Of a stretch of DNA of 64,000 nucleotides, positions 1 to 64,000 are shown in pieces; within the stretch, counting starts at the first letter, position 1, and each line of letters begins with the position of its first letter. The notes under the pieces are model-generated. The model had not been told where the DNA came from, searched no databases, and saw only the letters and a list, made by a program, of their open reading frames with translations. This DNA comes from Nicotiana tabacum (Eukaryota; Streptophyta; Magnoliopsida; Solanales; Solanaceae), in contig NC_134090.1 of the NCBI RefSeq assembly GCF_000715075.1, forward strand, positions 47,127,792 through 47,191,791, given 5' to 3'. Made by a program: the position numbers and the translations under genes.

Positions 1-1197
1 GTCCAATGATATCCATGCCCCAAGCAATGAAGGGCCATGGTGCAGACATCGTGTGCAATTCCGATGGTGGAGAATGAATCAAATCTCCGTGTATCTGGCA
101 CTGATGACATTTGCGCACAAAGCTGATACAATCTTGCTCCATGGTGAGCCAATAATAACCTGCTCGGAGAATTTTCTTTGCCAGCACATATCCGCTCATA
201 TGTGGTCCGTAGATTCCTAAATGTACATCAGACATGACAGCCGTAGCTTGTCTAGCATCTATGCATCTTAACAATCCAAGGTCTGGTGTTCTTTTATACA
301 AAACTCCTCCACTTAAGAAGAATCCACTTGCCAACCGTCGAATTGTTCTCTTTTGATCCCCCGTGGCTTGCACTGGATATATCCCCATTCTGATGTACTC
401 CTTGATATCATGGAACCATGGTTCGCCATCAAGTTCTTCTTCAATCATGTTGTAGTAAGCATGCTGATCTCGTACTTGAATGTGCAAAGGATCGACATAG
501 GCTTTGTCCGGATGGTGCAACATTGACGCTAGGGTAGCCAAAGCATCGGCGACCTCATTATGGACCCTTGGAATATGCCTAAACTCCACTGATCGAAACC
601 GTTGACAAAGATCATGCAAACATTGTCGGTATGGTATGAGCTTTAAATCGCTTGTTTCCCATTCTCCTTGAATTTGATGTACCAGAAGATCCGAGTCTCC
701 TAAGACCAAGACTTCCTGGACATCCATCTCTGCAACAAGCCTTAAACCCAAAATGCATGCTTCGTATTCAGCCATATTGTTGGTACAATGAAAACGAAGT
801 TGAGCTGTAATATGATAGTGATGCCCTGTTTCAGAAATAAGCACGGCTCCTATTCCCACTCCTTTCATGTTAGCAGCCCCATCAAAGAAAAGTTTCCAAC
901 CTGGTTTTTTAGCATGTTCTAGCTCGTCAATATGTATCACCTCTTCATAGGGAAAATAAGTTCTCAGTGGCTCATACTCTTTATCGACCGGGTTCTCGGC
1001 CAAATGATCGGCCAATGCTTGGGCTTTCATCGCAGTCCGAGTCACATAGATGATGTCAAATTCTGTGAGCAAAATTTGCCACTTCGCAAGTCTTTCTGTC
1101 GGCATGGGCTTTTGAAAGATATACTTCAATGGATCCAAGCGTGAAATGAGGTAAGTAGTGTAGGATGACAAATAATGTTTCAATTTCTGTGCCACCT
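1..1197 (-). pseudogene. pol: pol 3' part of A: archaeal-type RNase H and integrase zinc finger
   Basis: This is an open frame of about 399 codons running off the left edge, in phase with the RT frame upstream. The second RNase H begins near 860 with FDGAANMKG; acidic residues follow in MAEYEACILG, in LGDSDLLVHQ and in NEVADAL, matching the four-residue catalytic set of archaeal-type RNase H. Tat elements carry this domain next to a decayed native RNase H. Further on (about 230-60) is a His/Cys zinc finger (HLGIYGPHMSG, KCHQCQ) typical of the integrase N-terminus, which binds cDNA ends. The integrase core is off-window. The two stops just upstream at 1197-1199 and near 1280 prevent normal expression as a polyprotein. 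Confidence 0.9.
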
Positions 1198-2651
1198 AAG
1201 TTAGGGCGCAACATGTCCTTTCCAGGTGAGTGTAATTAACCTCATAAGCCGTGAACTTCTTGCTAAGATAGTAGATGGCCTATTCTTTCCTGCTTGTGAC
1301 ATCATGCTGCCCCAATACACAGCCAAATAAATTTTCCAGGACAGTCAAGTAAAGAATCAAAGGTCTCCCTAGTTCTGGTAGTACCAGCACAGGCGAGTTA
1401 GACAAGTATCCCTTTATCTCGTCGAATGCTTCTTGACACTCATTAGTCCACTTGATCGCAACGTCCTTCTTCAGCAACTTGAAAATAGGCTCACAAGTTG
1501 TCGTGAGTTGAGCAATAAACCTGCTGATGTAGTTCAACCTTCCTAACAGACTCATCACTTGAGTCTTGTTCCTCGGAGGTGGTAATTCTTGTATGGCTTT
1601 GATCATTGATGGGTCCAATTCGATGCCTCGCCGGCTGACTATGAATCCTAACAGCTTTCCGGATAGAACACCAAATGCACACTTGGCAGGGTTAAGCTTG
1701 AGGTTGTACCTGCGAAGCCTCTGGAAGAATTTCCTCAAATCCCCAACGTGGTCGGCCTGACACTTTGATTTTATGATCACATCATCTACGTATACCTCAA
1801 TCTCCTTGTGTATCATATCATGAAACACGGTAGTCATGGCCCTCATGTAAGTTGCCCCAGCGTTCTTCAAACCAAATGGCATTACCCTGTAGTAATAAGT
1901 CCCCCATGGCGTGATGAAAGCCGTCTTTTCTGCATCTTCTTCATCCATTAGAATCTGATGATACCCGACATAGCAATCCACAAAAGATCCTATCTCCCGC
2001 TTGGCACAATTATCGATCAAAATGTGGATATTGGGTAGTGGGAAGTTATCCTTCGGACTTGCTTTGTTGAGATTGCGGTAATCGACGCATACTTTGATCT
2101 TGCCGTCCTTTTTCGGTACAGGCACGACATTATCCAACCAAACAGGATATCGAGTGACCCGAATAACCTTTGCATCCAACTGCTTGGTAATTTCTTCTTT
2201 AATCTTCACACTTATATCAGTTTTGAATTTCCTCAACTTTTGCTTGACGGGAGGGAATGCTGGATCAGTAGGCAATTTGTGGACCACTAAATCAGTGCTC
2301 AAACCCGGCATGTCGTCATATGACCATGCAAAAACATCTTTGTACTCGATGAGTGCTTTGATTAACTCTTCCCGGATCTCTGGCTCGAGGTGGACACTTA
2401 TTTTAGTCTTTCGGACATTATCTGTGTCCCCTAAATTGACGACTGCTGTATCATTCAGGTTGGGTTTGGGTTTTTCTTCGAAGTGAATTAACTCCTTACT
2501 AATCTCTTTGAAGGCTTCATCCTCATCATCGTATTCTGATTCGTAATCACAATCTACTTCTTGAACTAATATTTCGGAATCAGATTGATTTTTAAGACTG
2601 GTCTGAGGATTCCTTATGCATGCCATGTCATTAGAACCAACGTAAAAAGAA
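1198..2651 (-). pseudogene. pol: Reverse transcriptase and native RNase H of element A
   Basis: Exon 2 of the pol gene. It opens with an acidic linker containing DMACIRNPQ, then EYKDVFAWSYDDMPGL, the fingers motif KVCVDYRNLN, the palm segment FVDCYVGYHQILMDEEDAEK, and the catalytic box YVDD, all intact over about 460 codons. The RT copies element RNA into cDNA. The native RNase H that follows (LGRPLILYLTVLENLFGCVLG) lacks the usual catalytic Asp, as expected where a second RNase H has taken over. In-frame TAG codons near 1280 and at 1197-1199 interrupt it; element E keeps Gln and Trp at these sites, so both are point mutations. The in-frame ATG at 2689 lies inside the intron and need not be a start. 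Confidence 0.92.
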
Positions 2652-2837
2652 CTGTATAGAAAAGAAAAGAAAACAAAAAGGAAAACCATCAGGAATGATG
2701 AAGAAAGGGAAATTGTATTTCATTGAATGATAAAAGATAACAAGGTTTGCACACTCAAACAGACTGGAAAAAATGAAATCTGGATTACAACCCTGGAATA
2801 ATCCATACAAACTTAAAGGAAAATCAAAGCAAACTAC
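2652..2837 (-). other. Ogre-type intron between protease and RT (186 nt)
   Basis: On the minus strand the donor reads AAGGAGTCTTG/GTAGTTTG (intron from 2837) and the acceptor follows a long pyrimidine tract, CTATACAG/TTCTTTTTACG (intron ends 2652). Removing it joins the protease frame to the RT frame in phase 2. Unspliced RNA meets TAG straight after the donor. Element E has the same donor and phase with a 191 nt intron. Ogre elements are known for an intron at this place; the exact sites are my reading. Confidence 0.82.
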
Positions 2838-4228
2838 CAAGACTCCTTCCGAGTAGGGAGGGGAGTAGCCTTCCAATTATTAAGCTTTGTTTTTGGCCCG
2901 ACAAATTGCACTTCCGCGTTGCTAGAACCTTATCCAATTTCCACCATGTTCACACTATCGAACAACTTCTCAAATCTTTCAATTAACTCCTTGTCAGGAT
3001 CAATCACAGAACTGGGAATTGATGTTACTGGGCGACTCCTCGTACCGGACTTGACAAATGATCTAGAAAGATGTGGGACCGGCTTTGGAAGGACCCATGC
3101 CCTATGTTTCAATTTCCTGGCTCTTTTTATGTCTGCGGCTATGGGCTTGAATCCCATACCAAATGTTCCCAAGTTTTCAGGAAGAGACACAGGCTGTATG
3201 ATGCCTTGCAGAGCTGATCCCAAACCCTTTCCTGGTACAAAACTATTATTCAACATTTCATACGCTACCATGACTGATGCTGCGGTTATCTTTGGATTTG
3301 GGATACACTTACCTTCTGGAACTTTCTCGACTGACATTGTGTTAGAAACTTGGTAGACCCATGGTCCCTTGTCATCTTCCATTTCAATGAATGGCACAAT
3401 GGTGTTGCTGTGAGCGCAAAAATTATCTTCGCCGTGCACAACTATTTCCTGTCTGTCCCATTCAAACTTGACCATCTGATGGAGTGTTGATGGTACTGCT
3501 TTAGCGGTGTGAATGCACGGTCGCCCTAATAGCAAATTGTAGGAAACAGCTATATCCAACACTTGGAATTCCATTGTGAATTCTACTGGACCTATAGTCA
3601 GCTCCAACATTATGTCCCCGACAGAGTCTTTGCCCCCGCCGTCAAATCCCCGCACACAGATACTGTTCTTATGGATCCCCTCATCTTCTACTTTCAACTT
3701 GCTTAGAGTGGAGAGAGCACAGATGTTCGCACTTGAACCATTGTCAATCAATACCCGGGTAACCACGAAATCCTCACATTTTACTGTAAGGTAAAGGGCT
3801 TTGTTATGCTCAATACCCTCTACGGGCAATTCATCATCGGAAAAAGTGACTCTGTTTACTTCAGAAATCTTGTTGGATATCTTTTCCAGATGGTTTATCA
3901 AGATCTTGTCGGGGACACGGGCCTCCTTCAAGATTTTCATCAGCGACTGACGGTGCTCATCTGAATGGATTAGCAATGAGAGCAATGAGATCTGAGCGGG
4001 CGTTTTCCTCAACTTCTCTACAATAGAATAGTCATGCACTTTCATTTTCCTCAAAAATTCCTTTGCCTCTTCTTTAGTTACAACTTTTTTTACCGGCGTT
4101 GGATTATCTTTAGCTCTTCTTAACTCCTCGGGAGTGAAACACCTTCCTGAGCGAGTCAAACCTTGTGCTTCACAAACTTCTTCTTTGATTTCTTTCCCTT
4201 TGTAAATCACTATCACCCATTCATAATT
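2838..4228 (-). pseudogene. Aspartic protease with G-patch-like tail, element A
   Basis: The frame runs 428 codons from 4216. The first part (YKGKEIKEEV, GLTRSGRCFTPEE) is the linker after gag. The active-site segment VLIDNGSSANICALSTL has Asp-Asn-Gly-Ser in place of the usual DTG, a form common in plant Tat proteases, followed by a second beta-lobe (NLLLGRPCIH). Near the C-terminus FVPGKGLGSALQGI with GTFGMGFKP resembles a G-patch, a Gly-rich RNA-binding motif. A TAG at 4229-4231 separates it from gag and a TAA at 2930-2932 interrupts the tail before the intron donor; both are in frame. The protease would process Gag and Pol inside the particle. Confidence 0.88.
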
Positions 4229-6351
4229 CTAAGGAACAGCCTTGATGTTGATCACTGGAAGCTGAGTTACTGGTTTTATAATAACAGGCTCTGTGCGAGC
4301 ACCCTTCACGACCACAATAGGTTTACTTGCAACCCCTGGTACTACCATTTTAGCTTTCTCTGGTTTCACTGCGACAGTGCTTGACGACCCTTTCTCGGCT
4401 ACCATAGCTGGCTTATTGTCTACCCCTTTCAACTGGACCACTAATTTCCCACTGGTTACCTTCTCCTTTGAACTGGTTTCGCTGGAACGGATCATCATTA
4501 CTGTCTGCGAGGGTTTCTTAGGCTCCTCTCCTTTGTGTACCAACTCAATTATATGGGTCTCATGGCGAGTTGGCAGTGGATTATGATTGATATTTGGTGC
4601 TTCTGGGGCCTGGACCTCGATCCGATGAGTATCAATAAGCTCTTGCACATCTATTTTTAGTTTCCAACACTTCTATGTATCATGCCCAGGGGCCCCTGAA
4701 CAGTACTCATAACTCACCAAGTGGTCAAGATTTCTAGGAGGGGGATTTGGCATTTTAGGCTCAATTGGATTCAGCATGCCCAACTGCCTCAACCTGTGGA
4801 AAAGACTGGTATACGATTCCCCCAGTAGAGTGAAAGTCTTTTGCTTCTGTAACCTCTCATTCTTGAAGGCTTGGCTTGGTCGAAAACCCGTTCTGGGGGG
4901 GATTTCTGTAGGCTCTTGGGGGTGGATATGTGTTTTGTAGAGCTGGGTATGGATTTTATGGAGCCAGCGCATGCCATTGTGCGTGTGTCGGGGTTTGGGT
5001 ATAGGTTTGTGCCTGATGGACGGAAAATTGGGGATCTGGTGGTGGGTAGTATTGTTGTGGAGGGCTATATGGAGTGTGAGGGTAATTTTGGTGGTAGGGT
5101 CGGGGTTGGTTATAGTAGGGTGATGGGCCTCCAGATCTGAACCAGGCTCCGGACTTAATCGTCGCAACATCTTCTTTCTTCATTTTCCCAAGTACGCTCC
5201 CAGTGCCATTTTGGATGGCCTGGGTGGTTGCCTTGATTGCTGAATAACTCATGATCTTGTTGGACTTAAGTCCCTCCTTGACCATGTCTCCCATTTTTAC
5301 AACATCATTAAAAGACTTGCCGATTGCGGACACCAAATGACCAAAGTAGGTCGGCTCTAACGCCTGCAAAAAGTAATCAACCATCTCGCTCTCTTTCATT
5401 GGGGGATCTAACCTTGCTGCCTGCTCTCTCCATCGGAAACCATATTCTCTGAAGCTTTTACTGTGCTTCTTCTCCAGTTTAGTCAAGGACAGTCGGTCTG
5501 GAATGATCTCAAGATTATACTGGAAGTGACCAGCGAACGCTTGTGCCAGATCATCCCATGTGTACCATCTTCCATGATCTTGGCGGGTGTACCATTCCAA
5601 TGTTGATCCACTCAAACTCTGACTGAAGTAAGCCATTAACAATTATCTTTTCCTCCGGCTCCCCTCATCTTATTGCAAAAACCTCCTAAGTGTGCTACTG
5701 GATCACCGTGCCCATTGTATAGATCAAACTTGGGCATCTTGAAACCTGGAGGTAATTGCACATTTGGAAACAGACATAGGTCCTTGTAGGCCACACTTAC
5801 TTGACCTCCTAATCCTCGCATGTCCCGGAATGACTGTTCTAGGCTCTTAACTTTCCTGAACATCTCCTCATGTTCGGGAATTTTGGCTGGTCTCTCAGCT
5901 TCTCTCGGGAGATCAGAACGTGGATTATAGGGGTAGGTTTCGGGAGCTTTGAAGGTGGGCTCCGGGGGATAGTACTGGTTGTCCTAAGCTTGGAACATAG
6001 GCTCACTCGAGGATCTATGGAGTGCAGCTGGTGGAGATGCCACAAAGACAGGGGTGACTGGCGGAGGGGGTATGGAATTGATTTTGGTAGTGGAGCTTGT
6101 GGCATATGAGAAGTAGTGCCATGGTAATGTTGGTAAATGGGAAAGCTTGGATCGATGGCAGGATGATCCTGAGCCTGAGCCGGTGGTGGGGTGGAAGCAG
6201 GGTTAGCAGGGTAAGCTGGGGGTGATTGTCCTTTAGACCAGGCCTGATACATCTCGGCCATCTGTTGCTTAAGTTTGAGCATCTCCTCTTTCATTTTACT
6301 GACGTCCAACTCCTCTACCTCAACACTTGTGTCGACATCCGGGATAGACAT
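4229..6351 (-). pseudogene. gag: gag of element A, frameshifted
   Basis: Gag builds the particle and binds RNA. The start at 6351 gives an acidic coil (VEELDVSKMKEEMLKLKQQMAEMYQAW), a Pro-rich stretch, then the Tat capsid core (MPKFDLYNGHGDP, GSTLEWYTRQD, FRWREQAARLDPPMKE) and a Pro/Tyr/Gln-rich linker. Near 4710-4670 is a zinc-knuckle remnant (YCSGAPGHDT, then a TAG, then KCWKL) whose first Cys is replaced by Tyr. Frame changes near 6100, 5640 and 4980 and stops at 4673 and 4229 break it. Element E carries the homologous gene, which confirms the domain order. Confidence 0.88.
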
Positions 6352-6943
6352 GATTTCTGGTATTGGTCCTTTTGATCTAGTTTGGTAATGATAATGTGCT
6401 AGTATCCTCTAGATAAACTAACTGCTTGAATTCTCTACAAAACAACAACTTGTTAGTTTTTAGAGTTTAACACATATGTAATTTCACGTTGGGATGCAAT
6501 GCACCTAGGCAATTAACCATTTTCTATCATGCATTTGTTTCGGTTGCGTGCGTCATTCCGGCCTCTCATAATTGTGCCCCTTCTTTTAAGCTTCCTTTAT
6601 TCTATCCTCCTTTATTTATTTTTCATTTCCCCCTTTTCTTTTTAGTGGTGGTCAAATCCTATAGAGATTGCCTATGTATCATATCCCCGCATGAATCAGA
6701 CCGTGCGTAGTTCTGGCAGATAAGTGCACAAGTAAACAGCTCTAAAAAAACAAATGCTTCCATTACAAACCTCAAAACTAACAAATTCCAAAAGACTAAC
6801 AGATTCTGATGCATAGACAAAATACAGACTCCGAAAATAAACTATCATACTCCAACAAAAGGAAATACAGAACAGAAAGAAAATACAAACTCAACATGAC
6901 CGACAGAATTTAACCGAAACGGAAATACATACTTCATGAGAAA
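6352..6943 (-). other. Spacer between ORF1 and gag of A, with conserved motif copy 2
   Basis: No gene is visible in this 590 nt. It contains the conserved motif at 6655-6715: on the minus strand AGAACTACGCACGGTCTGA and then GATACATAGGCAATC. The same motif stands in the equivalent place of element E (50931-51005) and, in a diverged version, before ORF1 of both elements. It is preceded on the element strand by A-rich sequence. Function unknown; see findings. Confidence 0.7.
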
Positions 6944-8985
6944 TCATGAATACATCAATGCTCCTGGTGCCCGCGGGGCATCATTCGGTCTCGCCGCGGG
7001 CCTATATGCAAGATCCCTTTGAAGTCGGTCCAAGCTACTCATTATCTGCCTAACAAATGTCATCACTGCTGCGAAGAAGGTAGTGCGAGTCATATCCTCA
7101 CAGATCTGACACTTCATAACGACGTAGTTGGCGATGTTTCTAATTCTCTCTCTTATGACGCATTTTTCTTGTAACAAACGCCCAATCTGCTGGGCCCTGG
7201 CTTCCAAAGTTTGGTCAAACACATGATTCTGCTCCTGAAGTTGTTGCAAGTCTATTTCTAATTGCGCCAAGGTCGTATAACAATGTTCCCTTTCAACCCT
7301 GAAGTCTTTTGCCTGTTTGATCATTTTGTTTTCTATGGCGATGACCCTTTTCTTTAGCCCTGCAACCTCATTGTCATACTTTTCTTTCAGCTGCTTAACC
7401 AGACGTGCTCGTTCTGCCGAGTTTTCGGCCAATTGTTTTCAAGCCCTGGTTAATTCACTTTCTGCTTTGTTCAGATCAAAATTATATTCACCCACTTTCC
7501 ACCTCAGGTTATCTATAAGTTTTTCATCTTTGGCACTTCGGGTGGGGTTTTTTGCAACTATTTTCATCTTTTGAATTTGGGCTTGAAGGGCCTCATTTTC
7601 TTTAGCTAGTTTCTTTTTCTCCCCCTCATCTGCGGCGGCCTGCAGATCTTTCTCAAACTGCAACTCCATGACTTGCTTCTCCAATCTGCCTATTGTGGCC
7701 ATGTACTTATGTTCTTTAGCCAACCAATCCCACTATTCTTGCGACGCCCCGATGAACTCCTGGAGATGGGGTCTCTTGGCCGGCCTCCCAAACTCGATTT
7801 CTCTCCTATACCAAGCAACGTATCCTGGCAAAACTTCACCTTTGGACCGATCATGTACACATGTATTTGCCGTTAAGTATTGACACTCGCTCCAAATTTG
7901 GCGGACTGCTGCTTCGTGAAATTGTCCGTTAGGCCCGATCTCGACCACTTGGCCACTAAGATCTTCATCTTTCGGAACTACTTGGCATATCCCCAACTGC
8001 CTCAAAACTCGATACGGGGCATAGGGTTGGATACTCCTGAGTCCCATCAAAAGGAAATGGGGTCCAGTGGCTGGTATATATATGATTTCATCCATAGGCA
8101 GCCATCCAAATGTCCACTATATTTGGCTTGCAGTGACGGAACGGAGGCGCGCTATCCACTCTGTGACCCCTTCTGGCAAGCTGATTCCATCAACCCTCGT
8201 AGAAAATTCCTCTATTCATGTTTTCTCTGTCGACCCATAACTCATAAATTGAGGATGACGGCATATGTGTTTGATCATCCACATCTGCAGCAACACGTTG
8301 CACCCCTCAAAAATGTCTCCCCCAACTTTGCAGGCTGTGAGAGCGCGAAAGATTTCAGCTACTATCATGGGTGCGAGGGTGCTGTTGGCCTGAGTAAACA
8401 AAGTGCTGACAACCCCGGCTGCTCGTATCTCAATATTCCCATCTTTTCTAGAAAACACCTAAAGTCCCAAAAAGGCCACCATAAATGCAAAACATCTGTG
8501 TTCTTCCCACTTAAGGCGGTTTCCCTTGCTGCAGATTTTGTTTTCCGGCTTGTTGAACCCCCTATATGACCATATCTGTTGTATATAAACTGCAAAGTAC
8601 AAAAACTAGCTGCCAAGTCTGGGTTGTGGACCTCCCTACTTATTTTCAAAGAGTCTAGGAACATGTGCACGGCTATGGCCCTCGGAGCAATTAGGTACTG
8701 GTGTCTTAGAGGAACTTTTGGACCCCTAATATATCCGGCTATTTCTTCCAATGTTGGGGTAAGTTCAAAATCTGAGAAATGAAATACGTTGTAAGCCGGG
8801 TCCCAGAATGTGACCAATGCCTTTATGATATCCCCTTTGGGATTAATTTTCAGCAACCCAGCGAGGCCTCCCAAGTATACATTGACTGTGTCTCGCCCTG
8901 ATTTGCCCAAGTCATCCCACCACATGTGCAATTCCAAAGGGATCTTGTTCATAATTGTTACTGGTAAATTCTGGCTTGTGCTCAT
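6944..8985 (-). pseudogene. Ogre ORF1: mobile-domain-like head, coiled-coil tail
   Basis: This extra ORF precedes gag and is diagnostic for Ogre-type elements; its function is unknown. I chose the second ATG (8985, MSTSQNLP) because element E starts with a similar Met-Ser. Residues 1-200 contain ELHMWWDDL and FELTPTLEEIAGYI, resembling plant mobile domain proteins. The C-terminal 250 residues (7723-6944) are heptad-rich (LEKQVMELQFEKDLQ, LKKRVIAIENKMIKQ), a predicted coiled coil. One frameshift lies near 8550 and stops at about 8461, 8216, 7733 and 7439; the last two look like Trp-to-stop changes. The protein may multimerise, but that is a guess. Confidence 0.8.
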
Positions 8986-10171
8986 TCTGCACATTTATTA
9001 AGGTGATTAATCATGATTTACTCTATTTTGAATAAAAAATGACCCTTTTTCAGATTTTTGTTTCTAAAACCAAAAGCCCAACTTTGCAAATACGGCCTTT
9101 CAGTACTTCCGGAGGGAGATTTTAAGGCTGTGCCTGCTAACTGGCCAAAAATTGGAAAAAGACCAAAGGTGGTTGTTTATGCGAAATCAGCCTTCCGGCG
9201 TCCCTTTCGGGAACATTCGGCTATTTTTGATAAAAACAGCATCACCTTACCTATTTACAGTAAAATAATTTTTTTTTTGTTTCGGGCTATTTTTGGCAAA
9301 AAGAAGTTGGACCCGATGAGGGTTGCCTACGTATCCCATATCCTGTGAGAATCAAACTGACGTAGTTCGCAAATAAAACAAACTATTTTTGAAAACAAGA
9401 TTCTTTTTTCATTTTATTGGCAAAATAAACAAACTATTTTTGAAAACAAATCTTTTTTCTTTTCCTTCTCCTTTTTTTTCTTTTTCTTATTTTTTTAAAT
9501 TTTCTCAAAAATACGGCAGAGTTTCGGCACTATTTGGACATTGTTTTTTTTTCAAAACAGGCGATTAACTCTCTTTAACCCTCATACTGCTATTTCTCTT
9601 TCCTCAAAATATTCCAAAGTCGGTCAGCATGCAAGTCCGAAGCAAATAAATGCACAAGTAGCAAGTAAGATGCATCAGGATGGTCTTTTTCTTTTTTGGT
9701 ACACCTGTCCTAGACAAACCCAACCCCTGTGTTGCGCCTCCAAAGTCAAATGCACATGATGCACACAAACATTCCTATTAGGGATCCGACATGAAGCTGA
9801 GTTATTCTAGGTTCAAAGCCTGGGTATTTGTTCTAGACTGTGTACCCGAGAGGACAACTAGAGCCGAGGAGGGGGCTACGTACCGGGAACCAAAAGGCCA
9901 TCCGGCTTAGTAACTTGTTCGAGCCTCTTTCTTATTTCAAGGTATGACACTAATAGAATAGGGAGTCTCGACCAGCGAGCACATCCCTGAAGGTGAGAAG
10001 AGAAGGTTTTCGTAGCAGTTTATATACAGTTCAGATAATATCAAAGCCGTAAAAGCAGCATTTAGCACATTAGGCCCAAACATGTAAAAATCAGATAATA
10101 AACAAAGCCAATTATAACAATTATTCCAAGCTCGAATTCTCGAACCCTAAACCAGAAGTTCTGGGTTCCAG
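8986..10171 (-). other. 5' leader of element A, with conserved motif copy 1
   Basis: This 1.19 kb lies between primer site and ORF1. No coding sequence is apparent. A-rich runs (T-rich on the plus strand, 9380-9560) occupy its middle. At 9301-9370 lies the leader version of the repeated motif: on the minus strand GCGAACTACGTCAGTTTGA, then GGGATACGTAGGCAACC. The matching copy in element E is at 48111-48179. The long leader probably holds packaging and translation signals, by analogy with other LTR elements. Confidence 0.75.
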
Positions 10172-10189
10172 TCCCCAGCAGAGTCGCCA
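10172..10189 (-). promoter_or_regulatory. Primer binding site of element A (tRNA-Arg type)
   Basis: On the minus strand it reads TGGCGACTCTGCTGGGGA, three bases after the LTR end TGTGACA. This 18-mer is the primer site known for Ogre elements and complements the 3' end of a tRNA-Arg; it starts minus-strand cDNA synthesis. It fixes the element strand and the LTR boundary. Confidence 0.92.
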
Positions 10190-10293
10190 GGCTGTCACAC
10201 CTCCTTTTTTCCTACACCCCGAAAAGGGTATAAGGGAGTTTTTTCCAACTTAAAGTGACAATCGAAACGGGATTCATTTATTATTAAGAATTC

Positions 10294-10303
10294 AGAGTCG
10301 CCA
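10294..10303 (-). other. Primer-site-like decamer inside LTR A
   Basis: On the minus strand TGGCGACTCT is identical to the first ten bases of the true primer site and lies exactly 114 nt upstream of it. Element E has the same arrangement with the same 114 nt spacing (47241 versus 47355). It may help tRNA placement or be a relic of a duplication; unknown. Confidence 0.7.
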
Positions 10304-12019
10304 CTTGGGATAATTTATGGTGTCCCAAGTCACCGGTTCAAATCCCGAATCGAGGAAAAGATTGACTCTGTTTTACAGTCCGCGAACACAGAAATCCGGG
10401 TAAGGAATTCTGTTAACCCGGGAGAAGGTGTTAGGCATTCCCGGGTTCCGTGGTTCTAGCACGGTCGCTCAACTTGTTATAATTGGCCTATTATCTGATT
10501 TTAATACATGTTTTAGCCTATGGTTCAATTTTAACTTATTAACCGCTCTTATTCATTTTTAGGAAGATTGCAACGTCATTTAAAATATGTCTTGAACCAC
10601 GTCACATAAATGCACCCGCGGTCCACGACACATTTTATTTAACGTTGTTGGGATTTGGATTTGGGTCACATGAAATGCACACCCGAGTTTAGGAAGGTAA
10701 TTTCAAATTACGCGACTAAAGCAACTACGCATTTTTCAACTTTGCGAGGGCCATAGAAAATTCGCTAAATTGCATGCCTCGAATTCTAAGGATTTAAAAT
10801 TAATTAAATGAGGGCCATGAGTTTTGTTGTTTTATTGTGGATGGAGTGGTATAAATTGATAAGTACAAAAGGCCTAAAGGAATGGGTTAGCTACATGTAT
10901 ATCACTGGAGCCTTTTGTTATAGCATACTACAATTCAGAAAGGTGGAGTTGACATTTATGTGAAAATAACAAAAGACATGTGCCAGCTTTGGGTTCATCT
11001 CCATATCATCTTCACAAGACCGGCTTTCGTTTTCAAATTCTAGAAAGAAACTAACAAAATTTTATAACAAAATAATGAATCTTAAATGACCATATGATCA
11101 CAAAAAAAAAAATCATGCTGAGAACTATTCGGATGAACCAGAAGGAACAAAACAAACATGGACATACAAAAATGCATTTTAAACTTGATTATAACAAAGA
11201 ACACTTAAAGTAATTAATTTATTTAATGCTATGCTAAAGAGAAAGTTGTAGTATCACCACTATAACTTCTACATTACCATTTTGAAGCAGAGGAAGTTGA
11301 ATCTTCACATGGTTAATTTAAGAAAATATGCAGCCAATAACATAAACTGAAGATAAGATCCTTCCACTAATGCAATCTATTTTTTTTTACATCTTAATGT
11401 TGACAAATTGTTCAACTTCACATACTTCTTTAAATTTCAAAATATGAACATGGTGCTACATGAGCTTGAAATCTAAATGTAAACAAAACAATACCTGCTG
11501 GTTACAAGTCATGAGCCAAGAAAAATAAAAAAAGTAAAAAAAAAAAACAAAAAACAAAAACGAGACAGAGTCATGAACATACTAAAATAACTTTAACATT
11601 TGTAAATCTCAATTCACTCAATCAAAGAAACATCATTCATGCGAACAGATTAAATACGAAAGAAACTTTATCAAAAGAACCAAATCAATTTGCTTCTGCT
11701 TCAATATAGATGCTCCGACATTTTTTAACTCAAGAGCTTGAATTACATACCTACAAGAGAGTGAATTCAAATGAATAAAATCTGAAAGTTGTAGAGTCAA
11801 TACAGCAGCAACAACAAAATCTCTATCAACTCTTCTTCAAACCCAAGATTCAAGGCCCGAAATATTGAAAGAAAAATTTAATGAAAATTTTCAACCTAAA
11901 TTTCTCTCCTCCCCCTCTCTTTTTTTTTCTCTTCTCAAATTTTCTCTTCTATTTATAGCAAAATTTTTGAGATTTTTCAGATTTTTTTTAAAAATATTTT
12001 ATTATTTTTTAATTAAAAG

Positions 12020-12420
12020 AAATCCCACTTACAAATTGCTTTTATTTTTTTTATAAAAAAAATCCCACCTTTCTTTACTTTTATTTTTTATATTCCAACT
12101 TTAATTACTTTTATCTTATTTAAAATCCAACTTTTTTTTTTACTTTTTAAAAGAGAATTCCACTTATTTAATTTTCTTAAAAAAACAATCCACTTTCTTT
12201 TGCTTTTCTTTTAAAAATGCTACTTTCTTTTACTTTAAATTTTTTTAATTTTCAGATACCTTTATATTTTTTTTAATTCCAACTTTCTTTTACTTTTTAT
12301 TTTTTTAAAATTTCCACAAAACTTTACTTTTATTTTTTTAATTTTCTACTTTCTTTTACTTTTTAAAAGAGAATTCCACCTACTTTTACTTTTTTTTTAT
12401 TCAATACTTCCCTTTTTTTT
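12020..12420 (-). repeat. Degenerate pyrimidine-rich tandem array in LTR A
   Basis: About ten imperfect units on the plus strand share a core like CCACTTTCTTTTACTTTT followed by an A-run, with unit lengths of roughly 25-45 bp. It lies in the U3 part of the LTR near its 5' end. Such arrays arise by slippage and often differ between LTRs of one family. Confidence 0.65.
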
Positions 12421-12873
12421 TAAATCACTCCTGAAAATTAAAAAAAAATTAATATTTTTTCGGAATTTTTTTATTATTTTAAAATAAAAATAAAAATAAA
12501 ATAATATTAATAGTAATAATTCACCTTTTAAATTTTGTATTTTTACCCTATAATAAAAAGTGTAACAAAACTAAAAATTGTAGGTTAAAACCCCTAAAAT
12601 ATTTACATAGAGAAAATGATAAAAAATTAAATATTATCAAAAATTAGGTGCTCACAAACGCGAATAAGTATTTACCATTAAGCTACTATCATTAACTAGA
12701 GGTTTCGAGGTCAAACTTTAAAAAGACAAAGAAAATCTGATAAGAAATATTTCATCTTTTAATGTATTTTTTACGACACAAATTCATATTAATTTGGTTC
12801 CATTTTTCAAATTTAGGTTTGGAAAGATCCTTTCCTCAAGATAAGTGAACTTCCTTATAGTCCACTTACCATC

Positions 12874-13061
12874 AGGGGCGGATCCAGAGAAAAGGATATG
12901 GGTTCCCGTGAACCTAGTAATTTTTGCATAAACCTTAATATTTGTACTAAAAATTTTATTAAAAGTATAAGAATATTTAGCTTGGAACTCAGTTCGTTGG
13001 TCCAGTTATCACTTGAGATTATTGTAGGAACCCATAAGCTTAAAATTCTAGATCCGCCTCT
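12874..13061. mobile_element. Short inverted-repeat element (MITE-like), 188 bp
   Basis: Left end AGGGGCGGATCCAG and right end CTAGATCCGCCTCT are inverted copies with 12 of 14 matches. No coding capacity. I could not find a clear target-site duplication, so the superfamily is open. Confidence 0.5.
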
Positions 13062-13165
13062 ACGTACGATAGTTTTAAACACATAATGTGTAGTATCCCA
13101 AAACCTTTGGGCGCAAGCAAGAATCAGAATAAACAATGGGAACAACTTGGAAAAAAAAAAGGAGA

Positions 13166-13330
13166 AGTTTTATTGTGTGTCTCATACAACTTATATTAGT
13201 TGTGTGAGATTTCTTTTTGTCTCACAAATTTGTGGACCCTAATCTTACACTTCTGGGTCCACGTAAAACGTGGATTCACAAAACTATGAGACATCATACA
13301 ACTAGTGTCAGACACAAAATAAAATTTTCC
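13166..13330. mobile_element. Foldback MITE-like repeat in the gene's upstream region
   Basis: The two ends are inverted (TTTTATTGTGTGTCT at about 13168 and AGACACAAAATAAAA at about 13310), and internal segments such as GTCTCA...TGAGAC and GGACCC...GGGTCC can also pair. The block is about 165 bp and could fold into a long imperfect hairpin, lying 230 bp upstream of the small gene's ATG. Confidence 0.5.
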
Positions 13331-13562
13331 CGCCTTACCCAACAAAAACCACTTTAAAATAATAGTCCTCACTCCTCACACATTGTGTGTATCCCCCTGG
13401 CAACCTTATCCATTTTCCTGCGTACCTAAAATCCACCGTTTGGTCTTCTCCATATATTGTCCAAAGCCAACATTTCTTTACACATCAAATTTAAAGCTCT
13501 CAAAAGAAACAACCCTACTTCCCAAAATTTTAAAAAGAAAAAAAAAAACTTTTTTAATTACT

Positions 13563-13823
13563 ATGGCTGAGATTGCTATGTTAGTTGCAGAAGAGTATGA
13601 AAGGAGGGTCAAGAATTCAAGAAAATTTGGTGCTGAAGAAGAAATACAATTCTTCTCTTATTTCTCATCAGTTTTGGGCCAGAAGTTTAATGGCTATTCT
13701 TCTAAAATCAAGATGACGATTGGAGAAACCAAGATTAATGAGCTGTTGATGATCAAAAGAGGAGTTTTTGGAACTGAGAGTGAGATTGGACTTGCAGCTA
13801 TTAATGGTGTCTTTTCTGCTTGA
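13563..13823 (+). CDS. Orphan small protein, 86 aa, candidate host gene
   Basis: I do not recognise this protein. The frame is open further upstream (to 13383), but I chose the ATG at 13563 because it has A at -3 and G at +4 and begins Met-Ala-Glu. The N-terminal half is rich in charged residues (MAEIAMLVAEEYERRVKN) and looks helical; the rest is mixed, with no signal peptide, membrane segment or known motif. It is single-exon as far as visible and is not part of any neighbouring element. Downstream, a solo LTR at 13971 sits about 150 bp past the stop, in what was probably the 3' UTR; an AATAAA lies beyond it near 14645. It could be a real small gene or a fragment of one. Confidence 0.5.
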   Translation: MAEIAMLVAEEYERRVKNSRKFGAEEEIQFFSYFSSVLGQKFNGYSSKIKMTIGETKINELLMIKRGVFGTESEIGLAAINGVFSA

Positions 13824-13970
13824 AGTGAAGAAAAATGGCACCTTTGAATCTTATTTTTAGCTTAATTTACATAGTTCTGGAAAAAAAATGTTGTATATGT
13901 ATGTCATCTTTAGTTTATTCCTCTTTTTGTCTCTTTTCGAATTTGTAAATAGTAAAATTTGCATTTTGTC

Positions 13971-14532
13971 TGTATTGGGAAAAAACTGAGTCTGAATATT
14001 GAAGATGACGTGTCATGACACGTGGACTGGTTAAAAGGTCAAAACGCAATGAATAGCCAAGAGGCACGGGCGACAACAAATAGGGGGAAAAGAAAGCAAC
14101 ATAAGTGTGGACCGTTACTAAAATATGTACGAGTCTCGTACCTATTCGAGTCGTTTAAAGATTAAAGATCAGAAGAAGTTGAAGATACGAATATGATGAC
14201 GCAAAAGAATCCAAATACAGCATTAAATGTCAAATACGTTAGAGAATCTGAATTAAATAGAAATGATTGTGTAATGTTTCTTTTAAATATCATTTATTGC
14301 TCATAATTGCCTCATTAAGACAAAGACATTATATCTTCTCCTAGAATCAAATATAAAAGGGGAAAGACTCAACATCTGTAAGGACACGAAAGACGATTAA
14401 GATCTTACTGAAATACAAAACTATTTACTGCTTTACCATTATTCTCAAAAATATTTTATTTTCGTCTCCTGATTATCAGTAACCCGAATTTCTTTCTAGC
14501 TTTGACCAAAGATTTAGATTTTTGGTTAAACA
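13971..14532 (+). mobile_element. Solo LTR, 562 bp, with perfect 5 bp target duplication
   Basis: It begins TGTATTGGGA and ends TTGGTTAAACA, flanked on both sides by TTGTC (13966-13970 and 14533-14537). It contains a TATA-like ATATAAAAGG near 14350 in plus orientation and a perfect 16 bp palindrome ACGTGTCATGACACGT at 14008-14023, overlapping a G-box (CACGTGG) and a TGACG motif. No internal genes remain, consistent with recombination between two LTRs. The superfamily is not assignable from the LTR alone. Confidence 0.85.
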
Positions 14533-14537
14533 TTGTC

Positions 14538-15496
14538 TTTGACAGAATGGTAAAAGAGTCAAAATGTGACTCGTATCTGATAATTTCTTCTTCTAAAAAT
14601 GGAATGTATTTCAGCTGTGAATCTCGATGCTTGTGCTTGATGTAATAAATATATGGAATTAATAACCTTGAAAATGTTTCTTTTTCTTATATTTCTTTAG
14701 TTTTTACTTTTTAGTATTGAATATCTTGTTAATTTACCATTAGTTTCTCTGTTTTGATTTGAAATGTTCATATCATGAGATAACTTACAGGTATAAGTAA
14801 ATCAGGTATAAGTTAATCAGGTGTTAATTTTAACACTGAGATAACTTACACCTTATAGAAGGTGGGGTAATTAGCACTGGTATAATTTATACTTTCTTTT
14901 TAGAAATTATGCAATTGTCATTCTTAATACAACATACCAAACAATAAATAAACAACAATCCCAGCATAACTACTCCCAGCATAACTTATCCCAATATAAC
15001 TTATACCGGTATAAATCCAGCATAATTTATACCGGTATAAATCATATTCCAACCAAACGACCCTTGAAGTTTTTTTTTTTTTAAAATTCATGTCCAGTCT
15101 AATATTCTCACATAAATTAAATATCTTTGAAATCTTGAGTTTTTTTCCAAAGTTCGTCTCTAGTAAAATATTCTCACATAAATTTAGACAAAAAAATATA
15201 TTTTAGGAGTTTTATAACAAAAGAGTATATTTTTGGAGTAGTTGTTTATGTGTATATATAAAATATGCTTTGAAATACTTCAACAACGATAGACAAAACA
15301 GATATACCAGCTCAACAACAATAAAGAAAAGTTACCCCCCTCAAAAAAACCCAAAAAAAACAATAAAGAAAAAGAAGAGGACCTTAAGGAGTCGTTTGAC
15401 CATGAATTTATTATTATTTTTTTGGAATAATATTTCATTTTATTTCAAATTGGAGTTGGATTTCAAATTTGAAAAAAGTGCTCCAAACCTGTTTCC
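14538..15496. other. Non-coding stretch with ATAC-rich palindromes
   Basis: No gene is seen. At 14785-15060 is an AT-rich repeat with units like CCCAGCATAAC and two nearby copies of the palindrome TTATACCGGTATAA (15001-15014, and 15027-15040 within an 18 bp palindrome), ending CCAACCAAACGACCC. It may be a decayed MITE. The rest is unique-looking AT-rich sequence. Confidence 0.45.
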
Positions 15497-15726
15497 AACT
15501 CCATCTTCATAAATTCCAAATGAAGTGCTCTCTTTTTCCTTCAGAAAAAGTATAATCAAACACATCTCTATCTTCAATTCCAACTAAAGTAAAAAATATC
15601 TCTACAACTAAGGCTAACATCTCACATACCTCCCCCGGTATGACCTCATCACCACCCAATACCATGGAACTTTCACACCATATTCCACCGGAACCACCAG
15701 ATAAGCCCCCTACCACATGAGACCTA

Positions 15727-16748
15727 ATGATGGAGGATCTACCCCCTCCCCCCAAGCAATCCTTCAAAGAAGCACCAGTGGATATGAGATTAACCACCAC
15801 AAGCAGTTACAACCCTGACTATCTCACAATCAACATATTACTAGAACCACCAACGATTAATGATCCTATTGCTCTAACTCAAGAAGATGAAGCAAGATTG
15901 TACCATTCCTGGCGTTTTTCCGTCATTGTTAAACTTTTCGCTAGACGGATCCCCCACCTAACACTCAAAGCTAAACTAAGAGAGTTGTGGAAACCAGAGG
16001 AAAATCTCATCCTAATTAACCTAGGATGAGATTTCTTCACTATTAAGTTCAATTTGGAAGAAAGCATGGCCAAGACTCTTTATGGTGGGCCATGGTTCGT
16101 TTTTGGGAACTTCCTAATAGTGTGCATATGGGAAAAAAATTTCGTCCCTGGTGGAACTATCCTCACCTTCACCGCTATCAGGATACGACTCCCCTAGCTA
16201 CTAACAGAATTTTACGATCGCGATATCTTAGAAAGAATAGGACCAAGAGCTGGTAGGCTCCTCAAAGTGGACTCTTGCATATCCTCCACCTTAAGAGGCA
16301 GGTATGCTAGGCTCTGTATACAAGTTCCACTGGAATCTCCAGTTATCAAGGCTATCACAATCGGATCACACACTCAACCAATTATCTGTGAAGGCGAAGG
16401 CATCATGGGTATAGGCTGTGGGAGAATTTGTCATACCAACAACAGATGCAACTACCAAACAATCAATCGATCGATCCCCCATCGAACTAACCAAAAAAGG
16501 ATGAAGATGAGTGGCAAATGGTGCGATTCCATAACAACAAGAAAGGAAAACAAAGGCCCACAAACCCTATACGCCAAGAACCAAACATAGAAGCTAAATG
16601 GATCCAGGTAAAAATACTTGATGCTATTACATGTAAATTCCTAAGCACTCAAACATTTCATTATCAGGGGAAACCCATGCATTCTATAGAAAAGGGGCTG
16701 AAGAATCAACCAGGTAAGCTAAAGATTGACAATTTACATACCCTCTAA
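15727..16748 (+). pseudogene. LINE ORF1 with DUF4283-like domain and zinc knuckle
   Basis: After a Pro-rich N-terminus the frame shows the DUF4283 pattern of plant LINE ORF1: LKAKLRELWKPEENLILINLG, then KTLYGGPWFVFGNFL, RIGPRAGRLLKVD and RGRYARLCIQVPLESP. A zinc knuckle follows near 16416 (CGRICHTNNRC). ORF1 proteins bind LINE RNA. Stops at about 16030 (TGA) and 16195 (TAG) and a frame change in an A-run near 16495 break it; the frame resumes with RFHNNKKGKQRP. The strand is clear, the start codon less so. Confidence 0.75.
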
Positions 16749-17754
16749 TTTTCGGCTTAGCCCATTAACACAACCTCAAACTAAAAAGATTCTAAACTAC
16801 ACCCGCCCTCAGTTTCAACTACCCAACCCAGGAAAAAGCACCTAGTACCCAAACCCAAACTCTAGAAATGGAGCCCACAATGGGCAAGTAGCCCAAGGAT
16901 GGAACCCTGAATATCGCACATGCCAACACATGCCCACACATGCACACCATACTTACACTCCCCACCCCACCTCACCTTACCCCAAACTCCTTCTTCTCCT
17001 CTCACTGTCTCTACCAAATCCATCCCTGCATTTAGCCCCAAATTTTTACCAAATCGGCTAACTGCAATAGGTAATCATCACTCTACAATAGATAAAGTAA
17101 CACCTTCTGTTTCGTCAAGCAAACCCCCACATCAGAAGAAATCCCCAAACACTAATGAAATCAAGGGAAACGTCTATGCTATTACCACTTTGGGTAATAA
17201 ATTTTCCAACATAACAACCCTCAAATCCGATACAAACAATGACCCAACAACCAACAACAAATCAAGAAAACATGGAGGAAGAACCCATTCCACCATTGAC
17301 ATTAATCTCAGAGCCTCTCCCACCAAATCACTCGCCGGGATCTGTCTAGAGCTGTCTATGTAGGGGCAAAGCCAAATCTTCAATATGAAGATAGGCTCAA
17401 TCCCAATATCGATTCACGTGCAAGACCCACTCTTCCCAGCCTAGTCTATAACGGCGGATCTGAACCATGGCATGGAGAGCTTTGACCACCAATTATGGTT
17501 AACCACACTCCTCCAAGCCCAGTACTCGAACATGACAAGGAACCTGTCAACGAAGGAGTTCAACCTGCTAATGAGCCAGTGTGCCAGACAATGCCCTTCT
17601 TTCCCAAGATCAGTGTAGAGAAACCACCAGAAACCCCATCCTTCCTTATTTGACCCCCACATCAATCCTAGAAATGGGGCCTGTGATATCCCCATCAGTA
17701 GCTCCAGTTATAATGACCCCACCGGAGGGCTCAAAGTGCTTCACCAGACACTAG
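16749..17754 (+). other. Pro/Thr/Ser-rich LINE ORF1 tail and decayed sequence
   Basis: Frame 16920-17363 encodes a low-complexity Pro/Thr/Ser/Lys-rich segment, as found in C-terminal parts of plant LINE ORF1. The remaining 390 bases hold no recognisable gene. The LTR junction is at 17754/17755. Confidence 0.5.
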
Positions 17755-18462
17755 TGTGACGATCCGACCCATTATTTTGTGTAATGCGCTCCATTTTCCC
17801 TTTTTTTCTTCACACATGTGTGTTTATAATTTTATGAATTACAAGGTTTGTTAGTTTCGTTCTGGGAAGATTTCAAGATGATTTAGACCCTTTGATTCTT
17901 GGCTTAGACGCCTAAGTTGAAAATGTTAACCTAAATTTGACTTTTGTAAAATGACCCCAGAATGGTGTTTTGATGACTCAGATATCTTCATATAGTAATT
18001 TTTCACTTGGGCGTATACCCGAAATTGAATTCGAAAGTCCGTAGGTTGATTTGTGTGTTTTTGCCGAAATTTGGCAATTTGAAGTTGAAAAGTTTGATCA
18101 TAGGTTGACTTTTATCTATCAGGCTCAGAATTTAATTTTGTGATTTGGAATAGGTCCGTTATGCTATTTATAACTTGTATGCAAAATTTGGTATTATTTG
18201 GAGTTGAATTGATAGGATTCGGACGCTTAGTTGCAATTCTAGTAGTTCTTGAACTTTACTTCAAAATTAATGCGTTTAGTGTTTGATTCATAGTTCTAGA
18301 TGTTATTTTTGTGTTTTGATCGCGTGAGCGAGTTCTTATGAAGTTTTTAGACTTGTGTGGATAAATAGTTTGAACCCCAAGGGCTCGAATGAGTTTCAGA
18401 CTTATTTTGGAATGAATTGAACTGAAAATAGAATTGTTGGCATTGTTGGTGCTCTGTTATCG

Positions 18463-18672
18463 CAATTGCGAAGTTGATTGGGGGGGGGGGGTATATGATG
18501 CCGCAATTATGACTGACCCCTTGGCAATTGCGAAGTCAGCAGGCTTGGGGCTTGGGTCGCTTTTGCGAAGATGTCCAGCTTTGCAATTGCGGCAATTGTT
18601 GAGGCTGTCAGGGTTCACAAATGCGATCCCTGGTCCGTAATTGCAAGGGTTCGCATGTGTCGCAAATGCGAC
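18463..18672 (+). repeat. Palindrome block in the chromovirus LTR
   Basis: Repeated words such as CGCAATTGCG, GCAATTGCGG and TCGCAAATGCGA recur six or more times in about 210 bp, starting about 710 bp into the LTR. A 12-G run lies inside at 18480-18491. Equivalent blocks stand at similar offsets in the LTRs of C and D. Confidence 0.7.
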
Positions 18673-19505
18673 ATGTGCAGCTAGACAAAAGGGCTGGGAG
18701 TTGGGATTTTTCAACATATTCTCTCATTTTAGAACTCTAGACTCGGTAGAAGGCAATTTGGAGAGGGAATTTTTACCTACAAACTTTGGGTAAGTGATTC
18801 AAATTAATTTTCAACTATATTTCATCAATATATCTTATAATTATAATCAAAATCATGTGAATCAAAGTAAAAAATTGTGAAACTTTGTCAAGTTTTTGAA
18901 AAATAAGAATTTGAGTTTTGAGAGTCGATTTGAACTCGGATTTTGAAACTAATCATATATATGGATTTGTGGGGTTATTGATAGTATCTACTTTTGGACC
19001 TGGGTTTTGACCGGACGAGCCCCGGGTTGACTTTTGTTGACTTTTTTGAAAAAGTGTAAAGATCATAACTTTATATATTGTAATTATTTTCTCTTGCATT
19101 TTTTGATAATATTAAGTCAATTTTGGTTAGATTTGATCCGTGTGGAGGCAAATTTTAAGGGAAATGCTATTTTCGAGGGTTGAGTTGGCAAAGTTAAGGT
19201 TATCTTGCCTAACTTTGTATGGGGGAACCACTCCTTATAATTTGAGATTGATTGTATTATTTGTGCTATATGAAAGTTGTGTACGCAAGGTGACGAGTGG
19301 GTACACAGGTTGTATATGGTATTTGACCGGTTAGGCTGCTAGACTCTTTCCACGCCTTAATTAAATTGTCACATCATGTTTTAAATTCTCATAGTCAATC
19401 TACTCTTACTTGTGTTAGTCTATCCTTATATGCCTTATTTGAATTTGTTAACACTTGTTCTACATCTTACTTGGTACCTTGCTCTTATGCTTTAGTTGAA
19501 GTTGT

Positions 19506-19740
19506 TGCTTCTTTCATTGTTACATGTTATCTCTTCTATTATGGACTTATTATTTAAAGTCATTGCTATATGTTATCTCTTCCATTATTGATTTATCCTT
19601 ACTTGAAGTCATTGTTACATGTTATATCTTCCATTGTTATTACACGTTATCTCTTCCATTGTTGATTTATCCTTATTTGAACCTGATTTATTCTTATTTG
19701 ATATCATGGTTACACATTATCTCTCTCATTGTTGAGTATT
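19506..19740 (+). repeat. Degenerate tandem repeat, units of about 50 bp
   Basis: About five imperfect copies of a unit containing CATTGTTACATGTTATCTC and TTCCATTGTTGATTTATCC. It lies in the downstream half of the LTR fragment. Confidence 0.65.
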
Positions 19741-19993
19741 AGTGTTGAAGTTGCGAAAGTCGATATCGCATTGAGGCAAAGTGTTAATTGTTGAGATATC
19801 TTTCTTGTTGAGAAGTTTACATTCATTGTTATTGTAGATATTCTTGTACATATTGTGGTTGAGCCATGGGCTATTATTGTAGAAACATGAGCTATTGTTG
19901 TGGAAATATTAATATTGTTGATTATTGGCAAGATGTGACATATGGGCACTTATGATGCGAGTTGTTATTGTGATGTGATATCAATGCGCATGC

Positions 19994-20300
19994 GGCTAGG
20001 GTGGGCATAAAATCCAAAAAATCAAATTCCGAACCAAAACGAATTAATTTGTTATTTCGGTTTCGGCTTTTCAGTATTTTGCTTTATTTCGATACAAAAA
20101 TTTTGGTATATCGGTAATTCGGTACGATATACGATATTGAATTTTTGATATTTTTGTATTTTGGTATACCGAAATACCAAAATAGTTTAGTCCAAGCCCA
20201 ATTTTCTTTTAGCCCAATAACTTTAAGCCCATAACTCAAAAGTCTAAAACCCCTAATTCCCTAATCCCTTACCCTCAGCATAGCGTGGCTTAAGACCAAA
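19994..20300. repeat. TTTCGGT-rich sequence of unknown class
   Basis: It opens GGTGGGCATAAAATCC and is dense in TTTCGG, TCGGTA and their complements, including TTGGTATACCGAAATACC, which is partly self-complementary. No coding sequence. It separates the chromovirus LTR from the copia remnant and may be a short non-autonomous transposon. Confidence 0.4.
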
Positions 20301-20322
20301 TATTAACCCCCTTAAAGGGGAC

Positions 20323-21048
20323 TTGAATAACCATTATGGAAAAAGTATAGAACATGAAAAAGATGATCTAATGGTTGTTGTGGTAAACTTAAAAGAAACC
20401 ATTGCGTGTGTAAGTAAAGAAAACAAAACCTTGACTGAGAGAGTTTCTATCATTGAGCAAAAGAGAGATGACCTAGTAGTGGTGGTAGTAGACTTTAAAG
20501 AGACAATTGAGAAATTTAAAATGGAAAATAGGCCTAAAAAGGGAAAGGAAGTTGCGAGTGAGGCACACATTAAGCTTGAAAATGAGTTGAATTTGGTGAA
20601 GACTAGCCTGTGTGCTGAACTTGAGAAAAACAAACAGCTTCAGGATGAACTAGGGAAAGTAAAGAGTGACCTTGAAAAATCGCTTAAGTAGACCTGGTCC
20701 TCTCATGTTATCACTTCCATGTACACCAATAGCGGGGGAAATATGCAGGGGATTGGGTTTCAAAGGGAAATGACTCCCTACAACCCTCATAGCAAGTATG
20801 TTACTGTAACCGACAATTGGCTATGTACCCACTGTGGTAACAATGGGCACCTCAAGGAAAACTGCATGGCCAGGGTTCAGTCTCATCAGAAAAATAAAGT
20901 CTTTGCTGAGAGAGTAACTATTGCTAAAGGACCTGGTCTGTCAAATAGGAAACATATAATGTCTGCTTGGACTAAAAGAGCACTCATTCATCCCTTCTCT
21001 CTTAACAAGGGACCCAAACTCGTTTGGGTTCCTAAATCTACCCTTTGA
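20323..21048 (+). pseudogene. gag: copia gag C-terminal part
   Basis: The first 120 codons are a charged coiled coil with internal duplication (KDDLMVVVVNLKETI and RDDLVVVVVDFKETI). After an in-frame TAG at 20689-20691 the frame goes on to a zinc knuckle, CTHCGNNGHLKENC (C-X2-C-X4-H-X4-C), which binds RNA. The N-terminal capsid part is missing and the frame ends with TGA at 21046. Confidence 0.82.
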
Positions 21049-21966
21049 TTTCCTTGTGCAGGGAGCAGTGAAAGAGAGCAGCCAATAATGATATATAGAC
21101 AGTGGCTGCTCAAAGAACATGACTAAAAATACGATCAACTTTCCTTCACTAAAAGCCCTGAAGGAGAGAGTGTACCTTTTTGGAAATTGCTAAAAGGGGT
21201 ACACTTTAGGAGTTGGAAGATATGTGACAAGGGGAATAAAGTGGAATTCTTGTTCAGGATGTGCACAATCTCAAATCCTGTGACTGGTGAGGTGGTGCTG
21301 TAGCCCAAAAGATACAAGACTATTTATGGTGCTGTGCTTGAGCCTCTATAGAAGTGGTGATACAAGTTGGTTGAGAGCTATTGAAAACAATGCTAAACTA
21401 TGGGACAGAAGGCTGGGATATGAAAGTTTTTCATAACTGAATAAACCGGCCCTACAGGACCTGGTTCGTGGTTTGACCAAGTTGAGTATCAAGGAATACA
21501 AAGTGTGCAATGCCTGTGCAAAATGAAAGTATGTCAAATCTCCATTCAAGCCCAAAACAGGGGCAGTCAGCACCTCAAGGCCACTTGATCTTCTTCATAT
21601 GGATCTGTATGGAGCAGTGAGAGAGCAAACAGGAAAGAGAGAAGATATATTTGATTGAAAGTGAATGACTACTCCAAATCTACTTGGACTCTGTTCTTCA
21701 GAACCAAGGATGAGATCCTGCATGTAATTGTGGCTTTTGTCAAGAAGATCAAAGGTTAGATAGAAATAAATGTGGCTTCCATCAGATCAGATCATAGACA
21801 GGTTTGGATAATGCTAGAGTGGATGAAGGCTATATTCAAAGAAGAATTACTCAACTTCTCATCTCAAAGAACACCACAAAAAATGGAGTTGTGGAAAAGA
21901 AGAACAAGACTCTTGAAGTTTTGGCACGATCAACATTATTTGATAGTGGGATTGCAAACATTTTGA
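21049..21966 (+). pseudogene. pol: copia protease and integrase remnants
   Basis: The protease active site DSGCSKNMT starts at 21098, the form usual in plant copia elements. Scattered over three frames behind it are pieces of the pre-integrase zinc finger and integrase core, for example KSTWTLFFRTKDE near 21680. Many stops and indels. Only short stretches can be assigned. Confidence 0.7.
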
Positions 21967-22800
21967 CCAAAAGTGGCTAACTTACTTGAGGATATCTGGG
22001 GTGCAATTGTTATGTTCTCAACAATGGGACAGACCAACTTTGAAAATTTAAAACAAAAAGAGATGGAGAAATCCTCCTGATATACTCGTCTTGAGAGGGA
22101 ACAAAAATACTGATCAAGATGGAGAAAGCTTATTGACTCCAGCAAGGAACCTGGTCCCACGACTACAACAACAGAATTTGAAAAATGAGTTATTGAAAAA
22201 GGTCTGACATAGAAGCATCACAAGTCATCAACACTTTCATTGCCATAGCTACACTCCTAGACATGGATGAACCTGGATCTCCTTTAAATCAACCATGCTT
22301 AGAGACATTACCGGATCACTCCTGTATCTCACTGCAAGTTGACCAAACATTATTTTTCGTAGTGGATCTCTGTGCAAGGTTTCAATCCAATCTAAAGGAA
22401 TCTCATATGAAGGCTTCCAAGAGAATACTGACATATCTCAAAGGAACACAGGACCTGGTCCTTTATTATCCCTTAGTGACATATTTGATCTTATTGGATA
22501 TGCTGACACTGATTATGCAGGATATCTGGTGGACAGGAAAAACACTTCTAGAATGGCACATTTTCTGGGCTCCTGCTTAATCTCATGGGGTACAAGGAAA
22601 CAAAACTGTATGGCATTCTCAACTACAGAAGCTGAATATGTAACAGCTGCTTCTTGATGTGCTCAACTTCTGTGGATCAAGCAACAATTGAAGACCTTGA
22701 GTCCTACTCAAGAAGACCAAATACATTGATTGCTAAAGATCAAGTTGCTGACATCTTCACCAAAGCCCTAAGATGAAAATATTCTAAGAAAAATCGCCTT
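21967..22800 (+). pseudogene. pol: copia RT end and RNase H remnants
   Basis: The catalytic part of RT is deleted. The frame at 22400-22580 (HMKASKRILTYLKGTQDLVLYY) is the conserved block between RT and RNase H, followed in shifted frames by RNase H pieces around 22620 and the C-terminal ADIFTKAL near 22745. Non-functional. Confidence 0.75.
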
Positions 22801-23304
22801 GCACTGGGGATGATAAAATCCAACTGAGAACCTAGTTCCTCATGATTGGTTATAAAAGTCATACTAAGGTAAAAGTTAGTTAAAGTATTTTCTGGCCAAG
22901 TCTAACTCAACTCTATACTGTTACAGGTAGACACGCATGATGACTACAGAAGCAGATGCTGTAGTGCATGCTGAAAAATGGGTTAAACTCACTTGCCAGA
23001 CATACCAGGGAACCTAGTTTTCTAGATACAAGTTAGTAGCTTCTTTGTTCTTTCATACACAGTTTAGAATGGACAAAAACAATGCCACATCATCAGCATG
23101 ACAGTCTCTTTAATTTGTGTCTTTTCATCCAAAACGTCACACCTTTTCTGAACGATACAAATCCCCAAGCAAAAGGTTGCCGTCATTTCATAACCAGTCC
23201 CTCATCATAAATAAATCAACATCACAACCCTTCACTTCCAAATTCAAAAACTCCTCTTTGCCTTCTCTCTTCTCAATCCACAACCCTTCGAGTACAATCT
23301 CACC
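22801..23304 (+). other. Spacer between copia pol and the env-like region
   Basis: About 500 bases after the RNase H end, without a long reading frame. The last 200 bases are rich in C and A, and would form the leader of the env-like ORF. Confidence 0.5.
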
Positions 23305-25546
23305 ATGTCTGAAAATCAAGCAACCTTCAGTGTACCCGACAATACTGTTATTGAGTCCACACCAGTCAGTATTCCAGCGGTAGACTCCTTCCCCAACACA
23401 ATCACTAGTCCAAACCCTAAAGTAAAGTCTCTTTCACACTCTACTCCCTCTTCTACCCACTCTGATTCTGTTCCTTATCTGAGCAAGCTTGAGAATGTTT
23501 GTCCTCCTCTAGTCACACCGGTCAAACAGAGTAAATAGGGCGAACAGGGTAAACAAAGGTACCTTTTTTATGAAACATCAACTTACTCCATAGTTGGACA
23601 CTCGAGTGAAAATCCAGTGATTAGTTATGAAAAGACTGAGACAACCATGACATGCTGCGATTATACAGGTATCACTCCTCTTTCTGTTGAAATTTCCATG
23701 AAACCACAAGAAAATGAGGGAATAGAAAATATGCTCTCCATTGCTTTAGAAGGGGTTGTTATAGAAGAAAGTGGAGAGGGTCTGAGTCTCAGGGGAAGAG
23801 CCTCAGTCTACAAAAGACTGGGGGGCACTTGTTCCATTTGAACAACCGATTCAAGATGACACTACTAGTGTCCCAAGTGATGAACCTGATCCTGCTCTTT
23901 CTCCCCAATTCTATGTTGAGCCTCTGAATATGGTGGTGCCTGAGATAAATTCTGACAGTGTGGGAGACACAGATGATTTGGCATATGCTAGTTTTATCAG
24001 GGCTAGGAGTAAACCAGTTGTAGCTCCAGAGTCAACCCCTAAGCGACCCATTACTCAGTTGCAGTAAAAGGAGGCTCTAGATTCTGCTCTCAAGAAGAAT
24101 CAAATGAGCAAAAGAAAGAGAAGGCTGGTAAAGGATGGAAAAGTTGTGCATGAAAAGGTTGTCCCTGTGGTAAATGTGGATGAGGAAGCAGAAGAGGAAC
24201 CTAGTCCCTTAACCCACAAGTCCTCAAAGAAGAAGCACTCTCACTCTAAATCATAAGGCAGACTTCTACAAATGCTGAAAGTCCTTTCAAGAGTGCTGAT
24301 GTTGCTTCCAGTGAAAAGTTGGTGAAAGCTTCTGGTGACAAGACAGTGAAAAAGAGTGGTGACAAGTCTGATGATGAAGAAGTGGAAACATCTGGTGAAC
24401 ATATGCATAAAAGTCATCAGAGACGAGAAAATCTATTCGCAAGTCAGTAAAAAGAAATATGGATGATGATGAGGAACCTGGTTCCATCAAGAAAGCAAAA
24501 GTTAGTGAGTCTCGTAGTTCTAAGAAAAGAAAGTTGAGAAATCAAAAAGTACTGTGGGTCCGCACATTTGCCTCTAACATCTAGAACTTGCTGGGATGAG
24601 ACAATTGGTGGAAATTTGTAATTCTCAACAATGGACAAATTTGTTTATAAATGAGATTCCCAAAGTGTATGAGGAGGAGGTACTGAGTTTCTATACCGAC
24701 CTCTTCACAGTAGAGGTTGATCAAATTTGTGTGTTGATAAATGGGGTGGATATAGTGATGGACTCTGCCTTATTGGGGTCAATTTTGGGTGTTCCTGCCG
24801 AAGGACTGTCGTCTGTTCAGGGTTCCTGCATATCAAACTTCAGAAATGTCATTTTTAAGGACAAGGCAATACAACATGGGGAACAAGTGCATAATAAGTC
24901 ACTCCTTCTAGTATATTAGTTGCTCTTTAAAATGGTTAACAAAGTGTTGCTTCCCCGCACTGAGAGAAGATCTGTTGCATCTAAAGTTGACCTGTTCCTT
25001 ATGAAATCCTTGGATAATTTTACCACTATCAATTTGCCTGGCATAATGGTTGAGCATATGCAAAAGGTGGAAAACCTTAAGGATGGGAATCCTGGACTAC
25101 CTTATGAGTTTCTCCTCACAAAGCTCTTTGAATTCTTTAAAGTACCTCTGGGACAGGCCCAAGTGGGCACTAAAAAGCAATCCTTTTCAAAAACTACTCT
25201 TGAGGAGTGTTAGTGTATTGACAAAGTCGGAGGAGCTGGAAGCACTTCCACTATCTCTCAACTGATAAATGCTCAGAATAGTGCCACAGAGGAGATCTAG
25301 AAGTTGAAGGCTAGAAATGCAATTCTTGAGAGTCAGCTCAGTCAGTTACAAGAGGCACCGGGTTCTAGTAGTGCTCACAACTCAGAAGTTGAACGTCTAA
25401 CAAAGGAGAATGCAGAGCTCATGAAACAAGTGGAGGACCTGAAAGAAAGACTGCTCAAAGAGCAAATATCCGCGAATGCTCGCATGGATCTTGTCCTCAA
25501 AACCCTTGCTTCCTCTTCCAAGCCCCCTTCCTCCAGTGTTCCGTAA
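23305..25546 (+). pseudogene. Sirevirus env-like ORF, broken
   Basis: The reading begins MSENQATFSVPDNTV at 23305 and continues in pieces (23305-23538, 23617-23841, 24596-24919, 24920-25213, 25304-25546); the last three share one frame separated by single stops. The N-terminal part is Ser/Pro/Thr-rich, the middle Lys/Ser-rich, then a globular segment (DQICVLINGVDIVMDSALLGSILGVP), and finally a coiled coil (VERLTKENAELMKQVEDLKERL). I see no clear transmembrane segment, so an envelope role is not supported. Position and length fit the extra ORF of Sireviruses. Confidence 0.7.
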
Positions 25547-25945
25547 AGAATGTCCCCTCAGTGTCTAGTTTCAAGTGTCCATTATCTTAGTTATTTTTTA
25601 TTATGTTTTTCTTTGTTTTTGGTGATTGTTTTTGTTTGTTTTAAACTATAGATGATAACAATGATTCTGATCCCGCCTGTAAAAGTCCAAATTTGGTTAA
25701 TGCAAGTGGTTTCCTTTTTGCTGTTTATGTTGTTGCTCTTTTATCTCTATTTTCTATCATGCTGTGTGCACACAAGAGGCATACAGATTCAGGGGGAACT
25801 CACAGAAGGTTCAGGTAAGTACTGATAAGGAGGAATGCAAATATTTAGGGGGAAACTTAAGGTCTTTCTGGTTCGCAATCTGGCTCGATGTGGATCTTTC
25901 TAGGATTTTCAATTATGAGTTTGTCATCATCAAAAAGGGGAAAAT
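25547..25945 (+). other. copia 3' non-coding region and polypurine tract
   Basis: Untranslated stretch ending in AAAAAGGGGAAAAT (about 25932-25945), a purine-rich primer for plus-strand synthesis directly before the LTR. Two further G-runs (AGGGGGAAC near 25790, AGGGGGAAAC near 25846) are typical of this lineage. Confidence 0.7.
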
Positions 25946-26865
25946 TGATAAGTTACAAGTACTTTAGTCATAAGTACTTTACTTTGTATTTTGATGATCT
26001 AAGAAACTTACTGTCCAGAACCAGACAAGGAACCTGTTACAAATTTACAAGACCTTAAGATCACAAGGTTCCAGATTGGGATCCAACTTGGGATTTGATT
26101 CAACTCTTCAGAGTGTAAGGAATAGCTGAGGGAAAAGGTCCCTACCAGTTCCCGAGGAGACTGTACAAAGTCAACTCTCCACTTGGAAAGTTGTTGCCTG
26201 CACATGCTACAGTGCACGAACAGTGCAACAGTCAACTTTCTGTAGAAGACTTTTTACCTACCTTGATTACATCATCGTAAGTGATGTCACACGTATATAT
26301 ATAATCAAGGAAGGTAAAACATATTAACTTGAATAGTTGGAGATTTCACTTAAGCTCTCTCACGTGATTATCCACCAAGCAACTCTCAAGTGCTTTAAGA
26401 ACAAAGAACAATATAACTACGGACCAGTTCCCACATCGAGTTATTATATGTCCTTAGTTGAGTTGTAACTTTGTTAATGTTCTTACTTGTAACTCCTACT
26501 TAGCTTACTAAGAAGCAGTGTGTAGGAAACCCTTTGTAAACCTTAAACCCGTGTGTTTGAGTCTTGGCTAGAGTTAGTCAAGTTGCAAAGTCTTTGTAAT
26601 AGAGTTATTACAAAGTGGCTTGTAATAGAGCATTACAAGTTAGTGAGGGATTAAATGGTTAATTCCTCGGTTGCATAGGTTCTAATCTAAAAGTTGCTCA
26701 GTAGTGAAGTTGAAATCCTACAAGGGTAGGTCGTGGTTTTTAATCCCGTAGATGGAAATTTTCCACGTAAAATTTCTCTTGTCATTTACTTACTGCTGTG
26801 TGCCTGTGTACTGTAGGACCTGTGAACAACTAATTTTTTACCACAGCCAAACTATATATTATTTT
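25946..26865 (+). repeat. copia 3' LTR
   Basis: It starts TGATAAGTTACAAG after the polypurine tract. The promoter region carries an inverted repeat around a TATA element (26252-26319). The downstream end is unclear because chromovirus C starts at 26866; the LTR may be interrupted by it. Confidence 0.7.
26252..26319 (+). promoter_or_regulatory. Hairpin with TATA element in copia LTR
   Basis: Arms TTTTACCTACCTTGATTA (26252-26269) and TAATCAAGGAAGGTAAAA (26302-26319) pair with one mismatch. TATATATATAATC lies at the right arm, and GTGATGTCAC in the loop is a cyclic-AMP-element-like palindrome. This is the likely LTR promoter. Confidence 0.6.
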
Positions 26866-27589
26866 TGTGATGACCCAAAAGGTCATCACTTGTTTTAAAA
26901 ATAAATTATGTATTTCGAGGCCTTAAAAACCTCTTCCAACATTACCTCAATTTGCGTGTGTAGTCCGGGCGCATAGCCGGAAAGCCATTATGTGAAAATC
27001 TGTGAAAAATGATGAATTTTGACTTTAAAATGAATTTAAGTTGACTTCGGTCAATATTTTGGGTAAACGGACCCGGACTCGTGATTTGATGGTACCGGAG
27101 GTTCCATAAGAAAATATGGGACTTGGGCGTATGCCCATAATCGAATTCCGAAGTCCCAAGCCCGAGAAATAAATTTTTAAAGAAAATTATTTTTTGGAAT
27201 ATTTATGAGTTTTTGGAAATGAAATGTGTTTAAAATTTAATAGTATCGGGCCCGTATTCCAGTTTTGGAGCCCGGTACAGGTCTTATATGTGATTTATGT
27301 TGAGTCTGTGAAATTTGGTATGAAATGGACTTCAAATGACGTGAATCGGACCGTATTTGAGAAAATTGGAAAATTTGAAGTTCTTAATTGATTTCATGAT
27401 TTTGATGCTAAATTCATAGTTATTGATGTTATTTTGGCAATTTGATCGCACGAGTAAGTCCATAAGGTGTTTTTAAGGTAGTGTACATGTTTGGTTTGGA
27501 GCCTCGAGGGCTCGGGTGAGTTTTGGATAGGTCTCGGAAGGTTTTTGAACTTAGGAAAATTGCAGAAACTGCTATTCTGATGCACAGGC

Positions 27590-27925
27590 CTTCTGTGCTT
27601 CACGATCGTGAAGCCTATCACGCGATCACGAAAGGGAAAATTGGGCAGGGGTAGATTTGTTCTTCGTGAACGCGAAGCCACAGTCGCGAACACGGAGCAC
27701 TGGGGAGTTGCTCATCACGAACGCGACCGGCGTCACGTTAACGTGTAGTGTAAAATGGAGGTGGGCTGGGGACTTGTCATTCCTTCTACGCGAACGCGTA
27801 CTGCTGTCCGCGAACGCGAAGGCCAGGGGGGCTTATCCTTCACGAACGCGTAGAGGATCTCGCTATCGCGTAAGCTGAGGAAGGCTGCTCTTCGCGAATG
27901 TGGTAGACCCATCACGAACGAGATG
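27590..27925 (+). repeat. Palindrome block in LTR C
   Basis: CG-rich words such as CACGATCGTG, CGCGAACGCG and TCACGCGATCACG recur about ten times. The block starts about 725 bp into the LTR, the same offset as in D (58526, 55697), although the core word there is CGCAAATGCG. These sites are rich in CpG despite the surrounding AT-rich DNA. Confidence 0.75.
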
Positions 27926-28047
27926 AAGGTCTGCCCAGTGATTTTAAAACAGTAACAGAAACGGGATTTAACCCAAAACTCATAACTTCTTCTTCCAAAC
28001 TCCAAATTGGGCGATTTTTGAAAGAGAACTTCATCATAAATTCATAG

Positions 28048-28053
28048 GTATGT
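28048..28053 (+). other. Candidate splice donor in LTR C
   Basis: CATAG/GTATGT matches the plant donor consensus and lies about 120 nt after the palindrome block. Equivalent donors occur at 18790, 44719 and 58865 in three other LTRs. The partner would be the acceptor at 40582 before the gag ATG. Confidence 0.45.
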
Positions 28054-28327
28054 AATCTTAGAGTCATTTTTTTCAATTTCCATTAACACCCATTAGATTT
28101 CTAGGCGTATATAATATTCTTATGGGTAGAAAATTAGGAATTTAGATAGAGTTAGGGATTTTTGTATAATTGGAGTTTAGACCTCTTTTGGGGTCGGATT
28201 TCAAAACTAATTGCATATTTGGGCTCGTGGGTGAATGGGTGATCGGGTTTTGGTCTAAACCTCATATTTTGACCAAGCGGGTCTGGGGTCGATTTTTGAC
28301 TTTTTGGGGAAAATGATAGAAAACCTA

Positions 28328-29082
28328 TGTATGCGGTGAAATCAGGGGGGTCTATTTCCCGTCGTTAAGGTATATTCGAGATGACATATCAGCATCACGA
28401 GGCTACAGGTTTACGATCGAGCTCCCTCCCTCGAGGTTCGTCCACGACCCAGCAACGATTCCGAGGATAGGGAATTTGTCCGTGACCTAATGAAGGTGCC
28501 GAGGGCGGGGGATTCCCGAGGCAAGCAGCTAGAATCAGTAAACACTAGTACCATGCCTAACCGTCCCATCCCCGTGTCTTTACATTCAATGCACTCTGTA
28601 CTATATGGTATTCCCTCTCCTATATAAGGGGAATCCATGCCACTTTGTAAAGGGCTGATGTTGCTCCATTTCTCCACAAGTGCAATAATATCTCTTTCTC
28701 TCTCTTCTTTCTAACTTGCTCGTTCTCACTGGCCTGAGGCCACTTTAATATTTATCGCTTTCTCACTTGTTCTTCATTTTATCGCTTGATATTGGCCATA
28801 AAGAGCTTTATTTAATCATATCTTAACTATTATCCTATTTTCGATTGCCCCCGATAGCTCAAGCTCGACCTGAACACCGACCCCGAGGTCCTCCATTGAC
28901 CAGTCCTGCATCCGAGCAATAGGCCCCTCAGTTTGATTATTGCCTCGTTTTAGCTTGCATTTCATTGTTAAAATTCATATTCTTAGCATCAACTGCTCTA
29001 AACAACTAGCTCGAGAATAGATTACGTATTTTTAGAATCTCATTTATAAATTTAATTGTTGTTACCATTTTTACGGTAAACA
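28328..29082 (+). repeat. 5' LTR of element B
   Basis: TGTATGCGGTGAAATC... to ...TTACGGTAAACA. A TATA-like CCTATATAAGGGG lies near 28620, followed by a C/T-rich leader, as expected of a pol II LTR promoter. It differs from the 3' LTR by scattered substitutions and small indels, so the insertion is not recent. Confidence 0.9.
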
Positions 29083-29085
29083 GTT

Positions 29086-29103
29086 TGGCGCCCACCGTGG
29101 GGC
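29086..29103 (+). promoter_or_regulatory. Primer binding site of element B
   Basis: TGGCGCCCACCGTGGGGC stands three bases after the LTR end. TGGCGCC starts are common for plant Ty3-gypsy elements. I cannot name the tRNA with certainty. Confidence 0.75.
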
Positions 29104-29203
29104 TAAAAATAATAGTGATTATTTTCTTGCTGGTTACATTGCACTAATGCACGTTATCTTTCACACTTTTTCTTGTCCAAAGATCTCTTGATTTCAGGTC
29201 AAA

Positions 29204-30799
29204 ATGTCTGGCTCGGTAAATAGTGTCGAGAACGACAACCTCGAAAACCATGGGGAAAATGACGTGGCTGTCCTGGCCACTGGAGCACCACCATAGAATC
29301 CTGATAGCGCTCTCGGACCGATTCTAGAGGACACGGATTCGCAGGACGCACAACAAGTCAACGAAACCTCTCACATCGATAGGAGCATACGGCACAACGA
29401 CCGACAGGAAGCTCAAAAAACCCCAGCCCAGAAAGAACATGAAGTTAGTCTTCATGTTATTCTTGAAATGCTGCAGGCACAACAATTGGCCATTGCCCAG
29501 TTGCAAAGCCATTCGAAGACTCCCAGCACAGCAGCACCAGAGACAGCTCCCTCCGCCGAGCAAGTACTCGAAAGGTCAAGCAATAACGGGTCAGTGGCCG
29601 ACCCTGCCATAGTGAAGATGCTTGAGGACCTCACCAAAAGGATCGAATCGGGTGAAAAAATGATTGTAGCCAATGATAAAAAGGTCGAGACCTACAACTC
29701 TAGGGTCGATCAGATCCCGGGTGCGCCCCCGATAGTCAAGGGTTTGGATTTGAATAAGTTCATACAGAGATTGTTCCTTGAGGAAGCGGCCCTGAAGCCC
29801 ATTCAGAAAAAGTTCAGAATGCCAAAACTTACAATATACAGCGGGACCACGGATCCTAACGAACACATCACCGCCTACACGTGTACGGTAAAGGGCAACG
29901 ACATAAAAAACGATGAGATCGAGTCAGTCCTGCTGAAGAAATTTGGAGAAACGCTCTCGAAGTGGGCCATGATGTGGTACCACAACCTGGCTCCCAACTC
30001 CATAGATTCATTCGCCATGCTGGCAGACTCTTTCGTAAGGGCTCACGCCGGCGCCATCAAGGTAGCAACAAGGCAGTCTGACGTATTCAAGATTAAGCAA
30101 AGGGAGAACGAAATGCTGCGAGAATTTGTGTCTTATTTTCAGACATAACGAATGGAGCTCCCCCCGATCTACGACGACTGGGAAGTGCAGGACTTTACTT
30201 AAGGCCTGAATGGACAAAGCTCGGTGGCATCAAGGCAGCTGAAAGAGAATCTGATCGAGTATCCCGCTGTAACCTGGTCCGACGTCTACAACTGATACCA
30301 GTCAAAGCTCAGGGTCGAGGACGACCAGCTGGGAGCCCCTTCGGGCTCAGTATACCCGATCAGTCTCTTGGCGAAGGAGTCGAGATCGAACAAAGAAAGG
30401 TACCAACCATACCCCGATGATCGAAGAAATGCTCCAAAGTGCAATCCACTCCGTAACGGCCGATCGGCAAACCAAGGACAGAACCCTCGGGGACCCCTAA
30501 ACAGGGGTGGCTTCTACGGGTACACAGGGCCAACATGGGCACCCCGCCTATCAGAGTACAGTTTCAACGTCGAAGTGTCAGACATTGTGTTCGCCATTAG
30601 CAAGATCAGGGACACCAGATGGCCTAGACCGTTACAATCAGATCCTTCCCACAAGAACTACAATTTGATTTGCGAGTTTCACAACTTGCACGGGCACCAC
30701 ACTGACGATTGCAGGCAGCTCCAAGAGGAAGTGGCCCGATTGCTCGATAACGGGCACCTTCGGGAACTTCTCAGCAACCGGGCTAACAATCAATCGTGA
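29204..30799 (+). pseudogene. gag: gag of element B, with in-frame stops
   Basis: A single frame of 532 codons from the ATG at 29204. An N-terminal Gln/Ala-rich coil (MLQAQQLAIAQLQSH) precedes the Tat capsid core (FRMPKLTIYSGTTDPNEHI, LSKWAMMWYHNLAPNSI, IKQRENEMLREFVSYF), a basic Arg/Gly/Asn-rich linker, and a knuckle CEFHNLHGHHTDDC (C-X2-H-X4-H-X4-C) near 30673-30714. In-frame stops at 29297 (TAG), 30146 (TAA), about 30199 (TAA) and about 30294 (TGA) interrupt it. It ends in ...NGHLRELLSNRANNQS, where an autonomous relative would continue into protease. Confidence 0.88.
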
Positions 30800-32785
30800 G
30801 AAGGAGAAATAGCAAAAAAGAACAAAACAGACGAGCCTCAACACGTCGTCCACACGATTTTTTGATGATCGCCCCAAACGCGTTCAAATAAAGGACCACA
30901 TAGCAACCGCCGAATAAGCGCCAGAACTCGGGAAGCACCATCGCCTCCAAGGTATAATCGCCCATCCCTTTTTCTATCTTCTAATTCACAGTAACTCTTG
31001 TGCAGGATAACGACTAAGGTAATCAGGACGATACCATAGCTCGAAGATTCTGAGGCTTCAAAGCGTCCGTTGCACTCTTTTCCTTTGATCAAATTTTTTT
31101 ATCTTAGAAACGGGTTTTTACCAGCGGGGGTTTTTAACGAGGTAACATCGACGCACTTCCCAAGAAGGATTCAGCAAGCCTACGGGACTTTCTTTACGAC
31201 CGGCCCCATGCCGGGAAATAACAAACGGGGTTCTGATAGGAAGCAATGTATCAGATCGAACGGTCCAAGGAGCCGCGCCCGCACGGGCTGAGCTCGCAAC
31301 AACAAAACAGCACGTATTTATAGCATATATTTATGCCAAGAAATAAAGAATATCTTTCGGCATCTCGTACTCCAAAAAAGGGGGATTTTAACATGATCAC
31401 GGGGGAGGACTTTCCACCAAATGTGTCCCGAAATACTCGGAGACTTCGCGTCAACTATTTGGCACCCGCACGACCCCAGGGTCGGAACTCTGGACTCATA
31501 AAAGTTCTAGCAAGGTAACTCCGAGCTCACGAATAACATCCTTCGAGCCTTAGCAAGCTCGATGACTTGGAGACTGTCACCAATCGCCATGTACTGGAAA
31601 ACTTGAAACGACCCCGAGCGGGCAGACTCGGTGTAACCAGATATATTCTACAAACTGTAAGACCTCAACAGGCATGATAAAACTGTAAGACCTCAACATG
31701 CATGATAAAACTATAAGACTTCAACAGGCATGATAAAACTATAAGACCTCAACTGGCATGACAAACTGTAAGACCTCAACATGCATGGAAATTCAAAATC
31801 CCGAAGTTTAGGCTATACGTCACATTTGTAAGAATCCCAAAAGGGTATACCCTAGGTATAGACGCCTAAACTATCACTCGAGATCAAAAAATGGCTCCAG
31901 CCAAACGCATATGACTACGATCAATACGACTGATACATCCAAATTAATGCAACTCGGGGACACCCGACCGTCGCTAAACAAAATCGCAGGCCACTACTTC
32001 GAATATACTTCAGAAAGAATCGGTTAAAAACAAGCTTCCCTCCACCGGAAAACGAGCTTTGACCACGTCAACTCCAAATCACAAGGCTTTAACCTACTCA
32101 GCCTACGAGCTATAAACCTTCCGAGGTGCTCAAACATCGCCGATAACGACTTGAAATTAAGGTTCTCCCAGAACCGACGATTGGTCAGGCAAAATTATTT
32201 CAAAAGACCTTAACGAGCGAAAAACAAAGCCTATAAAAAGCCTACGGGAAAAAAGTGTAAGAGCCATTGTTGCCAGCCAAAATGAGCCTCCGGGCCGCAC
32301 ACTAAGAGGTCTCAACGACCAAAACAACGTAAGAGCCACTGTCGCCATCTTGAAAATTGACAAATTGAGGATTAAAATGAGCTCGAGTCGTATCCCGATT
32401 TGGAGACCGGATCCAAAATAGTTAACTACACATGCCTAAGGGCCACACATATATAGAAGGTCTTTCTGACCTAAGGCGGAATAGCCACCATCGCCAGCTC
32501 ATACAAACACAAAACTCGAGGGTAAATTAAGCTCGAGTCGGATCTCGACTTGGAGACTGAACCCAAAGACTTTTAAAGCACTCAAGCCCAAGGGCAACTC
32601 CATGGTCGAATCGACCCAATTGAAACTACAACAAGCAGAAATGCAGAAGCTACAAATTGCGGGCTTCCCCCTCTTATTTCTACATATTGATGGTCGAGCG
32701 CAATCTCAGCCTGTGACATATAATGAAAGCTATATACACAACAAAGAAGGCAGGGAATAGACATTCACCATTTTGTTTCCAGCAG
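30800..32785 (+). other. Non-coding middle of B with a 28 bp tandem array
   Basis: There is no sign of pol genes over 2 kb. At 31653-31788 nearly five copies of a 28 bp unit (AACTGTAAGACCTCAACA...GGCATGATAA) follow each other. Other short motifs recur loosely (CTCGAGTC, AGAGCCA). Tandem repeats in this region are a known trait of Tat-group elements. Confidence 0.7.
31653..31788 (+). repeat. 28 bp tandem repeat, about 4.9 copies
   Basis: Units at 31653, 31681, 31709 and 31737, then a partial one from 31763, differ at a few positions (AGG/ATG/TGG before CATG). Copies 3 and 4 share CTATAAGA, suggesting stepwise duplication. Confidence 0.85.
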
Positions 32786-34812
32786 CTATGGCCCGGTGGT
32801 CTCCTTCTTATCGCCCTCAACATCGTACAATAGGAACTTGGCATCGTACTCATCTCCTTTGGCTTGCTCGATCTCCCCCGAGAGATCAAAGCTCCTGGTG
32901 TGAATCTCCTCGAGGATTTCCCTCCGGGATCTGCACCTCACATACTCCTTGCTATTGTTTGCACGATCGAGGATCTTCTTCAACTCAGCTTTAGCAGCGG
33001 CATCGCTTCCTGAATAAGCTGCCATTTTCTATCCCGCCCTGGTATTATTCATCACAACCTCGGCCCAGACATTCCCTACCTCAGTTTTTGCCCTCGAAAG
33101 CTCGGATGAGAGCCTTGTAATCATCTTCGCCCGAGCTGAATCATTCGTACGGACGGTCTGAATTTGCACCTCAAAAGCGGAGGCCCTAGCTTGAGACCTT
33201 TTTTTGGCCATAGAATGGGCGTTCACATGCACCTGCAGCTCGGTAAATTCGCGTTTGGCTTTGCCAACCTCGCCCCAGAGTTGTTCCAGCTCATTCGCCT
33301 TATCCTTCAACTGAAATAGCAAAACATCAAGGTGGCAAGACAAAAAGGGAATGCAGGCAAGCGCGAAATGTAGGGTACCTATTTCTCCAAGAGGGACTCC
33401 CGGGCTCGGCTTCGGTCCACCTCATGCCGTAAAGAGAAGAGATCGCTTTCCTTTGCCACACAAAGAAGTTTGAGGGATTTCTCCCTATCTCATGCCTCAT
33501 GCAATGGGGCCTCGCAACGAAGCAGTTCGGCTTTGAGCCTATCAAAAGCCTGAGAAATAAAGCCAAATAAAAAAAGGGGGAGCTTAGGGCTAGAACATCG
33601 TTACAGCAGCCGAAACTCTCCATAAGGCCAAAACGCTAAGCCTCACCGAAGGCCGAAGCAATGTTCGATGATGCACCAATCCCGGAAGGTTGACGGTCGG
33701 CCGAATCGCTTCCCCTTAACCTCTGCGAAGAAGTCACCTCACTACAAGCCTTCTCGCACCCCGGAGCATATTTCCTTTTACCGACACTCCTTGACCCCAT
33801 GGCCAGCAATCTCTCCTCCTCCCTCGAGGAACTCGGCCTCACTTCAAAAGGATTCCTGGCACCTGCAGCATATAAATTAGATGAGCCGGCAAGAGGGAAG
33901 CCATCTCTTAGGGGGTAGAATGCCAGACACCTACCATGATGCTTCGCCTCCCATCTCCCTTTTGATAAATCTCGCCACCGACGCCTATCGTAAATCGAGC
34001 AAGCTGCCAGCTTACGAGACCATTCAGCTAAATCGGGGACCTCGTCGAGCAACCAATGACTTGCTATATACAAAGAACAGAAAGATATCTTTACGGGACC
34101 AACCTCATGTTGAGATAAAGGCAGTCCAAACAGAGCACTTACGTGTGAAGTTTCATTTCTCAGGAAACGGCAAAAACTCTCCAAGGATAAGATCGTTAGT
34201 CCGGATTCGAACTAACTGATTCATCCATCCACAGTCCTCATCCTCCTCGCTGCCGATTATAAGATCTCGGGTGGATCTACTCTCAAGATCAATCAGGCCC
34301 CGATAGCACAATGGCCGGTACAACCTCACGAGGTGGCTGAGGGTGAATTCTATCCCGGCCTTGTCAGCAAAATATCTCATCGACTGCACTATTCTCCAAA
34401 GAAAGGGAAGAACCTACACCAACATTACTTGATATCTTCTATAGAAATCAAGCACGACCCGGTCCGGGGAACCCGGCGCAAGAACGTGAATATACACACT
34501 CAAGAATCTCTCAACATATGTCATGACACTCTCTTCCGGTGAAGGTTCTTGCAAAATCGTGCCTTCCCCCCATCCGCATTCTTTTCTGATCGTCTCGAGG
34601 TTTTTCTCACTTACCGATGAAATAATCCTCGACATATGCTTTCGATGGCCTAGAATATTGGGAGGCCTGCCCGGTATGACATCCCTCTTCGAGGAAGGGA
34701 ACCTCGAGCCTCGCTCTCCCGACATCGGAGGTGAGCCGCTAATACCGACCAAAAGTGGAGCACAAGAGGGACTCCCTTGCGTTTGAGGATCAGGCGTCGA
34801 AGCAGCAGCCAT
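32786..34812 (-). pseudogene. Antisense gene, copy 1, in element B
   Basis: Reads against gag. The start MAAASTPDPQTQ (34812) lies about 155 nt after a TATA-like CTATATATT (34965-34972, minus). The head domain contains VLDFYRRYQVMLV, FTLSHLVRLYRPLCYRGLI and DCGWMNQLVRIRTND, resembling plant 'putative gypsy-type transposon' proteins; there is a stop after VMLV and another near 34153. A basic linker and a coiled-coil tail follow (33343-33029, 33025-32786). An intron of about 72 nt is likely at 33934-33863 (CATG/GTAGGTG ... TGCTGCAG/G), after RWEAKHHG. Copy 2 has an intron at the same place. Function unknown. Confidence 0.65.
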
Positions 34813-35376
34813 GACTACGGCAGAATAGGGGGAAGAAGATGAGGATTTAGGCAAAAAATTCGTGAAACAGGGAAGCAGAAGGACTAGCACAAAGCGCCAG
34901 GATCTGCAGAGGAGATAGGCTTATCAAGAACTGCAAAATCACCGCTTAAGAGGCAGATTAGCAAATATATAGAGGCAAAGCGACAACTGCTCGCTTGCCC
35001 AAGAGGGCCAATTAATTCTGGCCGCGTTAACATCACCCTCTCCTAGGGGAGTGTACTGGCAGAATCACTTCGGCTCCCACATGACTCATAAAACTGTGGG
35101 ACTTTAGGAGATCCCCGACATCATAAATATTAGTTTGGGAGGACTGTCAATTTAACCTCGAGACGTGGCTAGTCCCGGAGCCCCAGTTTGTCCTGAGAAA
35201 GGGCCCCAAAGGGCCGATGCCGGAATGCTAAAGCAAAAAAACAAGGAGAAGGGCTGACAGAATGAAAGCTCCTTTTATACATTGACAAAAGGGAAAAAAT
35301 GTCTTTACTCTATCCGTTTCCCGGAGCAGGACAACATACGAAGCAAAAAAGAAGGCATACAAAAAGGACTCGGAGA
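34813..35376 (-). other. Intergenic region between the two antisense genes
   Basis: It should hold the 3' end of copy 2 and the promoter of copy 1. Two TATA-like words occur on the minus strand: CTATATATT at 34965-34972 and GTATAAAAGG at about 35270-35279. I see no coding sequence. Confidence 0.5.
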
Positions 35377-37773
35377 CTACTCCTCGTCGCTATCATCTTT
35401 GCCCTTATCAAGGGCAATTAAGAGCGCCAATCTTTCCTCCACTGCACGGGCCTCCTCGAGGTCAGCTGACAGGTCGAAGTCCCTAGCCCCGAGTTCTTTC
35501 AGGGTCTCTCTCTTCGCCTCCGCTTTGGCATGCTCGATAGCTCGGATTAATTTCTGCTTAGCTGCCATGGATATGTCACGAACCATTGTATGCGTTGTGG
35601 CCGCATCCTCCCGATAAGTGGCAGCATCTCGTTCGGCCTCGGACTTAGCCGCGACCCAAGCAACAATCTCCCTGCGGGTGTCCATGAGAAGATCTAGGGA
35701 TGTCACCAATTACCCGGCCACTATCTCGTTTCGCTCTCTCATCCCGGAGATCTCCACTTTTAACTGACTAATCTGCGAGCCACTCTGCTCGACCTACGAG
35801 AGAAGGGCAAGTCAATAAATATATGAATCCAAAATGTATGTGAATATGGGGTAAAAGGTTGGGTATGAGCAAGGTGAAATACCTGAGCAGCAAGACTGTC
35901 CTTCTCCCGGATTGCCATCTCCAAAGTGACCCAAAGTTCTCCCAGCTCTTTATCTCCCCGGGCAGAGCGAGTCTCCGAATCCTGTAGCTTCGAAGCAATT
36001 TTCTTATGCTCCTTTTCGTGACAAGAAAGTTCCCCGTGGAGTCGAAGGATGGCATGGTCATACATCTCCTTGCACTGCGGTACAACGGAAAAGTTAGAAA
36101 GACGACGAATAATGCCTGAGAACGAAAGAAATACGTGAGGAATGACTATCACCTGCTGCATGGACTTCTCCGCCGCTTTAACGACGCTAGAAATATCAAG
36201 ATCAACTCTGTCGATTATGCCATTAAAAATGTTGGCAATAAAGTCTCCCCCTTTAGGAGGAGTCCCAGCTGTGGCGCCGATCATCCTTTGGGCATCCCTC
36301 AGTTCCCCTGATGAAAACGGAAAGTTCAAAATGAAGTCGTTCGGTTCGCCGATTTCTGCAAGTGGCAACCAACGTTCCTGGAAGGCCCCAAGCTCCGATC
36401 CCTCAGGATCAACGCCAACGATCCTCCTAGTAGAAGCTATACCAAATCCGACTATGAAATTTGAAGCTATATCAATGTCCTCTTCAAGGACCCCCGGCCC
36501 ACGAGCCCGGTCGGAGCCAGCCGTTCCGGCTCAGCAGCCTTCGATCGGGGCACCTGCAAGTCTCTCGTACTAGACCTTGTTCTCCTTCTTAACGAACTTC
36601 CATCATCGTCCTCCCCTTCGATATCAGGATTCAACCCTGAGGTTAGAGCATCAGTCCCATTAGTGGCTCGGTGCTTGGGTGACCTGGTTTTCTTTGCTGC
36701 AGGACGGGCAACGGCTGTCCTGCTTTTCCCCTTCTTGTTCGTGCTAGGCTCTAAGGCCTCTGCTTCACCATCAGGGGGCGGCCTCATCTGCATATTCTCG
36801 CCAAGACCTGCGCCAACACAATAACCACGATACATTTTTGCTAAGGGCTCAGAAAACAAAATACGAAGCATAGGCGGTAAAAGAACCTTATCGTGATTCT
36901 TGGCCACCCAACGCTTCTTAGCCAGGATGGTCCAAGACCGAACGCAGTACATGAATTTCTCTCTCAACCGCCTGATATATCTCGACAAATCTAGGACCAC
37001 CGCCGGGTGCCAAGCAGCAGCTGTAGAAAGCACAATAATATTATTATGACAAATGAAAGAGTAGTCGAAAAGCGCTAAAGGGAAAATCGTTTAAGTCGGG
37101 CATTCCACCACTCCAGAAAGGGCATCCTTTGGGCTGGGATGATATCCGAGGTCCTTACCCGGATAAACCTGCTCATCCATCCTCGGTCCTTCCCCTCATC
37201 AACGCTCGTGAAAAAAGATTTTTTGGATCGATGGCGAAGCTTGATAAAGCCTCGATACAGTCGAGGGAGATATATTCTGACCATATGATTAAGGGTAAAA
37301 ACCTCACCTTCAACCCTTTTGGTAAAATGTCTAAGCATCAGCACTATTCTCCAAAAAGAAGGGTAAATATGACGAAGTGTCACCTGGTATCGGTCGCAAA
37401 AGTCAAGAATAACCTGGTCGATTTCCAAGGGAGGAGATTCGACAGATTTATCAGAGCCCAGGGTGAATGGGTAAGTGTATACATAAAGGAAGCCAGCCTT
37501 GAAGTTAGTAATATTATCTTTGGGACCGGGACTCTCTAGCTCCACTACCTTGCTCCATCGACAGTCCTCCCTCACCTTGCTAACATCGGTAATGATGCTA
37601 ACATATCGGGACACGTGCTCACACCGGCCCGGCGTAGACGAGGGAGTCTCGATGTCAAAATCCTTCGGCGTGTCAAGATCGGGTGGGGTACATTGTTCCA
37701 AAGTGGGGATAGATCTGGTTTCGTCCTTAGGTGATCGGGACGACGATGCAACATCGTTCCATCGGGGAACCAT
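35377..37773 (-). pseudogene. Antisense gene, copy 2, in element B
   Basis: The ATG at 37773 (MVPRWNDVASSSRSPKDE; A at -3, G at +4) lies about 135 nt after TATAAAT (near 37906, minus). A 232-codon head has VILDFCDRYQVTLRH, YPSFWRIVLMLRHF, FTLNHMVRIYLPRLYRGFI and DRGWMSRFIRVRTSD, clearly related to copy 1. Next come exons with RWVAKNHDK, an intron of about 79 nt (36886-36808, AAG/GTTCTTTT ... GGCGCAG/G), a Lys/Arg/Pro linker (KGKSRTAVARPAAKKTRSPK) and coiled-coil segments (36368-35760, 35709-35377) ending in an acidic KGKDDSDEE. An acceptor CTTTCTACAG is at 37021. It looks less damaged than copy 1. Function unknown. Confidence 0.65.
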
Positions 37774-38109
37774 CCTAGAATTTCTACCATGTCAAATGGT
37801 AAAAACCCTTCTGTGAAAAGAAGAAAGAGTGTCAAATACAAAATTCTGACTCGCGGGCTTGTATATGAGGTGAAAATGGGAAGTGTCTAGCAACTGGTAC
37901 ATTTATAGGAATCGCTGGGGATGTAGAAGGGACGAGCCGATGGCAGTTCGTGGGTTTCTCAATTATCGCATACGACGGCGGCCTTGCACGGTTCTCTGGG
38001 GCATGGCATTTAATGCTCTTAGACGGTTAACGTCACGACAATGATGACCTCGAGATGATGGTTCAATATCGTTTCCTAGTACTTCACTCTAGGAAACGCG
38101 TAGACTATC
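37774..38109. other. Promoter of antisense copy 2 and pre-LTR region
   Basis: Contains the minus-strand TATAAAT near 37906. A polypurine tract for the 3' LTR would be expected immediately before 38110, but only TAGGAAACGCGTAGACTATC is found, which is not purine-rich. Confidence 0.5.
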
Positions 38110-38856
38110 TGTATGCAGTGAAATCAGGGGGGTCTATTTCCCACCGTTAAGGTACATTCTGGAAGGCATATCAGCATCTCGAGGCTACAGGATTACGATG
38201 TAGCTCCCTTCCTCGAGGTTCATCCGCGACCCAGCAAAGATTCCGAGGATAGGGAATTTGTCCGCAACTCAACGAAGGTGCCGAGGTCGGGGGATTCTCG
38301 AGGCAAGCAGCTAGAATTAGTAAACACTAGTACCATGCCTAGCCGTCCCATCCCCCGTATCTTTACATTCAACTCACTCTGTACTATATGGTATTCCCTC
38401 TCCTATATAAGGGGAATATATGCCACTTTGTAAAGGGCTGATGTTGCTCCATTTCTCCACAAGTGCAATAATATCTCTTCTTTCTAACTTGCTCGTTCTC
38501 ACTGGCCCAAGGCCACTTTAATATTTATCACTTTCTCACTCGTTCTTCATTTTACCACTTGGTATTGGTCATAGAGAGCTTTATTTAATCATATCTTAAC
38601 TGTTATCCCAATCCCGATTGCACCCGATAGCTCGAGCTCGACCCGAACACCGACCCCGAGGTCCCCCATCGACCAGTCCTACATCCAGGCAACAAGCCCC
38701 TCGGTTTGATTATTACCTCGTTTTAGCTTGCATTTCGTCGTTAAACTTCATATTCTTAGCATCAACTACTCTAAACAACTAGCTCGAGAATATATCACGT
38801 ATTTTTAGAATCCCATTTACAAATTTAATTGTTGTTACCAATTTCACAGTAAACAA
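38110..38856 (+). repeat. 3' LTR of element B
   Basis: TGTATGCAGTGAAATC... to ...TTCACAGTAAACA, collinear with 28328-29082 apart from small indels (for example one shorter CTCTTTCT run near 38480). Followed by the target duplication ACCTA at 38857-38861. Confidence 0.9.
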
Positions 38857-38861
38857 CCTAT

Positions 38862-40385
38862 AATTGAGCATTGGGTATGAATTCTTTAGTATTTATTGAT
38901 GTTGTTAAATCAATTTGGACTAGATACGAGTTATTTGGAGGCGAATTCTAAAGGAAAAGCAGTGTTTGAGGCTTGAGTTGGCTGTGGAAGTTCGAGATAA
39001 GTGTTTGGTTTAACCTTAGCCTGAGGGATTAGGAGTTGTGTCCTATGCTACGTGTTATTTATTGAGTGCAACGTATAGGCATGGTGACGAGTATCTATAC
39101 GTTGTTGTCAAGCATGACCGTGAGTCTTAAATTGAAATTGTTGTGTTCTTAATAAATACGACGAATGCCTAAGTTGTTGATTCTCTGTGTTGAGCAAGGA
39201 TTGTGATTATTGTCGTGAAAATTACTTATGATTGAGTGTTGGTGCTAGTTGAGGAAGTTAGATGTTGGAACAAGTTTGGTTATAGCTGATTTTTCCCTTG
39301 CTAGGATGTATTTACTCATACTGTCGATTCCCTTGCCGAGATAGTGTTGTTCTTTATTGATCCCTTGCCGGGACTCTCTTTGTAATTGGTGTTGAACTGT
39401 ATATGTGGATCGGGTTGCACTCCGCAACAATATTATTATTGGATCGGGTTGCACGCCACAACAATATTATGTTTGGATTGGGTTGCACGCCGCAACAATA
39501 TTATGTTTGGATCGGGTTGCACGCCGCAACAACAATATAATTGGATCAGGTTGCATGCTACAACAGTGATAAATGATATGGATCGGGTTGCACGCCGCAA
39601 TAGTATTTTATGATTTGGATTGGGTTGCGCGCCGCAACAGTAAATAATAAAAGTGTTTATTGGTTGGTTACGATTTCCTTATTCTTTTGCTGTGAATTCT
39701 AAATTGCCTTTATGCTCATCTCTTGAATTTCTATTGACAAATGATATTTCCCAACAACATGTCCCCCCTCCCTTCTTTACTTGTGTATTTCTGTTTTGTT
39801 TTCCACTGTATATCAAATAACTGCACAGGTTTATTTGGTAATCTGGTCCTAGCCTCGTCACTACCTAGCCGGGGTTAGGCCAGACATTTACCAGCACATG
39901 GGGTCGGTTGTGCTGATACTACACTCTGCACTGTGTGCAGATCCCAGAGCGGCAGCTTTTGGACCATAGCTTTAGGTGGCTGCCTTTAGTCCAGTCAGAG
40001 ATCCTGAGGTAGTCCTGCAGGTGTCTGCAGGCCCCGGCGTTCTCTTCTATCTTTATATTCTATTTTCATTTGCATTCAAAGACAGATTGTATCTTTCTTT
40101 TCAGATAATTGTTTGTAGTATTCATAGACGATCTGTGATTTTGTGACACCGGTTCCGGGTAGAGATGTACTTGGTATTGTCGTACTTGTTTTTGGCCTAG
40201 TTATCAGATTACGTCTTCCTCATGTGTTTAATTATTGTTAATATTTCACTGTTGATCGCATATTATTTTAAACTGTTAAAAAGGGGTAAATAAAAGAGTT
40301 AGTTAATCCATAATACTCGGCTTGCTTAGTTTTCACGAGTAGGCACCATCACGACTCCTGAGGGTGGGAAATCTTGGTCGTGACA
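38862..40385 (+). repeat. 5' LTR of C, downstream part
   Basis: Continues the LTR left at 28327: compare 38900-38960 with 59160-59220 of element D. It ends GGGAAATCTTGGTCGTGACA at 40385, directly before the primer site. Both parts together give an LTR of about 2986 bp, against 2759 bp in D. Confidence 0.9.
39407..39640 (+). repeat. Tandem hairpin repeat, seven copies, LTR C
   Basis: Seven units of 30-40 bp share GGATCGGGTTGCACGCCGCA, in which GTTGC and GCAAC can pair around CACGCC. Element D has four copies at the matching place (59699-59828). Upstream, CCCTTGCCGGGA-like words recur three times. Confidence 0.85.
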
Positions 40386-40388
40386 AGT

Positions 40389-40402
40389 TGGTATCATAGC
40401 TC
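40389..40402 (+). promoter_or_regulatory. Primer binding site of C (initiator tRNA-Met type)
   Basis: TGGTATCATAGCTC lies three bases after the LTR end. It complements the 3' end of initiator tRNA-Met with one mismatch (T for G), the usual primer of Del/Tekay elements. Confidence 0.85.
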
Positions 40403-40582
40403 TAGGTTACATAGGTCTCACAATTCACAGACAAGCTTAGTAGAGTCTGAGGGATCAGTACAGAGACGTCTGTATTTATCCCCCAGAGGCTACAGAGTTA
40501 GGAAAAACTTCACATTTATTCTTTCATGTCGTGCGGTTTGGTTTCTCAATGCTAATTGAATTTCTACTCTATTCTTTCGCAG
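40403..40582 (+). other. Leader of C with a splice-acceptor match before the gag ATG
   Basis: The 180 nt leader ends in TTCTACTCTATTCTTTCGCAG directly followed by ATG (40583). The pyrimidine tract plus CAG is a strong acceptor. With the donor at 28048 it would define a leader intron of about 2.0 kb once B is discounted. Confidence 0.45.
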
Positions 40583-40995
40583 ATGGCGAGAACACGCGCT
40601 TCCTCATCCACTGATCAGCATTCTGAGTCCCAGCATCAACTCCCACGAGAGGTAGAGGGCCAGGCCGAGGCCGTGCTAGAGGCCGAGGTAGGGGCAGAGC
40701 TCAGCCCATAGCAGCAGCACCAGCGGCGGAGCATCAGGTTGACTTTGATGGTGAGGTTCTGGCCCAGACAGTTCCGATGGGCCCAGTTCAGGTCCTAGAG
40801 GGGTTTATTGCTACCCATGTACTCCAGGATGCTCTAGTCCGTCTAGTGGGCCTTATGGAGAGTGTCACTCGGGCAGGCTTGCTTCTTGTAGCACCATCCG
40901 TCTCTCAAGCTGGAGAAGGAGCCCAGACTCCTGCTACTCACACTCCGGAGCAGATGGCTCCCCAGTGTTATCATAGGTATTGTTCTGGTTTGTAG
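40583..40995 (+). pseudogene. gag: gag N-terminus of C, mostly deleted
   Basis: Begins MARTRASSSTDQ. After a one-base frame change near 40650 an Arg/Gly-rich stretch (RGRGPGRGRARGRGRGRAQP) follows, then MGPVQVLEGFIATHVLQDALV and a Thr/Pro-rich piece ending ...TPEQMAPQ. At about 40965 it jumps to protease sequence, so the capsid and zinc knuckle are lost. RG-rich Gag tails bind RNA. Confidence 0.8.
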
Positions 40996-41458
40996 TAGAG
41001 ATGCTTCAGTCCTATTTGATCCAGGGTCTACATACTCCTATATGTCATCTTATTTTACACCGTATCTGCTCATGCCTCGTGATTACTTGAGTGCCCCTAT
41101 ATATGTGTCTACACCGGTGGGTGATTCTATTGTGGTAGATCAAGTCCATCGTTCGTGTATAGTTGTGATAGGGGGTCTTGAGACTCGTGTAGATTTATTA
41201 CTTCTGGACATGGTTGATTTTGATGTCATATTGGGGATGGACTGGTTATCACCTTACCACACTATCTTGGACTGTCATGCCAAGACTGTGACCCTAAACT
41301 TGCCGGGTTTGCCTTGTTTAGAGTGGAGAGGGACTCCTGGTCATTCTACCCGTAGTGTTATCTCTTATGTGAAGGTTCGACGTATGGTCGAAAAGGGGTG
41401 TTTGGACTATTTGGCATATGTTCGTGATTCTAGTGCTGATGTTCCTTCTATTGATTAG
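40996..41458 (+). pseudogene. pol: Aspartic protease of C
   Basis: The active-site segment FDPGSTYSYMSSYF (DPG at 41018-41026, in place of DTG/DSG) is usual for Del/Tekay proteases. It continues with LLLDMVDFDVILGMDWLS, where ILGMDWL is the conserved second half, and the linker LDCHAKTV. The frame ends at a TAG (41456-41458) just before the RT, in phase with it. Confidence 0.85.
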
Positions 41459-42627
41459 GTGCTTGTTGTTCGTGAGTTCCCTAAGGTATTTCCTTCAGAC
41501 TTGTCGGGTATGCCACCCGACAGGGATATTAACTTCTGCATTGATTTGGCTCTGGGCACTCAACCCATTTTTATTCCGCCGTATCGTTTGGCCCCACCTG
41601 AGTTGAAAGAGTTGAAGGAGCAGTTGCAAGACTTGCTTGAAAAAGGTTTCATTAGACCCATTGTTTCGCCTTGGGGTGTGCCGGTGTTGTTTGTTAAGAA
41701 GAAGGACGGATCGATGAGAATGTGCATAGATTACCGACAGTTGAACAAGGTTACAATCAAGAATAGGTATCAATTGCCGAGGATTGATGATTTGTTTTAT
41801 CAGCTTTAGGGTGCCAAGGTATTTTTGAAGATTGACTTGAGATCTGGCTACCATCAGTTGAGGTCCGATGTCTTAAGACAGCTTTCCGCACTCGGTACGG
41901 GCATTATGAGTTCTTGGTGATGTCATTGGGGTTGACAAATGCCCCAACAACTTTTATGGATTTGATGAACCGAGTGTTCAGGCCTTACTTGGATTCGTTC
42001 ATGATAGTCTTCGTTGATGATATTTTGATCTATTCCCGCAGCCGGGAGGAGCATGAGCAACATCTTAGAGTGGTTCTTCAGACTTTGAGGGATAGTCAAT
42101 TGTATGCCAAGTTTTCGAAGTGTGAGTTCTGGTTGAGTTCAGTTGCATTCTTGAGTCATGTTGTATCAACAGAGGGTATTCAGGTTGATCCGAAGAAGAT
42201 AGAGGCAGTCAAGAACTGGCCTAGACCCGCATCAGCTACCGAGATCCGGAGTTTCCCGGGTTTGGCAGGCTACTATCGTCGGTTTGTGGAAGGGTTTTCG
42301 TCTATTGCAGTCCCAATGACCAGGTTGAACCAGAAGGGTGCCCAGTTCAGGTTGTCGGATGAGTGTGAGGCAAGCTTCCAGAAGCTTAAGACAGCTTTGA
42401 CTACGGCACCGGTGTTGGTTTTGCCCACAGGTTCAGGGCCTTACACAGTTTATTGTGATGCATCTCGTATTGGACTTGGTGCGGTGTTGATGCAGGATGG
42501 CAAGGTCATTGCCTATGCCTCGCGGCAGTTGAAGATTCATGAGAAGAACTATCCGGTTCATGATTTGGAGTTAGCAGCCATTGTTCACGCGTTGAAGATT
42601 TGGAGGCATTATCTGTATGGCGTGACA
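41459..42627 (+). pseudogene. pol: Reverse transcriptase and RNase H start of C
   Basis: Contains [17 protein letters not shown], the fingers block [24 protein letters not shown], the palm [11 protein letters not shown], and the intact catalytic box FVDD in [13 protein letters not shown]. RNase H begins at [20 protein letters not shown] with the catalytic Asp. A TAG at 41807-41809 and a frame change near 41870 inactivate it. The sequence stops at YLYGV, where E is inserted; the piece in D (from 55847) continues the same protein. Confidence 0.9.
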
Positions 42628-42729
42628 TGTGATTAAAAAACTTTTATCTTACTCTTAGTAGATTTTATTTGATTAAAAAAATACTCACATTCTTAGAGTA
42701 CGAATTTAATTTATATTTATAAAAAAATC

Positions 42730-42773
<44 letters not shown>

Positions 42774-44102
42774 TTTCATCGAAATATTTTCCATGGTCTA
42801 AAAAAAAGTCAAAAGGAGTTAGTGTGTGAATTGCCTTATCCTCACGTCCTATTCCCAATTCCCCACTCCCCACTCCCCCATGATCTTGCACACACACGAT
42901 CTTTCACACACACATGATCTTGCACACACATTCACATAAAAAGGGGGGCAATGGAATTTTTTTTTTAAAAAAAACTTAAGTGATGGAGAGTAAGAAAACA
43001 AAAGGAAAGAAGAACATGATTTAGAAAAGGGAGGTAATTTCATAAGACAAAACTAGCAACGAAGACAAAAGAACATCGTTCTTGGAGTACGAATTTACTG
43101 AAGATATAGTTTTGGCCGAATTCTTGTGTTCGAAGCCGAAATTCGGGATTGTTCGAGATTCTGAGTTTGCGGATCCAAAAGTTAACTATTTTCAACTTTG
43201 AAAATCAGTAGATTGTAGCTATTTATCTATTGTTTCGCAAGAGGAAATATTAAATATCCTTGTTAGTTCAATGATAATGTCATGATTTAAGCATGAATGT
43301 GCGTTAATATTTGTATTAATTTTCGTAAAAGTTTGCTGAATACAAATGTGTGTGCTTGTTTGGTATCTGATTTACCGTCATAGATGGTTAGTATATAATT
43401 TAGTATATATAGTGTTCTTAAAATATATCTCATAGTTAGTATATAATTTAGTATATATAGTCTTCTTAAAATATATCTCTAGTCTTGGTTGATTCAAATC
43501 ATCTTCGAAGTTCAGTCCATAAATCTGTGATGAATAAATTTAGGCTTGAACACTTGGTTTAATTAATCCTTGAATTCATCTTTCTATTACTTTTGCCTAC
43601 TCACTCTTGTAAATAGGCCATAAATTACGATAGTTTTTTATAAGATTATGATAGGTTTTTCTTTTAAAAAAAATTTGTTCTTCTTGGAATACACGTTTAT
43701 AAATGTTTGACTGCTTAGTCATGGAAGCTGAAAATTATGAGTGTTAATTTAGTAGGAATACTTTTATTATTATTTTTTTTAAAAAAGAACAAATTTCGTA
43801 AAATAGATCACATTCTCCACGTCTCAACTTCACTGTAAGTTAGATTACAGTGAAGTTGTTTATTATATACAACTTCATATTTTATTAGTTAAAGTTTTTA
43901 GTATGATGGTAGTTACTTAAAGTAGTCTAAGGATATAGATTCTTTCTTTGTTTCATTATTGAAGTATAAGTTAGAATTTTCATGAGTTATTATCTTCATT
44001 TATAAATTTTATTTGATTTTCTGTTAGCATAAATATGTTTCTTTGTAAATAAATCTGATGTTTGATACTAGGCTACTAATTACATTTCTTTCATATTCTC
44101 AT
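42628..44102 (+). repeat. 5' LTR of E, upstream part
   Basis: The start is inferred from the TGTGA word, the break in C's pol at this base, and the resulting LTR length. It contains a (TA)n microsatellite (42734-42771), CACACA-rich repeats with ATGATCTTGCACACACA (42880-42930), and CTTGGAGTACGAATTTA-like words at 42694 and 43080. No genes. Confidence 0.65.
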
Positions 44103-46545
44103 TGTAACGACCCGACCGGTCGTTTCATGAGTACTCGCTCCGTTTTCCCCATTTCTGCTTCTTTATGTGTTGTTCAGTTGTATTATATGGTATTGAGTTG
44201 GTTGGTTTGGGTTCGAAGTGGTTTTGGAGAGGAATGAGATACTTAGTCTCTTTTGAGTAAGCTTAAGTTGAAAAAGTCAATAGGATGTTGACTTATGTGT
44301 AGAAGGTCTCGGATGTGAATTCTGATGGTTCGGATAGCTTCGTTAGGTGATTTGGGACTTAGGAGCGTGATCGGAATGTATTTTGGAGGTTCGTGGTAGA
44401 TTTAGGCTTGAATTGGCGAAATTGAAAATTTAGTATTTTCCGGTCGGAAGTGGAAATTTTAATAAAGAGGTCAGATTAGAATTTCGGAAGTTGGAGTATG
44501 TCCGTTGTGTCATTTGTGACATGTGTGCAAAATTTGAGGTAATTGGATAGGTTTGACATGTGTGACATGAGAGGGTACTCGCGTTCGCGAAAGAGGAAAT
44601 TTGAGCAGTGGATTTTTGTGCTTAGCTAACGCGATGAGGCTTTGATCTCACCATTTTTGAACGGCTTTGAAGCTTTTTAAGAGGGATTGAAGAGGGATTC
44701 GAAGGGAAACACTTGGAGGTAAGGTTTTTGAACTTAATACTCAATTCTAAGGTGATTTCTATCTAATTAGACATGGAATTAGTGTGATATAAAGGCTAAA
44801 ATTGGAGAATTAGGGCTTGTAATTGGAGAACTTTGATTGGAGATTTTAGAGGCCATTTGATGTCCGATTTTGATGTTCTTGGTATGTATAAAATCGTAGG
44901 AGGATAAGGATTCTTGTTATGTAATTTTTATCGAATTCCGAGATGTGGGCTCGGGGGTCAGGTTTGGCCAATTTCGGGATGTTTGAGTTAGTTTGATTAT
45001 TTTCTCTTGGGCTTTGTTCCTTTAGCATGTATTAATGATGTGAAACTGATTTTGGTTAGATTCGGAGCATTTGGAGGCTTCGAGAGGCAAAGGCATCGTG
45101 GGTTAAGAGTTTGGACCGCTTTGAGGTAAGTAATGATTGTAAATGTTGTCCTGAGGGTATGAAATCCCGAATTTCACATTGTTGTGCTATTTTGAGGTGA
45201 TGCATATGTTAGATAACGAGCGTGGGGTCGTGCACCGTTGGGGATTGTGACTTGGTCCGTCCCGTACACTATTAAGTCGTGTATTTAATTGAAAACTATT
45301 TGATACTATTGTGTTTGGAAAGTATTATTATGTTTTGGGCTGAATGCCATATTTGGGCCTCGTGCCAATTGTTTGGACTCTTAGGGGCTTTTTACTACTA
45401 TTCCTCATTGTTTTGACTTAATATCTGTACTCAGTCATGCTAAATTTTACTGATTTCATAACTCAGCCGTATTTACTCCGTTTTGATACTTTAAATGATA
45501 TTTTGGGCTGAGCGTCCTGTTTTACTGTTGCCGGAGTGGCTTGGCTTGAGAGGTTTCTGACTGAGTGAGGCCGAGGGCCTGTATAGTGAGGATATTATGG
45601 AATCGGGCTGCGCCGTAGCATGTTGTACTAATTTGTGATATATGATAGGTCGATGACCTGATTTGTTATGCCATGAGATGGCTTGTGATAGCGCTTGGGC
45701 TGTAGGAGCCCCTTCGGAGTCTGAACACCCCAGTGAGCGCAGGTATCCAGTGCGAGTGATGTGATATTGCCCGAGGGGCTGTTGTTATTTCATGTTGTTG
45801 CCCGAGGGGCTGATTACGAGTGATTGTGAGGTATCCCGAGGTGCTGGTTCTGTTGAAATTTTTCCCGAGGGGCAGTTTATAGTACATGTCTTGCCGGAGG
45901 GGCTGTTTACGTTTCTATCATTTTACTCATTATTTTATTCACTTATTTGAAACTATTGAAAGATGTTTTAAAAGAAAAGGGTTTTACTGAAACTGGGTTT
46001 CTTTTTACGAGATAGTAGATTTCTGGACTGTGTTGGAAATGTACTGTATTTGCTGTAGTGCTATGACATGAGATTTTTTGTTTTCTTACTACTCAACTTT
46101 CATTTACTTTTATTACTTAATGAGTTGGCGTACTCACATTACTCCTTGCACCTTGTGTGCAGATCCAGGAGTTGCGGGTCGCGATAGTGAGCATTGATTG
46201 TCCATTCAGCAGGATTTCGGAGTCGACAAGGTAGATGCATGGCGTTCGCAGCCCTGTTCTTCTCCCTCATATCTTCCCTAGCTTTATTTAGTATGGTCTT
46301 CCAGTCTTGTTTATACTTTATTGTATTGAGACAGAGTTGTAGTTGCTCGTGACTTATGACACCTCAATGTCGGGCTTGTGTATTTATTCCGCACTGGTTA
46401 TTTAGACTTATATTATGAGATTTCTTGTTAATTAATGGCTTAAAAATGACTTTCATCGAATAATGGCTTGATTTGGAAATTGTATCAGCTGACCTAGTTT
46501 CACAATAGACGCCATCACGACCGGGTCATTTTTAGGGTCGTGACA
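44103..46545 (+). mobile_element. Solo chromovirus LTR G (2443 bp) inside LTR of E
   Basis: Starts TGTAACGACCCGACCGGTCG and ends CATTTTTAGGGTCGTGACA. The flanks CTCAT (44098-44102) and CCCAT (46546-46550) differ at one base, as expected of an old 5 bp duplication. It carries a short palindrome (CTCGCGTTCGCGAAAG, 44578) and a donor-like GAG/GTAAGG at 44719. No internal genes, so it is probably a recombination product. Confidence 0.82.
45764..45902 (+). repeat. CCCGAGGGGC repeat array in LTR G
   Basis: Five copies of TTGCCCGAGGGGCTG-like words at 30-40 bp spacing; CCC and GGG can pair. It takes the place of the CCCTTGCCGGGA and GGATCGGGTTGC arrays found in C and D. Confidence 0.75.
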
Positions 46546-46550
46546 CCCAT

Positions 46551-47350
46551 TGAATGCAGGGTCATGAGAGAATATAATTAATTGGGGCTAGATATATTTT
46601 AAGGCCTATTACTAGAAAGTAATTGTGAGGGAGCAAAATGAGTCATGAAGTAACTCACTACTCGTTCTAATATGTAAATAAATAAATAAAATAAAAATAC
46701 ACAAATAAATGTCTCGAATCTGAAAGAGACAAAACAAATAAAATACTCTAAAATACTGGAAAAACTTTAGATGCACTTTAAATATTAGCCCATGTGTTCA
46801 TACCCGAACCATGGATTGATATGCTAAAATAATAAAAGGATCATGTGCGCATTCCGCGTTTCGATGCCTTTAAATTTAAAATAATTATGTTACAACCATG
46901 TGTACATTTCGTACCTTGGCTTAACATTTAATTTTAAAGAAGTACCTTGTGTGCGTACCGCATATTGGTGAACACAATTAATAAAATATAATAATTATTT
47001 GTGCGGTCATAAATAAGCTATAATCAATAAACATACAAGAATAACCAAAAATTGATGTAAGCCTTACATTAGTCAATAAAACGACCATGCTAGAACCACG
47101 AGACTCGAGTGGTGCTTTACACCTCCCTCTCGGTTAACAAAATTCCTTACTCAGTCTTCTGTTTTCGTAGACCAGAAATTAGGAGTCAAATCTTCCTTGT
47201 AAATAAATGGTGACTTGGAACACCAGAACTCATTTCCAAGTGGCGACTCCAAATAATAAATAATCCCTTTTCAAAACGTCACTTCAATTGGAAAAACTCT
47301 TCTAACTCTACCTCGTAATAAGGGTTGCATGGAAAAAAATAGGTGTGACA
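46551..47350 (+). repeat. 5' LTR of E, downstream part
   Basis: Ends AGGTGTGACA at 47350. Shares with A the block ATGCTAGAACCACGAG and CGGTTAACAAAATTCCTTAC (about 47090-47150) and the primer-like TGGCGACTC at 47241. This shared block supports the Ogre assignment. Confidence 0.82.
47241..47249 (+). other. Primer-site-like nonamer inside LTR E
   Basis: TGGCGACTC equals the first nine bases of the true primer site 114 nt downstream, mirroring element A. Confidence 0.7.
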
Positions 47351-47354
47351 GCTC

Positions 47355-47372
47355 TGGCGACTCTGTTGGGGA
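47355..47372 (+). promoter_or_regulatory. Primer binding site of E (tRNA-Arg type)
   Basis: TGGCGACTCTGTTGGGGA; differs from A's site by one C-to-T change. It lies four bases after the LTR end. Confidence 0.9.
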
Positions 47373-48608
47373 CAATTAATAAGAATTCGAGCTTTGTATA
47401 TTGATTCTTGTTTGGCTTTTATCATGTTTTGGATATTATTGTGTTTGGGAGCCTAATGTGCTATTTGTCGCTTATTTACCGCTTTAATATTTATTTGAAC
47501 TGTGATATAAATCGTATCCTCTCTCGCACCCCTTTGAGTCCTCTGATAGGTAGTTATGTTATGTTTGCCTACCAGCATCACAAAATTTCTGTCTTGAGAT
47601 AAAGCCAGTTAGCCTACCAGCTTCTGGTGAAAGATTTAGTCACACATGTTTAGGCAGGATAGCTGTTAGCTAGCCAGTGTTGTTCTACTACTGGTGACGC
47701 TTGACGCTCCTCGGTTCGGGTTGTCCACCCAGGTAAGCCAGGTCTAGATACCATCTCCTTTAGGATTTGAAACTTAGAAGAACAAGCTACAAGCAATGAA
47801 TTTCCCTAGTAGGCTATGCCTTATTTGCATCATGTGCATTGGACTTAGCGAGACTCGGCACAAGGGTCGGGCCCGTCTAGGATAGGTACCAATTTTTCGG
47901 ACCAACATATTCATCTTTATGTGCTATATGTAATATTATTTGGTAGGCTTCACTCAAATGTTGACCGGCTTTAGGATAGATTGATTGAACAGAGGAGAGA
48001 GAAAGAGAAAATTTCCAAGTTTTCATAAAATACCCGTTTTTTAAAATAAAATTTTGAAGGGTTTTGGTATGTAAAATTACAATTTTCAAAATAGTTTTTT
48101 AGTAATTTTAACCAAACTACGCGGGTTTGATTCTCACCGGATGTGAGATACGTAGGCAACCTTCATCAGGTTCAACCCCATTTTAAAAAAAAAGAATTAA
48201 AAAAAAAACAAAAAAAGGTTGTCTATGGACTATTTTTTTTTCAAATAATAATAAAATAATATAGTTACTTTGTCAAATTTTTATCCCTTTTGACCAGTTT
48301 TGCCCTTGCGTCCAATCCTTTTATCGAAATAGACTTGAAACCTTCCTCGAAATGCGAAATAGGAAGCCAGTTTATTTTTTTTTAATTTTAATTTTTATGT
48401 TTCACTTGTTTTTACAAAAAATAGTCATTTTTGAGTTTTTTTTATTTTTTTAATTTCATGATTATTTTACCAATTTAATTTTTTTCAGTCCCATAGTTTA
48501 GTTTTTTATTTTTATTTTTATAGAATCAAAACCCGAGACATCAGATTTTTTGTATCAATAATATATTTGATTAAAGTCTAACCACGTGTCTGGGTAAACA
48601 AATACATC
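47373..48608 (+). other. 5' leader of E with conserved motif copy 1
   Basis: 1.24 kb, about the same length as in A (1.19 kb). No coding sequence. The repeated motif is at 48111-48179 (AACTACGCGGGTTTGATTC, then GAGATACGTAGGCAACC). A/T-rich runs follow it before ORF1. Confidence 0.75.
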
Positions 48609-50631
48609 ATGAGTGCAGAAAGAGGTAAGTCTGAAAAGAGGCCCAGATCAGAAGGGATACCAGATTTTCTAATTGTCGATCAGATACCGCACTTGTTGTG
48701 GGATTGATGGAGAGACTTTAAGGAATATGAGCAAAAACAGATAAAGAAGTACTTGAGACATTTGGTTCACATGATGATGATCAAGCCCAGGAGAGATGTG
48801 ATTGAAGCTTTGATTCCGCACTGGTATCCTGAAAACAATGTGTTCCGTTTTACCGACTGTGAAATGACTCCGACCTTGGAGAAATCGCCCATTTCTAGGG
48901 GTGGGGCCGTAATATTCGCTGCCAAAAGCCCATAGTACCAAAAAATATGAATGAGGGTAAGTTTTTGAAGCTTTTTAACATAAATTACGGACAATATGAA
49001 GGTTTAGGAGGCAAGTGGATTAAGTTAGGATTTCTGTTTCACTTGTATGGCCTAGAAAGCAATTTCGAAAGGAATGTTGGAAAACTAAAGTCAAAGGAAA
49101 ATAAGGAAATATGGAAGGTTCATGGAAGGTTTGCATTTATGGTTACTTTTTTGGGGCGTGTAGTTTTCCCAGAAAGGGAAGAAAGCATTGACATCCGCTT
49201 GGTAGGTGTAGTTAAGGCTCTGACTTCAGAAGGGGATGATTATACTTTGGTCCCTATGATTCTTTCTTGCATTTTTCGTGCTTTAACTAGATGTAAATTG
49301 GGCGCGCGAAACTGTGATAACTGTAACATTTTGTTCCAATTATGGTTTTTGGAGCATTTTTATCGTCATCCTATGATCATTGATTTTAGGAAGCTATGGC
49401 CCAATCATACTTATGATCACCAGAAAGAGTTGATGAATGTGACTTACTAGAATGGATTGATGCCTGAAAAGAACTACTTCTTACTTTGTCCGCCAAACGG
49501 ATCACTTGGAACTACGATTGGTTTTTCTCTAAAGAGTTCATTTGTGAGTCTGCATACCATTCTTATTTGGTACTCATAGGATTGGATGGTGTTCAGCCCA
49601 ATGCTCCACTTCCGGTAATACACCAATTTGCACGACGACAAGAGGTGCCACCAACCCGAGATATGATCAAGTTCTGTTATGATTTTGGTAAAGATCAACC
49701 TCATGTCGAAGAGGAAATTATGAAAATTAGGTATGTAAGTAAAATATCGGAGTTGAATAAGATGGTAGAAGACCGAGATCGTTGAGAGGTGATCCTTGAA
49801 TATATTACTTGGTTTCATGATCCTTCGTCGTTTAGAGATAGGCTTGAGGGGTTGAGCGGGAAGAGAAATGATCAAAGAACTATAGAAAAGCTGAAAGAGG
49901 AATTGGAGCATGCTCAGATGACCATAGCCAAACAACAAGCCCAACAGCAAGCCGAAGTCGCTCAGATTCATTTGAACATTGAGAAAGATTATCAATCTGC
50001 CTTGTGGGTCATGGATAAAGATCTAAAGTATGCTAAAAATGAGGCAGCCCGCTTAGAAGAAGAACTGGAAAACACGATTGGCTTAGTCAGAAGAGTTGAG
50101 GCGAACAAAAATGCTGAAATACATAAGTTGCAAGAAGACTTGAGTATCATTGAAGAGGATGCGCACCAACAAAAACTGGAGTTTGATCAGTATAAAGAGC
50201 AGTTTGAAGCAGAAAGGGCCCACTGGATACGCTCAAAGAGTCAGCTTTGTGCATAATTAGAAGAAATAAAAAGGCAGACGAGGGGTCATCAACATACAGA
50301 TTTTGAGGCAGAGCGACGTCAGTGGATGATTGAGAAAGGTGTGCTAAAGCGTTGCATTGAAGAATATGAGGGACATGAGGCTCAGATGGGGCACACCCTT
50401 AACATTACCCAGATGTGGTTGCAGAATTGCCACGCGAATATGGGGCAAGCCAAAGAGCAGGTACTTCGATTGGCAGAAAAAGAAGCATATATTCATGACG
50501 ATCATCGCCATCTAAACAATGAGAAAGTTGGTCAACAGGAACATGCCATCGTCCCACAGTTGCCAGCTGTGTTTCAAAATCTATACAAGACTTTGTGGGG
50601 AGAGTGGAGGCCAAGAGATGCAGACCATTGA
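48609..50631 (+). pseudogene. Ogre ORF1 of element E
   Basis: The ATG at 48609 begins MSAERGKSEKRPRSEG. A TGA at about 48706 replaces Trp. The head (FTDCEMTPTLEK) matches A's FELTPTLEEI and plant mobile domain proteins. Later parts GRFAFMVTFLGRVVFP and CKLGARNCDNCNILFQLW align with A. The C-terminal half is a long coiled coil (KLKEELEHAQMTIAKQQAQQ, KYAKNEAARLEEELENTIG). Stops near 48931, 49450 and 49783 and frame changes near 48945 and 49490 break it. Function unknown, but conserved across both Ogre elements. Confidence 0.82.
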
Positions 50632-51302
50632 TGATATCAGTTTAAGCAAAAAGACCATTGAAGATTAAATTTTTAGTGCAGTCCATTAGTTCTTAGTTTC
50701 ATTTTTATTTGTCGTATTTTTAATTTTATATTTGGAGTCTTTTATTCTTATCAAAGTTTGTTTTATTCCAGTTATGTTTATGTCTTTAGAGTCAGTAGAG
50801 TCAGTTTGTATATATTTCCTTCTCTCATTGTATATAAAAAAAATTGACTGAAAATGAATGAAAAATATTTTAGTTTGTTTTATTTTTATAAAAAAAACAA
50901 TTAAAAAAACATCAGAATTATTATTATTTCCCCTGAACTACGTAATAGTCTGATTCATGCAACGTCATGATACGTAGGCAATCCTTATCGGATCCGATCA
51001 TAGCCATAATTAATCTAAAAAAAAATAAGTCAAAAAAGAGAAAAAAGGAAAAAAAACCCGTTAAATTCACAAGGAAATAAATCAGAAAGCCGGGATGACA
51101 CATGAAGCCTTCCAAGATCATTTTAGAAATGAAAATGGCATTAGGTGCATGACATACTATGTGTGATTAATATATGCAAAATGCCTAACTCTAACACGTT
51201 TGTTGTTTGTCATCTTAAAGATAAAGTTAAACAGATGTGGTTGGTTTGTGGTTTAAACTGGCGACTCACCCTTACAACATGATATCAAAAGGAAAAAGTA
51301 GA
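50632..51302 (+). other. Spacer between ORF1 and gag of E, with motif copy 2
   Basis: No gene. The motif at 50931-51005 reads GAACTACGTAATAGTCTGA, then GATACGTAGGCAATCC. Flanked by A-rich and T-rich runs. Confidence 0.7.
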
Positions 51303-53508
51303 ATGTCAAACAATAGTGAGAATGAGTCAGATAATGATGATGTCCATGGATAATTGGTCGAACAAGGTTCGGGACTGGTTGAAGAAGTAAGAGTGTTGAA
51401 ACAACAATGGGCAGAGATGTACCAAGCCTGGGTGAATGGACAGGCACCACCCTCACTACCCATAGGGCCTTCGGATAATCTTCATAATGTGTCAGTTGCA
51501 AATCAAGTGCCCATCTCCATAACAAGTAACCCATTGTACCAACCTGGATTCGGTCCGAGCATTAACCTTCCCACTATTCCCAGTACCTCCATTCCACGTC
51601 CTTCAACCGCACTCCTCAGAAATGACCCACCTACTGTACCCATTGTCCCTACTTTCACTATTCCTCAACCAGCTCCCGCTCAAAAGCTCAACAATGATCC
51701 ACAACTGAATGCTCATGATGCCTCACATTACTCTCCAGAATTGACTTTCAAGGTTCCAGATTAATACAAGCATACTCCTCAAAACATATTCCCAATTGAG
51801 ATCGAAAAACCCAACAACAATATGGAATAAGAGGAAATGACCAAAAAATGAAGAGCTTGGAACAAACCATGAGAAACATACATGGTTTGGGAGGCCACAA
51901 AAGTGTTTCACTTAATGATTTGTGCATGTTCCCCCATGTTCATTAGCCACCTAGCTTCAAGACCTCTAACTTTGACAAGTATGACGGGCATGGTGATCCC
52001 GTTGCTCATTTGAAGAGGTATTGTAACCAATTGAGGGGAGCAGGAGGCAAAGAAGAATTACTCATGGCTTATTTTGGGGAAAGTTTGACAAGAATTGCTT
52101 CAGAGTGGTTCATAGATCAAGACATCTCTCACTGGCACGTTTGGAACGACATGGCTCAAGATTTTGTACAACAATTTCAGTACAATATTGATATAGTGCC
52201 AGACCGCTCCTCTCTTGTCAACAAAAAGAAGAAACCAACAGAAAGCTTCAGAGAATATGCAATCAAGTGGAGAGAGTAGACTGCTAGGGTCAAACCACCA
52301 ATGAAAGAGGTAGAAATGATTGACTATTTTCTCCAAGCTCAGGGTCCTGATTACCTCCATAATATGTTGGCTGCCATTGGTAAACCTTTTGCTGAGGCTA
52401 TTAAGATTGGGGAAATAGTTGAGAATGGCATGAACTCAGGCAAAATTGTAAGTCTGTCAGCCCTTAAGGCGACTACACAAGCAATTCAAAGAGGGTCAGG
52501 CAGTTTCGGAAATCCGAAAAAGAAGGAGGAAGGATCCACGACGGCATCTGGGTTCGGGGGAGTTCAAAGAGGAATAGTTCCTTATTATGTGCAATTCCAA
52601 CAAGTAAAATCCAATTCTTCTCAACATTATTATCCGCCTCAGGGTCCCTGGTACTCAGTTACATCGCAACAATATATAGTGTTTAATGCTCAGGCTTATG
52701 CTAGGCCTCCCAATCACCAACAATGGAGGGAACCGATTCCACAAGGCTCCCCTCAACTACGGCCGAATTTTTAGGCGCCATATAATCCTCATCCCAGACA
52801 GGAATATGTGAGAGAACAGGAGTCAAACAAAGAGTTCACCCCAATTTGAGAATCATATACAAGCCTATTTCGAAAGTTGAGTAGTTGAAGTTGATTGAAC
52901 CTATCATGTCGCGTTATGTGAATCCAAATTCAAAAGGTTTTGACTCCAATGAAAGATGTGAGTATCACTCTAACACCCAAGGTCATAGTACCGAAAATTG
53001 TTGGATATTGAAGAAAGCAATTGAAAATTTGATTGAAGCAAAGGTAATTGTGGTGACAAACAATGAGGATACTCCTAATATCACAAACAATCCAGTCCCA
53101 GCTCATGATAATACACATTTTATTGGGATGATTTGTGATGATCGAGATTATAAGCAATATGGCAAGACAAAGATGGTTGTTGGAACCATAGGGCAAGAGC
53201 CAAAAGTGATAGTAAGCCCGCCGCAATTGGCACCATTGATTGTGAAAGGTTCGAGTTCTAGTTCAAACTTGGCAAGTTCTGAAAAAATGGTTCTCTATGT
53301 CCCTGGAAGCACAAAAAAGGTTGAGGTTCAATTGGGTGTGCCAAAACTTTTCATCCCTAGGGTCATTCAAAAGATTGTTCCGAATAATGGTTTGAGAAAT
53401 ATAACAAATCCAGTTGTGATCCGACATATTGCACAACTTCCAGTGACAAACACAAAAGCTATTCCCTGGAATTATAACAAGACTGTTATGACATACAAAG
53501 GAAAATAG
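51303..53508 (+). pseudogene. gag: gag of element E, frameshifted
   Basis: Starts MSNNSENESDNDD (51303) and meets TAA at 51351. The coil EVRVLKQQWAEMYQAW matches A. The capsid core appears at 51960-52350 (FDKYDGHGDPVAHLK, GESLTRIASEWF, YNIDIVPDRSSL, FREYAIKWRE), with TAG at 52277. Then come GSGSFGNPKKKEE, a Tyr/Gln/Pro-rich linker, and the knuckle CEYHSNTQGHSTENC (C-X2-H-X5-H-X4-C) near 52960-53003. Frame changes lie near 51760-51960 and 52840. The frame from 52885 ends with TAG at 53506, in phase with the protease. Confidence 0.87.
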
Positions 53509-54853
53509 ATAGTGGAAGAAACAGATGAAATGGGGGGCTTGACCCGCTTTGGAAGGTGCTACTCACCAGAGGAATTGAGAAAAGCTAAGCAAGCCAGGGA
53601 AAGTCACTTGCCAATGAAAGAACCCGTTGCAGAAAAAGAAGCGGAGGAATTCCTGAAGAAGATGAAAATGCAAGACTACTCAATTATTGACCAACTAAGG
53701 AAAACCCCTGCTCATATATCTTTGTTATCTCTGCTTTTGCACTCGGAAGAGCATCGCCGTGTGTTGATCAAAACTTTGAACGAAGCATATGTCTCGGAGA
53801 AGACAACGGTAAATCAGCTAGAAAAAATGGCTAAAAGATTCTTTGAAGTAAATAGAATTACTTTCAGCGATGATGATTTGCTTAAGGAAAGGGCTGGGCA
53901 TAATAAAGCTTTACATCATATGATCAAATGTGAAGGGCACTACATAAAAGGAGTCATAATTGACGGAGGCTCAAGTGTAGATGTATGCCCTCTTTTTACT
54001 CTACATCAGCTGAACATTGACACTAACGGAATTCGGACTAGTAATGTTAGCAGAGCTTTTGATGGTTCAAGAAGAGACATTATTGGGGAAATCGAACTCA
54101 CCATGACAATCGGCCCGGTTGATTTTAATATTATCTTTCAAGTGTTGGATGTGAAAACTTCCTATAATTTTCTTCTGGGAAGGCTGTGGATCCATATGGC
54201 CAGAGTTGTACCATCCACCCTACATCAAATGGTCAAATTCGAGTATGACATGCAAGAAATTATTGTTCATGGCGAGGACGACTCATCCGTCTACAATAAC
54301 CCGTCCATTCCATATATCGAGGCCAAGGAAGGATGTGAATCTATCATATATCAAGCATTTGAGGTGATTGAGGTGGACCAAGTGGAAGAAGGAAAACCAA
54401 TTCTGCATCCCCGTCTTTCAGCCACATCTATAATGGTAGCTTTGCTGATGTTGAGGAACGGCTATGAACCAGGAAAAGGATTAGGATCCTCTCTGCAGAG
54501 AATTGTGAACCCCATTGCTCCCTTTTCGAAGAAAAATACCTTTGGTTTGGGTTTTAAACCAACATCATCTGACCTAAACAGAGCCAAGGCCCGTAAAAAG
54601 AATGGTTGGAATTTGTCCAAACCAATCCCTCACATTGCCTACTCTTTTGTCAAACCGCAATTTGAAGAAGTCCAAAATCATTCTACTCAGGATGACATTG
54701 ATGAAGTTTGTCAGGGTCTCAGGAGATGTTCTATGAGATCAATATGGTCCAAGTTGGTGAGGGCCCCAGCCGTGCAAGTGTTCAATTGATTGGCCCAGAT
54801 ACCTTGCCCAACAATTGAGAAGCAACTCCTCTTCCCATAAGGAAGGAGTCTTG
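53509..54853 (+). pseudogene. Aspartic protease with G-patch-like tail, element E
   Basis: LTRFGRCYSPEELRKAK aligns with A. Active site GVIIDGGSSVDVCPLFTL has Asp-Gly-Gly-Ser, then TSYNFLLGRLWIH. The G-patch-like segment is GYEPGKGLGSSLQRI with NTFGLGFKP. The listed frame stops at 54789, but after a one-base shift near 54720 the tail lines up with A up to the donor at 54853/54854, with one TGA on the way. The tail ends in LPIRKESW before TAG in unspliced RNA, as in A (LPTRKESW). Confidence 0.87.
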
Positions 54854-54972
54854 GTAGTCTGTTTTGTTGCGTTTTCTGTATTTGTATTATTTTCAGGGTT
54901 GTAATCTAGATATTTTAGTTTAATTGCTTTTCTTTGATATTAACCCTTCTATCCTTTCAAATTCAATGAAAT

Positions 54973-55846
54973 TGTGATGACCCGAAAGGTCATCACTCAT
55001 TTTAAAAATAAATTCTGTGTTTCGATGCCTTAAAAACCTCTTTCTGTCTTACCTCGATTTGCGTGCGTGGTCCGGGCACGTAGCCGGAAAGCCATTATGT
55101 GAAAATCAATGAAAATGATGAATTTTGCCTTTAAAATGAATTTAAGTTGACTTCGGTCAACATTTTGGGTAAACAGACCCGGACCCGGACCCGTGATTTG
55201 ACAGTCCCGAAGGGTTCGTAGGAAAATATGGGACTTGGGCGCATGCCCAGAATCGAATTCTGAGGTCCCAATCCCGAGAAATGAATTTTTATAGAAAATA
55301 TTTTCTAGAATATTTATAAGTTTTTGGAAATGAAATGTGTTTGAAATTTGATGGTATCGGGCCTGTATTCTGGTTCCGAAGCCCTATACCGGTTTTATAT
55401 GTGATTTAAGTTATGTTTGTGAAATTTGGCAAGAAACAAACTTGAAATGACGTGAATCGGTCTTTATTTGAGAAAAATTAAAAAATTTAATGTTCTAAAG
55501 TGATTTCATGATTTTGATGCTAAATTCATGGTTATTGATGTTATTTTGAAGATTTGATTGCATGAGCAAGTCCGTATAATATTTTTAGGTTGGTGTGCAT
55601 GTTTGGTTTAGAGCCCCGAGGGCTCGGGTGAGTTTTGGATAGGCCACAGAGTAAAATTTGCACTTAGGAAATTGCTGGTATGTTGAATGCATGCAGGCTT
55701 CGCATTTGCGAATTCTGGCTCGCAAATGCGAGAAGTCCATCGCAAATGCGAACAAAGTCTTGGGCATGTCTAATCACAAATGCGACCATTTGGGTCGCAA
55801 AAGCGGAAGGCCCCAGTCACAAATGCGACGCCTGACTCGCAAATGC
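54973..55846 (+). repeat. 5' LTR remnant of D
   Basis: Collinear with 57803-58640. It contains the start of the palindrome block (55697-55846; CGCAAATGCG words) and ends where CGCAAATGC runs into ATCTCGTATTGGAC of RNase H. Confidence 0.9.
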
Positions 55847-57747
55847 ATCTCGTATTGGACTTGGTGCAGTGTTGATGCAAGATGACAAGGTCATTGCTTA
55901 TGCTTCGCGGTAGTTGAAGATTCATGAGAAGAACTATCCGTTTCATGATATGGAGTTAGCATGCATTGTTCATGCATTGAAGATTTGGAGGCATTATCTA
56001 TATGGCGTGGCATGTGAGGTGTTCACGGATCACAAGAGTCTGCAGTACTTTTTCAAGCAGAAGGAGCTAAATTTGAGGCAGAGAAGGTGGTTGGAGCTGT
56101 TGAAAGGTTATGATATCACCATCTTATATCATCCGGGAAAGGTCAATGGGGTGGCCGATGCTTTGAGTAGGAAATCATCTAGTATGGGCAGTCTTGCGTA
56201 TATTTCGGTCGGTGAGAGACCGCTTGCTTTGGATGTTCAGTCTTTAGCCAATCAGTTCATGAGGTTGGATGTTTTTGAGCGCAGCCGTATGTTAACTTGC
56301 ACAGTTGCTCGTTCTTTATTATTGGAGCATATCCGAGATCGGCAGTATGATGATCCTCATTTGTGTGTCCTTAGGAACACGGTGCAGTACGGAGGTGCCA
56401 AACAGGTTACCTTAGGAGATGATAGAGTTTTGAGGCTGCATGGTCGAGTTTGTATGCCTAATGTGGATGGGCTCCGGGAGTTGATTTTAGAGGAGGCCCA
56501 TAGTTCCCGGTACTCTATATCCAGGCGCTGCAAAGATGTATCAGGATTTACGGCAGCATTATTGATAGAGGAGAATGAAGAAGGACATTGTTGCATATGT
56601 GGCTCGGTGTTTGAATTGTTAGCAGGTTAAGTACGAGCATTAGAGACCTGGTGGGTTGTTCAAGAAGATTGAGATTCCCGAGTGGAAATGGGAGCGTATC
56701 ACTATGGACTTCATTGTTGGACTCCCATGAACTCAGAGGAAGTTTGATGCAGTGTGGGTTATTGTTGATAGGCTGACCAAGTCAACACATTTCATTCCGG
56801 TGGTAGTGTCCTATTCTTCCGAGAGGTTAGCTAAGATCTATATCCAAGAGATTGTTCGTCTTCATGGTGTGCCCGTGACTATCACTTGGGACCGAGGTAC
56901 GCAATTTACCTTACATTTCTAGAGAGTAGTTCAGCGGGATTTGGGCACACGGGTTGAGTTGAGCACATCGTTTCATCCTCAGATGGATGGGCAGTCCGAG
57001 CGGACTATTCAGATTTTGGAGGATATGCTCCGAGCTTGTGTCATTGACTTTTGAGGCTCGTGGGATCAATTTTTGCCTTTAGCAGAGTTTGCCTATAACA
57101 ACAACTACTAGTCGAGTGTTCAGATGGCTCCTTATAAGGCTTTGTATGGTAGGCAGTGTCGGTCGTTGGTTGAATGGTTTGAGCCGGGAGAGGCTCGGTT
57201 GTTGGGTACGGATCTAGTACACGATACCTTGGACAAGGTCAGGATTATTCAGGATAGGCTTCGTACAGCTCAGTCCAGGCAAACGAGTTATGCCGACCGT
57301 AAGGTTCGTGATTTGGCTTTCATGGTCGGGGAGCAGGTATTGCTTCGGGTGTCGCCTATGAAGGGCGTGATGAGATTTGGGAAGAATGAAAAGTTTAGCC
57401 CTAGGTTCATTGGCCCGTTTGAGATTCTTGATTGAGTGGGAGAGGTGGCTTACAGACTTGCGTTGTCGCCGAGCTTATCAGCCGTGCATCCAGTATTTCT
57501 TGTGTCCATGCTTTGGAAGTATCTTGGCGATCCATCCCACGTATTAGATTTCAGCACTGCCCAGTTGGTCAAGGACTTGTCCTATGAGGAAGAGCAGGAA
57601 GCTATTCTAGACCGGCAGGTTCGTCAGTTAAGATCGAAGAGATTTCCTTCTGTTCGTGTTCAGTGGAGAGGTCAGCCTGCTGAGGCATCGACCTGGGAGT
57701 CTGAGTTGGATATGCGGAGCCATTATCTCCATCTTTTCCCCGACTGA
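55847..57747 (+). pseudogene. pol: RNase H, integrase and chromodomain of D
   Basis: RNase H from [16 protein letters not shown] sequence through [20 protein letters not shown] and [10 protein letters not shown] to [11 protein letters not shown]. Integrase: zinc-finger part around 56520-56640, core Asp in ITMDFIVGLP, second Asp in WDRGTQF (Trp where Ser is usual), Glu in GQSERTIQ. The C-terminal part has YADRKVRDLAFMVGEQVLL and the GPFEIL motif, then the chromodomain (SYEEEQEAILDRQVRQLR, VQWRGQPAEASTWE), thought to target heterochromatin. In-frame stops near 55910, 56626, 56651, 56728, 56920, 57050, 57110 and 57433, and a frame change near 56517, inactivate it. Confidence 0.92.
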
Positions 57748-57791
57748 GGTACTTCCTTCTTATGTCTGTTTGCGGACGAACGGTTGTTTTA

Positions 57792-57802
57792 TAGGTGGAG
57801 GA
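57792..57802 (+). promoter_or_regulatory. Polypurine tract of D
   Basis: AGGTGGAGGA(T) just before the 3' LTR TGTGATGACC; plus-strand primer. Confidence 0.75.
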
Positions 57803-58525
57803 TGTGATGACCCGAAAGATCATCACTCGTTTTAGAAATAAATTTTGTGTTTCGATGCCTTAAAACCACCTTTTGTCTCCCCTTGATTTGCGTGCACAAT
57901 CCGGGCGCGTAGCTGGAAAGCCATTATGTGAAAATATTTGAAAAATGATGAATTTTGCCTTTAAAATGAATTTAAGTTAACTTCGGTCAACATTTTGTCT
58001 AAACGGACCCGAACCCATAATTTGACGGTCCCGGAGGATTCGTAGGAAAATATGGGACTTGGGCTTATGCACGGAATCGAATTCCGAGGTCCCAAGCCCG
58101 AGAAATGAATTTTTAAAGAAAATTGTGTTCTCGAATATTTATGAATTTTTGGAAATGAAATGTGTTTGAAATTTGATGGTATCGGGCCCATATTCTGGTT
58201 TTGGAGCCCGATACAGGTTTTATATATGATTTAAGTTGAGTCTTTGAAATTTGGTACAAAACGGACTTGAAATGACGTGAATCAGACCTTATTTGAGACA
58301 AATTGGAAATTTTGATATTCTTAAGTGATTTCATGATTTTGATGCTAAATTTATGGTTATTGATGTTATTTTCCGGAATTGATTGCACGAGCAAGTCCGT
58401 ATGATATTTTTAGGTTTGTGTGCATGTTTGGTTACGAGCCCCGAGGGCTCAGGTGAGATTTGGATAGGTCACAAAGTGAAATTTGCACTTAGGAAATTGC
58501 TGGTATGTTGCAGGCCTACAGGCTT

Positions 58526-58745
58526 CGCATTGGCTCGCAAATGCGAGAAGTCCATCGCAAATGCGAACAAAGTCCTGGGCAGGCCTGATTGCAAATGCGA
58601 CCATTTGGGTCGCAAATGCGACGCCTGCCTCGCAAATGCGAACCCCTCAGAAATAAGGGGTGGTTGCAAATGCGATAATTTTCTTTGCAAATGTGAAAAT
58701 TGCAGTCCTCTGAAGGGTTCGCAATTGCGAACCCTGGTCACAATT
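58526..58745 (+). repeat. Palindrome block in 3' LTR of D
   Basis: Eight or more CGCAAATGCG / TCGCAATTGCGA-type words in 220 bp, starting 723 bp into the LTR. Confidence 0.78.
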
Positions 58746-59698
58746 GTGACATCAGAGACTAGTTAATTAACACTTAGACGCATTTTCAGCCATTTTTCAT
58801 ATCTTCTCAAAACATAAACTCTTTTGGGCGAACTACCAAAGAAAATTTCTTCTCCAAATCGATTGTAAGTCGTTTCTAACTCGTTTTCTTCAATCTTTAA
58901 CATCTTTTCACATTATTTCAACTCAAAATAAATGATTTTCATGGGGGAAATTGGGTGTTTTGGGTAGAACCTAGGTTTTTTAAATTTTGGGAATTTGGAC
59001 CTCGATTTGATGTCCGATTTCATAACAAATCATATAATTGGGTTCGTGGGGGGAATGGGTAATCGAGTTTTGGTTCGAAGCTCGGGTTTGTGGGCCCGGG
59101 GTCAATTTTTGACTTTTTGGGGGAAACATTGAAAAACTTATTTTCATGCAATAGAATTGATTCATTTAGCATTTATTGATATAGTTAAGTAACTTGTGGC
59201 TAGATACGAGCGAATTGGTGGTGGAATCAAGAGGTAAAGCGGTAGTTGAGGGTTGAATTGTGTTCATGGCATCGAGGTAAGCATTTGGTCTAACCTTATC
59301 TTGAGAGATTAGGAGTCGAGTCCTATTTGCTATGTGTTATTTGTTGAGTACGACGTATAGGCATGGTGACGCGTATCTATACGTCGTTGTCAAGCATGCC
59401 CGTGAGTCTTAAATTGAAGTCGTTGTGTTCTTAATAAGTACTACAAATGTCAAAGTTGTTGATTCTCTGTGTTGGGCAAGGATTATGATTATTCTCGTGG
59501 AAATTGCTTATGGTAGAGTATTGGTGCTAGTTGAGGTTTCTTTTGTAAAGTTAAATGTTGGTACAAGTTTGGTTATAGCTGATTCCCTTGCCGGGACGTA
59601 TTTACTTCTTACTGGTGATTCCTTTGTCGGGATATTGTTGTTCCCTTATTGTTCCCTTGTCGGGACTCTTTTGTGATGGGTGTCGAATTCTATATTGC

Positions 59699-59828
59699 GA
59701 TCGGGTTGCACACCACAACAATATTATATTTGGATCGGGTTGCATGCCGCAACAATACTATATATGGATCGGGTTGCACGTCGCAACAGTGTTTTTTATG
59801 ATTTGGATCGGGTTGCGCGCCGCAACAA
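59699..59828 (+). repeat. Tandem hairpin repeat, four copies, LTR D
   Basis: Same unit as in LTR C (seven copies there). The last unit contains GTTGCGCGCCGCAAC, whose ends pair. Confidence 0.85.
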
Positions 59829-60638
59829 TAAATGATAAAAGTGGTTATTGATTTGTTACAGTTTCCTTATTCTTTCGGCTACGAATTTTAAATTGTTCTT
59901 TATGCTTTTCTCCTGAATTATTGTTGGTAAATGATATTCCCCCGCTGCATGTTCCCCCTCCCATCCTTAATTGTACCTTTCTGCTTTTATTTTCTGTTGT
60001 ATATGATATAATTGCACTGGTTTATTTGGTAGTCTGGTCCTAGCCTCGTCACTACTTCGCTGGGGTTAGGCTAGGCACTTACCAGCACATGGGGTTGGTT
60101 GTGCTGATACTACACTCTGCACTATGTGCAGATTCCGAAGCAGCAACATTCAGACCTTAGCTTGGGTGGCTGCCTTCAGTCTAGTCGTAGATTCTGAGGT
60201 AGTCCTGCAGGCATCCACAGGCCTTAGCGTCTCTTTATATCCTTTAGTCTGTTTCTTTACATATTTCAGAGACAGTTTGTAATAAATCTTTCAGACTTCT
60301 ATTTGTAGTAATCCTAGACAGTCTGTGGAATTGTGACACCAGTCTTGGGTAGTTATTTTATGGATTGGTATTGGCATTTTTTCTTAAGTTATTACATTTC
60401 AGTCTTCGGCTTATTAGATTTCCGTTGTTTATCAATTGTTTTTATTAATGGTAAAAGGACTAAAATGGAAAAAAGGTAAATAATTCAAATGGTCGGTTTT
60501 CCTAGCTTTCATTAGTAGGCTCCATCACGACTCCCAAGGGTGGGAAATCCGGGTCGTAACAGAAATGAAGTTCCAGTTTCATAGTAGAATTGTGTCTTTT
60601 CCTTTCCCTAATTTTTGATAATTTCTTACCATTTTTAG

Positions 60639-62396
60639 TTTCGTTAATGCTGGCTTTAATAACATGACATGCACGCGAAATTCATGCCCAGATCTTAAGA
60701 AGTTGTCTAATCGCGAAATAATGAATCAAAAAGTTGAGTATGATGAAGATGAGGCTCTTAAGGAAATAAAAAGGGAATTGGATCGATTTGAGAATAAGTC
60801 TAAGCCTAACTTAAATGAAACTGAGGCAATTAACCTGGATAATCCTGAAGAAACCAGAGAAACAAAAATAAGAATTCATACTGAACAAAAGACGAGAGAT
60901 GCCATAATTCAAGTTTTGTTAGAGTACATAGATGTATTTGCTTGGTCGTATGATGACATGCCGGGTTTGAGTGCCGATTTAATGGTTTATAAGCTTCCCG
61001 CATATCCTAATTTTCCACCAATCCAGCAAAAAGAAAGGAATTTTAAGACAGACATGAGTGATAATATTAAAGAAGAAATCACGAAGCAACTAAGTGTAAA
61101 TGTGATCAGGGTCGTCCGATATACTACATGGTTAGAAAATATTGTGCCGAATCCAAAGAAGGATGGGAAAATTAGAGTTTGTGTTGACTATAGGGATTTA
61201 AACAAATCAAGTCCAAAGGACAACTTTCCCTTACCCAACATTCATATCCTTGTTGACAATTATGCTAAACATGACATCTAATCTTTTGTGGATTGTTATG
61301 TCGGGTATCACCAAATTCTGATGGATGAAGAAGATGCAGAAAAGACCGCCTTCACCACTCCATGGGGAACTTATTGTTATAGAGTCATGACATTTGGTTT
61401 GAAGAATTCATGGGAAACTTACATGAGGGACATGACTACCATATTCCATGACATGATGCACAAAGAGATTGAAGTGTATGTTGGTGATGTGATCATTAAG
61501 TCTAGAATACAAGATGATCATGTGCAAGACTTGAAAAATTTCTTTGAAAGGCTACGAAGGTACAATCTCAAACTCAATCCAGCCAAATGTGCATTTGGAG
61601 TTCCTTCTGGGAAGCTTTTGGGTTTTATAGTTAGTCGAAGAGGCATTGAGTTAGATCCCTCCAAGATAAAGACCATTCGACAGCTGCCTTCCCCGAGGAA
61701 CAAAACAGAAGTCATGAATTTACTCGGAAGGTTGAATTATAACAACAGGTTCATCGCACAGCTTACAACCACATGTGAGCCCATTTTCAAGTTGTTGAAA
61801 AAGAACGCTGCTATCAAGTGAACAGATGAGTGCCAAGAAGCTTTTGATAAGATTAAAGAATATTTGTCAAACCCCCTTGTTTTGGTCCCGCCGGAACCTG
61901 GTAGGCCTCTGTTTTTATATCTGTCAGTAATGGATAGTTCCTTTGGTTGTGTATTGGGCCAACATAATGCCACAAGCAAAAATGAACAAGCAATCTATTA
62001 TTTGAGCAAAAAGTTCACCACTTATGAGGCCAAATACACTTTTTTGGAAAGGACATGTTGCGCCTTAACTTGGGTTGCCCAGAAGCTTAGGCATTATCTT
62101 TTGGCCTATACAACTTACCTCATATCCTGCATGGATCCCCTGAAGTACATCTTTCAGAAGCTGATGCCAACTGGCAGATTGGCAAAGTGTCAAATCTTGC
62201 TCATAGAGTTTGATATTGTTTATGTCACTCGTACGACCATGAAGGCACAAGCTTTGGTTGATCATTTGGCAGAAAATCCGGTTGATGATAAGTATGCATC
62301 TTTGAACACATACTTCCCAGATGAAAAGGTTAATTTAGTTGAAGAAGTAGCCCAAGATGACAGTCAAATTTGGAAACTATACTTTGATGGGGCTGT
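60639..62396 (+). pseudogene. pol: RT and RNase H of element E
   Basis: Exon 2 opens in phase and reads NMTCTRNSCPDLKK. Conserved blocks: EYIDVFAWSYDDMPGL, VCVDYRDLNKSSPKDNF, FVDCYVGYHQILMDEEDAEK. The catalytic box is YVGD instead of YVDD, removing an essential Asp. Stops at 61279-61281 (TAA) and 61819-61821 (TGA) interrupt it. The native RNase H is degenerate (LFLYLSVMDSSFGCVLG). The archaeal-type RNase H has only begun (WKLYFDGA) when LTR F cuts in at 62397. Confidence 0.92.
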
Positions 62397-63010
62397 TGTT
62401 GATACCCAATTTTTCCCTATATATTTTTTATACTCAAAATACTTTCAAAAAAGCATGTGTATGCATATATAAGCATGCCCAAGTATTTTGGTATTTTTTC
62501 CAAAATTTTAAAGATTTTCAAAACTAATTTATTGTCTATTTTAACAGTACAAAATCCAATAATTATTTCCGAAATTATCATTTTGGTGAATAATTTATTT
62601 CCATCCTTATAGTTACACCAAAATATAATTAACGTAATTTTTGCATATTTTTACAAATTCATTTGATATTTTTAAAGCTAAATTACAAAAAATTGCAATT
62701 ATGGCCTATATTACGATTAATAGCGTTTTGCAACCATAAAATCATTTACAGCATTAATATTTATATATTATTAATTAGGTCAGTTCTTTTAATTTGTTTT
62801 TAAAATTATTTTACTATTTTTTATAAATAAAAAGGGTAAAATTGGCTATTTAACATGTAGCCTCAATTCATTTCAATTATAGCCCCATTACATTTCAATT
62901 TTAGCCTAAAAGTGACCCAATTTCAAACTCAAATTCGGACGACCCAATTCTTATTTTTACCCGACCCCTTAACCCGTTTATAAACCCGTCCGAATTTTGT
63001 TTTAAATCAT

Positions 63011-63037
63011 GGCCGTTGATCATTTTGATCAACGGCC
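63011..63037. repeat. Perfect inverted repeat, 12 bp arms
   Basis: GGCCGTTGATCA, a TTT loop, then TGATCAACGGCC. Could form a strong hairpin or a dimeric protein site in the U3 of LTR F. Confidence 0.9.
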
Positions 63038-63609
63038 CTGATTCACCCTTTCCTTTTTTAATCCCCTAACCCCTCTAACCCTAACCCCATTTGCACAATG
63101 ACTCCGCCTTTGAATCCCAAACGCTCTTAGACTCTCTCAAGGCTCTTCGGAACCCTAGCCTCCTCCCACCTTATTCCACCGTATTTTCACCGGAGTCCAT
63201 GGCTTCTCAGGCCATGGACAGCCTATACTCACCTCCTCCAGCTCTTTCATGCCCGATGCTCGAAGGTTCGTGGCCATACCTCGAAGGTCTTCACTCAGAC
63301 CTTCACCGATTCGAAGATTCCGACCATCTCCGGCCTTGCTCCGGCATACCATGGTGTTTTGAGCCTGATTCTAACCTCTCTGACTCAGATCGGTGACCTT
63401 TTCAAAGCTTTTTCTAGGGTTCTTCTAAAACCCTAAACCGTCGAGTTTTCCCCGATTTTTTCTTTTAGATCTGTTGTGTATCTATGCTCTACTTGAGTGT
63501 TCAAATGATTTCCCTAACTTTTCTTTCAAAAATTACTTTCCGAATCCTCTTTTACCATCTAGGGTTTTCTGAAAATACGTAAGTGTTTATCTGACTTTCT
63601 TCTCCTTTT

Positions 63610-63910
63610 CTTTTGTATGTATTTGCCTCTACTGTGTTCTTATGTTTTCCTTCTACCACATATGTTCCTATACCGTGCTTTCTATATTCCGTTCTTGTAT
63701 GTTCTGCTATTGTGTTTTCTACAGTCCTTGTATGCTTTTCTACTATGTTCTACTATTTTCTTCTACCATGTTCTGGTATGTTTCACCTAATGTATTCTTC
63801 TATCATGTTCTTAAGTGATCTTACTATTTTTTCCTTCTACTGAACTTTGTTTAAGCCTCTTCTAAAAGGATCTTCTTAAGCATGCTTCCTTCTACTGTTC
63901 TTATCAGTTT
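63610..63910 (+). repeat. Degenerate TTCTACYATGTTC-type tandem array
   Basis: About 12 loose copies of TTCTAC(T/C)(A/G)TGTTCT words at 20-30 bp spacing, giving a pyrimidine-rich strand up to near the window end. Confidence 0.6.
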
Positions 63911-64000
63911 TTTCTCATCATGCTTAGAATTAGTTCCTTTACTCTGTTGCTTTGAACTCTTCTATTGTATTTACATGCTATTCATGAGTTCTGTTGCTGC

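What the first reader, a model, noticed from the sequence alone, without database searches (positions are those of the whole stretch)
48111..51005. A conserved 65 nt noncoding motif occurs twice per Ogre element, before ORF1 and before gag
Core: AACTACG, about 8 nt, (T/C)TGATTC, about 12 nt, GATACRTAGGCAAYC. Copies: 48111-48179 and 50931-51005 in E; 9301-9370 and 6655-6715 (minus) in A. The two pre-ORF1 copies resemble each other more (GGATACGTAGGCAACC...TCATC) than the pre-gag copies (TGATTCATG...GGCAATC), so the duplication predates the A/E split and each version was kept by position. Its place before each of two reading frames suggests a role in translation initiation, splicing or packaging. 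GTTTGATTC also loosely resembles a tRNA T-arm / B-box, which may be chance.
Basis: seen in the sequence. Interest (0 to 1): 0.78.

Follow-up and report, generated by a model that had tools for sequence, protein, structure and literature searches.

The report
Duplicated folded RNA motif in Ogre
Two large plant jumping genes of the Ogre type each carry the same 59-letter non-coding sequence twice, once ahead of each of their first two genes, and matched letter changes suggest it works as a folded RNA, probably to help switch on the gene that follows.

Summary
A 59-60 nt core occurs at 48115-48173(+), 50936-50995(+), 9309-9367(-) and 6654-6712(-); no other copy was found in the window. In both elements one copy lies 742-804 nt after the primer site and 314-435 nt before ORF1; the other lies 302-307 nt before gag. 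It holds the most conserved 60-column block of each leader (51/60 and 46/60 against means of about 26 and 29). Copies group by position (9 sites, against 0 by element and 4 crossed), so the duplication predates the A/E split. New here: two hairpins, P2 and P3, with five pairs changed on both sides; column shuffles reach the consensus-fold energy in 2 of 2000 trials. Single copies are not unusually stable, and four copies cannot tell sense from antisense. Keeping both copies argues for a local role at each reading frame. I favour help in starting translation (about 0.3), ahead of packaging/export and a structured alternative 3' splice site; none is shown. Rfam has no match, and none of nine paper-search listings showed a description. 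Wider sampling failed: the genome search did not complete.

The parts
48115..48173 (+). Motif core, element E, pre-ORF1 copy. P2 stem 48132-48136 with 48144-48148; P3 stem 48158-48162 with 48168-48172
50936..50995 (+). Motif core, element E, pre-gag copy
9309..9367 (-). Motif core, element A, pre-ORF1 copy
6654..6712 (-). Motif core, element A, pre-gag copy (CATAG instead of CGTAG; breaks one possible P1 pair)
48174..48233 (+). A-rich tract after the motif (34 A in 60 nt; top 0.5% of leader windows; best window starting within 40 nt of the motif)
9242..9301 (-). A-rich tract after the motif (28 A in 60 nt; top 8.6%; the leader's maximum of 41 A lies upstream of the motif)
50997..51056 (+). A-rich tract after the motif (40 A in 60 nt; the leader's maximum)
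6584..6643 (-). A-rich tract after the motif (37 A in 60 nt; the leader's maximum; 52 of 60 purine)
47355..47372 (+). Primer-binding-site sequence of element E (TGGCGACTCTGTTGGGGA)
   Evidence: with a recalled pattern; assignment to tRNA-Arg recalled
10172..10189 (-). Primer-binding-site sequence of element A (TGGCGACTCTGCTGGGGA)
   Evidence: with a recalled pattern; assignment to tRNA-Arg recalled
48609..50660 (+). ORF1 region of element E, interrupted by stop codons; plant mobile domain in 48947-49447
   Evidence: ends approximate
6945..8994 (-). ORF1 region of element A, interrupted; DUF7745 in 8368-8994
   Evidence: ends approximate
51303..52774 (+). Start of the gag region of element E, in pieces; assigned by position and by similarity to element A
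   Evidence: no Pfam match for the piece scanned, 52301-52771
5839..6351 (-). First gag-region reading frame of element A; assigned by position
   Evidence: no Pfam match
47730..47738 (+). Best splice-donor-like site of leader 1 in E (CAG|GTAAGC); A has the weaker CGG|GTACAC at the aligned column. Part of a rival model only
   Evidence: with recalled rough matrices; position checked

Best explanation
The motif is a cis-acting RNA element in the genomic transcript of Ogre retrotransposons, one per ORF leader. It folds into two adjacent hairpins: P2, between TGAT and TACG, and P3, directly after GGCA. An outer pairing, CUACG with CGUAG (P1), is possible. An A-rich stretch follows. Because both copies have been kept, each by position, since before elements A and E diverged, the function is probably local to the reading frame that follows. 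Most likely it helps ribosomes start on that frame without scanning from the cap (internal entry, cap-independent recruitment or shunting), so that ORF1 and gag can both be made from one long RNA. Shown: presence, positions, conservation, order of duplication and A/E split, paired changes in P2 and P3. Inferred: that the RNA strand is the acting form, that the role is local, and that it acts in translation.
For: Consensus fold found without being told the structure: 14 pairs, 5 with changes on both sides. Column shuffles reach its energy in 2 of 2000 (1 of 2000 with local shuffles) and its number of double-changed pairs in 10 and 9 of 2000. P2+P3: 95% of cells paired; 0 of 500 shuffles reach this or the covariation score; slid partners pair in 10-50% of cells. 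The motif covers the best-conserved block of both leaders, while its flanks in leaders 1 and 2 of one element share little: of the same-element comparisons only an A-rich run in E (3 of 200 shuffles as high) and, marginally, the upstream flanks in A (8 of 200) stand out. Leaders carry 15-17 ATGs upstream of each ORF start, so plain scanning is hard to picture. The 60 nt right after the motif is the most A-rich of the leader in both pre-gag copies and in the top 0.5% in E pre-ORF1. A review says the crTMV coat-protein IRES has a bulged stem-loop flanked by purine-rich repeats that it needs, and that the TCV IRES seems to need only A-richness and lack of structure (PMC5382211, passages).
Against: No activity data. 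The motif ends 302-435 nt before the ORF starts, and 4 (E1), 3 (A1), 10 (E2) and 7 (A2) ATGs lie between, so entry at the motif followed by scanning would not reach gag cleanly. [quoted passage not shown] Single copies do not fold better than shuffles (z -0.41, -0.17, -0.22, +0.60); P2 and P3 are both in the predicted minimum-energy fold of only 2 of 4. The number of distinct double-changed pairs alone is reached by 80 of 500 letter shuffles, and the number of pair types by 194 of 500. In A pre-ORF1 the A-rich tract ranks only in the top 8.6%. Four sequences cannot tell the strand: antisense consensus -12.4 against sense -11.4 kcal/mol. Both elements are defective copies.
Confidence: 0.3

Rival explanations
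1. Packaging, dimerisation or export signal of the full-length RNA: Gag or a host export factor binds the hairpins, and two copies raise the strength of binding.
For: Both copies lie between a donor-like site (E 47733) and gag, where retroviral packaging signals usually sit (recalled). Small hairpins with unpaired A-rich flanks would suit. Many uAUGs would not matter. CaMV RNA export uses a structured leader (PMC12786077, passages).
Against: A global signal would work from either place, so one of two copies 2.7-2.8 kb apart should have decayed; both are kept (inference). Hairpin loops are not conserved except partly in P3.
Confidence: 0.27
2. Structured alternative 3' splice site: one donor in leader 1 (E 47733) joins to the TAG|G of either motif copy, giving an ORF1 RNA or a gag RNA. 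YTGAT is the branch site, P2 shortens the distance to the AG, and P1 could hide it.
For: YTGAT (fits YTRAY, recalled) lies 24-25 nt before the end of TAG|G in 4 of 4 copies (read). The motif AG is the best column-conserved acceptor of leader 2 and second best of leader 1, and the best column-conserved donor of leader 1 is also the best donor of E. U-rich before and U-poor after the pre-gag copies (T 36 to 15 and 45 to 12 per about 100; the pre-ORF1 copies change less, 42 to 33 and 38 to 31). Ogre is known to splice elsewhere (PMC6317226, passages).
Against: Matrices were recalled and rough, and any AG in a conserved block counts as conserved. No pyrimidine tract between branch site and AG. The donor is weak in A (CGG|GTACAC). 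3-10 ATGs remain between motif and ORF. The invariant AACTACG and the paired changes in P3 are unexplained. A 2005 paper says no intron upstream of gag had been reported, Ogre included (PMC1142308, passages).
Confidence: 0.22
3. DNA-level site: an internal promoter or protein-binding palindrome, perhaps a tRNA-derived Pol III box.
For: CTACG...CGTAG is an inverted repeat. A TATATAAA lies 105 nt upstream of the E pre-gag core (by eye).
Against: No tRNA, no Rfam match. The TATA-like run is absent at the aligned place in A (by eye). Paired changes in hairpin stems are not expected of a DNA site bound as a duplex.
Confidence: 0.08
4. Neutral relic of a leader duplication that brought in ORF1.
For: Same motif at both ends of ORF1.
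Against: Flanks of the two copies have lost nearly all detectable similarity while the motif keeps 33 of 61 columns invariant in all four copies, and stems changed in a paired way.
Confidence: 0.05

Closest known systems
Ogre elements of the Tat clade (Ty3/gypsy, OTA), as host of the motif
   Same: Extra ORF before gag with plant mobile domain/DUF7745, long leaders, primer-site sequence TGGCGACTC-CTGGGGA type. PMC6317226 (passages) reports the plant mobile domain in 57% of Ogre elements and large non-coding regions in OTA elements.
   Different: No structured repeated leader motif is described in the passages read or seen in the search listings.
Plant viral IRES elements (crTMV coat protein, TCV)
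   Same: A-rich or purine-rich sequence, in crTMV with a bulged stem-loop, upstream of an internal reading frame (PMC5382211, passages).
   Different: Here 302-435 nt with 3-10 ATGs separate motif and ORF, and 33 of 61 motif columns are invariant. The review says the A-rich elements seem to need lack of structure, and that the GAAA-repeat result was apparently not repeated.
Pararetroviral ribosome shunt (CaMV, RTBV)
   Same: Leader full of uORFs. Both pre-gag copies hold a 6-codon uORF ending at the conserved UAG, just before hairpin P3; RTBV and RTSV uORFs have 7 and 6 codons and end 7 and 8 nt before a stem (PMC5902531, passages).
   Different: The pre-ORF1 copies do not have it (1 codon in E, 30 codons in A). 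P3 has only 4-5 pairs, not a large stable stem.
Retroviral packaging signals
   Same: Structured leader RNA upstream of gag (general knowledge).
   Different: Two copies about 2.7-2.8 kb apart flanking a whole ORF; no conserved dimerisation loop seen in the alignment.
TPP riboswitch P4-P5 arm
   Same: Loose likeness of CUGAU...CGUAGG (recalled, not a test).
   Different: No Rfam match at gathering level and no TPP hit up to E = 10 for the two E copies (the A copies were not searched at that level).

Membership tests
Ogre (Tat clade) retrotransposon, host elements A and E | Extra ORF upstream of gag with plant mobile domain or relative | tested here: met
   A: DUF7745 E = 9.5e-10; E: PMD E = 9.9e-9, 35.2 bits against a cut-off of 34.9. 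ORF1 relatives in Nicotiana and Solanum.
Ogre (Tat clade) retrotransposon, host elements A and E | tRNA-type primer-binding-site sequence upstream of ORF1 | tested here: met
   18-nt site, 0 mismatches in A and 1 in E, 0.04 expected. The pattern and its tRNA-Arg assignment are recalled; that it abuts the 5' LTR was not shown.
Ogre (Tat clade) retrotransposon, host elements A and E | Intron between protease and RT frames; second RNase H domain | not tested
   Not looked at. A G-patch, an RT and RT-type RNase H domains were seen.
Ogre (Tat clade) retrotransposon, host elements A and E | Pair of long LTRs | not testable with these tools
   Both elements run off the window; self-comparison shows no LTR pair for A or E.
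Known Rfam RNA family | Score above a family's gathering threshold | tested here: not met
   0 matches in the whole window.
Structured cis-acting RNA | Compensatory changes beyond chance | tested here: met
   5 double-changed pairs; 2 of 2000 column shuffles reach the energy, 10 of 2000 the pair count. Only four related sequences; 80 of 500 letter shuffles reach the count of double-changed pairs for the given stems.
Structured cis-acting RNA | Single sequences fold better than shuffles | tested here: not met
   z -0.41, -0.17, -0.22, +0.60.
Structured cis-acting RNA | Strand preference (sense RNA) | tested here: inconclusive
   Sense -11.4, antisense -12.4 kcal/mol; pairs kept in all four: 14 of 14 sense, 13 of 16 antisense.
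Internal ribosome entry site | Drives translation of a downstream frame in a two-gene RNA | not testable with these tools
   Needs an experiment.
Ribosome shunt element | Short uORF ending just before a stable stem, then an unstructured landing site | tested here: not met
   Short uORF in 2 of 4 copies (pre-gag only); the stem is 4-5 pairs.
3' splice site | Branch site, pyrimidine tract, AG | tested here: inconclusive
   YTRAY-like site and AG in 4 of 4; no pyrimidine tract; no transcript data.
tRNA or Pol III element | tRNA fold | tested here: not met
   ARAGORN 0 genes in the window. A and B boxes were not scanned for separately.

The most novel reading that the evidence does not exclude
A portable RNA module of about 60 nt, kept in one copy per reading frame, lets a very long retrotransposon RNA express ORF1 and gag separately: a so far undescribed class of plant internal translation-start (or frame-choosing) element that Ogre duplicated when it gained ORF1.
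Probability: 0.25. Interest if true: 0.85.

Novelty: new variant of a known kind. Interest (0 to 1): 0.6.

Why it matters
How the large plant retrotransposons translate ORF1 and gag behind long leaders full of ATGs is open: a 2005 paper says virtually nothing is known of the unusually long region between LTR and gag in Diaspora and Ogre (PMC1142308, passages). A short, foldable, duplicated element in front of each frame gives a concrete object to delete, probe and count. If it is an internal entry or frame-choosing element it would, as far as I know, be new to plant retrotransposons and possibly a useful part for plant expression. If it is a packaging signal, it would offer a handle on what makes Ogre RNA selective.

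Tried and rejected
More copies from public collections. Viral contigs pattern scan: 1 match, looked at. Genome contigs pattern scan, with GTACGTAGGCA rather than GATACGTAGGCA: 4 matches in archaea and a bacterium; 2 of 4 were read as sequence. All 5 overlap ORFs of 51-624 aa, but in L001 the ORF is short and on the other strand, and ORFs are not proof of genes. The covariance model gives 4 of the 5 loci 10.6-12.7 bits near the match and lists nothing for L005, against 75-79 bits for the window's copies. I take all five as chance. The search for related loci with RT and with ORF1 in viral contigs: 34 and 1 stretches matched a pattern, none confirmed. A protein search with the translated leader: none. 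ORF1 protein search: 29 relatives, 20 with species names, 19 Nicotiana and 1 Solanum; this gives the likely host family but no motif DNA.

tRNA/B-box, TPP-like arm and internal promoter were considered and set aside. The uORF-shunt reading fits only the pre-gag pair. P1 (CUACG:CGUAG) cannot be judged: 4 of 5 pairs never vary and one is broken in A pre-gag; RNAalifold prefers another outer pairing, GUYUG:UAGGC. Folding from motif to ORF start gave no single large stem shared by the copies (by eye).

Literature: in the listings of nine searches I saw no paper that describes the motif; most listed papers were not opened, and several searches listed only part of the matching papers. ATACGTAGGCA occurs as an unbroken string in one paper, on chickens (listing only). 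The 2008 Ogre splicing paper is not held.
Full report
What was checked. With 2 mismatches allowed, GATACRTAGGCAAYC matches 4 times, each without a mismatch; shuffles give 0.28 on average and 0 of 100 reach 4. A covariance model built from the four finds these four at E about 1e-19 to 1e-20 and nothing else better than E = 0.58 in 64 kb. The sequences used to build a model match it by construction, so only the absence of others is informative.

Where it lies. Each element has a primer-binding-site sequence, E 47355-47372(+) and A 10172-10189(-). From its end to the first core is 742 nt in E and 804 nt in A. From core end to ORF start: 435 (E ORF1), 314 (A ORF1), 307 (E gag) and 302 nt (A gag), using ATGs at 48609, 8994, 51303 and 6351. 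ORF1 carries a plant mobile domain or DUF7745 match; a survey reports the plant mobile domain in 57% of Ogre elements (PMC6317226, passages). Relatives of A's ORF1: 29 proteins, 20 with a species name, of which 19 are Nicotiana and 1 Solanum, so the host is probably a member of the Solanaceae. Both ORF1 copies are interrupted and both elements run off the window.

Conservation. In A-against-E alignments the motif holds the best 60-column block in each leader: 51/60 in leader 1 (mean 0.44 per column; 48125-48184 in E) and 46/60 in leader 2 (mean 0.48; 50935-50994 in E). Two other blocks of leader 1 are nearly as conserved (49/60 and 47/60), so the motif is not the only constrained part of that leader. 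Between A and E, the sequence before the pre-ORF1 motif is clearly similar (0 of 200 shuffles as high) and that after the pre-gag motif somewhat (3 of 200), while the sequence after the pre-ORF1 motif and that before the pre-gag motif are not (45 and 85 of 200). Between leader 1 and leader 2, outside the motif, the best match is an A-rich run in E (3 of 200 shuffles as high); the other seven same-element and cross-element comparisons were reached by 8 to 147 of 200 shuffles, the lowest being the upstream flanks in A (8) and A1 against E2 upstream (12). So between the two positions the motif is close to an island.

Age of the duplication. Pairwise identities: E1/A1 50/59, E2/A2 45/59, A1/E2 44/58, E1/A2 40/58, E1/E2 38/58, A1/A2 38/58. 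Site patterns: 9 group by position, 0 by element, 4 crossed. The pre-gag pair alone is barely closer than A1/E2, so the case rests on the pre-ORF1 pair and the shared sites. The duplication most likely came before the A/E split, with no sign that the copies within an element have since been made alike.

Structure. Given only the alignment, RNAalifold draws P2 (5 pairs) and P3 (4 pairs), with five pairs changed on both sides. P2 reads UCUCA/UGAGA, UCUCA/UGGGA, UCAUG/CAUGA and UCAUG/UAUGA; P3 changes C-G to U-A between positions, and U-A, C-G, C-G, U-G at its last pair. Shuffling columns within classes of equal variability and gaps, the energy is reached in 2 of 2000 and the number of double-changed pairs in 10 of 2000; with local shuffles, 1 and 9 of 2000. 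With P2 and P3 alone, 95% of cells pair and 0 of 500 shuffles reach that or the covariation score; partners slid by 1-3 columns pair in 10-50% of cells. Including P1: 95%, and 1 of 500 for both measures. Against: single copies fold no better than shuffles; sense and antisense cannot be told apart; the number of distinct double-changed pairs alone is reached by 80 of 500 letter shuffles and the number of pair types by 194 of 500; and four sequences on one tree are few, so relatedness can inflate these counts.

Setting. Each leader has 15-17 ATGs upstream of its ORF start (the 17 before E gag include one at 50631, at the edge of the ORF1 region). Between motif and ORF there are 4, 3, 10 and 7 (E1, A1, E2, A2). 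The best 60 nt starting within 40 nt of the motif is the leader's most A-rich in both pre-gag copies, in the top 0.5% in E pre-ORF1 and the top 8.6% in A pre-ORF1. Both pre-gag copies hold a 6-codon uORF ending at the UAG inside the conserved block; the pre-ORF1 copies do not.

How it may work. If one copy were enough for a property of the whole RNA, the other should have decayed; both were kept, each with its own version. This favours a local job at the following frame: translation start or splice-site choice. I rank translation first because of the fold, the A-rich tract (compare plant viral IRES elements, PMC5382211, passages) and leaders that do not suit scanning. The splice model has some support: a branch-like YTGAT 24-25 nt before TAG|G in all four copies (read), and an aligned donor. 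It lacks a pyrimidine tract, uses recalled matrices and does not explain P3. Packaging or export remains open, since both copies lie between the donor-like site and gag.

Known or not. No Rfam family matches at its gathering score. In the listings of nine searches I saw no paper that describes such a motif; I read passages of PMC6317226, PMC1142308, PMC12786077, PMC5902531 and PMC5382211 only. Papers not held, such as the 2008 Ogre splicing paper, might mention it. The planned wider sample in the window's own genome could not be taken: 16 identical requests did not complete.

Noticed in passing
47213-47249 (+); 10330-10295 (-): Hairpin just upstream of the PBS in both elements, ACTTGGAA/TTCCAAGT in E and ACTTGGGA/TCCCAAGT in A (one paired change), followed by a second TGGCGACTC that repeats the PBS core 114 nt before the true PBS in both.
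   Followed up: partly
47452-47511 and 47828-47887 (+): Two further strongly conserved non-coding blocks in leader 1, 49/60 and 47/60 identical to element A (columns 137-196 and 518-577 of alignment A2).
   Followed up: no
6435 (-): In element A a classic-looking 3' splice site (CTAAC ... TTGTTGTTTTGTAG|A) lies 83 nt before the gag ATG, with no ATG between; E has CTAAC and a T-rich run but no acceptor at the aligned column.
   Followed up: partly
53512-54786 (+): G-patch domain match (E = 6e-8) in a reading frame after the gag region of element E.
   Followed up: no
48488 (+); 8987 (-): Acceptor-like sites upstream of or at the ORF1 start in both elements (TTTTTTTCAG in E, TGTGCAG in A); not at aligned places.
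   Followed up: no
54973-58641, 26865-27563, 28328-29082, 38110-38855: Other direct repeats of 0.70-0.86 kb, 84.6-89.7% identical.
   Followed up: no
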